64,000 bases of DNA, taken from contig OY997594.1 of assembly GCA_963921825.1 (NCBI GenBank), positions 4,159,001 through 4,223,000 on the forward strand, read 5' to 3'. The notes beneath the pieces are model-generated. The model ran no database searches and had not been told where the DNA came from. It saw nothing but the letters and a program-made list of their open reading frames with translations. This DNA comes from Erodium maritimum (Eukaryota > Streptophyta > Magnoliopsida > Geraniales > Geraniaceae). Below, in pieces: positions 1 to 64,000 of the stretch; position 1 is the stretch's first letter, and each line of letters begins with the position of its first letter. A program made the translations under genes and the position numbers.

Positions 1-7
1 GATACCA

Positions 8-77
8 TATTAGAGGATCAACTCAACTAAAAGCTCAAGCTGATAGTTGAAGGCCCAATTGTAATTATATTCTAACA
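8..77 (-). mobile_element. TRIM-type miniature LTR at the window edge
   Basis: Read leftward, this is a short LTR starting TGTTAGAA, followed at the window edge by the beginning of a TGGTATC primer-binding site (positions 1-7). It resembles the pair of short LTRs inside the laccase intron at 59555-59733: the same start, the same central TTAGTTGAGTTG motif and the same adjoining primer-binding site. It is an old fossil, and the rest of it lies outside the window. Family assignment rests on this internal comparison only. Confidence 0.45.
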
Positions 78-377
78 GGTAATATAAAATATTTGAGATT
101 TCTAATCTTTTTGTTCATACTAGTTTCAAACAGCTGCTGGGCTATATAAGCCCAACATTATTGACAATGAGCTAGTTGAAGATCCAGTTTTCATTGTACC
201 AGAAGATCACTTGACCTACCGAAAGTTAGTTTGGTAGATAATAATTTTATTATTATCAACTAAATAAATTTTGGTCATTATTGAGGTTCTATTACCAACC
301 AAAATTAGTTTGGTAGGTAGTAAAAATTTCATTAACAAGACATTTTGACAAGAACTGTTTCAGCTAAATTCGACTTA

Positions 378-641
378 GAACAACTCCAATGGAATGAATT
401 GTGTGGACGAATCAGATAAAAAGGGCTTGGGATTGATTGGAGGAATCGCCACATCGTGGGCGAAGGATTCGTTACCCGAAAAAGTTGTTCATGCACACAT
501 GCGAAAGGGCAGAAAGGGTTGTGTCCAGCTATCACATGACACGTTGCTATTCGCCTATGCACATGACTAATGCCACGGTGGAAGGCTGAGCTATAAATGA
601 CCGATAAATTAAACTAATCGTTCTGACCATCGAAAATGCTC
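378..641. mobile_element. Harbinger-type MITE, diverged copy
   Basis: A 264-bp element flanked by TTA on both sides (375-377 and 642-644), as expected for the 3-bp TWA target of PIF/Harbinger transposons. Its ends are diverged inverted repeats (GAACAACTCCAATGG on the left, GAGCATTTTCGATGG on the right when reversed). The interior shares a GTGGGCGAAGGATTC stretch with the MITE at 43776-44027, so the two belong to one family. It has no coding capacity. Confidence 0.65.
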
Positions 642-881
642 TTAGAATACAATACAGGAATATAGACAATGGTACACTCTTATCCATAGATGTTTCTTAA
701 GACTCCAACTACATGGGAAAGCCAAACATATTCCCCAAACACACTCAAACAACAAGAAGAAGAGACCTAAGAACTTGTCACTGGTAACCAAAAAGCTCAA
801 ATGGGTCTGAGTTTTCAAAGCACATAGTACAAGTATTAAAGAGCTGAACCATAGATTTCAAGTGATAAGCAGTGTACAGAC

Positions 882-920
882 CTTGATTTTGTGTAGAATT
901 TCTCTGCCAGTACCAGTCAT
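882..920 (-). CDS. Possible first coding exon of a leftward gene, rest outside the window
   Basis: Read leftward, an ATG at 920 opens thirteen codons (MTGTGREILHKIK) that end at a possible GT donor at 880-881. The setting looks like a genuine plant gene start: a TATAAAG box at 999-1005, then a CT-rich leader (roughly 925-965, GA-rich on the plus strand) just before the ATG. No following exon is recognisable between 1 and 850, where a MITE and a TRIM LTR sit, so the gene body would lie beyond the window. The donor GTCTGT is weak and I do not recognise the peptide. The promoter-like arrangement is the main support. Confidence 0.3.
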
Positions 921-998
921 TGAGTTATGGAGAGAGAGAGAGAGGGAGAGATTTTGGAAGAGAAATAGAAGTGGAGAGAGGTTGTGTTGTGGTTTTGA

Positions 999-1005
999 CT
1001 TTATA
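999..1005 (-). promoter_or_regulatory. Candidate TATA box
   Basis: TATAAAG read leftward, about 80 bases before the ATG at 920 and just upstream of a pyrimidine-rich leader. The spacing fits a transcription start near 970. Confidence 0.35.
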
Positions 1006-1547
1006 GCATGTGATATGTGAACAAGCATGTGACTTTAACAATTATGGCTGCCTGCTTTGAAAACTACGCGTCCTTTTATTAAGACCTTTTCTTCAGTCTT
1101 ATCCTCCCAATAATTCCAAAGGACAACACACCCATGAGTTGTGTTTCTTCATGAAATCAAACTTGCTAGAAACTTGGATACAGTTTGATAAACGAGGCAA
1201 TATTGGGTTTCTTTAATTCTAGAATAGCCAATGTGACAAATCTCTCACCGTCCGTGATAAAGTATCTCAAACTCGTTCGGAAGTTTTGAGAATCAGCTTG
1301 AAAATTCAGACCCGTCAAAGCGATCATATCGAACCCACTCTGTATTCTATATATGTATGAAATTAAATGTATTATTGAATTTGTTTTAGTTATAGTAATT
1401 TACTGGATAAAATTTAGGCCATATTTTCGATACTTTTGTCTTATCCTTCAATTCTTAAAACATGTAAACGATATCTTGGAGCCTCTCATCTCTTTCTCTC
1501 TTTAGCTTTATTTTTGTCTTTAATGACGCTACAACACTCAACCATAC

Positions 1548-1990
1548 ATGCCCACCATTTTACCACCATCGTCCGCTACTAACCTGTCATTATTGATTGC
1601 CTTGTCGCCAATGTCCCTTACCGAGACAGTCTTGGTCATGCCGAAACGTCCTTCCCTCGAGGGTATCCAACCTAAAAGTGCTCCTCGAGTTACAAAAGCA
1701 AGGCCTCCTTTACCTCTAGTCACACCACCCTCACACCCTGGAGGGTTATGCTTCGGTATATCACGAAGTTATGAGGCACGTCTTCTGATGGCCTGATGAT
1801 TAAGGACTTGGAACCGGAAGTCTACACGTTCTACTTCACCTTGCAGGAAGCCAAAGATAGGGTGTGTCCGGATGAGCTGTGGTGCTTTGAGCATGATCCA
1901 CTCATTCTTGCTGACCTCCCGGTGCAAGGAGGTATGTCGATACCTCGATTGGATTATATCTGTAAAGACCGAGAAATTTATCACCTTAAA
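1548..1990 (+). pseudogene. DUF4283 (non-LTR element ORF1-like) fragment
   Basis: A frame from about 1796 reads DLEPEVYTFYFT, then DRV, then DELWCFEHDPLIL. This follows the pattern of plant DUF4283 proteins: an LF-F-F strand, a DRV helix, then a PW-F-LIL stretch. DUF4283 is usually followed by a zf-CCHC_4 knuckle and is typical of ORF1 in plant L1-type LINEs. Here only the middle of the domain survives, with stops in all frames around it. A similar fragment lies at 4317-4640. Confidence 0.5.
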
Positions 1991-2066
1991 TTCTTCGTTG
2001 GAACGTCGCGGGTTGATGGACGGGTTTATTTTTGGATTCAGATTCAAAAAAAAAGAAAAAAAAGGA

Positions 2067-4309
2067 GATGGGGGTTAGGGCTGGGCCAGGCCTGAGCCTT
2101 GGGTCGAACTAAACCGGCCCAGCCGCTTCTGCTTGTAGGCCCACCCGGCCCAACTAGCAAACCCTAGCACTAATACCCTCATCGTGCCTCTTCGTTTCTC
2201 AGAAACACGCACGCAACACGAGGTGAAGCCCTCGCTCCCTCTTGCACCTTTCCCTTCACGCAGATCCGCCGCCCTCCTCTCTCACCAGACCCTCGCTCAC
2301 GTCCTTCCCCTCCGAGCAACGCCGCAGACCCACAACCCCTCACCGGAGCCTTCCCTTCCATCCTCGACTTCTCCATCGCACCAGAAAACCCCCTCACGAT
2401 CTCCTCTCCCTCGCTAAATTGAAGCACGTCGACCTCGTCCCTTTCCCATCCGAGCTTCGACGCCCTTGCGTCAGAGAAATCCGAGAAGGCCGTTACCCCG
2501 AGCGCGGAGAAGACCGGTGCTGGCTAGGACGTCAGCAGCTAGGAGACGCAACGATCGGCCCTTCAAGAGGTAGGGATTACCTCGAACCCGCTTTATTACG
2601 GTTTTACTAGAATGCATGTAGGGAAACCTAATAAATCGGCTAAAGAACTAGTATGCATATAGGAAACGAACAACTAGCGTAGACGTATCAAATTGTGAAC
2701 TTTTACGATTTCTGTCTTGGGAATTGTTGTGCTGGTAGAATAGGGCCATGTCGCGCCCGTAGGACTTGTGTGCTGAATGTATCTGTGTATGCCTTTGATG
2801 CTTGAACGGTTAATAAATAACGAACACGAAAATGAGTAGAACTGACTAGAAAACGCATGATCAGTAATTTGAGTGTTTTTCCCTATTTTACTTGATATGT
2901 TGGATTGGGACTATTTGGGGATACCGGTTAAGCCGGTGGGGTAACCACGTGGAGAGTGGTATCGGTAAGTGATTGTATGTGCCTGTTGGCGGTGTTAATA
3001 TGGAAACATGAATGTGGTTGTGAAAGTGATTGTGACTGCTCTGTGATAGTTGTATTGAGTGTGTCCGAGAGGGTGTCGGTAAGTGATGGTTAGTACATAA
3101 TCGTGATTGTGGTGATGGTATCATGGTTAAGTCTGGTTGGGATCCTGTTTGTGAGTGTGATAGCGATTGTGTTGGTGCGTGGCCGGTAAAGTGTGAGAGA
3201 AGTACTTCCGTCAGGTGTATCATACCTTCCGGCGCGTAATCGGTAAAGTGTTGGGTTTGTGGTACTTTGGTTACATGAGAAAGGTGATTTCCCTGCCTTC
3301 TGTATATCGGTAAAACGTTGTGTTGAGCACCGCGAGAGATGAGGCCGCGAAGAGGCGATTTCCCTGCCTTCCGTATATCGGTAAAACACTGTGTTGAGCA
3401 CCGCGAGAGATGAGGCCGCGAAGAGGCGATTTCCCTGCCTTCCGTATATCGGTAAAACGCTATGTTGAGCACTGCGAGAGATGAGGCCGCGAAGAGGCGA
3501 TTTCCCTGTCTTCCGTGTATCGGTAAACGTTGTGTTCTTCAATGAGGTCGACTGCCTATCCCGACTTGGTGTTGGGGAAGTTGCGTACGGCTACGCCGGG
3601 CTGAGAGGGTTGCTCCCTAGACCGTGCAAGGGTTACGATTTGTGTATTTGATAATGTCTGAATTGATTGTGTATTGTTGTGTTGTGACTTTAGGCGTTTT
3701 CCTTGGTTATGAGTGTGTGTTAAGAACGCCTTGCTTGGATTGTTTATGATTGTACTTGTGAGTGTTGTTGACTATGTATTGGGGAAATTGTGTTCGGGTT
3801 GTTCCGTGGTGTGGCCTCAGGGTAGGCGTTGTGTGGAATCGGTGTTGGTATATTTGGACTTTGAGTATTTGAGTTTAAAGAGGGGTCTTGGCTTTTACTT
3901 GGTTTAAATGTCGTATTATGTTAAAACCTTTATTATATTTTAAATTATGGAACTGCATTTTGGTGACTTCGAGATAAGGTAGTTTTGACGGTTTTCCCTA
4001 CTGAGCGTCAAGCTCACCCCCTATTTTTACCGTGTTTTCTACATGTAGTGGTCATGATTTGGAGTAGAGGACATCGCAGAGCATGAGGCTAGCGAGGGTC
4101 CGGATTTGTGTTTATTTGTATTTTCGTAGTGACGAAACGGTTATTTTGAACTTATGTGTTTTTATCGAGCGCGGGACTCAGAAACTCTAACCCCGTTGTT
4201 TTATGCTATTTACCTTCATCAATTATTAATCTTCTTAAATTGCTTTTATTTGAAATTCAACAAGTCGCGTCTCGGGTCTGGTCAATACCGGATTTGGGGC
4301 GTGACAGTA
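2067..4309 (+). mobile_element. Probable LTR-retroelement LTR or leader remnant, Ty3/gypsy-like
   Basis: This block has a GC-rich transcribed-leader-like start, an AGGTAGG splice-donor-like site near 2570, an internal tandem array (3285-3541), and an end in GGGGCGTGACA (about 4298-4308), a common 3' end of plant gypsy LTRs. No gag or pol is recognisable here. I treat it as a broken, old fossil. The left boundary is uncertain and no target duplication was identified. Confidence 0.35.
3285..3541 (+). repeat. Tandem repeat, 71-72 bp unit, about 3.5 copies
   Basis: Units start at 3285, 3357, 3428 and 3499, each beginning GATTTCCCTG and containing a CGGTAAAAC block and a GAGAGATGAGGCCGCG block. 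The copies are nearly identical; the last is partial. Two overlapping leftward ORFs over this region are repetitive readings of the array, not genes. Confidence 0.9.
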
Positions 4310-4316
4310 TCCAACT

Positions 4317-4640
4317 ATGGGCCCAAGATCGGGATATTCTACTAACGATCATGACTGAGGCGTCAAGCATTACCGTGGGAAACACTTTGGGAAGATGTGT
4401 GAAGGTCCAATACGATCAATGGGGTCTTTACTAGGGAGGAAAGATCCGGGTCAGGTTCTGGATGAGCCTTAACAAACCCCTCCAACGATCGATGATCCTT
4501 CAATTTCGGAAAATCTCTGATCTTGCTAAGGCAAGTTTGAAATACGAGCGTTTTCCCATCTTCTACTTCAACTATGGATGACTAGGTCATGAAGTTCTCG
4601 AATGGATGATTGCCACACCCGATATTCCTATATTCGACTT
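4317..4640 (+). pseudogene. DUF4283 / zf-CCHC_4 fragment of a non-LTR element ORF1
   Basis: Read through stops, the plus strand gives the familiar order of plant LINE ORF1: a LGRCVKVQYDQWG piece (normally the LG-F-VD-W region), then KIRVRF, LNKPLQRS, and LKYERFPIFYFNYG followed by LGHE, which is a decayed zinc knuckle. Several stops interrupt it, so it is a relic. It lies directly after the gypsy-like LTR end, but I cannot tell whether the two are linked. Confidence 0.55.
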
Positions 4641-4869
4641 TCTCTTGCAACCGACGGGAACGATGCGTCAGGGAAATGCTTCACCAAGGATTTGGACGAA
4701 GCCACTGTTAGTCTTAGTGCCCATAGTTCAATCCTAAATGTCCAAATGTATATATCATCGTTAGCAATAAAATTAAAGCGGCTCTATATTACTTATGTGT
4801 TGGAGTAATATATCGATCTGTGCTCTGATCTATGCCCACCATGCGAATAGAACCATAGATCGAGATAGA

Positions 4870-6365
4870 TCACACTCGATGGGTCCCTAGTCAACAAAGC
4901 TTCACTAGAAGCGACTAGTATGAAAGATGGCTCTTTATGGCTTACGTTCTGTTAGTCATTGGAATGAGATTCCGGAGTCTGATCATAGATATCATGTGGG
5001 ACATGATATTGGACGACCCGCCCTGAATATGTGCCATAGATTAAGTCATGAACATATTCAGTGTCGTAGCTTGTCATGTATCCTTAGACCAAGGAGTCTT
5101 TGTGATCGCTATGTAGTCAACAACTGAGTTTGACCTGAGCCTAACGTTGTCCGTAACAGGGCTTCCATAACGGCCAGGATTGGCTTGAGGACGGGCTACA
5201 TGAGTGACACGAAAGGCGGCTAAGGGATTTATCCCTCATACTGAGGTATGGGAAAGATATCGGTTCTCGGCCGCTTGATCGAGAGTGACTGAAAGAATAG
5301 CATGGCCATGCACATGATACTGGGTATCATATCTTCAATCATCTCACATATCAAGGAACGGTGATTGAGAATAATAAGGATGACGGCTCTATGCCTTATC
5401 TCAATCAGGATATCGGAGATAAAAGGATAATGACAGGGATGACGGAAAGGTTAGAATCGACAGGGTCGATTCGTTATGCAGTGTCAGGCAATACTAAAGT
5501 CTCGTTAGTTGCCACTTAAATAGGATCAAGTAAAATGGGATTTTACGTTGATCTATTGACATGCATAAACCTAAGGGTCACACCGGAGGATGAAACTCAT
5601 TGACACATTTATGGAGAATGGCCAAAAGAGAGTTGTCTCGGGACATGATCAAAACTGGGTTTTGGGTCATGTGCTCGTACGTGAATAGGACTTTACGGAT
5701 CGAGACAAGGCTTGGAGTCTTGGGATTGATCGCGTCGGATAATGTTGGACATTTCCGGTATGGAAGGCTTGGAGGCGATGAGCGAATCACGGGACCTCGT
5801 TAGAAATGGCCACGGGCCATGTTCCAAGAGGCCCATGAAAGGCCCATGCAACCAAGGCCCATGGAACTAATTAATCAAGTCTTGATTAATTAGTACTAAG
5901 TAAGCAAGACAAGGATTAAGGTGTTGGTGATTCACCACCTAACCCAATCTTGTCTTGCCATGCTTGTCCTATTTACACCTTACTTGACACCATACTTGTC
6001 CCATGCCTTTAGTTGGACAAGTATGAGTTTTGTTATGTTTAAGTCATCTTTTTTCAACATAACAAACACAAGACAAGAATAGGAAACACATTTTCTCTCC
6101 CTCTTCCATGGCCATTTCGGGTTTGGCTAGTTTCCTCCTCCATTTTTGTGTTCTTGAGTCCTCAAAGAGAAGAACTACGTGGCTTTGATTCCCATGTGGA
6201 TACGTAGGCATCTTGGAGACTCAAGCCAATCATTCGTTAACCGGTGTTCTTGTTTTGGTAAGAGATAGTGCTGAATTTTTCTCTTGTGAATCCATTCTTT
6301 GTTAGTTGTTTCATGGTTTTAATCGTCTCTTGGTTTTTATTGATTTTCCGCTGCGAGTTGGTTCA
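4870..6365 (+). mobile_element. LTR-retroelement-derived region (probable LTR from about 5798)
   Basis: No gene is visible. From about 5798 (GTTAGAAATGGCC) the sequence has LTR character: clustered GGCCCATG repeats, two strong hairpins, a long pyrimidine-rich leader and an end near TTTTCCGCTGCG (6345-6356), a common context in plant LTRs. The stretch 4870-5797 looks like untranslated retroelement sequence. Broken fossil, old, with uncertain boundaries. Confidence 0.35.
5866..5894. repeat. Perfect inverted repeat, 14-bp arms, 1-bp centre
   Basis: ACTAATTAATCAAG, one T, then its exact reverse complement. A second, looser hairpin follows at about 5904-5960 (arms starting GCAAGACAAGG and ending CTTGTCTTGC). 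Both lie inside the probable LTR. Confidence 0.9.
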
Positions 6366-7860
6366 TCTCCAACCCTACCTCGAGACCCAACAGCCACCAC
6401 CCCGAGTCTCTCCTATGATTCCCCAAATGTTCACACTGCTTCCAAACAACACCCTAGGTTCGTCCATGACAACACATGTCCTGCCTAAAGCTCCAACATA
6501 TGTCTGGATCTAAACACCCACCTAGCACACTCTCGGGGGGGGGGGGGGGGGGGTGCCATCATAGGGTTTGGTTTGGGATGAAGTGTTGAGAATAAAAACG
6601 AACGTCCTGCCTAATCCACAGTTAGGTGGAACGGGAAACACTCGGTCTACGACCCTCCCATAGTTAAGATGGACATGCTCGGCCTGGGGGACCCTTAGGG
6701 AGACAATTGGAGATATGCTACCCTCGGGGAAGGCCAAGGAAGGGATTGATTCCACCCTGCTAACCACTATCGAGCCAAATAAGACCTCGTCTAAGAAGAG
6801 GGCATTGGGCCTCACCTACATGATATCTGCAGAGTAGTCACGTGAGAATTAGGCGAAAGCTAGGAAACGACCTTACCAAGGTAAATGAGGTACACTCGGG
6901 GATACGGGTCGTTGGGGAGGAACAACATCTCGACTCCTATCTGGTTTCCTCCACCAATTATTATGATCCCTGGCTAAGTCGCACACTTCATTCAACTATT
7001 GCGTAGTCCTTGTGTAAACACCTAATAAACTGATATATCGAATTGTCAAGTCGCGCACTGTAGTCCCAATTGTCAAAATCGATTCATCGATTACAGTTCT
7101 AGGATCAGTATGATGGATTGTTCAAGGACGATCCACAACCAAACCTCGATTCTCTATTTGTTTGTTGCTCGTTGAATTTAATAAACACTCTTGCTAAAAA
7201 ACATGTAAATGACCTTTGACCAATCCCTAAGACATGTAAATGATCGGTGACAATATATCTTGTTGATTACTTTTTACTTTATGGTATTTTCTGTACATGA
7301 CCGATATATAAAAATAACTATTTGATAACTGACCCTAAAAAACATAGATTATTAGTATCTGATCAAAAAAATGCTACAAAATGTATGTTTTTTAAGGCTC
7401 AGAATGGGGTCAAGTCACAAGGACGAAAAATTGAGGCAACTAGAACCTACTTTATTATCTTTATTTGATGAGACAATCGAAACTCTCGACCAAAATCCAT
7501 AATATACACATTATTCGTTATTGTGACAATGTGACTCCAAAAGACTAATATAATAAGTCATATATCAAATTATACAACTTTTAAATTTTATTTATCTGTG
7601 ATACAGACTCAAGTGACCAAAACCTACTACATTGTCTTCTTTATCTGTTGACAATATTAAACTTATCAACCGAAATCCACGATATATATTACTCATTATT
7701 ATGAAGAAAAAAAATTACATAGCAGCAACTTTTAATTTTTCTTTTTTCATGCATGTGATATATGCCTACGTGTAAACACCTAATAAAAACAGACATTCCT
7801 TATTTAAAACAAATATTCCTTATTGGTCTTTTATTTGTCTACTCTTGCATTAAAAAAAAG
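6366..7860. other. No gene; low-complexity and decayed repeats
   Basis: A 19-base G run lies at 6535-6553. The stretch 6554-7000 has only broken frames. A diverged direct duplication is visible: about 7430-7560 and 7610-7740 share the order AAGT-AC, CCTACT, TATCTTTATTTG-like and CCA-AATCCA blocks. The rest is AT-rich with no recognised coding or RNA gene. Confidence 0.6.
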
Positions 7861-9459
7861 GGGTAAACTTCATCCCACTACCCTAAAAAAAGTTAAATTC
7901 CAACCCACTATCCTAGCGAAACTTAGTTTCATCTCACTACCCTAACGAAACTTTTAGTGTCAATTTAGTACCTACCGTTAACTTGACATCCATTTTTGGA
8001 TGGAAAATGGTAAAAAGTCCAAAATACCCTCACTAACACTAAAATTTTCAACAGCATGCCATTGGTTTTCAAAAAATCTTTTTATTTATTTATTTTATAT
8101 AAATCAGATTTTTATTTTTAAAAATCAGTTTATTCTTTAAAAAATCAGATTTTATTTTTTAAAATTAATATTTTATTTTAAAAATCAGATTTTATTTTTG
8201 AAAAATCATTTTTTGATTTTTAAAATTCAGATTTTATTTTTTTAAAATCAATTTTTACTTTTAAAAATCAGATTTTATTTAAATAATATATAAAAATCAT
8301 TTTATTTGTTTTCTTTTCTATATCTTTGTTTTTTTCTTTGTCTTTAGTTTTTGTTAGTTATTTTGTTTTCCAGAAATTAAAACAAAAATCTGTTTGTTCT
8401 TTAATTCTTTTTTTTTTTGTCAAATTTCATTGTTCAACATCTTGCCCAGATTTTGTTCATCGTCACAAGTCTCAACCCTACACTCACTTGCCCAGATTTT
8501 GTTCACCGTCTCAACCCAAATATTGATTAACAACATTAAACAAAGAACAACAATTGATTAACAGAGGAAATATAAAAGAAAAACAAATTAACAAAAATCC
8601 CCAAATTCCATGGATTTTTTCTATATCTTTTAAATCAGTTTTTTTCATCAACAAATTCATCTGATGTTCATACACAAGTGAAGAACACAGCCATGACGGC
8701 CAACGAAAAACACAGCCACGGTAGACGGAATCTCTCCGACCAGCTATTCCCGACCATCCATGGTCCAAATCCAAATTTTTCACAAGCAAAAATAGATCTG
8801 AAAATTGGACAACACCAGGCTTATTCTGTGGGTTAGGGTTCGAAATAGGCTTCACTGGTTATGGGGGAGAGAGTTCCGAAATCGGAGCTATGTGATTCAA
8901 CACCCAAAAGCCCAAAAGCACATAATCGCCGCTTAGATTTTACCTCACCTGCACATCTCCGGTCAGCCACCTTCACATGTACCTCATTCGATTTCGGGGA
9001 GGAGAAGAACAGAGCTTCCCAGATCCGGAGGAGGGGAAATCAGACGACCGGCGAATCTCCGGGAACGAGATGTCGAGATGAGGACCTGGTTCGCGGATTT
9101 CCATGAGTTGTGGAGATCGATGAGGAGGAAATGAGAAGATGATGAACACAAGAGAGGTTGATTTTGCTTCTGTATATTCTGATTTGCTCTGATGATGGAG
9201 GCGTGAAAGATCTGAAATAAGATAAGGAAATGAAATAATTAGGGTTTGAAACTATCTAAGGGTATTTTAGGTATTTTATTGAAAGATAGGGTCATGTGCT
9301 AGGCACATGACCATTTTCCATCCAAAATGGATGGAAAGTTAACGGTAGGTACTAAATTGACACTAAAAGTTTCGTTAGGGTAGTGAGGTGCAACGAAGTT
9401 TCGTTAGGGTAGTGGGTTGGAATTTAAGTTTTTTTAGGGTAGTGGGATGAAGTTTACCC
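7861..9459. mobile_element. Non-autonomous MULE-like DNA transposon with 150-bp inverted repeats
   Basis: The ends are long inverted repeats: 7861-8010 (starting GGGTAAACTTCATCCCACTA) and 9311-9459 (ending TAGTGGGATGAAGTTTACCC). Each contains repeated CTACCCTAACGAAAC blocks. Flanks TTAAAAAAAA (left) and TTAAAAAAA (right) fit a 9-10-bp Mutator-type target duplication with A-run slippage. The interior has an AT-rich block of repeated AAAATCAGATTTT motifs (8090-8290) and a GC-richer block (8430-9220) that could be captured host sequence. No transposase is visible. Relatives of its ends occur at about 31690-31980. Confidence 0.7.
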
Positions 9460-9484
9460 TTAAAAAAATGTAGTTGTTATAGTC

Positions 9485-9782
9485 AGGGATGGGCATTGGG
9501 TGGTTAACCACCCAATGTAAATTTTTTATGAATCCAACTTGATATTGTCGGTTTGACATGTCTTGGAACCAATCTGAACCCAATAAATCATTTTTTTATA
9601 CTGATTGGTTGGTTAGTGGTTTTAACCAACCAACCACTTTACTACATGTAAGTGCAAATTTAGATAGCAATAACCATATACATATGTCTATTTTAAGTCA
9701 AACCATATTATTACATTTTTCGGTACGGTTTCTGATTAGTGGTGATTGGTTTTAACGGTTTCGGTTTTTTTTTGTCCACCCT
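9485..9782. mobile_element. Possible hAT-type MITE
   Basis: It starts CAGGGATGGGCA and ends TGTCCACCCTG, matching the imperfect CAGGG-GGGCA ends of many plant hAT MITEs. The interior is rich in GGTT/AACC blocks (TTGGTTGGTTAGTGG). I do not see a clean 8-bp target duplication, so the boundaries are tentative. Similar GG-TT-rich sequence occurs near 12190-12330 and 13390-13560. Confidence 0.35.
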
Positions 9783-10499
9783 GTAAGAAGTGAATCGAAT
9801 ATAAAAGGAGAGTAGGAGAAACGTGGGAGGGTCTAATGAGTGTGTGATGATCCTTCAATGATTGGTTCGCGTATACATGTGATGATCCTACGTAGTTGGG
9901 GCCACCTGCGATATATGTAATAATAGAAGAGTCGTTGCATGGGTGGAGGAGTCAACATGGTGTAGCTGCTCTTTAATTGAATATTTAAATAAAAAACAAA
10001 TCATCGACATGTTGTTGTTGTGACTGAATTGACTGCCATTGATTTTGTCCCACTCAAGATGTTGACTTTTGTCCTTTTGATATGAGAGAGAAAGTGTAGA
10101 ATCACTTTTGGTTTTGAAATTTGGATTCGGATACCCAATCACTCTGTTTCCACTTTGGAGTGCTCTCCTCCTCCCATGAAATTTCACCAATATTTGGATT
10201 TGATGTTTAACGAAGTTAACTCAACAAGGATCCGGGTGAAGTGGCAATGCAAGACCGGTCCTCAACTTCGAAGCCAAAGGACTGCCTACAACAACAAAGA
10301 CGCATATCTACTATGATGGTCTAGATGTCGGGTCTCCGACACATTGTGACCCTCATCTCTAGACCCGTAATGTTATAGGGGATGTTTCTCGACGAGCTCA
10401 TCATTCCATAAGGTGTTATAGAAAGTCTCGACCCTCTTTTCGGTTTTGCTCTAACAGGTACCCACATTACGGGTCAGAAGTATAACGAGGCCGCATTGG

Positions 10500-11404
10500 G
10501 AAGCGTCATGCGGGAGCTTAGGTAGATCCCGACCATGGAGGCGAGATCCATAGACGACCAGGTGACATTGTTCTTTTTAAGAACATATGAGGATTTACAT
10601 CGATTTTTGGAAAGGGAAACATGGGATTTACATTACACGATTTTGACAATGGTGTATGTGCTGTGTACATTGAAAGAGACCCCTTTCACCCACACGTCTT
10701 TATGGGTTCGTGTCCACAACCTGGAGGTTGGGACAAGAAACGAGGAAGTTGGCGAGATGATCGAAAACAAGATCGACACCTACATGAGAGTGGATACAAA
10801 CTCCACTAGTCGAGCATGTCCTCTTCAGGTATACATCCACGTCAACTTAGCCTGGTCCCTCAACCGTCAGCTATTTCTCATACTTAAAGAAACATGTCAT
10901 GAGGTAAACAATTCATTTCATTTATGAACATTTATTTAACCATTGCTATAAACTATAGGCACAAAGGAAATTTTTTGAATAGAACCCTCACCTGCAGGGG
11001 CGCAGGAAATCAGGGAGGGGGAAATACATTAAGCAGGCGCTCGAAGACGACGTATGTCGTTGGGCTCATCTCGGAACCCCATCCATGTCTCTTCGGTCGG
11101 GAGCGGGGTGGCCCCTCATTCCCCTGACCAACCATCAGCCGATCCCGCTAGTGGAGAAAGTAGCCGGTTCGACCCATCAAGATCGCGACAACAACCAGTT
11201 TGGAATTTGAGGAAAACACATCCCTTCCAACAAGTGAGAGGCAGATTTTTCAACATAGAGTTCGAAACGTCAAGGGCAGGGTATCCAACTGCCTTTCCCA
11301 CCACCACACAACCTGTTTGCGGTATCTACCGAACTCTCGTTACCCCAAGACAAGGTCTGAAACGTCATCATGACGAATTAGGGCTTGGTAGGGGATACAC
11401 TTAG
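10500..11404 (+). pseudogene. DUF4283-containing ORF1 fragment of a non-LTR element
   Basis: The reading frame 10535-10927 (130 codons) contains the DUF4283 layout in order: VTLFFLRTYEDLHRFLE, ETWDLHYTIL, then FTHTSLWVRVHNL and RNEEVGEMIENKIDTYM-VD. This is the best preserved of four such fragments in the window. The zinc knuckle expected next is not clearly present. A second frame, 11054-11404, is Pro/Ser-rich and may be the ORF1 tail. No reverse transcriptase follows. It lies on the same strand as the other DUF4283 pieces. Confidence 0.6.
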
Positions 11405-14090
11405 GAATCATGCAGAAATATAGTCCCCATGTCCATTTTCTTCTCTACTAGGTTAAGTCGGAAAAGCACTAACATAAGAAGATTTAAAGGGTGAAGGAGA
11501 AGCCATCAGGGATGGAAGAAGCCTATGCTTCACCGAGAAGAGGACAAAATCAGATCCTCCATCACTAAGTCCGTAAGACCCACTAGGTGACACGTTAGAG
11601 GAAGATATGGATCTAGCACATCAAGTGAGGCGTGGCTAGCATCCTCGCCTATCCGAATGATATCTTTTGGGGGAAAGGAGGTGGTTGGGGTGATACTTCC
11701 AAGCTATAACCATCTAAGGTGGTGTTATCACCACCATGTATCAGTTCTTCGTTTGATATGTTGGATGGTTTTCAACACACTTTACCTACATAGGTCCCTC
11801 ACATCTATCCGATTGATGGCACCAAAGGTCGTTAACCAATACGGGAGACAGTCCACATGCATCAAACTAACTCATCAAGGGCTGGCAAACCAAGCCTCCT
11901 ACTCGGATTTTCGTCGAATACTCCCAGAGTAGTCGTCACTTACCCAACATTGTTCGTCAAGCATGAGATTACTTGTTTTACTATTGAAACTTGTCCCGCT
12001 GGGTTTTCATTTCAGTTCATTATGTTATTTTTTTTGGGTATTCCATGTAGTCTTTGGTTTCCGTTTCCTGTAGCATTCGATTTCCCCAGTCTTTGGTTTA
12101 TGTTTCCATTGGGTCGGAGAATATTTTTAACTATGGTGAGTAGGTCTATTCAGAAACCCAAAGAAATATCACTATTCCTCGCTTATTTTCTTCTTCTCTT
12201 TTTAGGACCGGTTGCCTGGTTAAAAACCGGTGCCAACCGTGCTGTTTAGTAGTCCGTCAGTCTTGTTATCTCCTGACTTCCGGTGTCAAAGCCGGTGGGC
12301 ATTCTTTTGTAGAACCAAAAGTACTGGTCCATTGATCCAAAAATGAGAACCGGAATCCAAACCTAATACACAATTTGTAGAAGTGACCGAACTATTAATT
12401 CAAACTCAATCAAGTGGCTTATTGTTAATAGTAACATATAGCTTTTTGTACCTTATAAATAATATATTTATCTGATTTTGAATAAGATTCGACATAACCT
12501 TAAAGCACACCAGCCAAAGTTGACCAGGTCTTATGCAAGTCAAAGGTCAAGCCAATGTTGATCGGGTCACGTTCAAGCTATTTAAGAAGTATATGGATGG
12601 ATCTGAGTGTATCCAATTTCAAATAAGCCCAGATAAAACAAACCCCAAACTCACCTAACCCAGCCCATGTTTAATTGTAACCCTACAAACTTAGCCCAAT
12701 TTTTCTCAATTGCATGCAAACTTGGGAAAATTGGCCAAATAGTCTTATTCTAAAGGTTGACTGCACCATCCTAATTTTATCTATGAAATTATGATTTTAC
12801 TCTTCTCAATTGAGTCCAATCAAACCCTAGAAACTAGAGAAAAGTTCAATCCGATCTAGATTTTATTAAAGATAAAATCGATACTCTTATCTTCAACGAA
12901 TAGCTCAGCTTTCATTGTTGGTCGAAAATATGGCCGTCCGGGTGGTTAAATGCTATCAATGAGAATAGTAATTCACTATTCTTAACGATATGTCCGGGAG
13001 ATTTCTTGGTTCAAATCATGTTATTGCTATGGGTTTACATACAACTACATTAATCTTAGTAAAATGTTCTTTAGATGCACGACATTAAGTGGTTCTAAGT
13101 TAATGTCTGACAAAAAGGATTTTGGATATCATTTTCCTTGCGACGGGCTAGGACGTGGTGGTACCCGTGATATTTCGGCTTAGGATAGGGCTATTTTGCA
13201 ACTTACCCCCATACAGCTGTCTCTAAGCCTCGCTCTCGTAGCACGCACTCTTCTCTTTCGATATCATGACGATGACAGATTGAGGATGCATCTTTCCTCT
13301 CTCCCTCTTTTGGGAACAGTGTATTCCATGTCGTGCTCGTTGACGTTTGTCTTTTCGCTTAGTTATGGGGTTTTCTCGGTACCACCGGCCTCACATCTGA
13401 GCCGTCCTTCATCACCGTTCCCTTTGATCTCGATTTTAACGGTCAAAACCGGTAATCGCCAATAAAAACCGAGAGATTTTTTTTTGCCAACGTCGGTGTG
13501 GAGGTTTTCGAGGAACCGGAAGTTCTGGTCTAAATGCCGATTAACCGACCGATGCTCACCCTTAATCTTCTCATCCATAGTTCCACCAAACAAGCTTCTC
13601 TTACCTTGAGAGTTGAGACATAATCAATTTTAATAAACAAATGCACAATCATTTAGAGGCCCATACTTTGGGCTGCTTAATGATGGGCCGGCAGATGGTG
13701 GTGAAAGCTTGGGGTTTGGATGTTGTTTCTGCTCAGTCTGTAATAAAAAGCAACACAATTGATCTTAACCAGACAACAAAATCTTATCCCTTGTATTCGA
13801 AGAAACCCATGTTTCGTAGAATCCGAGGCTGTCCTCCTCCTCTTCCACTTCAACCAACCATGAACACTATCCGGAGGTAGCTCGGTCTCTATCATGCTCC
13901 TCTCTCAACCATAGCTTCAACACTCAAAACCTACTTACTCTCACACCATCCTCACAAAGTTCTCACTCATTACAAAGTTGACAACAGTATAAAAAAAATC
14001 TCCATAATATTTTTCCGAACGACTTTTATTAGCACGAATATGTTGTCGTTATTTTTTCTTTTAAAAACGTGTTTATACCTTTTGTTTAGA
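11405..14090. other. Intergenic, no recognisable gene
   Basis: Several short frames exist (up to 130 codons at 11857-12249, rich in F and L) but none has recognisable motifs. The parts 12190-12330 and 13390-13560 carry GG-TT-rich hAT-MITE-like sequence. The rest, 12340-13200 and 13600-14080, is unremarkable. Confidence 0.5.
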
Positions 14091-14564
14091 GTTAAATATC
14101 GAAACTTACTCTTAAATATTGGTCACGACGACTTCACTACCCAACATTTCAAAATAACAAACGCATTACCTTACGTATTGGTAACGTGATTCTGTTAATA
14201 AAAGTGGTCGGAAAATTCCATTCTGATAATCATATGACCTCATGTGTCATTTAATGAACAGTAAAATGACGAATTTGCCCTTAATTATTTGACTTCTACA
14301 CATTTTATAAGGAACAATAATGAAGGTGCAATGATAATATTCCTTATAAAATGTGCAAGGATCAAATAAGTAAGGGAAAATTCGGTATTTTACCATCCAT
14401 TAAATGACACATGAGGTCATATGACTATCAGAATAAAATTTTCCGGCCATTTTTATTAATAAATTGTGTGACCAATACTTAAGGTACTGCATTTGTTATT
14501 TTGAAACGTTGGGTATTGTAGTGTTCGTGACCAATACTTAAGAATAAGTTTCAATATTTAACCC
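14091..14564. mobile_element. Fold-back element, about 210-bp inverted arms
   Basis: Two long diverged arms (from 14091 starting GTTAAATATCGAAAC, and back from 14564) pair over most of their length with a loop near 14310-14340. Shared internal blocks include CATATGACCTCATG, TGTGTCATTTAATG and ACATTTTATAAGGAA. Flanks TTTGTTTAG and ATTGTTTAT agree at 7 of 9 positions, suggesting a decayed 9-bp Mutator-type target duplication. It has no coding capacity. Transcribed, it would give a long hairpin RNA. Confidence 0.7.
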
Positions 14565-15170
14565 TATTGTTTATTATCATATTACGATTTTTTCCGTTAA
14601 TTTAAATGGAAAATCACCATAAAATTCAAAATACCTAATATACTCTTACCCCCAAACCCTAAAAAATCGCTCCTCGAACCTTAACTATAAACTCTAAACC
14701 CCTAACCTTTTTATTTTTCTCTTCTAGTTGAATGTGTTTTAGGGTTCGGGAGAGTTTTTTAGGGTTTGGAGTAGGTGTATTTTAAAGATTAATGAATTTC
14801 CCGGTGATTTTCATTAAAATAAATAGAATTCACCGTTTTTTGATGATAAACGAAAGTTATAACTATATTTTTGAAATAAAAAGCGAGTACAACACGATTG
14901 TACCAAAAAAGAAGATGTTCATGACATTAATTATTGAGGTTTCACCCAACATAAACAATGTGAAGTACAAGCAAAGAAGTTCAAAAACAACATTAGTCAG
15001 ACCAAAGGTTAACCATCACCATTATGGTTGAAAACCTGTTCCTTGTTGCACCTTAACTACAACAATCCACACAAGACCATCAACATTGCATTTACACCAA
15101 CAACAACTTCACAAACCTCTCCATTACATAACCAACCCAAAACCCAACAAGCAAATCTATCCGTCCATCA

Positions 15171-16082
15171 ATGGCTTCATCTCCATCTCCATCTCCATCC
15201 CAAGCCCTAACCTTCTTCTTCCTCCTGATCTTATCTTCCTCCGCAAACCACACAAACCCTAATCTCGACCGAGCATTCCTTGCCCTCCAAGCATGGAAAC
15301 AAGTCATTTACTCAGACCCAACCAACCTCACCTTCAACTGCTTCTGCGGACTCCTCCCCAACCTCACCCTCCTCTACGAGCTCAACCTTAGCAACAACCG
15401 ATTCGTAGGCCCGTTCCCCTCCACCGTCCTCTCCCTCCCTTCCCTGAAGTTCCTCGATCTCCGTTACAACATATTCGAAGGGGGTTTACCCTCGGAGCTC
15501 TTCGATAAGCTCCTGGACGCCTTATTCATCAACAACAACCGCTTCACCAGCGTGCTCCCAGCCAACTTAGGCGGGAGCACAGCTTCTGTGCTGGTGTTTG
15601 CCAACAACAACCTTGGGGGGAGTCTCCCCCCGAGCGTAGGTAAGTTGGCAAACACCTTAGAGGAGCTCCTACTGGTAAACACCCATGTTTCAGGGTGTTT
15701 ACCCCCTGAAGTAGGGCTCCTCCATAAATTAAGGGTCCTGGATGTGAGTTAAAACAAAATCGTGGGCCCTATACCCTACAGCCTCGCGGGGCTCGAGCGC
15801 CTAGAGCAGCTCAATTTAGCTCATAACATGATGATTGGCGTCGTGCCTAGCGTTGTATGTGCATTGCCGCGTCTATCCAATTTTTCGTTCTCGTACAACT
15901 TTTTTTGTGAGGAAGAGGGTGTTTGTAGGAACGTGAGCTCGGGAGGGAAGGTTTTCGATGATCGGTGGAACTGCTTGAGTGATAAGCCGAATCAGAGGAG
16001 CGAGAAGGAGTGCGATGCGGTGAATGATCGTCTTGTCCGGTGTTTGGAGGATGGTTATGATCCTATCTCTGCAATGCCGTAA
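15171..16082 (+). pseudogene. LRR-extensin-like gene with a premature stop and apparent internal deletion
   Basis: The ATG at 15171 opens an apparent signal peptide (residues 1-25, SPSPSPSQ then a hydrophobic TFFFLLILSS core). It continues into the leucine-rich-repeat head of the LRX / At4g06744-like family: ALQAWKQVIYSDPTN, ELNLSNNRFVGPFP, LPSLKFLDLRYN, PSELFDKLLDALFINNNRF, VLVFANNNLGG, GCLPPEVGLL. A TAA at 15750-15752 interrupts LDVS-NKIVGPIP, where the family has an aromatic residue. The same frame then continues cleanly to 16082, including FDDRWNCL and QRSEKEC. Between SDPTNLTFN and LLYELNLSNN, roughly 60 residues of the usual head are missing. There is no extensin tail. A cell-wall protein in its family; this copy is probably a pseudogene unless the stop is a sequencing error. 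Confidence 0.8.
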
Positions 16083-16605
16083 CAACTCCTCTGCCTTCAC
16101 CTTAGGTTATGTTAGGACATCATGTGAGAACATAATGACTTCTGAATTTGTGCTTGTGAATCATCTTGTACAATGTACATACTATTTGTGTCATGTATGT
16201 AAGTGGAATGTGTAATAAATAAGGTGCTTGCTAATAGATTTCTGTTGTACAATAGAGAGAGTGTTGCAATAAGGTACCCTGAGGTATTCATTTTTTTTGC
16301 AACTTGTAGCATGGTTCTTTGATAATTACAAAAAACACATTTAATTTGTCTATTTATTGTAATCTGTATGAAAATAACGATTTTATCCTTACAATTTATA
16401 TTTAAAAGTAATGAGTAAAAAAACTCCAAATTTATATATCCCTTAATGTTGATCCTAAGAAATTTAAGGATGTGAAAATTTGATTTTTTTTAAAATACTA
16501 TTTTTAAAATTTAAAAAATGTAAGGGTAAAATCGTTATTTTAAATAAATCTACACAAGGTGTAACAGAAAAACAACTTCACGGTATTATTTTATACTTAT
16601 AAAAA

Positions 16606-16956
16606 GGGTTAGTTACGCTTACCAACCCCGTACTATACACGTTTAACGGATAAATAGTTTAAAATACATACCCCGAACTAACAGTTTGTAACAACATCCC
16701 CCTTCCATATATATTTCCATCCATTTTTAGGGTTAGATTTAGGTTTAGAGAGAGATGTAGGGTTGGAGTTGGTTTTAGGATTATAACAATACAGATAGTT
16801 TCGGAATTTCTGAAAAAATGAACTAGTAAATGGACGGAAAAATGGATGGAATGGGGGATGTTGTTACAACAGTTAGTTCAGGTTATATATACGTTATTTG
16901 GGGTAAGTATCCATTAAACGTGTATATAGCTCGGGGTAGGTGAATGTAATTAACCC
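16606..16956. mobile_element. MULE-type MITE with perfect 9-bp target duplication
   Basis: A 351-bp element bracketed by identical TTATAAAAA copies (16597-16605 and 16957-16965). Inverted ends of about 100 bp start GGGTTAGTTACGCTTACC and end GGTGAATGTAATTAACCC. The interior, 16720-16850, is GGTTTAGG-rich with no coding capacity. The 9-bp duplication and long inverted ends point to Mutator-superfamily mobilisation. Confidence 0.85.
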
Positions 16957-17194
16957 TTATAAAAAAAATAACTACAAACTGCAAAAAGCGAATACCTCAT
17001 AGTATTTTTTTCACAATTGTCAACCACGATCAACTACTATTTTGACCAGCGCCGAATGGATGATTTTCACCGATTTGACAAATAAATGAAGACCCACTAC
17101 AAAGAAAAGAACAGAAAAGAAACCACTCTATGATAATTTTATTCAAACATGTCAAGAACCTACAAATCCATCGTAGCAAAAACATCATTGCCGA

Positions 17195-17641
17195 TCATTT
17201 TTTGCCTAGCTTATCCTCATCATAATGATAGCAAATTTCATACTGTTGAGTGTCCCAATTGAACATACATGGCTTTTCCTTTGTAATACTCCACTTCATG
17301 TACTTGTAGTACTTACAATCCCTTCCATAAACGTAAATTCGGAAGTGACGGTAGACTCTATATTGTCCTTCGAATGGCCATTCGAAGCGACAGGCGAAAT
17401 GAGTCAACCCCGAAAACGAGGGTCTGAACTTAATAAAGAAAGACTCGTTCGTTTTGAGAAGATGAACACCGAGATCGTCGTCGTAAGACGCACAATGAAT
17501 AGTTAAATATGTACCGTCCTCTAGATTGTTTATCACTTCCACCGTTGTCTTTCGCGGGAAGATACACCCGCTACCCGCTACCTCGCCTAGCTTAACCAGG
17601 ACGATAACCAACAACGACAACAACAATGACAAACTCTTCAT
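17195..17641 (-). CDS. S-protein homolog (plant self-incompatibility S1 family), copy 1
   Basis: A single-exon 148-residue secreted protein. Residues 1-24 form a signal peptide (hydrophobic SLSLLLSLLVIVLV). The S1/SPH signature follows: VEVINNL, LTIHC-S-DDDLGVH (residues 46-60), F-IKF-PSF, then six cysteines near 26, 50, 84, 109, 125 and 137 and the WSI-PCMF-YEIC-end. The length is typical. Family members are small secreted proteins; the founding poppy S protein is a stigma self-incompatibility ligand, but most homologs have unknown roles. A TATATAAA box lies about 43 bases upstream (17684-17691). Copy 2 at 18987-19430 is a tandem paralog in the same direction. It looks intact. Confidence 0.93.
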   Translation of the reverse strand: MKSLSLLLSLLVIVLVKLGEVAGSGCIFPRKTTVEVINNLEDGTYLTIHCASYDDDLGVHLLKTNESFFIKFRPSFSGLTHFACRFEWPFEGQYRVYRHFRIYVYGRDCKYYKYMKWSITKEKPCMFNWDTQQYEICYHYDEDKLGKK

Positions 17642-17683
17642 CTTCGAATGTTTGTGTGAATTGTTCTTTTGGTTTTGTTGGTG

Positions 17684-17691
17684 TTTATATA
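17684..17691 (-). promoter_or_regulatory. TATA box of S-protein homolog copy 1
   Basis: TATATAAA read leftward, about 43 bases before the ATG at 17641. Copy 2 has a TATAAGA at 19475-19481 at nearly the same distance from its ATG, so the core promoter spacing is conserved between the paralogs. Confidence 0.6.
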
Positions 17692-17941
17692 CTCAACTGG
17701 ATGGGGCTTTTTTAGGAAGCATATCTGCTTTTCATGTCATAAATCTATACATTCCCTTATTGCTTAACTATCGTTTTCATTCAACTATATATTTTTTGAC
17801 CATTTTTTTTTGGAAATGATTCTTTTTGACCAAATTAATTCAACTACTTATTCTAATTGAATTTACATGGAATAATATTTCTCTTATAAAGAATTTTCTG
17901 ATACTAACTACTATTAGTTAATTACGGTTGAAAGGTAAAAA

Positions 17942-18655
17942 ATAAGGATTCTTCCTCTTATCTCTGTAATTGTTGAGATCTTTTTTTTTTTTGAAGAAAC
18001 CCTTCTCATCTATAGAGTTTCTTACTTTTGTCGTCGACTTGATTACCGCTAGTCCTTTCGTCAGTCTAGTCCCACTGTAGTCAGTCCTAGTGCAGCCCTT
18101 TCCACGTATGCCTCCACCTCGTCGGTCGCGAGGCCTGCCATTAAACCCAGGCGCATAAGAAACCCTAAGCATTTTTCTGCCGCCCCAGTCCCTAACTCCC
18201 TCTCCTTCCTTTCCCGATCACGACGACTGTGTCCTTCTCTCTCGGTCCGTTTGAACCTTCGAGTAAACCTCGACGGGGTCGGCCTTTGAAGAACCAAACC
18301 CTATCTTCCTCTGCAATAAACACTAGGGTTTTGGTGAATTCAACTCCGCCGCCCTCCACCGTCGACTCGAAGACCCCGTCGTCCGTTTCCGGCGACGTGA
18401 AGACTCTACTGCCTCATGTGACTGTTCCTGCTCTTCAACCACCGGCGAAACCAACTCCCTTCATCACGCCTCTGCTCAGACTGTTGCCGCCTCGACTCTC
18501 CCCATCGTTGCGTCGCCTATGACGACACCCGCCATCAACCCGCTGCCCCACTGGTCCGGGACCCTCTTAAAGGGAAAGCCCCCATGTTTAAATATGGGAG
18601 GCCGGAACTAGGGAGGACGAAATTGGATGCTCTATGTGAGGGGGTCAATCTAACC
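17942..18655 (+). mobile_element. GC-rich insertion between the two S-protein homologs
   Basis: The flanks of the two S-protein genes are homologous (both have a CTTATAAAGA-TTTTCTGATA stretch upstream), but this block is unique to the interval. It begins after a T run at about 17981-17992 and is GC-rich with proline/serine-coding frames. The longest plus frame, 18229-18522, has GRPLKNQTLSSSAIN then Pro-rich sequence. That composition is typical of the 5' part of plant LINE ORF1 or of the poly(A) retroposons found elsewhere in this window. No conserved domain is recognised. Confidence 0.35.
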
Positions 18656-18986
18656 TAATAATAACCTTAATCTAATAATGTATTATTCTTGTTTTATATC
18701 ATCTATAAAGATTGAGATGTTCTTATATTATTTATAGGCACAAATCATTCAATCTCATAAGAAGTTCGACCAAACTAAAAAGGTCATAGTTTTGTTTGGT
18801 GATATAGCTAATCTCAAATATTTGGTCATTTTTTTATTCTCACATATTGGTATAACTGGTTTCGAATTATTCGTTTCCCCCGAAATGAATTTAGCAAATT
18901 ATTAACAAAATAGAGGAGGAAATAAAAAAAAGAAACCAATCTGAAATTTTTATTCAAACATGCCAAGAACAAGGACATAGTAGTAG

Positions 18987-19430
18987 CTACATCAACCCAT
19001 GCTCATGTTTAACACTTTTGTTCCAATCATAGCAAATATCATACTTTTGAGTACCGAAATTGAACATGCACGGTCGACCCGTTGTAATACTCCACTTCAA
19101 ATACTTATAGTAGTGACAATCCCTTTTATAAATATAAATATCGAACGAACGATAGTACGTTCCCCGCCACTGGAAGGTACAATAAAATTGGGTCCAGGCG
19201 AAAACCGCGGGTGTGAACTTAAAGAGGAAAGATTGATTCGATTTGACAAATTGAATACCAAGATCGTCGTCTTCAGACCTACAATGCAAAGTCAAATCCA
19301 AACCACCCGGTAGATTGTTGATTATCTCCACCCTCGTCTTTCGTCGCAGGACACATGGCCCGTACGCTTCGCTCGTCTTAACCATAAGAACAACCAACAA
19401 CAATAACAACAACAATAATAAACCCTTCAT
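18987..19430 (-). CDS. S-protein homolog, copy 2
   Basis: A single-exon 147-residue secreted protein, paralog of 17195-17641. The signal peptide is a run of leucines (residues 4-16). The mature part has VEIINNL, LTLHCRSEDDDLGIQF, FLFKFTPAVF, C-FQWRGTYYRSFDIYIYKRDC and WSITTGRPCMFNFGTQKYDIC, with the six-cysteine pattern kept. It is as long as copy 1 with no frame damage. The two share gene order, promoter spacing and upstream sequence, so they arose by tandem duplication. The exact function is unknown; family members are extracellular. Confidence 0.93.
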   Translation of the reverse strand: MKGLLLLLLLLLVVLMVKTSEAYGPCVLRRKTRVEIINNLPGGLDLTLHCRSEDDDLGIQFVKSNQSFLFKFTPAVFAWTQFYCTFQWRGTYYRSFDIYIYKRDCHYYKYLKWSITTGRPCMFNFGTQKYDICYDWNKSVKHEHGLM

Positions 19431-20009
19431 CTTTGAAATATTTCGTATTGTTTGTTTTGATCCCTCTTGTTGTGTCTTATACTCGATTTTATGGGCTTTT
19501 AGAGAAACATTTCATATCATTTTTTAGGATAAGATTGTTGATTAATCATGTTTTGTTTTACTACCTAATTCTAATTGAAAATACATTGAATAATAATTCT
19601 TCTTATAAAGATTTTTCTGATAGTAATTACTAATTAGTACAATTGAAATATAGAAATATAATAATCTGTACATATGCATACATGAACTAAGTAATCTTTT
19701 TTTAAAAACAAAAGATGGAAATATACTAAGGATACATGTATGAGACATAAGTTAGTGTATTCAGGTAATAGAGTCACCCAACAGTGTCTTTTGAAAGTTT
19801 ATTTTATAGTATTTTGAAATTCGAAAATCGGTCTTCAAACGGATTTTTGTTTATAGAATATGTCCGAGGTTTTTTATTATTCGATTTTAATCACATGTCA
19901 TACTATAAATTTCAAGCATAACTCATGCTGTAAATTCAAAGTTCAAACACAACTTATAATAAAAAGTTCAAGCTTCATACAAAGTTCAAACATCCCAATG
20001 GACTGAGGA

Positions 20010-20759
20010 TCCGGATCGTAGGAAACTGATTCGGGTTCCGATTAAAGAAGTAATTCGACATGTTGGGGCATCGTTGGACGCCAAGGGGTTTTCAATTCCG
20101 GAAAAATGTGAACCACATCAAATAGTGCCAAAGACGCATCGCCGAACTTATCAGTCGGGTTGGCAGTGCTGGGTTACACATGAGGGAGGAAATTCAGATT
20201 CAATATGAGAAGGTTCTTTGCATACAAGAGGCCTTCTGGCGTCAAAGGGCTAAACATCACTAGCTTTCGGTTAGTGAAAAACGTAATAAGTTTTTTCAAG
20301 CGGCCTCCTCGTATAGACGTGGCATTAACACTATGGTGACTCTACACAATGCGGTGGGTCAGACGGTTACTTGATTGAGAGACAAGGATGCGGGAACTCA
20401 TTACTGACTATTTTAGGCACCTATTTACTACTCAACTGCCGATCAAGATCAATTCCCTATTCACCTACCCTCTCAGATAACAAATATTCAAAACCAAACT
20501 CTCTTAGCTCCAAGACTAGCTTGTGAAATTCAAACAACAGTGTTTTGGATGGGGCCGGATAAATACCCGGGACCGGACGGGTTTAATCATAAATTCTTTC
20601 AACACTGTTGGCCCGTGGTGACTGATGAGGTCATTTATTTTGTCCAGAGAGGGTTGGCTTCCAAGGGGTTTGACTCGGACCTCAATGACACTTCAATCAT
20701 TCTTATTCCTAAGAAACCAAACCCTGAACGGATTAGTGATCTGAGAATTTTCCTCCTAT
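20010..20759 (+). pseudogene. LINE reverse-transcriptase fragment (L1-type), truncated at both ends
   Basis: The frame 20540-20761 reads MGPDKYPGPDGFNHKFFQ, HCWPVVTDEVI, and LNDTSIILIPKKPNPERISDLRIF. This is the N-terminal part of the reverse-transcriptase domain of plant L1-type LINEs (usual pattern: K-PGPDG--A-FFQ--W, LN-T-I-LIPK, DFRPISL). The region upstream to about 20010 reads as the preceding linker in broken frames. The catalytic core and the rest of ORF2 are missing: at about 20755 the sequence switches abruptly to S-protein-type flank. Confidence 0.8.
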
Positions 20760-20850
20760 AAAGAATTTTCCGATGCTAATTATTATTTAGTACGGATAAA
20801 ATGTAAACCCTAATAATTTGCACATATGCAGATACATGTACTAGAGCTGA
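20756..20850 (-). repeat. Third copy of the S-protein upstream flank
   Basis: The stretch with CTATAAAGAATTTTCCGATG, TTAGTACGG and TGCACATATGCA matches 17890-17930 and 19600-19690, which lie upstream of the two S-protein genes. No third S-protein gene accompanies it; the LINE fragment occupies the expected position. This points to a lost or displaced third unit. Confidence 0.6.
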
Positions 20851-20879
20851 ATAAAATGGATGACTTGTCAAGGTTCAGG

Positions 20880-21342
20880 ATCTGACCTGATATCATACCA
20901 AAAGTGGTCAGGATAGATTTGATAGTCGTAACATCCTCCATCGTGGCCTTACAGAAAATATAACAACCATCTTCAAAGAACATGTGAGTGATTTTCGGGG
21001 CCCCTCTCGCAATTTTGACCCCCTGTATGTGACCTCAGTCTCTCTAGCCACCGCGACGTTGGCTCCCTCCCACCACCAACGACATGTCTCCCGACTCTGA
21101 TCGGCACCACCTCTGCAACTTCGATGGTTTTCGCTGAAGCCGCCACCGGTGTGTCCTTCTCTCTGGCCTCCACCACCGCACCCTCCCTCTAAAACTAATG
21201 ATAGCAGGTTCGGTCGCACTCTCCAGAATTGCGACACCATTGTATCTTTTGTCTGTTCTTCGTGGTTAGGGATTTATTCCTGATGCACTCAGATGTATTT
21301 GAATTCAAATTAATGAATTGTACCTTTCACCCAAAAAAAACT
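20880..21342 (+). mobile_element. Poly(A) retroposon-like insertion
   Basis: A GC-rich body with proline/threonine-coding frames is followed by a T-rich 3' segment and an 8-base A run at 21335-21342. The layout is the same as the retroposons at 51803-53231 and 54048-55125. No target duplication was found, so the boundaries are approximate. Confidence 0.35.
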
Positions 21343-22052
21343 ATGTAATTAATGCTAAACTGTCAAGTGTTTTCAATTTGAAATGCATATATAATTGGCA
21401 TGTCGTTTATTACAACTACGACTTGTGTTTGTTCAATGGATATACAAAACACCCACATTTCAGCATCTCGTACTATAACGAGGACTCATAACCGTTTTAA
21501 TCTTTCTAAAGCCTCCTCAGTCAGTAACGCTCAGCAAACCTTGCTACTGTATAGGTAATACTCTTCTATGTACGTCCATAAATAATCGATGAAGAGAATT
21601 CCGAATAAACATCCGGTGGAAAAAGGGCATCACCAAAGTTATAATAGCCAAGTCAAAATAGCAAATAAACAACGGTTTAGTGATACAAACATTAATTCCT
21701 TAACCTCCAGACATGAAATTCCATCCCTATAAATTTTAACAAAAACAAATCATCAAAAAATAGGTGGATTACTTGACCAACACTCAAGAGGCCAAAGCTT
21801 TTGCAGCTGCAGCCATGAGAAGGGAAGAAGGGTTGTGCACCAACATCCAAAAAACACTATCCAGATCATATTAATAAAAAAAAGAAAGAGATCTTGAAGC
21901 GCGATCAGCAAATTTTAACCACGATAATATCATAAGCCGGGAAAAGCACTATGGCAAGTCATCAAAATAGAAACAAACACAGGAAAAACAACTGAAAGAT
22001 CTGACAAATGTACTGTTCCAATTCGAGGTCACTGTTGTCTGAATCCATTTAG

Positions 22053-22100
22053 CTAATTCATATCTGTTCCTGGTTGAGTCTTCTCCGGTGCTTCATCGAC
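22053..22100 (-). CDS. Candidate alternative 3' coding exon of F-box gene 1
   Basis: Sixteen codons (VDEAPEKTQPGTDMN then TAG) directly after a TTGGTATAG acceptor. Splicing from the donor AAG/GTGAAT at 23075/23074 joins in phase 0 to the F-box frame and replaces the three final codons VN-stop. The paralog has the same donor, acceptor, frame and stop (26739-26786, VGEALEKTRPGTNMN). Conservation through a recent duplication is only modest evidence, since no premature stop is expected by chance in 16 codons. Confidence 0.4.
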   Translation of the reverse strand, partial: VDEAPEKTQPGTDMN

Positions 22101-22277
22101 CTATACCAAGAATTGCAATGTCAAAAAATAGCAACTGAAACAAGCTTTACAATATATATGACTGAAGGACCTGTCAGTGAATGACGAATCTGGAGGGCAG
22201 AAGACACAAGATAGAGTATATCCGGAAACATGCAAAGCAATCACAACACCGGTGAGCAGCTAAAAATGTATTCACAA

Positions 22278-22400
22278 GGGATAATCGCAAATAAGTACCC
22301 TGAGCCTTAATTACTCGCTTTTAAAATTTGTAACCCTTTTCTTTATAATTGCAAAAAAAGACCCTTGAACTTGTCTTTTTGTTGCACTTTTCTTTTTCCC
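22278..22400. mobile_element. 123-bp MITE inserted in F-box copy 1 flank after duplication
   Basis: Bracketed by identical 9-bp TATTCACAA copies (22269-22277 and 22401-22409), with ends GGGATAATCGCAAA and CTTTTCTTTTTCCC. The duplicated copies at about 26957 and 30405 lack it, so it entered copy 1 after the segment was duplicated. The 9-bp duplication suggests Mutator-type mobilisation. Confidence 0.75.
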
Positions 22401-23065
22401 TATTCACAACTAATCTCTCTTTATACATAGAAAAAGATGGTCAAAAAAGACGTTACTGCTCAAATTAAAGTTTTAGACAGACAAGTTTACACTCATGGCC
22501 AATAACCAGAGGCAACCAAATTACTACTCACTTCTTCCTAAAATAAGTATCGAACTTCCTAAAATCAGATGTCCCGAAATAAGTATCCCCAACCCTTATT
22601 CTATGAGTTAGTTATGTACAAATTATCAATAAGATCTTTGATTTTAGTTAGAGGAACATATACAACATGGAAACTTAAACAGCTTTAGAATATACATACC
22701 AGAAGGGCGAATCACTGGTAAACAAATATCATAGAGAAATATGTCGGTTTTGGATCATAGAATTACAACTTCGTTAGGAAAATTTAATATTGTGCTTCCC
22801 TAAATATCTCTTCCGGCAATAGAATACTTATAATTACCCCTACACGTCAAGTACTTATAACCAATAAGAGCTTTTGAACCGAAAGAGTTCTTAAATGACA
22901 AGCGATGGCATAAAGCATCTCACACCAGCCAGAAATCAGTTCATAGTGTTTCTAGATTCCTTCAAATCGTGCAATCGTCAAAAAACCATATTAAGAAGGT
23001 TAAAAGGAAAGCATACCAACGCAACATAGCATAATTGACAAAACTACTAATCAGGAATGGGTAAG

Positions 23066-24244
23066 TTAATTCACCTTGCCTGTTGAACCAACCTGTCCTT
23101 CATCAAGCAATACTAAACTCTCTGTATAACTGAAGACAAAATAGTCATAACGCGGGTTGAGTCCATACTTGGGAGGCACGTGAATGGCCTTGCAATCCCC
23201 GGCATCTCCTCCTTCATCCATTCCCTTGAGAATATCCCCACAAACCTTCCTCAAACGCAAGCACACTCCTAGATGCAGGTCCTCGAAATCAATACTCAAC
23301 ATCTTAGTCCATGAATCGGCAAAGTAATCTCTCTTCACCCATATGTTCATGTGGCATTCGGGACGGACACCTCCAGAACTCAGATCCAGGTGACGGGCGA
23401 AAACAGCCAGCATCCCCCCAATCACCGAAACGGTAAAGTCCCATGGACTCAGTTTCTCAGCTTCAGGCAATGCCATCTTCGTGAACTCCTCCTTCCCCAA
23501 ATCAAACAACAATATGCCCATGTCAATTTCAGTATGGTCGCTTTCTGGCCCCCATTTCCAGCCAATCCAATGCACAGCACCATGAACGAAACATTGACTC
23601 CAATTGATATCGATCAAATGATAGTCCACATTGGTACATATCACAGTCCTCCAGCTCCTCTCCCTGAGCGAGAACACCTCCACCAGAGGAGGCGTCTTCC
23701 AATTATGACAATTCTCTGCGTCATCCTCAACATACACAAGCCTCACTACCTTGAAATCGCCGGTGACAGAGTCTCGCCCGAACCCAAGCATTAAGGTGTA
23801 CGGGCCGATTTTATCGAAGGAGAAGCTTGGCCTGGGTAGGGTTATGGACTTGCGGATCGAGGGGTTCCAGAGGAAGAACATACGGTAGCTGTAGCCGTGG
23901 AGGTCGTCGGAGAGGAAGATTAGACCGTCGACGGAACCCACGAACCGTAAGTGGTAGTCATCGACTTGGGGGGTAGGAAATGGGTGGTGGATGGTTTGGG
24001 AGAGGCGGAGAGGTGGGTCGGTGTCGAAATGGAGAGCAAAGGTGTTGCGGTGCTTGATTCTGGTGGTCAGGGCTGTGAGGAGGAGAGGGTTTTGGCGGGA
24101 GAGGGAGAGATGGGCGGAGACGAAGGCGGCGCTGGTGATGACGGAGCGCCATTCCTTGCACACGGCGGTGCATTGTATCAGAGATTTGATCGGAAGCTTC
24201 AGTAAGATTTTTGAGAGGAGCTCCGGAAGAAGATAGTCCGACAT
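23066..24244 (-). CDS. F-box protein with F-box-associated (FBA) domain, copy 1
   Basis: A 392-residue protein, substrate-receptor type of SCF ubiquitin ligases. I chose the ATG at 24244 (MSDYLLPELLSKIL) because it matches the start of the paralog at 28902; the frame also contains an ATG at 24301. The F-box is residues 3-45 (LLPELLSKILLKLPIKSLIQ-VCKEWRSVI). The rest carries FBA features: GLIFLSDD, LWNPSIRKSITLP, GFGRDSVTGDFKVVRL, VEVFSLRERSWR, HGAVHWIGW, LLFDLGKEEF, VIGGMLAVF and IWVKRDYFADSWTKMLSI. The frame is uninterrupted. It is a segmental duplicate of the gene at 27739-28902. A possible longer C-terminus by splicing to 22053-22100 is noted separately. The substrate is unknown. Confidence 0.92.
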   Translation of the reverse strand: MSDYLLPELLSKILLKLPIKSLIQCTAVCKEWRSVITSAAFVSAHLSLSRQNPLLLTALTTRIKHRNTFALHFDTDPPLRLSQTIHHPFPTPQVDDYHLRFVGSVDGLIFLSDDLHGYSYRMFFLWNPSIRKSITLPRPSFSFDKIGPYTLMLGFGRDSVTGDFKVVRLVYVEDDAENCHNWKTPPLVEVFSLRERSWRTVICTNVDYHLIDINWSQCFVHGAVHWIGWKWGPESDHTEIDMGILLFDLGKEEFTKMALPEAEKLSPWDFTVSVIGGMLAVFARHLDLSSGGVRPECHMNIWVKRDYFADSWTKMLSIDFEDLHLGVCLRLRKVCGDILKGMDEGGDAGDCKAIHVPPKYGLNPRYDYFVFSYTESLVLLDEGQVGSTGKVN

Positions 24245-25066
24245 TGTTGCGCCGTCGATTTGGGGTTTTTTGCCTTTACGCGGTTGTGAGCAAATGAGCA
24301 AAGAGGAGGGCTGGAAGAAGATACCAGACTATATAATTATTACCCGGACTTGTGCTCACTCTCTTTCGAAAGTAGGGTTTGTCTCGAAAATTGAGACGTC
24401 GGTCGATGAAGTAGAATCCGGGGACGGGCCCTCGTCCTCAGCGTGTGATTCAGGCGACGACAATCTCCTCTGTAGTAAAAGGGGAATTTTTTGGGGTTCG
24501 CCATTGGAAGCGGGGATGAAGTCACCGATCGGGTCTCTGGTTGGGGTTTCCGGCATACAGTCTTCTTAGACGTCGATCTTGAGAGAGGGTGACCTTTTTC
24601 CGGCTATGTGGATTTCGGGAGATGTGATCGGGGCAGGACGAGGGACATTGTTCTTCCTCAATTGGGAAAAAAGTTGGCAGTGGCTCGGGCATCGGGATTG
24701 TCATCGGCGATTACGAGTCCTCCAGGTAGTTTGGAATCTCTCGGTAATAGATTTGGCGGTTTGTCCACCCAAGAGGCCGTGTTCCTGCCGACGGAGATAC
24801 GCAAGAGAGAGATGAACTTCTCATACGCGTTGAAGGATAGGTCCTCTCGCCTATGACAACAAGTTGCGGTGTTGAGGGTAACAGTAGAATTTGAAGAGTG
24901 ATCGTCGTGAAAAAGGGCTATCGGTACCAAGGTCATGTAGATGGACACAAACGACTGATGAATGATTATTTTATGGATGAGATAGTTTATGAGGACGACT
25001 GTGTCAATTCCGGATGAGTCAATATCTTTTTGTTCATGTTATGTGGCCAAAAATTGAGGTATCCGG
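24245..25066. other. Intergenic, promoter side of F-box copy 1
   Basis: GC-rich sequence with several short overlapping frames on both strands (60-100 codons), none with recognisable motifs. It is not shared with the flank of F-box copy 2, so it was inserted in copy 1 or lost from copy 2. Confidence 0.4.
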
Positions 25067-25205
25067 ACTGGGTTTATCGAAGATGGAGCTTGGGCTGGGT
25101 AGGATTATGAACTTGCGGATCAAGGGGTTCCAGAGGATGTGGGTGTAGCCAGGGAGGTCGTGGGAGAGAAAGACCACACCTTTGAAGCCCACCCACAAGT
25201 AATGA
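25067..25205 (-). pseudogene. F-box gene fragment
   Basis: Read leftward it encodes GVVFLSHDLPGYTHILWNPL and RKFIILPSPS, equivalent to residues GLIFLSDDL-GY-LWNPSIRKSITLP of the neighbouring F-box proteins. Only about 45 codons remain, with no F-box or C-terminal part. The tail of the same fragment plus its flank recurs at about 29310-29590 next to F-box copy 2, so it was part of the duplicated unit. Confidence 0.75.
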
Positions 25206-26460
25206 GAAGAAGGTGAGAGGTGCCTTCGATGTGTTTGTCACACATATGACACAATGAAAGATCTATTGGGATCGAAAAACCTCTTGCCGTCAAGAAAGAT
25301 CTAGTAGGATGACCTCGAGAGCGACAAGACAAACAAAGTATTCAAACTTAGGCATAGCAAAACTCTTTCAAACTACACATGCCCGAAAAATCGAATCCAA
25401 CCCACTATCCTTTGAAGAAAGAAGGGTTACGAAAAAAAGATATTATATCGTCTATGTTTATGTAAAGAGGCCATAAACCAAAACAATAAATTTATAATCC
25501 TTAACTATCCTTTAAAGAAATGGAGTAAAAAGTTATCTCCCTTTACCACAAAGGTCTTCCTTAAAGAAGTATCAAGACACACTAAGTATGTGAAGCATAC
25601 ATGAAATTGTAAGGCCTTGTGCTTGGGAACGCCCTCTCTCTACGGCTAAATAGGAACATTGTACCTCACAATCCCAATGTAATGTTCTATTCGACAAGTC
25701 CGTGTTGTACCAAAGCTATGATGGTTTAAGGAATGCGATAACCTGTTATCCCAGATCTCTCTAAGAAGCTAAGAATCAAAACCTAAATGTCGAGGCTCTC
25801 ATACCACATTTACAAACAACCAGTGGGTACAACCACTCGAAAGGTTATATATGAATCAAAGATTTACGTACACACAAAGCGATATTGAGAAACACATATT
25901 ATAATACAAACTTACAGAAGGAGTATCTTGAGATTTTTAGCTTCTCTCGAGTTGATAAGGTTTGAGTATGGCTGATGTCAAACCCTCTATTTACAATGTA
26001 AGCCCTAGCCTTTCTAGACTTATTCGCGACCCCTACTATTTATGGATGACCCTTACTATTACAATCTAACCTTTACTATTCCGGACACGGCCCTAATAGC
26101 CTCTACGATTACAAAACGACATAATGATCTTTACTATTCTCGATCTCTCATGAAAAATCTTATCTATGACAGAACAAGACCATTATAACTACTCCATCAT
26201 GCCACGCCAATGGGACCTCGATGGCCTTATTACACACACGGGACATAGATGGAACTACCCACACACTTCTACATACTACTAGATGTCGTAGGGGGTATTA
26301 TTACATAGATAACACGTGGCCCATCCTAGCCACTTCCTATCCACTTGCTTTAAGATACTCATATGTATTATTACGTTTTATTAGTTATCAATCACTTTAT
26401 TATACTTGTGCACTTTCAAACCTGGAAGAAAAATATTTGGTAAGTCTTGAATCTCCATCT
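25206..26460. other. Duplicated flank (to about 25440), then sequence without a gene
   Basis: The stretch 25187-25440 matches 29320-29590. From 25440 to 26460 the sequence is unique in the window. It contains LTR-leader-like leftward features (AAATAGAGGG near 25985-25995) but no reading frame, LTR pair or target duplication that I can support. Confidence 0.5.
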
Positions 26461-26738
26461 TTTACTCACTATTGAGTTATTATAGCAATTAAACAACAGT
26501 TTAGTGATAATCCATGAATTCATTAGCATCCGTACTTGAAACACCATGGAGTCACTTGACCAACAACACTTGGAGACTGAAGCTTTTGCTGCTGCAGCCA
26601 TGAGAAGTGAAGAAGGGTTGTGCACCAACATCCAAACAACAATATCATAAGCTGGACAAAGAAACAAATACAGGAAAAACAACCGAAAGATCTGGCCACT
26701 GATCTAATTCGAGGTCAATGTTGTTTGAATCCATCTAG

Positions 26739-26786
26739 CTAATTCATATTCGTTCCTGGTCGAGTCTTCTCCAACGCTTCACCGAC
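26739..26786 (-). CDS. Candidate alternative 3' coding exon of F-box gene 2
   Basis: VGEALEKTRPGTNMN then TAG, after a TTGGTATAG acceptor. It would join in phase 0 to the donor AAG/GTGAAT at 27748/27747 through a 961-bp intron. It is the counterpart of 22053-22100: 10 of 15 residues are identical and the stop position is the same. Confidence 0.4.
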   Translation of the reverse strand, partial: VGEALEKTRPGTNMN

Positions 26787-27738
26787 CTATACCAAGAAAT
26801 GCAGTGTCAAAATAAGAGCAACTGAAACAGCTTTACTATAAATATAACAGAGGGACCATATAGTGAATGACGAATCTGGAAGGCAGAGGACATGAGATAG
26901 AGTATCACTGGAAGCATGCAAAGCAATCACAACCCGGATAAGCAACTAAAAGTGTATTGACATCTAAACTCTGTTTATCCACAGAGAAGGATGGTCGAAA
27001 AAGATGTTACTGCTCAAGGTTACAGTTTTAGACAAACACGTTACACTCATGGCAATCACAAGAGGCAACCAAATTATTACTCATTCCTTCCTAAAATAAG
27101 TATCGAACTTTCTACAATCAGATGTCTCGAAATAAGTGTATGCCCAACCCTTATTCTCATACACCTTAAATAAAGTTCATAGGAAGAAAAGAGAAGCTTT
27201 TGAGATCCTTATACTCTCTATGCCTTTTCTTGAATCTCATTCAGAGAAGTTTCGGATTGTTTGCTATTCCACCAACCAGTAACCCAAGATTCTAGGCTTT
27301 TGGTAAATAACAGGGAGACGGTAGGTTGAAGCAAAATAGCCATTAACGACGCCTTCGGTTTACTAGTTCTACGAGTTAGTTGTGAACAAATTATCAATAA
27401 GATCTTTGTGGGAACTTAAATAGTTTTACAATATACATACCAGAAGGGCCAATCATTGGTAGACAAAGCTGGAGATAGAGTATAACTAGAAACATGCAAA
27501 GCGATTTCTAACCAGGAAGCACTAATGGCCCTAATTCTTAACACCTACTAAAAGCCAGAAACCAGTTCATCTCAAATCATGCAATTGTGTTTGTACTTTG
27601 TAGCTTCCTTTAATTCGTGCAATTGCCAAAAACAAATTAAGAATATGAAAAAGCATACCAAAGCAAGATATCATAATTGACAAAAGTGCGTTTAAGGCGA
27701 TAATGATAATAATAACAGACTAATCAAGAATGGATAAG

Positions 27739-28902
27739 TTAATTCACCTTGCCTCTTGAACCAACCTGTCCGTCATCAAGCAATACCAAACTCTCGGTAT
27801 AACTGAAGACTGAATAGTCAAAACACGGGTTGAGTCCATACTTGGGAGGCACGTGAATGGCCTTGCAATCCCCGGCATCTCCTCCCCCATCCATTCCCTT
27901 CAGAATATCCCCACAAACCTTCCTCAAATGCAAGCACACTCCTACTTCCAGCTTCTCAAAATCAAGACTCAACATCTTAGTCCATGAATCTGCAAAGTAA
28001 TCTCTCTTCACCCATATGTTCATGTGGGATTCGGGACGGACACCTTGAAGACTCAGATCCTTGTGACGGGCAAAAACAGCCAGCATTCCCCCAATCACTG
28101 AAATGGTAAAGTCCCATGGATTCAGTTTCGCAACTTCAGGCAACAATGCCATCTTCTTGAACTCCTCCTTCCCCACATCAAACAACAAGATGCCAATGTC
28201 GATATCGCCTTTTCCTGGTCCCCATTTCCAGCCAATCCAATGCACTGCACCATGAACGAAACATTGACTCCAATCCTTGTAGATCAAATGATAGTCCACA
28301 TTGGTACTGATCACCTTCCTCCAGCTCATATCCCTGACCAAGAACACTTCCACCAAAGGAGGCGTCTTCCAAGTAAAACAATCACCCTGAAGATACACAA
28401 GCCTCACTACCTTGCAATCGCCGGTGACAGGGTCGAGCCCGAAGCCAAACATTGGGGCGTACTGACCGACTGTATTGAAGGTGAAGCTTGGCCATGGTAG
28501 AGTTATGGACTTGCGGATCGAGGGGTTCCAGAGGACCATATTGTGGGAGTGGCCGTAGATGTCGTCGGAGAGAAAGATCAGGCCGGCGACGGAACCCACG
28601 AACCGGAAGTGGTAATCATCCATTTCGGGGGTAGGAAAGGGGCAGTGGATGGTTTGGGGGAGGCGGAGAGGAGGGTCGGTGTCGGAATGGAGAGAAAAGG
28701 TGTTGGGGCGGTGGATTCCGGTGGTCGGAGCTGTGAGGAGGAGAGGGTTTTGGCGGGAGAGGGAGAGGTGGGCGGAGACGAAGGCGGCGCTGGTGATGAA
28801 GGAGCGCCATTCCTTGCACACGGCGGCGCATTGTATCAGAGATACGATCGGAAGTTGCAGGAAGATTTTTGAGAGGAGCTCCGGAAGAAGATGGTCTGAC
28901 AT
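27739..28902 (-). CDS. F-box protein with F-box-associated (FBA) domain, copy 2
   Basis: A 387-residue paralog of the gene at 23066-24244, starting MSDHLLPELLSKIF. The F-box spans about residues 3-45, with an FBA region after it: GLIFLSDDIYGHSHN, LWNPSIRKSITLP, DPVTGDCKVVRL, VHWIGWKWGPG and IWVKRDYFADSWTKMLSLDF. The reading frame is intact. Differences from copy 1 include a few-residue indels (for example after LVYLQGD and in the WGPGKGDIDI loop). Both genes point left and sit in the same order relative to shared 3' and 5' flanks, so this is a tandem segmental duplication of roughly 3-4 kb. Probably an SCF adaptor; target unknown. Confidence 0.92.
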   Translation of the reverse strand: MSDHLLPELLSKIFLQLPIVSLIQCAAVCKEWRSFITSAAFVSAHLSLSRQNPLLLTAPTTGIHRPNTFSLHSDTDPPLRLPQTIHCPFPTPEMDDYHFRFVGSVAGLIFLSDDIYGHSHNMVLWNPSIRKSITLPWPSFTFNTVGQYAPMFGFGLDPVTGDCKVVRLVYLQGDCFTWKTPPLVEVFLVRDMSWRKVISTNVDYHLIYKDWSQCFVHGAVHWIGWKWGPGKGDIDIGILLFDVGKEEFKKMALLPEVAKLNPWDFTISVIGGMLAVFARHKDLSLQGVRPESHMNIWVKRDYFADSWTKMLSLDFEKLEVGVCLHLRKVCGDILKGMDGGGDAGDCKAIHVPPKYGLNPCFDYSVFSYTESLVLLDDGQVGSRGKVN

Positions 28903-29590
28903 TGTTGCGCCGTCGATTTGGGGTTTTAGTGCGAAGAGGAAGGGTTGGTAGAAATGTAGAAGGAACCTGGCAATGAAACGCCTATCGGACTAACTTAAGA
29001 ATGAATCTTTTTTTTTTTATATAATCAGAAAATAAATAATTGTCAAGGACAAAAACTAGGAGAAAGAGCTCGTCCTTCCGCTTGAATCAACAAGTCCCGA
29101 GTTGGATTCTTCGAAAAATGATAAACAGATTAAGAATCGATACTCCCGGAAAAATTTTAGCGCTCCGAGCAATCCAAAGGAACTATATCCCAAAAGACGA
29201 AGACGAGATCATGATTTGCACAGACAACTCCCATAGATAGAAGGCTACGAAGAGATGAACAGAGCATGAGACGAAGGGAGAGCTGAGGAAACCCCTCCCC
29301 ACTGGAGAACTAGTGACCACACCTGTCAAGCCCACCCACAAGTAATAAGAAGGTGAGAGGTGCATTCGAAGTGTTCGACACACATAAGACACAACCAAAT
29401 ACCCGCCGGGATCGGAAAACTTCTTGCCGTCAAGAAACATCTAGTAGGGATGACCTCGAGAGCGACAAGACAAGTAAAGTATTGGAACTTAGGCGTAACA
29501 GAGCTCTTTCAAACTACACATGCCTAGAAAATCGAGTCCAACTCGCTATCCTTTGAAGAAATAAGGGTTACGGGAAATGGATATTGTATT
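28903..29590. repeat. Upstream flank of F-box copy 2, partly shared with copy 1
   Basis: 28903-28930 matches the copy 1 leader. 28960-29300 is unique, with no supported gene. 29320-29590 matches 25187-25440, including GACCTCGAGAGCGACAAGAC and CTCTTTCAAACTACACATGC. Confidence 0.7.
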
Positions 29591-30275
29591 TTCCATGTTT
29601 ATTCCCTAAATCGTTGAGTGCATTAACATTTCGGTTATTCCCTAAATCGAAATAAGCACATTGGTTAGTGCATTAACATTTGGAATAAAAAGGCATCATT
29701 TACTCACACACAAAACTTAACCCTAAATCGTTCAAACAAACAAATGAAACCCTAAAAATCTAAATCGCCTAAATCGTTGAACCAAACGAACGGAACCCTA
29801 AACAACCTATTCACAAACCCTGAGAATCGAAATCGAGTCAGAGCACTTACTCTCCTCATCTCCTCTGAATCGCACACCTTTTTCCTCTGAATCGGGCACC
29901 TTCTTCCTCTGAATCGCGCACCTTCGTCTTCGAGCTGTTGCTCCTCCTTCGTCCTCGCGCGTCGTCTTCCTCTACAAACTGCAAGCTCCTCCTTCGTGTT
30001 CGTGTGTCTGAGAGAGTCTGGAGTGAGGTCGTGTCTGAGAAGGAGTGAGGATGAGAGGGGAAAGGGATAAAAGAGAGAGGGGGTAGTTCTGTCATTTCGT
30101 CTCATTAAGTGCCACATTGGGGGCATGCATGCGCTCTTTCCGTCCAAAACATAACGCCGTAAGCACTTGGGTACTAATTCGAAACACAATGTTTCGTTTG
30201 GGTACTTATACGTCACAAAGTTTGGTTAGGGTACTCGGATGAAAACCAAGTATTTTTAGGGTACTCGGATGATAA
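29591..30275. mobile_element. MULE-like element fragment at a duplication junction
   Basis: The right part (30160-30275) carries repeated GGGTACTCGGATGA blocks and a GGGTACT-AC block, resembling the iterated end structure of the MULE at 7861-9459. The body is GC-rich and TC-rich, with a TC-rich leftward frame at 29752-30216 of no recognised family. It separates the F-box copy 2 upstream flank from the third copy of the 3' flank. The left end is not identified. Confidence 0.4.
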
Positions 30276-30280
30276 CAACC

Positions 30281-30890
30281 GTAAATGTAACAGAGGGACC
30301 ATTTAGTTCAGTGAACGACGAATCTGGATGGCAGAGGACATGAGATAGAGTATCACTGGAAACATGCAAAGCAATCACAACCCGGATAAGCAAGTAAAAG
30401 TGTATTGACAACTAAACTATGTTTATCCACACAAAAGGATGGTCGAAAAAGATGTTACTGCTCAAGGTTACACTTTTAGACAAACCCGTTACACTCATGG
30501 CAATCACAAGAGGCAACCAAATTGTTACTCATTCCTTCCTAAAATAAGTATCGAACTTTCTACAATCAGATGTCTCGAAATAAGTGTATGCCCAACCCTT
30601 ATTCTCATACACCTTAAATAAAGTTCAGAGGAAGAAAAGAGAAGCTTTTGAGATCCTTATACTCTCTATGCCTTTTCCTGAATCTCATTTAGAGAAGTTT
30701 CGGATTGTCTGCTACTACACCAACCAATAACCTAAGATTCTAGGTTTTTGATAAATAACAGAGAGACGATAGGTTGAAGCAAAATAGTCATTAACGACCT
30801 CTCTGGGTTACTAGTTCTACTATCAATAACATCTTTGTAAAAACTTAAATAGCATTATAATATACCTAGTAGAAGGTCTAAACATTTTAT
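30281..30890. repeat. Third copy of the F-box 3' flank, without a gene
   Basis: This closely matches 26843-27440 over about 600 bp (for example TAACAGAGGGACCAT, AGGATGGTCGAAAAAGATGT, CCCAACCCTTATTCTCATAC). It shares with copy 2 a block of about 190 bp (27170-27360) that copy 1 lacks, so copies 2 and 3 are the closer pair. No F-box gene follows; the array is broken off here. Confidence 0.85.
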
Positions 30891-31033
30891 AATATAATAT
30901 ACATCAGGGATTCCTGACCCATCTAGCAAGTCCCTACAATTTTCCCAAAAATTAGTCCGATTAAATCGGGATTAGACTGATTGTAGAAGGTCTAAGTGGC
31001 ATCAAGAAAAATAATAAATCTATGTTTATGTAG

Positions 31034-31250
31034 TTAAGAGCACCTTCAACGGTTCGTGTCAGCGGTCGTTGCAGGCGCTGACACGGTGCGTTGTGTCAAA
31101 GGGTCGTGTCAAGGGCGTGTGTGTCAGCCGGTCGTTGTAGAATCCTGCAACGACACGTCGTCGTGGTAGGAACTACTTTAGAGGAGAGAGAAGCCAATTT
31201 TACTTCAAAAACAACTACAAACCATGGCTTCTTGACACTAGTCATGTCAA
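31034..31250. mobile_element. Possible truncated Harbinger-type MITE
   Basis: It starts TTAAGAGCACCTTCAACGG, like the GAGCATC-end MITEs at 43776 and 49864, then has GTGTC-rich sequence. No right end is found. A 14-base G run follows at 31277-31290. Confidence 0.3.
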
Positions 31251-31339
31251 TCATAGGCGGATTTACATGGCTGTCAGGGGGGGGGGGGGGCACGTGCCCC
31301 GCCTCAATCCTCTAACAATGAGTGATTAGATTTAATATT

Positions 31340-31980
31340 AAAAAAAAATTAAGTTAACTGCCTATCGGTGCCCTATGTATTAGTTTTTCTTTTTTTAACT
31401 GAATTGTGTAAATTCAGTTACTTTTAACACCACATATTTCTTTTTTTTTAAATATGAATATATATATTTTTATATTAAAATATGAATTTATAAAAAAACT
31501 TTAAAAAAATAAAAATGATTTTTGATAAATAAAACTGTTTTTTAATAATAAAAAATATTTTTTAAAATAAAAATTGATTTTATAAGAAAAAAATGATTTT
31601 TATGTTTTTTTATAAATTAAAATATGAATTTTTGAAAATAAAATCATTTTCATAAATAAAAACTGAATTTATAAAAAAAAAAACTGATTTTATTTTAAAA
31701 ATAGTGAAATTTTCATTTTAACACCCTAACAATGAAGGGTATTATTGTCATTTCACTTATTTTCAAGTTCTGAACCAATGACATGAGTTTGAAAATTTGG
31801 GTAATAGTTAGGGGTATTATGGTCTTTTTGGTCTTTTTCCATCCAAACTAACAACAAGTTAACGGTTGGGTACTAAGGTGAAATTAAATGTTTGGTTTAG
31901 GTATGAAAGTGCAAAAAATTTATGCCAGAGTATCAAAGTGAAATTAAATGTTTGGCAGGGTGTTAAAGTGAAATTTTCCC
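31340..31980. mobile_element. MULE-like terminal region related to the element at 7861-9459
   Basis: An AT-rich block of AAAATGATTTT-type repeats (31440-31700) is followed by a region (31735-31860) that, reversed, matches the sequence just inside the left end of 7861-9459 (GGATGGAAAA, AATACCC, ATGTCATTGGTT). Then come iterated GTGAAATTAAATGTTTGG blocks to 31980. Only one end is recognisable. Confidence 0.5.
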
Positions 31981-32324
31981 AATTATCTATTTATACTTTA
32001 ATTTTGCACTAATCCTCTTTTAGTTAAATATGATTTTATGTATTTAAAAAAGAAATCGGGATGACCACGTGTCGCAACACAGATGGCTGGCGTACGACTC
32101 GGATCAAACGACCCGCGGACCAGAAATACGATGTGCACGTGTCGCAAAATCGATACCCCACAACAGATCGACTCGCGATCCACGAATAGTAATAATAACG
32201 GTTCGGTGCGCGGGAGAACCGGAGTTCTTGCTCTTACAAAGCAGAGTCGGTTAGAAAAAGGTAACGGTTCGGTGGCCAAAAGTGGCAAGGTACCACGAAT
32301 AGATCAATTAGGAAAGCTGCGAGA

Positions 32325-32333
32325 ATATATAAG
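32325..32333 (+). promoter_or_regulatory. TATA box of the RH35-like helicase gene
   Basis: ATATATAAG, about 100 bases before a CT-rich leader whose intron begins at 32432. Two CACGTGTCGCA direct repeats lie further upstream (near 32067 and 32136), containing the G-box core CACGTG. Confidence 0.5.
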
Positions 32334-32805
32334 TCAATCGAAGCAGAAAGTAGTTTAACACTCGCCGCTCGCTCGCCGCCCCTTCTTCAGTCGCGTGGCC
32401 GCTGTTTCAACTCTGCACGAACTTCCTCTAGGTGTGTACTTCTTCCTCCAGATGCACTGTTTTTCTTCATTCTCTTTTGGGTTCAGCATAGGGCTCGTTT
32501 AATTTAGGGTTGGATGCTATTGAATGCTATTGAAGTTGAAGTCTTCTGGAACTTGCTATTGCGAGATTAGGTTTTGAGATTTTAACTGATTCCTAGTTAG
32601 CATTCAAATTTAATTACTCTTGTCTTTGTTTAGTTTCTCATGTTCTTCATTGTTGCTGAAGTGTTTTCAGGATTGATTATGTATTTAGATGGGTAATTGC
32701 TATCATGTGACACCTAATTGGATTTTAAATTTATAATTTGTCTGGCTTTTTGTAGTGAATAAGTGAATTAATTGAGTAGTTTTTGGTGTTACAGGAAACT
32801 AAATC

Positions 32806-35039
<2,234 letters not shown>

Positions 35040-35131
35040 TATGTACAACTTCTATCCTTCTGTGTTCTTCAATATTTTAAATAAACTAAAACAAAATAAT
35101 AGAATAATAAACTAAAACTGAATCGAAATTG

Positions 35132-36862
35132 TTACGATATACTTATACACAGAGAAGAGGTAGAAAACGGGAAAGTCGATACATCAAACACAACATGCCT
35201 TGATATAATAAATTTGTTAGCTTTAATATCAAAACATTTATACCCTCTTTGGTTTGGAGGAAATCCGGTAAACACACACGGTGTAGAGCGAGCCTGCAAT
35301 TTGTTAATGGTTGTGGAAGAAAACAAAGGAAAGCATAGACAACCAAAAACACGGATGTAAGAGTAAGTGGGAACCCGGTTATAAAGAAACCAAGTTGGTG
35401 ACGAAAAATTAAGCAACTTAGAAGGTAGAACATTAGATAGGTACGTGTACATAGACAAAGCATGGTGCCAAAAAGAAGGTGGAATGGAGGCATGAAGCAT
35501 CAAAGTACGAACTATATTGTTAAGACTACGAAGCTTACGTTCGGCGCGACCGTTTTGAGGTGATGTATGAGGGCAAGAGAAGCGAAACACCAGCCCTGAG
35601 GAAACACCGAAATGGGGTGTTGTCGAACTCCTTTCCATTGTCGCACTGAAAACTTTTGATATTACGTCCAAATTGAGTAGAAACAAATGTAGAGAAAGAG
35701 GTGAAAATTTGAAATACTTGAGATTTTTTGCCAAGAGGAAAAGTCCAAACAAAATTAGTATAATCATCAAGTAAGACAAGATAATATTTATGGCACGAGG
35801 AACTCAAAACTGGAGATGTCCATAAATGAGCATGAATTATATCAAATGGAGCCAATGTAACAGATAAAGAAGAATTAAATGGCAATCTAATATGTTTTCC
35901 AAGCACACAAGACTGACAAAAATTATTCAAATTGTCCGAAGTATAACTAATAAGTTTAGAACGACAAATCAAATCGAACACCAGACGACCCGGATGACCT
36001 AACCGAGAATGCCAAACTCCTGGAGACAAAGCGACAAAAGCAGATGAATGAAACGATGAACTAGAAAGAACAGTAGAAGTGGCAGGGTATAAATCTCCTG
36101 TGCTATTGCATCTCAAAATCGGATGTCCCGTACGAAAATTCTTCACACAAAAACCAAGGGGATCAAATTCAAGCGAGGCATTGTTGTCCTTAACAAATCG
36201 ACGTACAGAGACTAGGTTCTTAACAATTTGTGGAGCATGTAAAACGTCATTCAAAGCATAATTAGGGTGGGTAGGAAAAATAGATGATCGACCAATACCA
36301 GAAATGGGAATATGGTGTCCATTACCAACAATGATAAAGCGATTAATATTCGACTTAAAATAAGGACTAAGAGTACCTGAATTCGATGTCATGTGGGAGG
36401 AATCACCGTTGTCCATATACCAATTCCCATCGGGTGGCTGCTGCATAGACAAGTTGGCCATGGCGGATGAAATGTCTGTTGGAACAGCGGTGTGGGCCTG
36501 TGGATTGCCGGTGGGCCGTGGGCCAAGAAGGCCGGGCTGCTGCTGCTTGGCTGAAGACCGGACCCAAGTCTCAGGTGCAGAAGGGTACGGGCAGGGAGGA
36601 TGGGCTTGCTGCTGCAGCTGCTGTGTGTGTCCAGGCCAGGGCCCTGACGGAGCGGCCCAAGACTGTGCGGGCGGCCCTGGCCAGAAAGCTTGCCCATTCC
36701 AAAAGATGGGCTGAGAGGCCCATGCAGGGGAAGAAGACGGCCCGAGAGATGGATGACCACGAGCATAACCCCTACCGCCTCGAGCAGATCGATGCGATGA
36801 ATTTCGCCCACGGGAGGACGCACGGCCACGAGAAGCAGATCGTGGGGATGACTTCTCCATCG
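35132..36862 (-). mobile_element. Ty1/copia retrotransposon fossil, truncated gag-pol
   Basis: Read leftward from about 36862: a Gly/Arg/Ser-rich gag tail, a protease-like region with the SSHMT context, a GAG-pre-integrase segment (VWHSRLGHPG) and the integrase core (YYLVLLDDYTNFVWTFPL, FQCDNGKEF, then SPQNGRAERK). Reverse transcriptase, RNase H and both of its own LTRs are absent. It is broken, with at least one frame break and both ends missing, and probably old. It begins about 90 bases after the helicase stop codon, close to or within that gene's 3' UTR. Confidence 0.85.
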
Positions 36863-36866
36863 ATTC

Positions 36867-37165
36867 CTTAGACGTGGAGGCATCAAGATGTATATCAAGA
36901 GGTTAATTAATCCTCACACTTTCGATGTGGGACACATACTTCAACATTCCCCCTCACGTGTAGGGCTAGACATCTACACGTGGGGCATAACAAGACTGGA
37001 CATCTGCATATGGACCGGAGACCACAAGGTAGAGGTGATAAACAAGCCTTAGGCCGAACCAGCTCTGATACCATGTAAACGCCCAATCCAATCCAAATGC
37101 TCGAACTGATGGGTGGAGGCATTAAGATATATATCAATGTATCATTTTATTCACACACTTCAACA
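36867..37165 (-). mobile_element. TRIM-type miniature LTR element, one LTR truncated
   Basis: Read leftward: LTR 37165-37074 (92 bp, TGTTGAAGTGTG to GTTTACA), primer-binding site TGGTATCAGAGC (37073-37062), a short non-coding interior, a purine tract GTGAGGGGGAA (36957-36947), and a second, truncated LTR from 36946 to about 36867, where the copia fossil abuts it. It belongs to the same broad family as the element at 45624-45955. Old and non-coding. Confidence 0.75.
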
Positions 37166-37651
37166 CCATGAGGATACATTTACTTCAACTACACAATTTT
37201 CTTTACAAATTGTAGATATACATACATAGACGAGAAGTAAACACAACTTGCTCTATCAACATTAAAAATTTGTTTTTTAGTGTCTGATATAATTGAGAGA
37301 AACTTATGACCTTATTTCCACTACTAACAAGGATCAAAATTTATGGTTTTGTGTCATCGCTTTCCTCGAATTGCAGTCTTGAAATGTTCTTCACCCTCAC
37401 CATCCTTAACTTCCTCTATCTCTTCCCAACCCATGGAAACCGGTCGATGAATCGGTTATCGTTAGTAATTCACAAGTCTAACATATATATCCCGAATTTA
37501 AATGTTCTGGTCAATCCTCACTGTATTATGTTTCAAAACGATTGTAAACTAAAGGTGTATATTAATGTTTAGTTAACTCTATAATTACTTGATTTTTGCT
37601 GCTAATGGATTTTTATAAGAATATAATTTATCACATAAAAGCGTCATCAAG
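37166..37651. other. Intergenic, nothing recognised
   Basis: AT-rich. The only frame of note, 37306-37572, has no recognisable motif. Confidence 0.5.
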
Positions 37652-37723
37652 GTCGTTGTAGTATAGTGGTAAGTATTCCCGCCTGTCACGCGGGTGACCC
37701 GGGTTCGATCCCCGGCAACGGCG
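37652..37723 (+). tRNA. tRNA-Asp (GUC anticodon)
   Basis: A 72-nt cloverleaf. Acceptor stem GTCGTTG pairs with CAACGGC, with discriminator G. The D arm contains the A-box TAGTATAGTGG. The anticodon stem CCCGC/GCGGG encloses the loop CTGTCAC with GTC at 37685-37687. The T arm CCGGGTTCGATCCCCGG contains the B-box. There is no intron. A CAA start motif lies just upstream (37648-37650), and a T run at 37724-37728 is a pol III terminator. The sequence matches the standard plant nuclear tRNA-Asp. Confidence 0.98.
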
Positions 37724-37744
37724 TTTTTCTCTTTTTATCGAAGA

Positions 37745-37854
37745 CACGATTTTCTCGGGCTAGGCCCACAGCGAGGGTGGTAAGAGAAAGATGGCCCAGC
37801 ACGATATTCTTGGGCTAGGCCCACAGAGAGGGTGGTAAGAGAAAGATGGCCCAG
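37745..37854 (+). repeat. Tandem repeat, 55 bp x 2, downstream of tRNA-Asp
   Basis: Two units starting at 37745 and 37800, each CACGAT-TTCT-GGGCTAGGCCC then GGGTGGTAAGAGAAAGATGG. They differ at about four or five positions. Non-coding. Confidence 0.9.
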
Positions 37855-38600
37855 CTTATATATCTCGGCGGATCCATCTATCAATTCTTCAAGGACTAAT
37901 TAATTCAATAAATTAGATAGTTTGGTACTCATGATTAGGTCAAAATATTTGATTTCAAAACCTTATTAATGTAAAAATAGAGTATTAAATATTTTTTATT
38001 CTCGAAATACTATTTACCATTGATGTATCTAAGGTTTTGTGACCTTTTTTTAGAGGCCTTGAAAATGCAACACGAAGGAAGAAATAAAGAGTGAGGTACT
38101 AATTTGAAAATGTTAGATGTTGATTGTGAATTGTGTTTGGATATGAATAGTGAAGCTATTTTTAGGTTTGAAAACATAAAGTCACGTGATGTCAAATACA
38201 CACGGTCATCCTTCAGTACAGGAAATAAAAATGAGTTCCGTTGATGAACTGTATTATGTTTGTGGATAAAATGTCCAATTTCGTATTCATTGTTCATCTG
38301 ATTTTCAAATACTACTATTATTTCTTTTCATATTTGTCATCTTGTGTCGAGTTCACGACAGACTGGTTTGTAATCGGGCTTTCTTGTAAGGCAGGACCTT
38401 CCCCAAACTAATTTGCATTAAGCCTTCTTTGGTCAGGTAGGCGTTTGGTATCAAGCTCATCAGGCTCACGAGCAACTGAGATCGAGAATCTATCTTTGCA
38501 CCCGCAAAACTTGTTAACACATCCATCTTCCTGATTAGGGATGAGAAAGGAGAGGTATGAGGTGGCCAATGAAATTGGAAGGTAAGGGAAATACCCTAAC
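37855..38600. other. Intergenic, nothing recognised
   Basis: AT-rich, with only short frames on either strand and no motifs. Confidence 0.5.
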
Positions 38601-38604
38601 ATAT

Positions 38605-39670
38605 AAGAACGTGGTGTAATGGTAAGAAGTGTTGGAATATATATGCAGAACTGATGAATTAAGGGAACAGAATTAAACAATGCAAACAATTGAAAACTGA
38701 AAAGAACCAAGCGGTTGGACGTGCAGAAGCCAAGCAGCAGAAGTGTAGCAAACTATCAGCACTTTGCAGCAGAAACTGTTAGCACTTTGCAGCAGAAATT
38801 ATCAGCAACTGGTTGCACAAAGTATCAGTGGTTGGTTGGTAAGCAAGCAGCTGTGGCGTGGATTAACCACTGACTTGAAAGCAATATTTCCGTGTGACCG
38901 AGGTGGTGATCAGCAGCGGTTGCTCCCCAAGGTTACACAGCTCTACCCAGTAGCGCGCCCACTCGCTCTACTGGATGTGGAAGCAGTAGAACAGTACCAG
39001 AACAAAGGTGTAGTAAAACGAAAGAGGAAGAGAGTAAAATCGAGTATAGTTTGGCTCTGGTTTTTTTGTTGAAAACATAATTAAAAAAATGAGTACAGAA
39101 CCATCTATTTATAGGTTCGAAAGGTGCAGGGGTAAAAGGGTAAAAAAGCCAACGAAATAAGTGAAAAAAGATCAAAACGTTTCAGACAATTTAATTCAGA
39201 ATCAAAACTGAAAAACGTTACAACTTATTTAAATTCAAAAAGATTTGAATTTCAGAAAGTCTTTTATCCAAAAAATTAATTCTTGCCCGTCCCGCAGGGG
39301 CTCCACCCGAACCCGAACCCAAACCGTCCCGTCCCGTCCCATCCCGACCCGGACGGACGGCGGCGGCGGCAGCAGGCGCGAGGCCCATTCCAGTCCAGCC
39401 TGCATAAGGAGCCCAAGAGCTTGTTGAGCAAAGATAAGGGGGTTGAGTTTATTAATTCAACCAACTCCCCATTTGTTTCCGATGTGGCACCCAAAGCAAA
39501 AACTAAAAAGGCTTTTGGAAACCACTATTCCAACAAGAAAGCTTTTGGATATTTACAAAGGAACATGAGTTCGATTTACCATAGGAACACCCTGAATTAT
39601 TTTTTGTTTCTATCTTAACTACCCCTGATTTTTTTTCTCTACTTGGCTACTCTAAATTTTTTTTTGGTTT
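38605..39670 (+). mobile_element. Possible tRNA-derived SINE split by a solo LTR
   Basis: Left of the LTR is an A-box-like TGGTGTAATGGTAAG (38612-38626). Right of it, after the duplicated target, is a B-box-like GAGTTCGATTT (39567-39577). Without the LTR and one target copy the boxes would be about 35-40 bp apart, the spacing of a pol III promoter. A T-rich tail follows (39600-39670). The 5' boundary and target duplication of the SINE itself are not resolved. Confidence 0.45.
38630..39535 (-). mobile_element. Solo LTR, 906 bp, copia-like
   Basis: It starts TGTTGGAATA and ends TATTCCAACA, the terminal inverted repeat of a complete LTR. It is flanked by AGAAG (38625-38629) and AGAAA (39536-39540), a near-perfect 5-bp target duplication. 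Read leftward it carries a TATAAATAG box (about 39106-39114) followed by a transcribed-leader-like stretch, consistent with leftward orientation. No internal domain is present, so it is the product of LTR-LTR recombination. Copia assignment is by length and layout only. Confidence 0.8.
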
Positions 39671-41350
39671 CGTCCTTGGGTGAGGGTGAGGGTGAGGGTT
39701 AGGTTTAATTTTGTAGAATGTGAAGTCACTGATAAAAACCATTAAGCATAAGCGATACTGACATAAAACCAACCGACAAACTAAACAAGTAGAGCACCAT
39801 GTCTCATTAGGACCATGAACTTGTCACACAAACTAGATGGCGAACACTAACACGTCGGCGACTAGCACCGCAAGCGATAAAGACAGTTCCGGTGAGCAAT
39901 ACCCACCCGAACATAGAAACCTCTAAAATGAATATGAAAGTAGCAGTTGAAAGGCACAATGGCGTAAATATTCACCGGCGACCATAGCCTTAAACCAGCG
40001 AGTCCTAGACACAACAGTGGAAGGAAACAGAAACATATCAAAACATAAATCGATAAAGGGGCAATGTGGAGACACAAAACTTAAGTTGTAGAGAGGGATA
40101 TACCAGTATCAGTACCACGACGAACCGCTACATCCACGACGATCAACTCCCGGGAAGATGAAGAAACAGGTCCCACGACCGGATCTAGAGCAAAACATCA
40201 GGCACCACACCACGACGAACTGCATGATTCACGACGATCAACACCCTGATGGATGGAGAAACACGTCATACGACCAGATCTGCAACGATACGCCTGGTAA
40301 CCAAACGAATCACCAGAAGCAGCTAACCAGTTCCACAACGATTGACACCCCAGGGATGAAAAAGCGCGTCCCACATCCAAAACTGAATGAAGATGCCTCC
40401 GATGACACGAGGGAGGCAACACCGACACCTCCGCGGGGAACAAACCTATAATAGAGATGGGAACACCGGAGGCCAACACCAACCGGACCAAACTCCTTGA
40501 GATTGAATCCACCGCAATCACCACTCTCCATGAACAAACAGTGATTACCCAAACTCCAGCCACAGAGGCCGGGTCAGGCGATGACAAGGAAAAGAATGGG
40601 AAATAACAAGAGAAGTCCCAATTCAATCTCGATCCGCCTCCGAAGCATGGCTTGAAGTAGAAGATCGACTAAGATCCAGTTGCACCTCGGAGTCCAACGA
40701 TGCATAGACAGAGAAGAACCAGCTACTAGACAGAGTCTGATCAACCGGGTGAAGTTGACCAGACCCAAATCGACCCGACCCGACTCAATACAACCCAGAT
40801 CCGAAACCGGATCCGGATTGAGTACCACCCATAACGAACCCAACGCGAAGAGACGCCGACCGAGCTTCCACCGTGGAACACAACCACCAGAACGAGCAAG
40901 GCAACGCCAAACCCCAACCATCACTCCAGCCCAACCCAAGAAGGACCCCAACAACACAACCAAGCACGCTTCGACCATCCCTGTAGCAGATTTGCAAAGA
41001 CCACAGCGCCAGACGAAGCTTGACGACGAGTCGGACCGTGCAGCAGAAGACGACCCACCTCACCGAAGCGAAAAAGCGTTAGAGCTCTAGAAGAAACACC
41101 AGAGAACATGTAGAGGCAACCTAGAGCCCCCAGAGGGTGGAGAGGAGCTGGTCGGAGAAGAAGCAACCGAAGCACATCTGGACGGAGCCAAACGAGACCA
41201 GACGAAAAGAAACAGAGAAAAATGATAGAAGAAGAAGGGGAAAAGAAGGTGGAGGAAGGGACCATCGACGACGACCATGGTCGGAGGCCAAGGTGTCGCC
41301 GACAGAGAAGGAAGCACAATATAGTAGCAACTAGGATTTCGCAGAAACAT
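39656..41350 (-). mobile_element. Poly(A) retroposon-like element with internal repeats
   Basis: Read leftward: a GC-rich leader (from about 41350) with proline/serine-rich frames, then three diverged units of about 110 bp (40080-40400) sharing TGGGAC, GTTGATCGTCGT and CAGTTCGTCGTGG, a T-rich segment, and an A run at 39668-39656. The same layout is seen at 54048-55125, 51803-53231 and 61500-63020. No reverse transcriptase is present and no target duplication was found. Confidence 0.45.
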
Positions 41351-42289
41351 AGAGCGTTTTTAAGAAGAAAATTTGTGAGTTACTTTGTTTAGCTTAATAG
41401 TTACTATTGATTTATTATTTAGTCACCTCCATTTTAGACTATGGACTGCACATGTTCTTGGGTACATATAGTAGAGTCTCTGAAAGCTCGACCCCTCCTT
41501 TATTATTGGAGGCCAATCCCGCCTCCGCCTATTGTTGATAGCCGGTCTCTACGATTGACGACCCACTTAAACACCATCAGGCTCCAAAATTGGTGGTCTA
41601 TATCGATTCTTGTAGTCGACATCCACTCCGTAATCACACAATCACAACGTGACACGTGTCTCGACCGTTGGAACCAACTTCTGAAAATTAATTATAATAA
41701 CTTTTTTTTATCAATACACCACATTTTCTATTTTCTCCTCGAACACTCTATTTTTTCTTTCTCAAATTCGATATTTTCTTACTCTAAAATTCTCCTTCTC
41801 TCACGGGTAAATCCTCCTCCAACCATCTATGCCCGAAAGCCGACCATTTACTAAATTAAGGTTCTAAAAATTGCAAGGGGCTAGTAGGATGGTTAGGGCT
41901 TTTAATAGATAAGTTGGAGAGTAGATAAAAATTAATTAGAGATTAATCAAGGATTAGACGGAGATTAATAAAAAATTAATCAAATTAATCGGATTGACCA
42001 ACAAAAAAAGTAACACTTAAACCACACCTAATCGAAATATTTAAAACACTGCTCAAAATTCAATCACAGCCGAAATGGATAACAAGGACAATGGCTATCA
42101 ATAACCTTTAAACATTATTTTTACCTTCCCAAAGTTTCATTTTTTTCTGATCAAGAGTTACAGTTCATAGTCAACTATTTGATTAAATCAGGTGTCAGTA
42201 ATTAAATGATAAAGAATTGCAGTTGAATTTAATAAACACAAAGTTGACTCTGATCTGATCCCGATATCGAATCATATTCTCTGTCATTT
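41351..42289. other. Intergenic, upstream region of dihydroorotase
   Basis: AT-rich, with no convincing gene. The frame 41441-41854 (137 codons) has no recognisable motif. Promoter elements for the downstream gene may lie in the last 200 bases but none stands out. Confidence 0.4.
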
Positions 42290-43311
42290 TTCAGATTATA
42301 GCTTCCATACAAGAGATCTGGGTATCTTCTATCTGTGCTCTCCTCCATCTTCTTCTTCCTCCCGCTGCGCATCAGGTACAAACAATGTTTCATTCACTCG
42401 GAAACAGTCTAATATTAGCTAAAGGTAGTCTTTTTTCGATTACCCAGTAACTGTGCAGAGAGATAGAGTGAGAAATCGGAAACTCTATCAAGTTAGCTTT
42501 CGATTGGACCGACCCTTTTAACTTGTGCCCACAAGCTGTTCGATAAAATGACTGCAAGAGCCCCCTTTGCCTAATTGCCTTTGATTTTGTTATTTTCCTT
42601 GCATTACTATGGAACAGCTATGAGAAATAGTTTGAATGCATATATACAAATCATATCCATTTTTGCCTTTTTTTCCTCAATTTTATCTTGTACTTGGTTG
42701 CAAGAGGAATCCACTGATACTAGTGTCTATATTTTTTTAATCTCAATTATTTCACTTGAGATTGAAAGAGGATGGGAATTTTGAAATGTTTCATCATGAT
42801 GCTTATTTATCCTCCCTTGCCATGCTTTAGAGAAATGACTTCAGTTTGGAATGTATTTGGCTGCATTTTAGGTTCAGTTATGGAAACTTGGAATCATTTT
42901 GGTTCTTCATTGGTCTTCTCAAGTATGATGCTTTTTGTGTTATCAGTTGCTCTGGTGTAGCCATTACTTCTCACCTTTTATGGTGATTTCTATGATCAAG
43001 GATTATCTCATAAATTGCTGTTTAAGAGTTGTTTTTTCGCATAAAAGAAGCTATTGTGTTATTATGTAAATTTTACATGCAAGTCAAAAGATAAGTGTAA
43101 AAAACAACCACTTCTGTAATTGCAAGGGGATAACTTGAGTAATGCTTTTATGAAGTCTCGATAAGATATTTCATCTGGCAACTGTTGGCTTTAGTAGCTC
43201 TGAGCGTCCGATTGAATTTGCGTAACTTCACATGTTTCCACTGTTAATTTATCTGTCACAGTTGCCCACCCGAAGTTGGAACCACGTAACCAAGTGAAGG
43301 GTGAAGCAGCA

Positions 43312-46174
43312 ATGGAGCTCACTTTAACCAAACCTGATGATTGGCATCTTCATGTCCGTGATGGCGATCTTCTTAAAGCTGTTGTCTCTCACAGGTTACA
43401 TTAGTTTAGCTCATTCATGATTGACTTGCATGGCATTTCTGATTGTGCTAATGCAATATTTTCACAATCATGTCCTCATTGGTTAAAAGTATTCTTGATC
43501 ACTAATGTTTGTTTTTGTTCATGACTTTCATACTGTAGTGCAAGTCAATTTGGAAGGGCAATAGTGATGCCAAATTTAAGACCCCCAATTACTACCACAA
43601 CTGCTGCTGTTGCTTATCATAAATCTATCTTGGAAGCACTGCCTGCTAATAGCAAATTCACTCCACTCATGACACTTTACTTGACAGATAAGACAAGTCC
43701 AGAAGAGATTAAACTGGCCAGTAAGTTAGAATAGAGTATTTTCTTCATTTTATGTGCTAGAATTTCTAAGTATTAGACCACCTCCAGCGTAGGGCGGATT
43801 AGACGGGTGAATCGGCGAAAAAGGGTTTTGGCGAAGTGCCCACGTTGTGGGCGAAGGATTCACCGTCCTGCTCAATTTGCCCACCTTGTGGCCACTTGCC
43901 ACGTGACACCTGGATATTTGCCCCTATTTTCCCATGCACTGGGCTTATAGCACTGTGGAGGGTGGGCGAATCAGCTGGTAAAAGGGGGATTCGCCTGGGT
44001 TATTTGCCTCCAGGGTTGGAGATGCTCTTAGTGATTGGTAGTTTTGGGCTTTATCTCTTGGGGAATAACTAAAATGACTCGATCACAGTTCTATTTTATC
44101 AATTAAATTTTATATATGTCAATCTGATGAAATGCTTATGGTAGGTAGTTATGAGATTTATATGCAGTTCACTTGGAGTACTGCATTTTCATTAAAACAG
44201 ATTCTCCTTGCTCTTTTGATTTCGTACTTCCAGTTTTATAATTTAATGAAAATGTGCATTAAATAGGAAGCAGCGGGGTTGTTTTTGCTGTGAAGTTATA
44301 CCCTGCTGGTGCCACAACAAATTCACAAGATGGCGTTACAGATCTTTTTGGAAAATGTCTACCTGCCTTGGAGGAGATGGCTAACCAGAGTATGCCTCTG
44401 TTGGTAATTTCTTCAAACTGTTAACTTTCTTAATGTCTATATCTTTTTGAGTGATGACCACGGAGTTTTGTTAGCCCATCTTGATTATTCAACTTACTGA
44501 TTACTTCTACAATTCTTCATCTATGCAAATTAAAATCAAAGTGGAAGCTTTTTTTAATATATATTTCTGTTTGAAGAACTCTTCTTGTTTTCTTAATGAA
44601 TTTAACAATCAGTATGTATACTTTTTCTTTGCAGGTTCATGGGGAAGTTACGGATCCTGATGTTGATATATTTGATCGTGAGAAGATGTTCATTGACACT
44701 GTTCTGAAACCTTTAATCCAGAGGCTTCCCCAGCTAAAGATTGTCATGGAGCATATAACTACTATGGATGCTGTTAGATTTGTAGAGTCTTGTAATGAAG
44801 GTATGCTTAGCTAAAAACTGTTTTGTGCTTCCTCTCTCTCTCTGTCTCTCTCTCTCTATGTAAATAGAATTATCTACCTGGTTTATCTCATGCTTGCAGG
44901 TTCTGTAGCAGCGACTGTTACACCACAACATCTTCTTCTCAATAGAAATTCCCTCTTCCAAGGAGGACTGCAGCCACATAATTACTGCCTTCCCATACTG
45001 AAAAGGGAGACCCATAGTATGTACCTTAAACATATCACTTCTCTAGTGTGTGCTATTGAGCTTTCTATCATTTTAGCTGATAGTCTTTGTATATCGTTTA
45101 ATGATCGTGTTCCTCGATGTATTAGCTTATGATAAATAGAGTGCGCTCATGTTACGTACCCATGAATACTTCTATTGACTATATTTTTCAGTAAGTTTAT
45201 TTATTTTATTTTTGTTATCTAGGGCAGTCTATTGTCAAAGCTGTGACCAGTGGAAACAAAAGGTTCTTCCTCGGGACTGATAGTGCTCCTCATGAGAGAA
45301 GAAGAAAAGAATGTTCAAATGGATGTGCTGGTATCTATAGTGCTCCAGTAGCCCTGTCACTATATGCGAAGGTTTTTGAGGAGGTATATATTTATCTTAC
45401 TTTTACTTGTCAATTACATGTGGCATAGGTCTCCCAACAAGTAACCTTCTCCCTTACTTTTACAAAGATACCTAAATTTGAGTTGCAACAGAACTTGTAA
45501 AAATGTCCGAAAACTCTTAACAACAATTGATGATTTGGAAAGGGAAAGAACATTTAACAGAAAACTTAGTAGATTACTTCTCATGAAAAATATTAAGAAT
45601 GTCATATGAGCTACATGGATTAGTGTTGAAGTGTGTGTCCCACCCACATCAGAAGTATGTGGATGAATTGACCACTTAAATATCATATTGATGCCTCCAC
45701 CCACAAGGTTGAGCTTTTGGGTTGGATCGGGTTTTAACATGGTATCAGAGCTGGTTTGGGCATGTGAGTCTGCCCTAGTGGGCATGAACCTCCCTTAGGT
45801 GCCCTAGTTTGCAATGTGTGCAAGGCCCGCACGTGAGGGGGAATGTTGAAGTGTGTGTCCCACATCGGAAGTATGTGGATGAATAGACAACTTGATGAGC
45901 ATATTGATGCTTTCACCCACAAGCTTGAGCTTTTGGGTTGGATCGGGCTTTAACAATTTTTTTTATTTGTTTCTTCTAGGCAGGTGCACTTGACAAGCTA
46001 GAGGCATTTACTAGCTTCAATGGACCGGATTTCTATGGGCTCCCGAGGAACACTTCGAAAATTAAATTGAGCAGGACTGCATGGAAGGTGCCCGAGTCTT
46101 ACTCATTTTCATTCGGAGATATAGTTCCCATGTTTGCAGGCGAAACACTTGAATGGCAGCCATTGGAGATATGA
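43312..46174 (+). CDS. PYR4: Dihydroorotase (PYR4 type)
   Basis: Seven coding exons: 43312-43394, 43539-43720, 44267-44403, 44635-44800, 44900-45016, 45223-45383 and 45980-46174, all with GT-AG introns, giving 346 residues. It catalyses reversible cyclisation of carbamoyl-aspartate to dihydroorotate, step 3 of pyrimidine synthesis. Zn ligands: WHLHVRDG near the start, the Lys in [15 protein letters not shown] in VHGEV, MEHITT, and the Asp in GTDSAPH. A 5' UTR exon ends at 42375. The frame stays open upstream of the ATG to the acceptor at 43261 but I see no in-frame ATG in the preceding exon, so a targeting peptide is not visible here. Introns carry a MITE and a TRIM. It looks intact. Confidence 0.95.
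43776..44027. mobile_element. Harbinger-type MITE in dihydroorotase intron
   Basis: A 252-bp element flanked by TTA on both sides (43773-43775 and 44028-44030). Ends GACCACCTCCAGCG and GGTTGGAGATGCTC are imperfect inverted repeats. It shares GTGGGCGAAGGATTC with the MITE at 378-641. It lies in the intron between 43720 and 44267. Confidence 0.8.
45624..45955 (+). mobile_element. TRIM (terminal-repeat retrotransposon in miniature), complete, in dihydroorotase intron
   Basis: LTR1 45624-45739 (116 bp) and LTR2 45844-45955 (112 bp), both TGTTGAAGTGTGTG to TTTTAACA or CTTTAACA. LTR1 is followed at once by the primer-binding site TGGTATCAGAGC (45740-45751, initiator tRNA-Met type). A 104-bp non-coding interior ends in the purine tract GTGAGGGGGAA before LTR2. 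It is structurally whole but carries no genes. Flanks ATTAG and ATTTT do not make a clear target duplication. It lies in the last intron, 24 bases before the final acceptor. Confidence 0.9.
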
Positions 46175-47047
46175 TTGAAGCTTACCTGCAAAGAAAACAA
46201 TGTTTATTCATGGTGTTTTCCTTTATCATCTTATTTGTTGATGCCTTGAGAAGAAACTTCATCAAGAAAAGTAGAATTCACTTCACTTCTTAATGATGCA
46301 TTAGCAAGCAATTCAGCGCAAGAATAAAAATAAATAAATGATGGATGGATGGTTTTGGTACATCTTCTGGATAGTGTACATTATAATATACATCAACTTT
46401 GGTAATACTATCGGTTATATATGTTACGCTGAATTCAATTCACATTGAGCTAAAGATCCTAAAGATGCTTATTTAGCAAGCTTAATATTTTCCAGATAGA
46501 TACAGGCATACAGCTACTTATTAATTATGCTCTAATTTTTGTCATCTGGTAAGGCCGACATTATTTTATAGATAATTCATGTTGGACTTTTGTGGCTAGT
46601 TGATACCCTTTTGCAGCTTCCTCTTTGTTTCCCCTAGCTGGAGATTATACAGTAGAGACACAAACTCTGACAAACACAAAACATATCTTCTCATTTCCTG
46701 TGATATCTTTTGTGGTCCTGAGGTGCTGCTATTGTGGAATAAATTTCCCTGTCCTTTGAAAATTTGCAAGTCAACTGTTGAGCTTATTTATGAGTCAATG
46801 CCCATTAGGCAGGCAACTTGCAAGTCAACTGGTGAGCTTTACAGGTATTGTGGCTGTATGCCTCAGTCTTTCGTTTACTCCAAGCATGTGAATTGCAGTT
46901 TAGTCAACATTGGCTGCTTTGAACTACAAGCAAATTTAGCTTTCAATCCTGAGTTTAAGAGTTCTTTTTAATACTGAATTATTATACTGAAAACTCAGCA
47001 TCTTCATATCCAATTTTCTCTTCATTGTTACTGGTTTTTTGGTTGTA
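46175..47047. other. Intergenic between dihydroorotase and the receptor kinase
   Basis: The first part is the dihydroorotase 3' UTR (AATAAAAATAAATAAATGA near 46323 could be a polyadenylation region). A short direct repeat AACTTGCAAGTCAACTG-type occurs near 46765 and 46815. The frame 46600-46971 has no recognisable domain. Confidence 0.5.
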
Positions 47048-49471
47048 ATGGGTGTCTCAGGCAATAACCATTGCTTGTTCTGCTTTGTTCTGATGCTCTT
47101 CTTGTTTCTATCCTTCAATGCATGTCTTTGCGGTGGATCCAGCTCCATCTCTGCAGGCCAGTCTCTTTCTGGCAACCAGACCATAACCTCCCCGGGCGGG
47201 ACATTTGAGCTGGGTTTCTTCACTCCAGGTAAATCTGGGAACTATTACATTGGCATATGGTACAAGAATCTCCCAAACAAAACTGTGGTTTGGGTGGCTA
47301 ATAGAAAAGAACCCATCACTGATCCATCTGTATCATCTTTGAAGCTGTCCAAGGATGGAAACCTAGTCCTCCTCGGCCGGTCCAATGTTTCAGTATGGTC
47401 AACTAACTCATCTTCTAGTGCTGCAGCAGCTAATGCTAATACTCGTTCTCCTGCTGCAATGCTTCTGAGTAACGGGAACTTTGTGATCAGAGACGGGTTA
47501 GATGAATCGAATGTAATGTGGCAGAGCTTCGATCACCCGACTGATACGTGGCTACCTGGTGGGAGGATTGGGGTCAACAAGCTCACCAATGAAAAACAAG
47601 TCATTGTGCCTTGGAAAAGCTTGGAGAACCCAGCTCCTTCCCTCTTCTCTCTTGTGGTGCAGCAGAACGGAACAAATCATTTCCTGATGTGGAATGAGTC
47701 CAAGGTGTATTGGGACAGTGGGTTTTGGACAGGGAAGATTTTCAGCATGGTTCCTGAATTACAACAGAACTACTTTGTCAGAAACTTCACCTACATCTCG
47801 AACGATAACGAGAGCTATTACACTTACGAAGCTGCTTTTCCTACTTTTCTCACCAGATTTTTTATGGATGTTACTGGTCAGCTCAATCAGCTTGTATGGG
47901 GGAAGAACTACACTCACTGGCAAAACTTCTGGATCAAACCAGGACGACAGTGTGGGGTTTATGGTTTGTGTGGTGCTTTTGGAGTATGCAATCAGCTGAA
48001 TGCAACTCTCTGTACATGTGCACCTGGGTTTGAGCCCAAATCTCCAAAAGATTGGGCCTTGGAAGACCGCTCAGGTGGGTGTGTCCGGGAGGCTTCCCTG
48101 AAATGCAATACCGGCGGGGAAGATGCGTTTTCTGTCATGCCCAATGTGGAGCTGCCTGACGATCCAGAGTCCTTCAAAGCTGATAGCATTGAGGAATGCA
48201 GATCAGCATGCCTGAAGAACTGCTCCTGCACAGCCTTTTCTTACAATAACGATTGCTCGATCTGGAGAGGAAGTTTCCTCAATCTTGAACAGCTTTCCCC
48301 TGATACAGGAAGAGACTTCCATGTTCGAACTTCAGCATCAAGCCAAGTGGTGGCTGAGACAAAGAGCAAGAAGATGACTACTTGGATCATTGTGGGAGCC
48401 ATTGTAGCATCCATTGTGCTCTGTGTCGTTTTCCTCCTCTTTCTTAGAAGGAAATACTCGGCCGCCCCTTTTGAGACCGTGGAAGGCTCGTTAATGGTCT
48501 TCAAGTACCAAGACCTACGAAGTGCAACGAAGAACTTCTCAGAGAAGCTCGGGGAAGGAGGGTTCGGTTCTGTTTACAAGGGGACTCTCCCAGACTCAAC
48601 AGCCATAGCAGTCAAGGCACTGAAGCAGAACCAAGGCCAAGGAGAGAAGCAATTCCGTTCAGAAGTGAGCACCATAGGAACAATACAGCACATCAATCTC
48701 GTTCGTTTGCGCGGTTTCTGTGCAGAAGCTTCAAAAAGGTTCCTAATTTATGATTTCATGCCAAACGGGTCTCTGGAATCGATCTTGGTCGGGAAGAGCA
48801 GTACAGTTCTGGACTGGAAAACCAGGTTCCACATTGCAGTAGGAACAGCCCGGGGACTAGCTTACCTGCACGACAAGTGCAGAGACTGCATCATTCACTG
48901 TGACATTAAGCCTGAGAACATATTGCTCGACGCTGAATACAACCCGAGAGTTGCTGATTTCGGTCTAGCCAAGCTGATAGGGAGAGACTTCAGCCGGGTG
49001 CTGACCACCATAAGAGGCACAAGAGGCTACCTTGCACCGGAGTGGATATTAGGGATTGCTGTGACAGCAAAAGCCGACGTTTTTAGCTTCGGGATGCTGC
49101 TTTTGGAGGTGATTTCAGGACAGAGAAACAGCGAGCGCGTAGATGATGGGAAAGATCAAGATCAGTACTTCCCTTACGCGGCTGCTAAGGCGATGAGCCA
49201 AGGAGAAGAGGCTCTTCCCTTGTTGGATCACAGGTTAGGAGGCAATGCAGACATTGATGAGGTCAGTAGAGCTTGCAGAGTGGCTTGTTGGTGCATACAA
49301 GATGAGGACAAGGACAGGCCAAGTATGGCACAGGTGGTTCAGATTCTGGAGGGCACCTTGGACATTGGGACGCCGCCGATCCCACAGTTCCTCCTTTCGT
49401 TTGCAGATAATGTTCCGGGGAACAACATATTTTTTCAGGAGACTTCTTCGAGTTCGGATTTATTTGTATGA
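47048..49471 (+). CDS. G-type lectin S-receptor-like serine/threonine protein kinase (At2g19130-like)
   Basis: An intronless 807-residue receptor kinase; start chosen at the first ATG, 47048. A signal peptide (about residues 1-31) precedes a B-lectin domain (GNQTITSPGGTFELGFF, YIGIWYKNLPNKTVVWVANR), an S-locus glycoprotein region (MWQSFDHPTDTWLPG, CGVYGLCGAFGVC) and a PAN/apple domain (about residues 345-435, CLKNCSCTAFSYN). The TM is about residues 444-466. The kinase has GEGGFGSVYKG, the catalytic Lys at 523, HCDIKPENILLD (Asp 619), DFGLAKL and APEW. HCD replaces HRD, so it is a non-RD kinase, a class often linked to immune receptors. The ligand is unknown. Confidence 0.96.
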   Translation: MGVSGNNHCLFCFVLMLFLFLSFNACLCGGSSSISAGQSLSGNQTITSPGGTFELGFFTPGKSGNYYIGIWYKNLPNKTVVWVANRKEPITDPSVSSLKLSKDGNLVLLGRSNVSVWSTNSSSSAAAANANTRSPAAMLLSNGNFVIRDGLDESNVMWQSFDHPTDTWLPGGRIGVNKLTNEKQVIVPWKSLENPAPSLFSLVVQQNGTNHFLMWNESKVYWDSGFWTGKIFSMVPELQQNYFVRNFTYISNDNESYYTYEAAFPTFLTRFFMDVTGQLNQLVWGKNYTHWQNFWIKPGRQCGVYGLCGAFGVCNQLNATLCTCAPGFEPKSPKDWALEDRSGGCVREASLKCNTGGEDAFSVMPNVELPDDPESFKADSIEECRSACLKNCSCTAFSYNNDCSIWRGSFLNLEQLSPDTGRDFHVRTSASSQVVAETKSKKMTTWIIVGAIVASIVLCVVFLLFLRRKYSAAPFETVEGSLMVFKYQDLRSATKNFSEKLGEGGFGSVYKGTLPDSTAIAVKALKQNQGQGEKQFRSEVSTIGTIQHINLVRLRGFCAEASKRFLIYDFMPNGSLESILVGKSSTVLDWKTRFHIAVGTARGLAYLHDKCRDCIIHCDIKPENILLDAEYNPRVADFGLAKLIGRDFSRVLTTIRGTRGYLAPEWILGIAVTAKADVFSFGMLLLEVISGQRNSERVDDGKDQDQYFPYAAAKAMSQGEEALPLLDHRLGGNADIDEVSRACRVACWCIQDEDKDRPSMAQVVQILEGTLDIGTPPIPQFLLSFADNVPGNNIFFQETSSSSDLFV

Positions 49472-49863
49472 ATGTGGTTTTTGATTGTTAAAATTAGCAG
49501 GCTACTAGTTATACTTGCTGCATTGTAACATCTTCGTTAAGAATGTTCCTAAGTGCAATTTCCTTTTCCTGGAGTTATGCTCTGCTTCTTCTTGTGCCTT
49601 CATTTATTTTATAAGGAGGGAAATGCATCGAAAAGGTTTTGATCCCGGGAAAAGAACCGCAAACCAGAAAAGTAATCAAGGTTCGGAGATAAGCAAGGAT
49701 TACAGTCAAAACGAGATTTCGTGCTTAACGTGAAAACAGAAACAGGAAAACCGATACATTTTATGAATTGGTCACCGATCATCAAAACGACGTAAACTTG
49801 ATCAAAATTTTGTCTAGTACTAAAAAAGTGTTACCAATAAAAAAAGGTACTATAGGTAATTAA

Positions 49864-50170
49864 GAGCATCCACAGTCATGGGTGAGATGTCGCTGGCGAG
49901 GAGAAAACGCCGGCGAGGAGGAGGCGGGGAGCTGGCGAGGAGCAGGCGGGGAGCTCGCTGGCGAGGAGTGTTGGCTGGGAGCTTAAGACCGGCACTTATC
50001 GCTGGCGGGGAGCAAAAATGTGAGTAAAAGGGGCTGCTATAAGCCAACAAAAGGCTTTACCATTGTAGCTCGCTGGCTAGGAGTGCTGGCTGTAAGCCAA
50101 AAAAAATAGTTTTTTATTCTCCCCACCAGCACCATCTCACCAGCTGCCGATGAGATGGTTGTGGATGCTC
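49864..50170. mobile_element. Harbinger-type MITE with internal GGCGAGGAG iterations
   Basis: A 307-bp element flanked by TAA on both sides (49861-49863 and 50171-50173). Inverted ends are GAGCATCCACAGTCATGG and CATCTCATCGG-type to GGATGCTC. The left half iterates GCTGGCGAGGAG several times. No coding capacity. Confidence 0.85.
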
Positions 50171-50700
50171 TAACCTCAAAATCAGGTGACGCCAATAAGA
50201 CTACGGGCTATTGCAACCTTCAGGGACGTTTCCTTTCATTCAATTCTATATCTTTATTTTATTAGAAAGGTTACAAATAACTATTCTTAACTTTATCCAA
50301 TTTTCAGTTTTTACTGAATGTCTCAATTCTCCAGAGCTAAGCTACCTAGGAGAAAAGATTGATTATAAAATCCTAATCACTTTCATGACGAGTCGACGTT
50401 ATGCGTCAAGTACGAATTTAGGAACAACTGATAAATTCATTTGATTTTAAGTAACAACGTCAACCCCCATACAAAAATATTGTGACTCATACTTACAAAA
50501 TCGTTAAAAAAGTCAAATTCTCGTGATTCTTCTTGTATTTACAATAGATGTGATAACATATCGTAGATAAATGTGTTATTTAGATTGTGGACAGTTTATT
50601 AACGCTAGTCGAAAAACTTTAAATGTTCGTTCAATATCATTCCTCACCCTCTTTTGGAGTTTTGAAAAAACACATTTGCTTTGGCAGGTATGGACATGGT
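50171..50700. other. Intergenic, nothing recognised
   Basis: AT-rich with short frames only. It joins the Harbinger transposase relic on its right. Confidence 0.4.
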
Positions 50701-50734
50701 ATTGCTTTTAGAAATGTAATCCAAGGAGGATAAA

Positions 50735-51375
50735 TACAATTAATCAAATACTAAGGGGTTGTGTAATCGTGGTCGTTTAGCGTAAAATGGATCGATGAGC
50801 AAAGTCTCGAACCGCCTGCGCAGACAATATTGACTTATTCAGCACGTTCATGTCGTTGTTCGAGCCTAGGATTCCAAAAAACACGTGTCGTATCCACAAG
50901 TCCTAAGATGCAACGACTTCCAGCATGATTGTGGGGACGTTCTCGTGGTGTCTCCTTCAGAATTATGCAGTCCATGCAACCAGACCGTTCTTCCACTCCG
51001 AATGCATGTAGTCGAGACTCCCAAACACCCTTGGGAAGCCGCATGTTTTGTTGATTTCAAGCAAGCGGGGGACATCTTCCTCGATTGTGCGTCGTAAATA
51101 TGTTCACCCGAAAATCTTGATTATGCCCCAGCACAACCTCCGCAGGGAAATGCCTCTAGAACATCACCACTACCTCGTAGTTGTGTCAGGTCAAGAGGAG
51201 GGCGGGGATAGGAAATCCTCTGCTCGAAATCTATCCCTTATGGCGACTCGACTGTCAAATTCATCCTTAACTCTGCTTTCATGCCACGAAAACACCAATG
51301 TGTTCTCTAAGAAGATTCCCGATCATTATCCACATGAGCATCCACAAACGGGCGATGAATAAGAACCTGTCGTCA
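50735..51375 (-). pseudogene. PIF/Harbinger transposase relic, central-to-3' part
   Basis: Read leftward across shifting frames, about 51110-50840 gives the conserved Harbinger nuclease order: YLRRTIEEDVPRLLEIN, CGFPRVFGSLDYMHSEW, a PTIMLEVVAS-like piece, DLWIRHVFFG, then GSNNDMNVL. This is the DDE nuclease core (pattern GFPGMLGS-DCMHWEWKN, LEAVAS-D-WIWHAFFG-PGSNNDINVL). Several frameshifts and stops have destroyed it, and the C-terminal third is not seen. The segment 51375-51110 reads as degraded upstream sequence. It is probably the same element as 53334-53650, split by the retroposon at 51803. Confidence 0.7.
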
Positions 51376-51802
51376 CCATCACTATCTCTACTCCAAAACT
51401 TTAGATGAGTTCTGAGATGGGAGAAAAATGACATATTATAACATTAACTATTTAATTATTTAATATTATTCGTATTTCCTAATCAAAATAATATTCGAAT
51501 TTAAACATAGATTTGTTATCCTCTATCTTTTAAAAAGGTTCAAACCTAAAACTAAAACATGGTTTTTTTGCAGATGTACTATTAGCTAACCAAAGATTCA
51601 ATACTGCTCCTCAAGTATAGTTTTGTGATATACACAGGTTAAAGTATGTATAGTGAAAGACTCATATATATATATATATATACACACGGATCTGTGGTGA
51701 GTGTGCATGAGTTATTATTTGTGTCCTATAAATTAAACTATGTTACAGTGAGACTTATGTATGAGAATCATGAGTTTTAAGGATATTAAGTGGATAATTA
51801 AT
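51376..51802. other. AT-rich spacer with a TA microsatellite
   Basis: It contains a (TA)n run at about 51666-51682 and, at 51788-51802, the left copy of the 15-bp target duplication of the adjacent retroposon. No gene. Confidence 0.6.
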
Positions 51803-53231
51803 ATAACTAAGTCTCTTAACCTGTTCAGTACGATCTCTCATCTATCCTAGCCACCAGGGTCCCCTTTACCCTAGCCACCAGGGTTCTGCCGCTGTCGTCG
51901 TCCTCCACCACTCCACCATCATGTCGACGTCCCTGTCAGCCCACAACCTCTCGGTCGACGCCACCCCAACCAGTAAGCATACGCTCTTCTCCTCGCAATC
52001 ATGGTCCTTCCACCGTCACGTCGACATGGTAGCCCGAGTCCTAGAGGACCATGGGCGTCCGAGTTCTCCTCTAGGACTCGCCCCATCGTGCACGGCCAGC
52101 CCAGGCCTTTGATGGTCATGGCCACCCAGGATGGGTGGCCCATGCATGGAGCAGACTGGGATCCAATGGGGTCGTATCCGCTCTGGATTGAAGCGCCGCA
52201 GATGGAACCGGACCGATCCGTTGAACTCAATCATTGGAACCACCGTCCCCGACTGGACTGGTACCGGAGATTGCCTTGCGAGGGAATTTACTGCCGGGAT
52301 CGGGCCTCCGGTCTCCCACCGCCGCGCCTTGAAGCATCTCCGTACCCGTGGGAACAGGGGCCTCGTCTACCATGGTCGCCGTCCTACCAGATAGGGCAAG
52401 CACGCCCCACACTGCCAACCTACTTTGGGGAGATCATAAACCCTAGGGTGCATGTAAACCCTAGGGTACTCCAAAACCCTAGTATGTATGCAAACCGTAC
52501 GGTTACTCTAACCCTAGGGGATATGCTCTCAAGGAGAATCGTGATAGCCCTGCTAGGGGCCGGGGTCCAAACCCAGTGGTGGCTAAACGGCTTGGGGTGG
52601 TGTCAGTACGACCTAAGCCACAGCTGAAGCTCGGCCAGAGGAAAAAATCACCTGACCCTAGGTTGGGAGATCTGAAAGACTGTCCCTTGGCCCGTCGGGG
52701 GATCCTGAGATTCACTACGGCCATTGGACCCAGAACCAGGATGATCAAGACGGGACATAAGCCAACGGCCCCGGAGGCCCCACAGAAATCCTTGCTGCTG
52801 CCAGACAACACCGGGCAGGAACAGGAAAAGGAAATCAGCCCGGGGGGCTATAACCCCCCGGGGATGAATGAATCCCCAGGGCGGGAGTGGGAAGGACCGT
52901 CGGGGGCCTATACCCACATACCCGGGACAACTGCAGCTGGGAGGTCTCGAGGAATCCGCAGTAAAGGCTCTGTTTCATTCTGCTTTCATCGGTTTAGGTC
53001 GAATAATATTTTGGATAGTTAGCTTCTGTTTCGTTATTTACTTTCAGTTCGAAACGTTGGATCGAGGAACTCTTGTCTCCGAATCTGCGACAACAAGCAG
53101 ACTATATGTATGGAACCATGTGCGCCCGATGGGCTACGGCCGATTGGGACAAAAGCTGGTATCCGGGACTGTTAGGTCCCTCCATGTAAGCACGATTTAA
53201 TCGTAATACCACTCCTTTCCCGTTTCGAAAA
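51803..53231 (+). mobile_element. Poly(A) retroposon, 1.43 kb, with 15-bp target duplication
   Basis: Bracketed by identical AAGTGGATAATTAAT copies (51788-51802 and 53232-53246). The plus-strand element starts ATAACTAAGTCTC, has a GC-rich body with overlapping frames (longest 52001-52627, 208 codons, no recognised domain) and ends in a short A tail (TTTCGAAAA). It contains a CTAGCCACCAGGGT direct repeat (51847 and 51874) and four imperfect units around AACCCTAGGG (52440-52525). No reverse transcriptase. The long duplication and A tail imply LINE-type retroposition. Confidence 0.75.
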
Positions 53232-53333
53232 AAGTGGATAATTAATTGATCTTTTGCTGAATTTATTAAATTCTGATTTAAAATAGTAAATACTAAATAC
53301 TAAATTAAATTGAATTAAAATTGATAAAATTAA

Positions 53334-53650
53334 TTAATAAAACTATCTTGTTAGGTTGTGGGCTTCGACATGATCTCTGTCAATCTGTCGCCAGGAAGGT
53401 TCACCACGTTCGAGCTTGCGTTGATCTTTAGCATTGCTCTCTTTAGCATTCTGTCAGTCCTTTGTCGGATTCGTTGCTCCATTGCACGAAGGTTGGCTTC
53501 TACCTCCTCCCTCAATTGAACCTCCTCGTCAGACATTTTTGATCGAAATATATATGAGAAATTTGGGATTTTTAGAGGGAAAGTAGAGAGAAATTGGAGA
53601 GAAATATTGGTGGTTCGATGAATGGGGTAAAAGGTATTTATAAGTGAAAA
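53334..53650 (-). pseudogene. PIF/Harbinger transposase relic, promoter and N-terminal part
   Basis: A TATAAATACC box (53634-53643, leftward) and an AT-rich leader precede an ATG at 53536 opening 61 codons: MSDEEVQLREEVEANLRAME, then a basic RIRQRTDRMLKRAML coiled-coil-like stretch. After a frame change near 53400 the sequence gives RQIDRDHVEAHNL, which matches the start of the Harbinger nuclease domain (usual form R-IDRDRE-AHERL--DYF). Coding sequence is lost after about 53345. Its continuation is probably the relic at 50735-51375. Confidence 0.6.
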
Positions 53651-53793
53651 AAAAGATTTTTTTTGTACTTATTTCAGTTTTAAAAAAGAGCCGTTAAAGT
53701 CGGACCGTTGCCAACGGTCTAAATTTCCCCCCTCAACCTTGCCACGTGTCAGCTTGTGGTTGGTTCGTCCTGACTTGCGATTCGCAATTCAAT

Positions 53794-53811
53794 GACTCAC
53801 AATTGTGAGTC
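53794..53811. repeat. 18-bp perfect palindrome
   Basis: GACTCACAATTGTGAGTC, followed at about 53840 by a second palindrome GAGTCATGACTC. Both contain the TGACTCA/TGAGTCA-like core. They lie upstream of the Harbinger promoter remnant and may be subterminal transposase-binding repeats. Confidence 0.8.
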
Positions 53812-54047
53812 GTAGTTCGACGTGCAAATTGCGAGTCATGACTCACTCATGCTACAACATACAAATCACGATTCCCGATTCGTGATTCGGGTTGTGGTTC
53901 TGTTGTTCTGTGTGCTAGCAATCCTAGTCATCATCGAAAATCTTAAATAATGATACAAATAAATCAATGCATGACATTCACGTCATAAATCAAACCAACT
54001 TCACTCTAATACCATCTAATTTGTAAAAGTTATAATCTGATTAATAA

Positions 54048-55125
54048 TTATTTTTTTATCAGCAAAACAAACTTAAATAAAACCTCTTTTGAGAGGGAAG
54101 AGGAGTACACAGATGGAACCAGTTACAGACACCAAGATAGGGACGAACCTAAACCACAAACAACCAAGATGGGTATGCAAACCCTGAAGAAGCCCAACAA
54201 CAGAAAATACTAGCCAAATAAACACCCTAGATTAGACCACCAAAAAAACCACAGAAGATATGAGATCAATATCTAAATGTCGGCGATCAGGACTACCACG
54301 GCTAAGACTAACCCGATTTACCTGACCCACCCCAACTGATTTCTTCAGAAAAGGTTAACAATACCCAAAGACATCGTTGACGGTCAACCCCTTAACCGGC
54401 GAGCTCGACCATCCATGATCGAGAAGAAGTGAAGCAATCAGAAAGGGGAGCAAGAACGGGAGGGAGAAGACTAACCCAACCAGAGTAGGGAGAAGAGCAT
54501 ACCTTAAGTGCAGACCATCCTTCATTGCCCCAAATCCTAAAGTCGTGCCCAGTCCTCCCCACTACTCCGGTCAACCCTGAGAAACAGTCTAAGGAGGACG
54601 GTATTTTTACCGAGCGCCATCCAGGCTTGTAGGGATGTCAGATCTGACCTCCCAGAACACAAACAGGCAGGAGTGAGACTGTGGCGCGTCCAGAGAGGAG
54701 AAGAATGTCCTGATAGTGACAGCGGAGCACAGAAGCCTCAAATCTGACCCAAAATGGACCAAATATGGAGGAGAAGATCGACGAAGAAGCGACCGACCAA
54801 ACGAACAGGGACGAAACCTTAAATCCGCAAAGATCCATGCCATAGAGGTCGGAGAAGAACGTCTCACACCGGATCTGAGAGGGCTCTGCTGTCGGAGATG
54901 GATGCTCTTGACCGAGCTTCACCGACGAGGAAACGGGTGAAGGGAAAGCCATAGGACCACCACCACGGTAACTCGGCAGCCGGTCAACGGCCTCCAGAGG
55001 AGAGAAGATCGCCGACGGAACTGACAAGATCGGACGGCGGCCAAACAAATGGCAAGGCTTTAGGGTTTCTTTCTAGAGAGATGACAGATACTCTCTCTCT
55101 CTAGAAAGGCTTGAAGATTAAGTAC
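54048..55125 (-). mobile_element. Poly(A) retroposon, 1.08 kb, with 13-bp target duplication
   Basis: Bracketed by identical ATCTGATTAATAA (54035-54047 and 55126-55138). Read leftward, it starts with CT-rich sequence and a GC-rich leader, holds proline/serine-rich frames without a recognised domain (longest 54638-55048), and ends in a hairpin CTCTTCC-TCAAAAGAG, then TTTGTTTTGCTGATAAAAAAA. The same 3' end (a CTTTTC-AAAAGG hairpin, then TTTGTCTTCGCCGATAAAAAAA) is found at about 62965-63018, so these form a family. No reverse transcriptase. Confidence 0.8.
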
Positions 55126-55138
55126 ATCTGATTAATAA

Positions 55139-55830
55139 AATTAACGTTTTTATAATCGGAAAATCCAATCTAACGTATCTGATTCGTTTAATAAATTTAC
55201 ATCCCGACCCAAAGTTTCCCTCTTATAAAATTATATACTCTTTATCCATGTTTATTTGTTACTCTCTGTACAATAATAGGCTCTTGTCTTTGTTCAATAA
55301 AATATTGTTTTATCGTAAAAAATTTCAGATTTTAAATTCGAAATGTAGTGCACATGTGTGGCGCAGGTAAAATGTGTGCAGATATCTCGAGTTTGGTTGA
55401 AAATTCCACAGAAGAAGTTGACCTGACCAAATGGAGCTGAAATTGGTAGGTGAAGGACGTGCAAGTGCCATATATATGAATTATTGAACACTACACTAAG
55501 CTATGATGTCTCTTCTTTTATTTCATGGTCTCTGTTAAGCCACAGATATATATTCTGTCCTTGCCCTCATAACCAAGTTTGAATGCTTAGCGACGAATTG
55601 GAACTCCTCGGGTCCAATTTTGAATAGGACTCACACCAACCCCATTATTTATTTATCTAATTATTTTGAAGTTTGGAACTTCACATAAGGTACACAATCC
55701 AGTGGTGTAAACTAGAGACATTATCTATTGAAAACTATTTTTTAAAGTACAAATTTGTACGAGTCATTAGATCAAATGGATCCAACATGAATTTCTTTCT
55801 TAATTAGGGTTTGTCGCACAACCTCATTCC
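55139..55830. other. Intergenic, nothing recognised
   Basis: AT-rich, with no convincing frame. 55831-55845 is the left target duplication of the next element. Confidence 0.5.
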
Positions 55831-55845
55831 TCCTCTGCTTTCTAA

Positions 55846-56087
55846 ATTTTTTTATCAGCAAAGACATTATGAAACATGCTCTATGAAGCGTAGAGCAGGG
55901 GTGAAGCACAGTGAAAAAGCATTTCTCTCTAATCGGAATCTCAAGAAAACCTCAACACACTGAGGCAGATGAACAGATCTCACACAGGGGAGAAACCTGA
56001 AAGACGAGCGCTGACGTGAAAACGCAGTCTCAAAACAGCCCCAACAAGGAGAACAACCAGTGAAGACGAGCGAAAAAACCAACAACA
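55846..56087 (-). mobile_element. Short poly(A) retroposon, 242 bp, with 15-bp target duplication
   Basis: Bracketed by identical TCCTCTGCTTTCTAA (55831-55845 and 56088-56102). Read leftward it ends TCTTTGCTGATAAAAAAA, the same 3' end as the 1.08-kb element at 54048-55125. No tRNA-like A or B box is visible at its start, so it is better explained as a 5'-truncated copy of the same family than as a tRNA-derived SINE. Confidence 0.85.
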
Positions 56088-56439
56088 TCCTCTGCTTTCT
56101 AATGGTGTGGCCTACCACCACCAATCAAAAATCACTCTCTACCTACCACCACCCCTCCCCCATGAGTTGTTTTTGGTTATTCATGCATCGACTAACGGCT
56201 GAGGCTGGAGACTCCTTAAGAGATGCCTCCTACGCCTTCAGTGGGGTTCATAAAACCAATCCAGTCTCAGAAAAAACCATTCAGATCTTTTCCGACCCCT
56301 TTCTTCCCACTATTCTAACGTCGCCCCAATCATCTCTACTCTCGAGCAGGCGTCATCTCGCCCCGAACCTCCCACGGGACCAACTCCGCCAGTATCCCTC
56401 CCCCGATAGAGAGTCTCTGAGCCATTCAAGAAGGATTTG

Positions 56440-57760
56440 ATGCACTTTTCATAGATGCAAAGGTGGATCGGGTGGTTGTGGTCCCAAAGGATCCGATGTA
56501 TAAGCGGCGCGAGGCCCAAACGGTGTTTGGCTTGGCCGGTCGAATCTTCACCTCTCGAAATCATATTTAGCCGATAATGGAAGACCTCATGATGAAGGTC
56601 TGGGGTTATGAGGGCCTCGTTGTCAAAGACATGGGTTGGGGATCTCAATTTTTTTCTTCACATCGCAAGCGGGGAAGGATCGGGTCTGTCGTGGCGAGAC
56701 ATGGTCTTTCAACAACGCACCTCAAATATTGGAGAACATCCTCACGCACGTTAACCTGACGACCCTCCCACTCTCTAATGCAGATGTGGGTGAGGGTGTT
56801 TGAACTCCCTCCAGATGGCTTCACCGCAACCAAACGATTCTTGGTGGAGAGTCCCTTGGTGGCTTTGTGGACGTCCAAGATGATGATTTAGGTATATCTT
56901 AGAAAGACACTCTCTAGGTACGGTTCTGGAAGGACTTGGCCAGCCCGTTCCGCCAAAAAATCTACTTACATCTCTTAGGGCACATGGTCACGATTCGGGC
57001 CCGTTTGCAATATGAACGTCTCCCATGTTTGTACTTTACATGCGACTGCATAGGGAATATTGACGTAGAATACCCCAGGGAACAAAGACGGAAAGCTCCT
57101 TGGGATCCATGTTTGATTTATCCTTGATGGTTTCAAAAGCCCCTAACTTGAGTAGGGAAGTTCGGATGAACTGATCAAGCTCTATTCGGCCTTGGGGTAT
57201 CCTATCTGACCTAGAGCAATTGGATTTTCTACGAGTGTTTGGACCGTTGCGCCCTCGACATCAGAACTTGACATAAGATCTACTGCCTAATGAATCAGGA
57301 TGCAATTGCCTCTCCTACTTGACCTACCACCCTAAGGTAGGGCGGTTTGGACACCTAAGAATATGGTAAAACATGATCTCCTGCCTAACCAGAAGGTGTT
57401 CTAGTTCGCATCCAAGGACCTACAGACCTCCTAAGGGAGAATGTGGGGAAACAAGGAAAAACCAAGCCCTCATGCACAACTTCTGTGGTGGTTTCCCAAA
57501 TCCAGAAGAAGATGGCAGTAGACAAATTCCCCTTACCATCAGTATTGGAATTCCCCGAGAGGCAGGATGCGAGGTCTGCGAAGTAGGCTCTCCAGGGTCA
57601 ATGATACCCTCGAGGTCCCACGGGGTGATGTAGAGGAGGCACATCCCGTCTCAATGAGATTTGACAGAACTCGATCCCAAACCTCCTCTTTTTCCTTGGG
57701 TACCTTTTTAGCTACTTGGCACCATCCTCACCTCCCCAAGGGTCTCCACTGAAGGACCCA
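56440..57760 (+). pseudogene. DUF4283 / zf-CCHC_4 ORF1 relic of a non-LTR element
   Basis: Across broken frames the plus strand gives the order of plant LINE ORF1: LAGRIFTSRNHI, a KVWGYEGLVVKDMGWGSQFFSS strand-helix, GLSTTHLKYW, LGGFVDVQDDD, then RARLQYERLPCLYFTCDCIGN, a decayed zinc knuckle. The downstream Pro-rich frames to 57760 fit the ORF1 tail. No reverse transcriptase follows. It is the fourth DUF4283 relic in the window, all on the plus strand. Confidence 0.65.
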
Positions 57761-58410
57761 CATGTTTGTTAGGCAAAATAGGTACACCCCAGTCGAGCCA
57801 GAAAAAAAGTGAAAGACGTCATAGATACGCACCTCCTTAAGGATAACGATACGCCCCCTAAGTTATCACCTTGATTACCTGGACAATTTAGTTATATGGT
57901 AAGTGTTTCAGGCCTATCTGGAACTATATCTCACCCTTCATTTCTATTTTCCATTATGTTGCCACTTACTTATATTTAATAAAAAAATCCACGCTTAAGC
58001 TAAAATAACCAATCCAGTCCGAGTCCCCCTTAGGATATTGTTAGTGGATTTGGGATCCGGAGCCTACCCACCATGACCCGGGATCGACGTTGCTTGGCCG
58101 TCCAGGGAGGAACAAGGAAGCAGCTCGTTTTTTCTGTTTTAGTTTGGTTTTTAATATTATGTAGTTTGGATTATTGGACCTTTTTTATTGTTGGTTTTTC
58201 CCTAGTTTTTGGAACGGTCGGACGTGGTCACAATTTATTTTTGTCGTCTATAATGTTAAAGCAGACTATTTCTATGGGTCCACGAGCACTGGGTACCCTA
58301 AGGAGGACTCAGACTATATTCTGGAGCTCAGGACCTCGGCCCTCTTGTAACCGATATTGACAGTAATGCATCTTGATCTCGTTATTGTTTCATAAAAAAA
58401 GTATACTTAT
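57761..58410 (+). mobile_element. Probable 3' end of the same non-LTR element
   Basis: A T-rich segment with TTTTTATTG and TTTTTGGAACGG blocks ends near 58394-58400 in ATAAAAAAAG, an A-tail-like end. The ORF2 expected between it and the ORF1 relic is missing. No target duplication was identified. Confidence 0.35.
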
Positions 58411-58819
58411 TTTCAACAACTTAAATTTTCTAATTAGTAATTCTACTTTTTAATCAAATTTCAACAATTTCTCTGATATGTATATATACTTTTGATATCA
58501 TTTCAATTCAATATTGAACCGCAGAGCATCCAGCTCCAAACAAAACAAAACAAAATATTATTCCACAAGGGACCATTTGATGCACTACACAAGTCCAAGT
58601 TCACTCACACCAACCCCTTCCAGTAGAAGAAAGCCAGTCTTCAATAAATTAAATTTAAATAAAAAATTATGGGAACATCTCACCAAACCAAATCTGCACG
58701 TAAAGTCTCTCTCTATATAAGGAGGTTTGTGCACATGAACATATGTATAACGTTTAGACAACAAAGGCCCAGTTTAAAATATAAAATTATAATTAAACTT
58801 TCAACTATCGGTTTCAAGT

Positions 58820-60483
58820 ATGGAGGGTTTCTGCAAGCATTACATCGTATTGACGATCTTCATGCTTCTTTGTGTTCTACCATCGTCTTCTTCTGCAACT
58901 ACGCGTCGGTTTCAGTTTAATGTAAGTTGATTAGTACCAAACATGGAGATGATAGGATAAGTTGATAGAGTTGAGATATATGAAGGTTTTGTGTTTTGCA
59001 GGTTGAGTGGAAGAAAGTTACGCGTTTGTGCCATACGAAGCAGCTTCTTACGGTGAACGGGAAGTATCCGGGACCGACCGTTGCGGTTCATGAAGGCGAC
59101 GATGTCGAAATCAAGGTCACTAACCGCATCGCCAAGAACACAACCATCCACTGGTAAGTGTACTACTCCATGTTCATGCATGAATCATGCCCTGATTGAG
59201 CTGATTAGTTCGTGAGAATCTGATTTTGATTACTAACTAGAAGACTATAATATACATAGGGATGTTATCACAAATCGTCTTTATTGTGTAAATTACAAAC
59301 CGTTAGATCTAAGAATGGATGGAGGAGATCAAAAGGTAGATTTTTCGCTTTTTCGCGATATTGTCAACCATACTATAGCGTTGTTGCCTACAACACACGT
59401 ATTGTTCCAACAGTTTGCATCCCAGGTTCCAACACTTTACAATACAGATTCCAACCAATTCCAACACTTTGTTACAAAGTTTTCAACGGTTTACATTTCA
59501 GACACCAACACTAACAAACTACAAGTTCCAACGGTTTGTGTGTGTTGCTGTTAGTGTTAGATTAGAAATTTAGAATATAACTATAATTGAGAATTTAACT
59601 ATCAAATTGAGTTTTTTAGTTGAGTTGGTTCTTTAAAATGGTATCAGAGTCCGTAACGGTGCGTGTTAGATTAAAATATAACTATAATTAAACATTTAAC
59701 TATTTCAGTTTTTAGTTGAGTTGAGTATTTAATAATTAGAACCTATAACACAATCCATTGGAACTTTGTAAGAAAACATTACATCTGTTGGAACCTGTAA
59801 TGCAGAATGTTACACACCCGTAGAAACCATTAAAATCTATTGTGCGTTATAGATGTGTCAACACGTGTTATAGTGCACTCAAAAGTCGTGTTATCTACAA
59901 AACCGCCACTACATTCCGTGTAACTTGACCATCAGCTTTCACGAAACTAATATGATTTTTATTGATTCATAGTTTGTACAATAAAAACTGTTTGTATTTA
60001 ATACCGAGTATATATATATATATATGTAGGCATGGAATAAGGCAGATGCGAACGGCATGGGCAGACGGACCCGCATATGTTACACAATGCCCCATTAGAG
60101 GGGACCAGTTCTACAATTACAGGTTCACCGTCTCCGGCCAGAGAGGCACCCTCCTCTGGCACGCCCATTACGCCTGGCAGCGAGCCACCGTCTACGGCGC
60201 CTTCATCATCTACCCGCGCATGCCTTACCCTTTCGCCGCCTCCGTTCAAGCCGAAGTCCCCATCATTTTCGGTATTATACACATACGTTCTTGTAGAAAT
60301 TAAGGATTGATAGAGTTAACGTTTACTAAGCGTTGTGGCGTCACATTTGTGTAGGTGAATGGTGGAATGCTGATGTTGATGCTATAGAGGAGGAAATGAT
60401 CACGACCGGCGGAGGCCCGAATTCTTCCGATGCTTACACTATTAATGGCCTTCCCGGGCCCCTCTACCCTTGCTCTGCCAAAG
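58820..60483 (+). CDS. Laccase, first four exons (gene continues beyond the window or is truncated)
   Basis: Exons 58820-58921, 59002-59153, 60030-60271 and 60355-60483 join in frame with GT-AG introns to give 208 codons. A signal peptide (about residues 1-26, [20 protein letters not shown]) precedes the first cupredoxin domain: [20 protein letters not shown], the copper-1 motif [20 protein letters not shown], and the WHAH copper motif in [11 protein letters not shown]. Exon 4 gives [14 protein letters not shown] to [17 protein letters not shown], ending at a normal donor. Laccases are extracellular blue multicopper oxidases that polymerise phenolics such as monolignols. Exons 5 and 6 with the other copper ligands are not in the remaining 3.5 kb, which is filled by nested transposons. 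The gene could still be intact with a long intron. Confidence 0.9.
59555..59733 (+). mobile_element. Very short TRIM-like element in laccase intron 2
   Basis: Two related short LTR-like repeats (59555-59638 and about 59664-59733), both starting TGTTAGATTA and containing TATAACTATAATT, separated by TGGTATCAGAGTCC (59639-59652) and 11 more bases. The layout is LTR, primer-binding site, LTR with almost no interior. Decayed, non-coding, and related to the LTR at 8-77. Confidence 0.5.
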
Positions 60484-60614
60484 GTAATTTGATTCGGTAC
60501 AAATGTGTCTTGTCACAGAAGTTGTATATGCTCTTAACGATTGTTGTTGAAGTGTGTGTCATACATCAAAGTATGTGGATGAATAGATCTATTGACAAGT
60601 ACATTAAAGTCAGT

Positions 60615-63602
60615 CAAGGCCGGCTCAAGCTTTAAGCGAGTTAAGCAACTGCTTAAGACCTCAAATTGAAATTAGAAAAAAAAATCCATTATTGAATATA
60701 GATTTTTATGGTCAGAGTAAAAAAAATGTGAAGCAAACGTACGGGGAATCTAGTAAGTGTTGATTTGATATATCCTACTTATTTGATACTTTATAAATAA
60801 AGTTCTTAGACATTCAAATGTACATATGTATCTAAAGATGAGTCTTCAAGAATATCAGTATTGTCTTATTGTAAGAGAAACACGACATGATTAATAACTT
60901 GTGCTAGAATGTCTTGGCTTTGTAATAAAATGTTTAGTACAAAAATATGATCATGTATCGAAGAATAATATATGGAATTCACGGACTAGAAGCATGAGTC
61001 TCGTTGGGTTTAATAGTATTGAAACTCGGGGGTACTAATATACACTACAAACGGTAAAGGTTGTGTAAGAAACCAAGACTAACTTGATTAAAACACAAGT
61101 CAAAATAAAAAGAAACCCTTCAAAAATTATTACAATAAGTATGTATTAGGAAAGTTTCATTTCATGATTAAAGAATACAAATAGTATAGATGACTTTATA
61201 CACCTATCATATGGAGTTGTATTGCCCAAGCTTTAGAGAAAATGATTTACTCATATAAAGATTAAGATGCTTACCAATTATTGACATAAAGATGCTCAAC
61301 AGAGAGTCCAAACTACATATAAATTTTTACACACAAGAAATAGAGATGCTCAATAGAGAGGAAAGACCAAAAGGAATGAACATGAACGATTGTTTGTTTG
61401 TGATTTCTTAATCACAAATCAAAAGGATCAATAGGCACGAATTTGTCTTCAGATTAATTCCAATCAACATCAACAAACTAAAAAACCCCCATTTTTTGCT
61501 CTGACTTGAAATCTGTGCCTAACCTAAAGCTCGGCCGCCCTCCGCCCCTTCTCCCTCGTCTGTGACACCACGGCCACCAGGGTTGTGGCTGTTGTTGGTG
61601 AGGATCCTTAGATCCTTGCTCCTCTTCCTCCGAGCCCAAGCGTTTTGTTCTCCTCGGCCGGTACTTTCATCTCAATCCGAAGTCGGAGGCGCTTCCAGGC
61701 CTTTTCGACCTAGATCGTCGCGGATCTGTGGTTGTGGGAGGTGTTTGTAGCTTCATTGCTGCTCTCCCTTCCCAGAGGTGTACCTGATGCGGTGACTCGG
61801 CCGGATTCGCTGCGCTTGTGCTAGATCTGGCCGAACTTGCTCGTCCCTTCCTCCGTTCGCCAGGTCAGTCTCACCGGAGCTCTGTTTCACTCTGGCTTCT
61901 TCTCTCTCCTCGGTCAATGTCTTCTCCGACGTCTTGCCTCCATCCGACGTGGGACGCCTTTCTGTGACCTCCCAGGTCACTGATTAATGCGGATCTGGCA
62001 TGATGCTGCACCGACAAAGGGGGTTTGTTGGCTGGAGACTCTCGCTATTTTCGTTGCTGGATTTTGGTTCAGAGTAGGGCGTTTGTGGTTCCAGATCCGG
62101 TCTTCGGGCCAAGCCCACTCCTTGCTCCGCTTGCCAGAGCTGTCTCTCCAGAGCTTTGAACACCCTGGCTTTTCTCCGACTTGTGCGGTGTCTTCTCCGG
62201 CGTCATGCTCCCTATCCGGCGTGGGACGCCTTTCAGCATCTTCTTGGTCTTCTGATTGTCGCGGATCAAGCATGTCGCTGCACTGTCAATTTGGGGATCT
62301 GGACGGAGGTTCTGGTTGTGGTTGTGGGTTGCGTCTGGTTTGGTTAGGAGCAGCGTGACGGCGGCTCGGATCGCTAGGGTTCGTCTGTGGTCTTGGGAGG
62401 GTTCGGGTCTCCTGCGGTTCGGGCTGTGGGCCGGTTCGATGTGGCTCGGTACGGGTTGCAGACCGATTCGGGTCTCGGGTCGTGGGCTTCTTGGGGAAGG
62501 CTCTGGTTCGTTTCTTGCCCTTCCTTTATCTTGACTGCTTTACTCTTCTTTGCTTATGGACTTTGGTACGAGTTCACCTTGCAACTTGTGGAAAGGAAAT
62601 GTTGCTTTCCCTTTCTAACTCTGGCTCTTCCTCACATTTCCCTCTGGCTTGCCACTTGATTGCATTTTCTCGACTCCCCCAAGCTCACTCCTTATCTCAG
62701 TCTTCATCAATCTCTTTGGGGAAAGGAAAATCCCTTGATTCTTTGCAGCAATCTCAAACTCTGGGTGGCACAACATCTAAATCACAGGACTTTGCTGATT
62801 TGGAGCTTCAAATCACTTCTGCTACACACACTGTCTTCATCTTGAGATAGAACTTCCTTTTCTTGTATGGGGTTTGGGTTTTTGTTGTCATTTGCTTTTG
62901 TTCAGTTGGATTGTTGTATCTGCTTTGGTCTCTTTCAATCGTTAGTGTGATTGCTTTTTTGTGTAATCTTTTCTTCCTCAGAAAAGGTTAATTTAAATTT
63001 GTCTTCGCCGATAAAAAAACGATAGTTATGAACTTGGACATATATCATGAGGTAACCGAGAGATGTGTTGGCCTTGTCATATTTTGTTTGTGTTGGTTAA
63101 CTGGTGGGTTTCGATACCGAATGTCCTTAGTGCTTGAAAATTCTCACCTAGATACTACATTGCGTCGTTAGTGTCGGTTCTAATAGTTTTCTTATTTTTT
63201 GTTATATATGATTAACACTAGTTAGAGTCTATAAGATGATGACAATAAATATCTATACATGAGTTCACATATAAGCTAGAATAATTTGGTGTAATTTTAT
63301 GGAATTATTTGGAACCTATTATATCTAAACTTGACATGAAAATACATAGAATATTTGGATTTTTTTTATATAGAATTCTAGACATTAAATCATATCCATC
63401 GAGGGTGTCTTGTTAGAAATTAATCTGCGTCACCTATTTTAGATTTTTTTTAGTGTTATAAATAGACGTTGATGCTCATTTTCTTAATATGATGTAGTGT
63501 AATAATTTTGTGATCAAATTTACTTATTTTAATTTTTCATAAGAAAAAAATACATCGATCAAATTCTCGCTTAAGGCCCCAAATATCATTGGGCCGACCC
63601 TG
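60615..63602. mobile_element. hAT-like DNA transposon, 2.99 kb, inside the TRIM LTR
   Basis: Flanked by AAGTCAGT (60607-60614) and AAGTCAGC (63603-63610), a 7-of-8 match to an 8-bp hAT target duplication. The termini CAAGGCCGGCTC and GGGCCGACCCTG are imperfect inverted repeats (9 of 12), and TTAAGCGAG recurs just inside both ends. No hAT transposase is recognisable, so it is non-autonomous. Its middle is occupied by a poly(A) retroposon (about 61500-63018). Confidence 0.65.
61500..63018 (+). mobile_element. Poly(A) retroposon with a duplicated internal segment, inside the hAT-like element
   Basis: A GC-rich plus-strand body begins near 61500. A direct duplication of about 290 bp is present (about 61780-62000 and 62080-62290 share GTCTTCTCCG, CGTGGGACGCCTTTC and ATGTCGCTGCAC or ATGCTGCAC). 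It ends with a hairpin CTTTTCTTCCTCAGAAAAGG and TTTGTCTTCGCCGATAAAAAAA at 63018, the family 3' end also found at 54048. No reverse transcriptase and no target duplication found. Confidence 0.55.
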
Positions 63603-63652
63603 AAGTCAGCACTTATCATTCTAAGTTTCTCTGGGTTGAATTGGATTTTAAC

Positions 63653-64000
63653 ATAGTGTTGGAGCTTGGTTTGATATTGTTTTTTTTTCGGTGATGGAAA
63701 GGGAGAGTTTTATATTGGGTTTGTAATCCAAGCCTGTTTATGTTAACGTATGGATAAATTGATCACTCGATGAGCAGACTGAAATTTCTATCCGTCAGCT
63801 CGAGTTGTTTGGTTTGATATTAGGTATGTGATCAAGACTCGTTTATGTGATCAAGACTCGTTTGCGTTTCTTTGGATCGTGTCTATGACCCGGGTTTCTT
63901 TTCCGTTGATGGAGGGGAAGCGTTTGGTATCGGGTTTGTGACCCGATTGTGTTTCATTATAAATTGACCACTTGATGAATGATATTAATTTTTGATTAAT
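63653..64000 (+). repeat. Continuation of the TRIM as a tandem array to the window edge
   Basis: After the first LTR, an interior-like block and a second LTR-like block (about 63745-63815, with GTATGGATAAATTGATCACT and CTCGAGTTGTTTGG) are followed by another interior with an 18-bp tandem doublet (TGTGATCAAGACTCGTTT at 63826 and 63844) and the beginning of a third LTR-like block (from about 63957). TRIMs are known to form such arrays. Decayed and non-coding. Confidence 0.5.

What the first reader, a model, noticed from the sequence alone, without database searches (positions are those of the whole stretch)
51803..63018. A family of RT-less poly(A) retroposons, three with 13-15-bp target duplications
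Elements at 51803-53231 (15-bp duplication), 54048-55125 (13 bp) and 55846-56087 (15 bp) are bracketed by exact direct repeats and end in A tails. 54048-55125, 55846-56087 and the nested element ending at 63018 share a 3' end (hairpin in two of them, then GCTGATAAAAAA or GCCGATAAAAAA). They carry GC-rich Pro/Ser-coding leaders but no reverse transcriptase, so they look like non-autonomous partners of an L1-type LINE, far longer than typical SINEs. The element at 51803 may be a separate subfamily.
Basis: partly seen in the sequence, partly recalled or inferred. Interest (0 to 1): 0.75.

Follow-up and report, generated by a model that had tools for sequence, protein, structure and literature searches.

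The report
Hitchhiking retroposons of plant LINEs
A plant genome carries several families of jumping sequences that make no copying enzyme of their own but end in the same small RNA hairpin as a resident LINE, which is most likely how they borrow its machinery; such pairing has been described in maize and its relatives, but for few plants.

Summary
The elements at 54048-55125 (sense minus), 55846-56087 (minus) and ~61499-63019 (plus) show no RT, have A tails and share a 3' hairpin plus GCYGATAAAAA; the first two have exact 13- and 15-bp target duplications. All are multicopy. The tail 16-mer TTTGCTGATAAAAAAA occurs 2,981 times in the 763-Mb genome (LINE copies included, share unknown) against 22 for its reversed control. 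The predicted partner exists: an L1-clade LINE lineage (endonuclease, RT, zf-RVT), some members with long open ORF2s, ending in the same hairpin and tail. Homology to the long elements is confined to the last ~50-105 nt. The hairpin covaries. This fits trans-mobilisation by a LINE recognising a 3' structure. The element at 51803 belongs to a separate family: other tail, no partner found, a conserved ~300-aa open frame (dN/dS 0.45 in one pair). Unexpected: copies with an intact 5' start and a duplication carry 10-41 nt (59 in a less certain one) of mostly copy-specific filler between the duplication and the conserved 5' end, even in sisters 96.5% identical. Closest kinds: Sadhu and the maize SINE/LINE1-1_ZM pairs; a new variant.

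The parts
51788..51802 (.). 5' target-site duplication of element E1 (AAGTGGATAATTAAT)
   Evidence: direct reading; identical to 53232-53246
51803..51833 (+). E1: 31-nt filler between the duplication and the conserved 5' end
   Evidence: only its own place in the genome at <=3 mismatches
51834..53231 (+). E1: 1.4-kb A-tailed retroposon family without RT; other tail type (TTTCCCGTTTCGAAAAAA)
   Evidence: 40 of 2202 candidates scored; 25 of 43 matches, the window copy not counted among the 25, cover about 19-1414 of 1414; duplications read in 3 further copies
51977..53022 (+). E1 open frame of ~300 aa or more, broken in this copy by one 1-nt frameshift near 52520; no Pfam family
   Evidence: (dN/dS 0.45 over 293 codons)
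53232..53246 (.). 3' target-site duplication of E1
   Evidence: direct reading
54035..54047 (.). 3' (sense) target-site duplication of element E2 (ATCTGATTAATAA)
54048..55108 (-). E2: 1.06-kb apparently non-coding retroposon, sense on the minus strand
   Evidence: 58 matching pieces, 40 of 981 candidates scored
54051..54063 (-). E2 tail GCTGATAAAAAAA
54083..54103 (-). E2 3' hairpin (CCTCTTCCCTCTCAAAAGAGG), region shared with LINEs
   Evidence: weak as a fold on its own
55069..55108 (-). E2 5'-terminal GAGA hairpin (CTTTCTAGAGAGAG...CTCTCTCTAGAAAG) followed by AAACCCTAAA
   Evidence: pattern 112 against 0 in the genome
55109..55125 (-). E2 filler, 17 nt
55126..55138 (.). 5' (sense) target-site duplication of E2
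55831..55845 (.). 3' (sense) target-site duplication of element E3
55846..56087 (-). E3: ~240-bp SINE-sized retroposon, sense on the minus strand; no tRNA-like part found, no filler seen
   Evidence: 40 of 158 candidates scored; 15 near-full matches besides itself start at the same base
55877..55897 (-). E3 3' hairpin (TGCTCTACGCTTCATAGAGCA)
56088..56102 (.). 5' (sense) target-site duplication of E3
61499..63019 (+). E4: 1.5-kb apparently non-coding retroposon nested in a hAT-like element; tail GCCGATAAAAAAA at 63007-63019; no duplication found
   Evidence: 55 matching pieces, 40 of 709 candidates scored
62964..62990 (+). E4 3' hairpin (TAATCTTTTCTTCCTCAGAAAAGGTTA)

Best explanation
E2, E3 and E4 belong to three of several families of RT-less retroposons mobilised in trans by one L1-clade LINE lineage of this plant. 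The shared 3' module is an ~8-bp stem with a NYYTC loop, then usually ~15-20 nt, then GCYGAT(A/C)A(n). The LINE's reverse transcriptase most likely recognises this module in the transcript and primes on a nicked, A-rich target, giving an A tail and 12-18-bp duplications. Bodies with unrelated 5' parts acquired the module and can exchange it, since some copies pair an E2-type body with an E4-type 3' part. Shown: copy number, duplications, a shared and covarying 3' end, a LINE with RT domains and the same end, no RT found in the elements. Inferred: recognition by the LINE RT, an internal Pol II-type promoter, present-day activity.
For: Genome searches: E2 58 matching pieces, E4 55, E3 43, each from 40 scored candidates; tail 16-mer 2,981 against 22 in the control. 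Duplications of >=13 bp in 9 of 37 ends (2 of the 9 are the window's own) against 0 of 1,312 control pairs. Of 11 duplications printed, 8 begin with AA and 10 are preceded by T or C, as expected of an L1-type endonuclease. The LINE at C1:22.87 Mb has Exo_endo_phos (3.7e-12), RVT_1 (4e-13) and zf-RVT (3.9e-9) in separate open pieces, and the tail. Of 20 further LINE hits of that lineage that I picked, many for long open frames, 12 showed their end: 9 GC[CT]GAT[AC]A(n), 3 variants (CTTGATC, CTTGATA, GTTTATC). Five with the tail have ORF2 frames of 1,214-1,239 aa. E2 matches the C1:33.26 Mb LINE best (80% over 71 nt) and E4 the C3:40.63 Mb LINE (79% over 77 nt), at the 3' end only. Covariation: score 0.635 against 0.307, 0 of 500 shuffles; slid controls 0.18-0.32. 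53 of 71 ends have >=6 of 8 pairs against 6.7% of shuffled ones (see evidence against for the ends left out).
Against: E3 gave no BLAST match to the LINE ends; its link is the hairpin and the GCTGATAAA end. 8 of 20 fetched LINE hits showed no end within the stretch taken. The 20 best zf-RVT LINEs fetched show no GCYGAT tail (an end was readable in 18); one of them, L069, is related to the partner lineage by ORF2 yet ends in CTTATCAAAA. Of 18 tail sites taken from the first 100 listed places, all on contig C1, only 1 held recognisable ORF2 and 1 a duplication-bracketed short insert within ~900 bp, so the non-autonomous share of the 2,981 is unknown; one of the 18 (L083) shows no hairpin. I left 4 ends, L083 among them, and matches in L048 out, and 2 ends had no loop motif: counting these 6 as misses gives 53 of 77, with one LINE end counted twice. 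The windows were chosen by loop motif and then best pairing, keeping those with >=5 pairs, which favours pairing; one of 42 rows was misaligned; 9 of 500 shuffles reach the 7 pairs with changes on both sides. LINE 5' ends could not be read, so an origin of the bodies from LINE 5' regions is not fully excluded. No transcript or activity data.
Confidence: 0.83

Rival explanations
1. The elements are internally deleted copies of LINEs (5'UTR joined to 3'UTR), not independent bodies.
For: They share the 3' end with LINEs; such short internally deleted elements exist in Lepidoptera (PMC6740152, search listing only).
Against: Homology of the long elements to 13 LINE 3' regions stops about 50-105 nt from the end. 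None of the 29 E2-type 5' hairpins on contig C1 lies within 9 kb upstream of any of 36 C1 LINE hits. Different bodies share one tail. No ORF1/ORF2 protein match in the element frames tested.
Confidence: 0.13
2. The elements are processed copies of host mRNAs captured by poly(A)-only (relaxed) recognition; the shared GCYGAT end is incidental.
For: A tails, gene-like GC-rich leaders with AAACCCTAA motifs.
Against: Different bodies share the 3' end and a covarying hairpin with LINEs; families have defined 5' ends and many copies.
Confidence: 0.03
3. E1 is mobilised by the same LINE lineage as the others.
For: Same type of duplications, A tail and 5' filler.
Against: The E1 tail has no GCYGAT and no similarity above shuffles to 20 LINE 3' ends tested, two of them of the partner lineage (best z 1.3; that call had no positive control).
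Confidence: 0.2

Closest known systems
Sadhu retroposons of Arabidopsis (Rangwala and Richards 2010, PMC2848041; sections 3, 8, 10 and the first of three parts of section 4 read)
   Same: ~0.9-kb non-coding, A-tailed, 7-16-bp duplications, no tRNA/5S part, polypyrimidine stretch near the 5' end thought to attract GAGA-binding factors, very divergent subfamilies, L1-like target sites.
   Different: The Sadhu 5' motif CAATCGTTSC is absent here, also at 1 mismatch. Sadhu has 39 copies in A. thaliana and the paper calls its enzyme source unclear; here there are thousands of tails (LINEs included) and a LINE with the same 3' end. No sequence comparison with Sadhu was made.
ZmSINE2/ZmSINE3 with LINE1-1_ZM, stringent-type L1 pairs of monocots (Ohshima 2013, PMC3747384; passages read)
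   Same: SINEs and an L1-clade LINE share a ~50-nt 3' end with a hairpin supported by compensatory mutations, variable stem and conserved loop bases.
   Different: Those partners are tRNA-derived SINEs in grasses with conserved CGAG and UCU; here elements without a tRNA part, up to ~1.5 kb, with the terminal motif GCYGAT[AC]A. The 2013 review counts three SINE/LINE pairs in flowering plants (those two and tobacco TS with an RTE).
5' extra nucleotides (5' EX) at LINE junctions (PMC4245944, passages read)
   Same: Extra nucleotides between duplication and insert.
   Different: There 'several' nucleotides in about half of zebrafish ZfL2-2 copies, and full-length human L1 mostly joined directly; here 10-41 nt (59 in one less certain copy) in all copies accepted as having both an intact 5' start and a supported duplication, and 0 in a 5'-truncated one (L024).

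Membership tests
LINE-mobilised (TPRT) non-autonomous retroposon | 10-20-bp duplications, A tail, no RT | tested here: met
   (no duplication for the window copy of E4)
LINE-mobilised (TPRT) non-autonomous retroposon | 3' end shared with an RT-bearing LINE in the same genome | tested here: met
   for E2 and E4; E3 only by hairpin and GCTGATAAA end (no BLAST match); not met for E1
SINE | Pol III promoter from tRNA, 5S or 7SL RNA | tested here: not met
   no Rfam or ARAGORN match in the elements; A/B boxes were not scored on their own
Sadhu | 5' motif CAATCGTTSC | tested here: not met
   0 of 5 elements even at 1 mismatch
Stringent-type plant L1 pair (LINE1-1_ZM type) | shared 3' hairpin with compensatory changes | tested here: met
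Stringent-type plant L1 pair (LINE1-1_ZM type) | descent from the same L1 lineage (ME1) as the maize LINEs | not tested
   no tree built against named LINEs
Internally deleted LINE | body homologous to LINE 5'UTR/ORFs | tested here: inconclusive
   no homology found, but LINE 5' ends were not read
ORF1-only LINE derivative (HAL1-like; name recalled), for E1 | open frame related to LINE ORF1 (DUF4283/zf-CCHC_4) | tested here: not met
   no Pfam match at E<=1 for the open frame of copy L129

The most novel reading that the evidence does not exclude
In this plant the 5' end of a full-length LINE-mobilised insert is closed by adding a freshly made stretch of about 10-40 nt. Such filler lies between the duplication and the conserved 5' end in 12 of 12 E2/E4-type copies accepted (17-41 nt; 59 in L011, whose duplication has one mismatch) and in 4 of 4 E1-type copies (10-31 nt). 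It is unrelated between sisters 96.5% identical over 1,258 bp, was found nowhere else in the genome for 2 of 2 fillers tested, and shows no excess of matches to the flanks. It would be patchwork synthesis by end joining (Pol theta-like) or serial template jumping of the RT at the end of its RNA, unlike human L1, whose full-length ends are mostly joined directly.
Probability: 0.4. Interest if true: 0.65.

Novelty: new variant of a known kind. Interest (0 to 1): 0.55.

Why it matters
For Sadhu the source of the mobilising enzyme was unclear (PMC2848041), and a 2013 review counted only three SINE/LINE pairs in flowering plants (PMC3747384). Here long retroposons without a tRNA part are tied by a covarying 3' hairpin to one LINE lineage, which makes the question of stringent versus poly(A)-only recognition in plants directly testable. 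The filler at 5' junctions may give a natural record of how plant cells seal the second end of TPRT.

Tried and rejected
Chance similarity of the 12-nt end in the window: rejected only with genome counts, since 8 of 100 window shuffles reach 3 matches. Partner among the best zf-RVT LINEs: 20 of 150 listed were fetched, none shows the tail. Coding capacity of E2 and E4: 44 of 54 (E2) and 80 of 93 (E4) indels are not multiples of three; substitutions by position modulo 3 sum to 259/280/255 for E2 and 346/376/300 for E4, the latter mildly uneven (7 copies each). tRNA or other RNA origin: one tRNA in the window, at 37652, outside the elements. LINE partner of E1 and of the 58034-58400 element: no clear tail similarity above shuffles to 20 LINE ends (best z 1.3 and 2.4). 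Filler as inherited 5' transduction: rejected for L021/L023/L026 and most close pairs, but L004 and L005 share 8 nt, and the E1 and L130 fillers resemble each other (2 of 500 shuffles as good, one of six pairs tried). In some E4-type copies a T-rich stretch next to the conserved start looks shared. Filler copied from nearby DNA: no excess over control. Filler copied from elsewhere: only the copy itself at <=3 mismatches without indels, 2 of 2 tested. Left out of the filler count: L032 (12-nt AT-rich match, 7-nt gap), L056 (score 11, at the null maximum), L024 (truncated, not among the 26), and the 12 other copies without a supported duplication. In one search the real copies were tried with more tail candidates than the null pairs (at most 6), so that null is somewhat lenient; one search is the stricter control.

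Literature searches made. PMC6740152 was seen in a search listing only; Ohshima's original 2012 paper was not seen, only passages of the 2013 review.
Full report
What is there. The window lies at G000:C7:4159001-4223000 of an unnamed 763-Mb genome. It is from a plant: the region around 58820-60480 reads as a laccase-type gene (my reading, not tested). Four elements were examined: E1 (51803-53231, plus), E2 (54048-55125, sense minus), E3 (55846-56087, sense minus) and E4 (~61499-63019, plus). None was found for E4. E2, E3 and E4 end in GCTGAT or GCCGAT and an A tail, preceded by a hairpin; that of E2 is weak on its own.

Copy number. Genome searches gave 58 matching pieces for E2 (40 of 981 candidates scored), 55 for E4 (40 of 709), 43 for E3 (40 of 158) and 43 for E1 (40 of 2202). 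The exact 16-mer TTTGCTGATAAAAAAA occurs 1,454 + 1,527 times, against 16 + 6 for the pattern read backwards. LINE copies are among these, and the share of non-autonomous ones is unknown. I fetched 20 places, two by mistake useless, from the first 100 listed, all on C1. The 18 usable ones share at most about the last 20-90 nt in most pairs; three (L088, L094, L098) also share longer stretches with tandem repeats. The E2-type 5' hairpin pattern occurs 112 times against 0 in its control.

Insertion signature. Among 37 tail ends in the fetched loci, some of them not true element ends, 9 have an exact duplication of 13 bp or more upstream, against 0 of 1,312 mismatched pairs. Two of the 9 are E2 and E3 themselves. 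Elements between duplications run from about 0.24 to 1.55 kb. Of 11 duplications printed, 8 begin with AA and 10 are preceded by T or C, the pattern expected for L1-type endonuclease sites.

The partner LINE. Twenty LINEs taken from the 150 best zf-RVT hits show no such tail; an end was readable in 18. One of them (L069) is related by ORF2 to one of the 18 tail sites (L100). The stretch adjoining L100 encodes Exo_endo_phos, RVT_1 and zf-RVT above their cut-offs, and a DUF4283-like piece below it, in separate open pieces. A search with its ORF2 C-terminus gave 150 scored of 10,640 candidates. I fetched twenty, many chosen for long open frames, and extended 7. The 3' end was found in 12: 9 end in GC[CT]GAT[AC]A(n), 3 in the variants CTTGATC, CTTGATA and GTTTATC; 8 remained unresolved. 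Five members with the tail have open ORF2 frames of 1,214 to 1,239 aa. BLAST of elements against 13 LINE ends finds homology near the 3' end only: 71 nt for E2 (best with the LINE at C1:33.26 Mb), 77 nt for E4 (best at C3:40.63 Mb), up to 106 nt for L029, and none for E3.

The hairpin. Aligned on the loop NYYTC, 53 of 71 ends form at least 6 of 8 pairs, against 6.7% of shuffled sequences with the loop kept. I had left out 4 ends, one of them (L083) a tail site without a hairpin, and 2 lacked the loop motif; counting all six as misses gives 53 of 77. On 42 distinct windows with at least 5 pairs the covariation score is 0.635 against 0.307 (0 of 500 shuffles) and 0.18-0.32 when slid; 88.2% of cells are paired against 70.7%; 7 pairs change on both sides, which 9 of 500 shuffles reach. 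These windows were partly chosen for pairing. Of the 13 LINE ends, 12 fold with z below -1; of the 18 tail sites, 9 (L100 is in both groups).

Bodies. E2 and E4 look non-coding: most indels break frame; substitutions are even over positions in E2 and mildly uneven in E4. L019 and L029 combine an E2-type body with an E4-type 3' part, which suggests template switching or recombination. E4 holds an internal duplication (174 nt, 74%). The E2 5' end is a GAGA-rich hairpin followed by AAACCCTAA; I infer an internal Pol II-type promoter, untested.

E1 is different. Its tail lacks GCYGAT and resembles none of 20 LINE ends. Three further copies show 16-17-bp duplications by eye, one with a mismatch; none was seen for a fourth, L129. 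Its open frame is conserved: of the 40 best rows (the window copy included), 18 have no stop in the matched part and 12 of these lie in frames of 272-335 aa; 22 have stops. Against copy L129 dN/dS is 0.45 over 293 codons, and 0.85 and 1.29 in shifted frames, but the non-coding 3' part (89.5% identical) is no more diverged than the frame (87.0%), so the constraint is moderate. The window copy has one 1-nt frameshift. No Pfam family was found. So E1 is an RT-less retroposon family that probably encodes its own protein, possibly a basic RNA-binding one (inference from composition).

5' filler. In 26 copies with a recognisable 5' start, 13 had a duplication above the null (score 12 or more; null maximum 11 of 650 pairs); L032 is doubtful and was set aside. 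In the other 12 the gap between duplication and conserved start is 17-41 nt, and 59 in L011, whose duplication has one mismatch. In four E1-type copies it is 31, 23, 23 and 10 nt. Sister copies L021 and L023 are 96.5% identical over 1,258 bp but unrelated upstream; over all pairs of 14 copies upstream scores equal the null (11.8 against 11.6). Fillers are AT-rich like the flanks (30% against 34% GC), show no local template, and two of two tested occur only once in the genome at up to 3 mismatches. Against a clean rule: L004 and L005 share 8 nt next to the start, and the E1 and L130 fillers resemble each other. The 5'-truncated copy L024 has none, and E3 shows none in the window.

Comparison. 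Of the papers seen, the nearest are Sadhu (PMC2848041) and the maize SINE/LINE1-1_ZM pairs (PMC3747384). The present system shares the body type of the former and the 3' logic of the latter. It fails the Sadhu motif test and shows no SINE-type RNA part. I file it as a new variant of LINE-dependent retroposons.

Noticed in passing
window 60615-63602: E4 lies inside what looks like a hAT-type DNA transposon (ends CAAGGCCGGCTCAA and CAGGGTCGGCCCAA, flanks AAGTCAGT/AAGTCAGC), itself apparently in an intron of a laccase-type gene (gene and family names are my reading).
   Followed up: partly
window 58034-58400: A separate ~367-bp A-tailed repeat; many copies start at the same base, 77-88% identical; 63% similar over 115 nt to the E1 3' region.
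   Followed up: partly
window 56120-58033: Decayed LINE ORF1-like stretch; a 40-aa piece gives a weak zf-CCHC_4 match (E 0.009, below cut-off).
   Followed up: partly
L061-L066, L070, L072-L079 (LINE 3' regions): Other LINEs of this genome share another conserved 3' end (e.g. GTCCCCGAACCTCTTCAACATATCATTGTTGCCGA ... TCTCAAAA), so several stringent-looking tails may coexist.
   Followed up: no
L099 (C1:20432900-20433800): A ~166-nt insert with the shared tail and a 16-bp duplication, possibly another short family or a truncated copy.
   Followed up: no
window 21700-31000: Duplicated block with two F-box-like genes on the minus strand (23066-24328, 27739-28989; ~85% identical DNA) (gene name is my reading).
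   Followed up: no
window 37652-37723: tRNA gene, the only Rfam match in the window at gathering scores.
   Followed up: no
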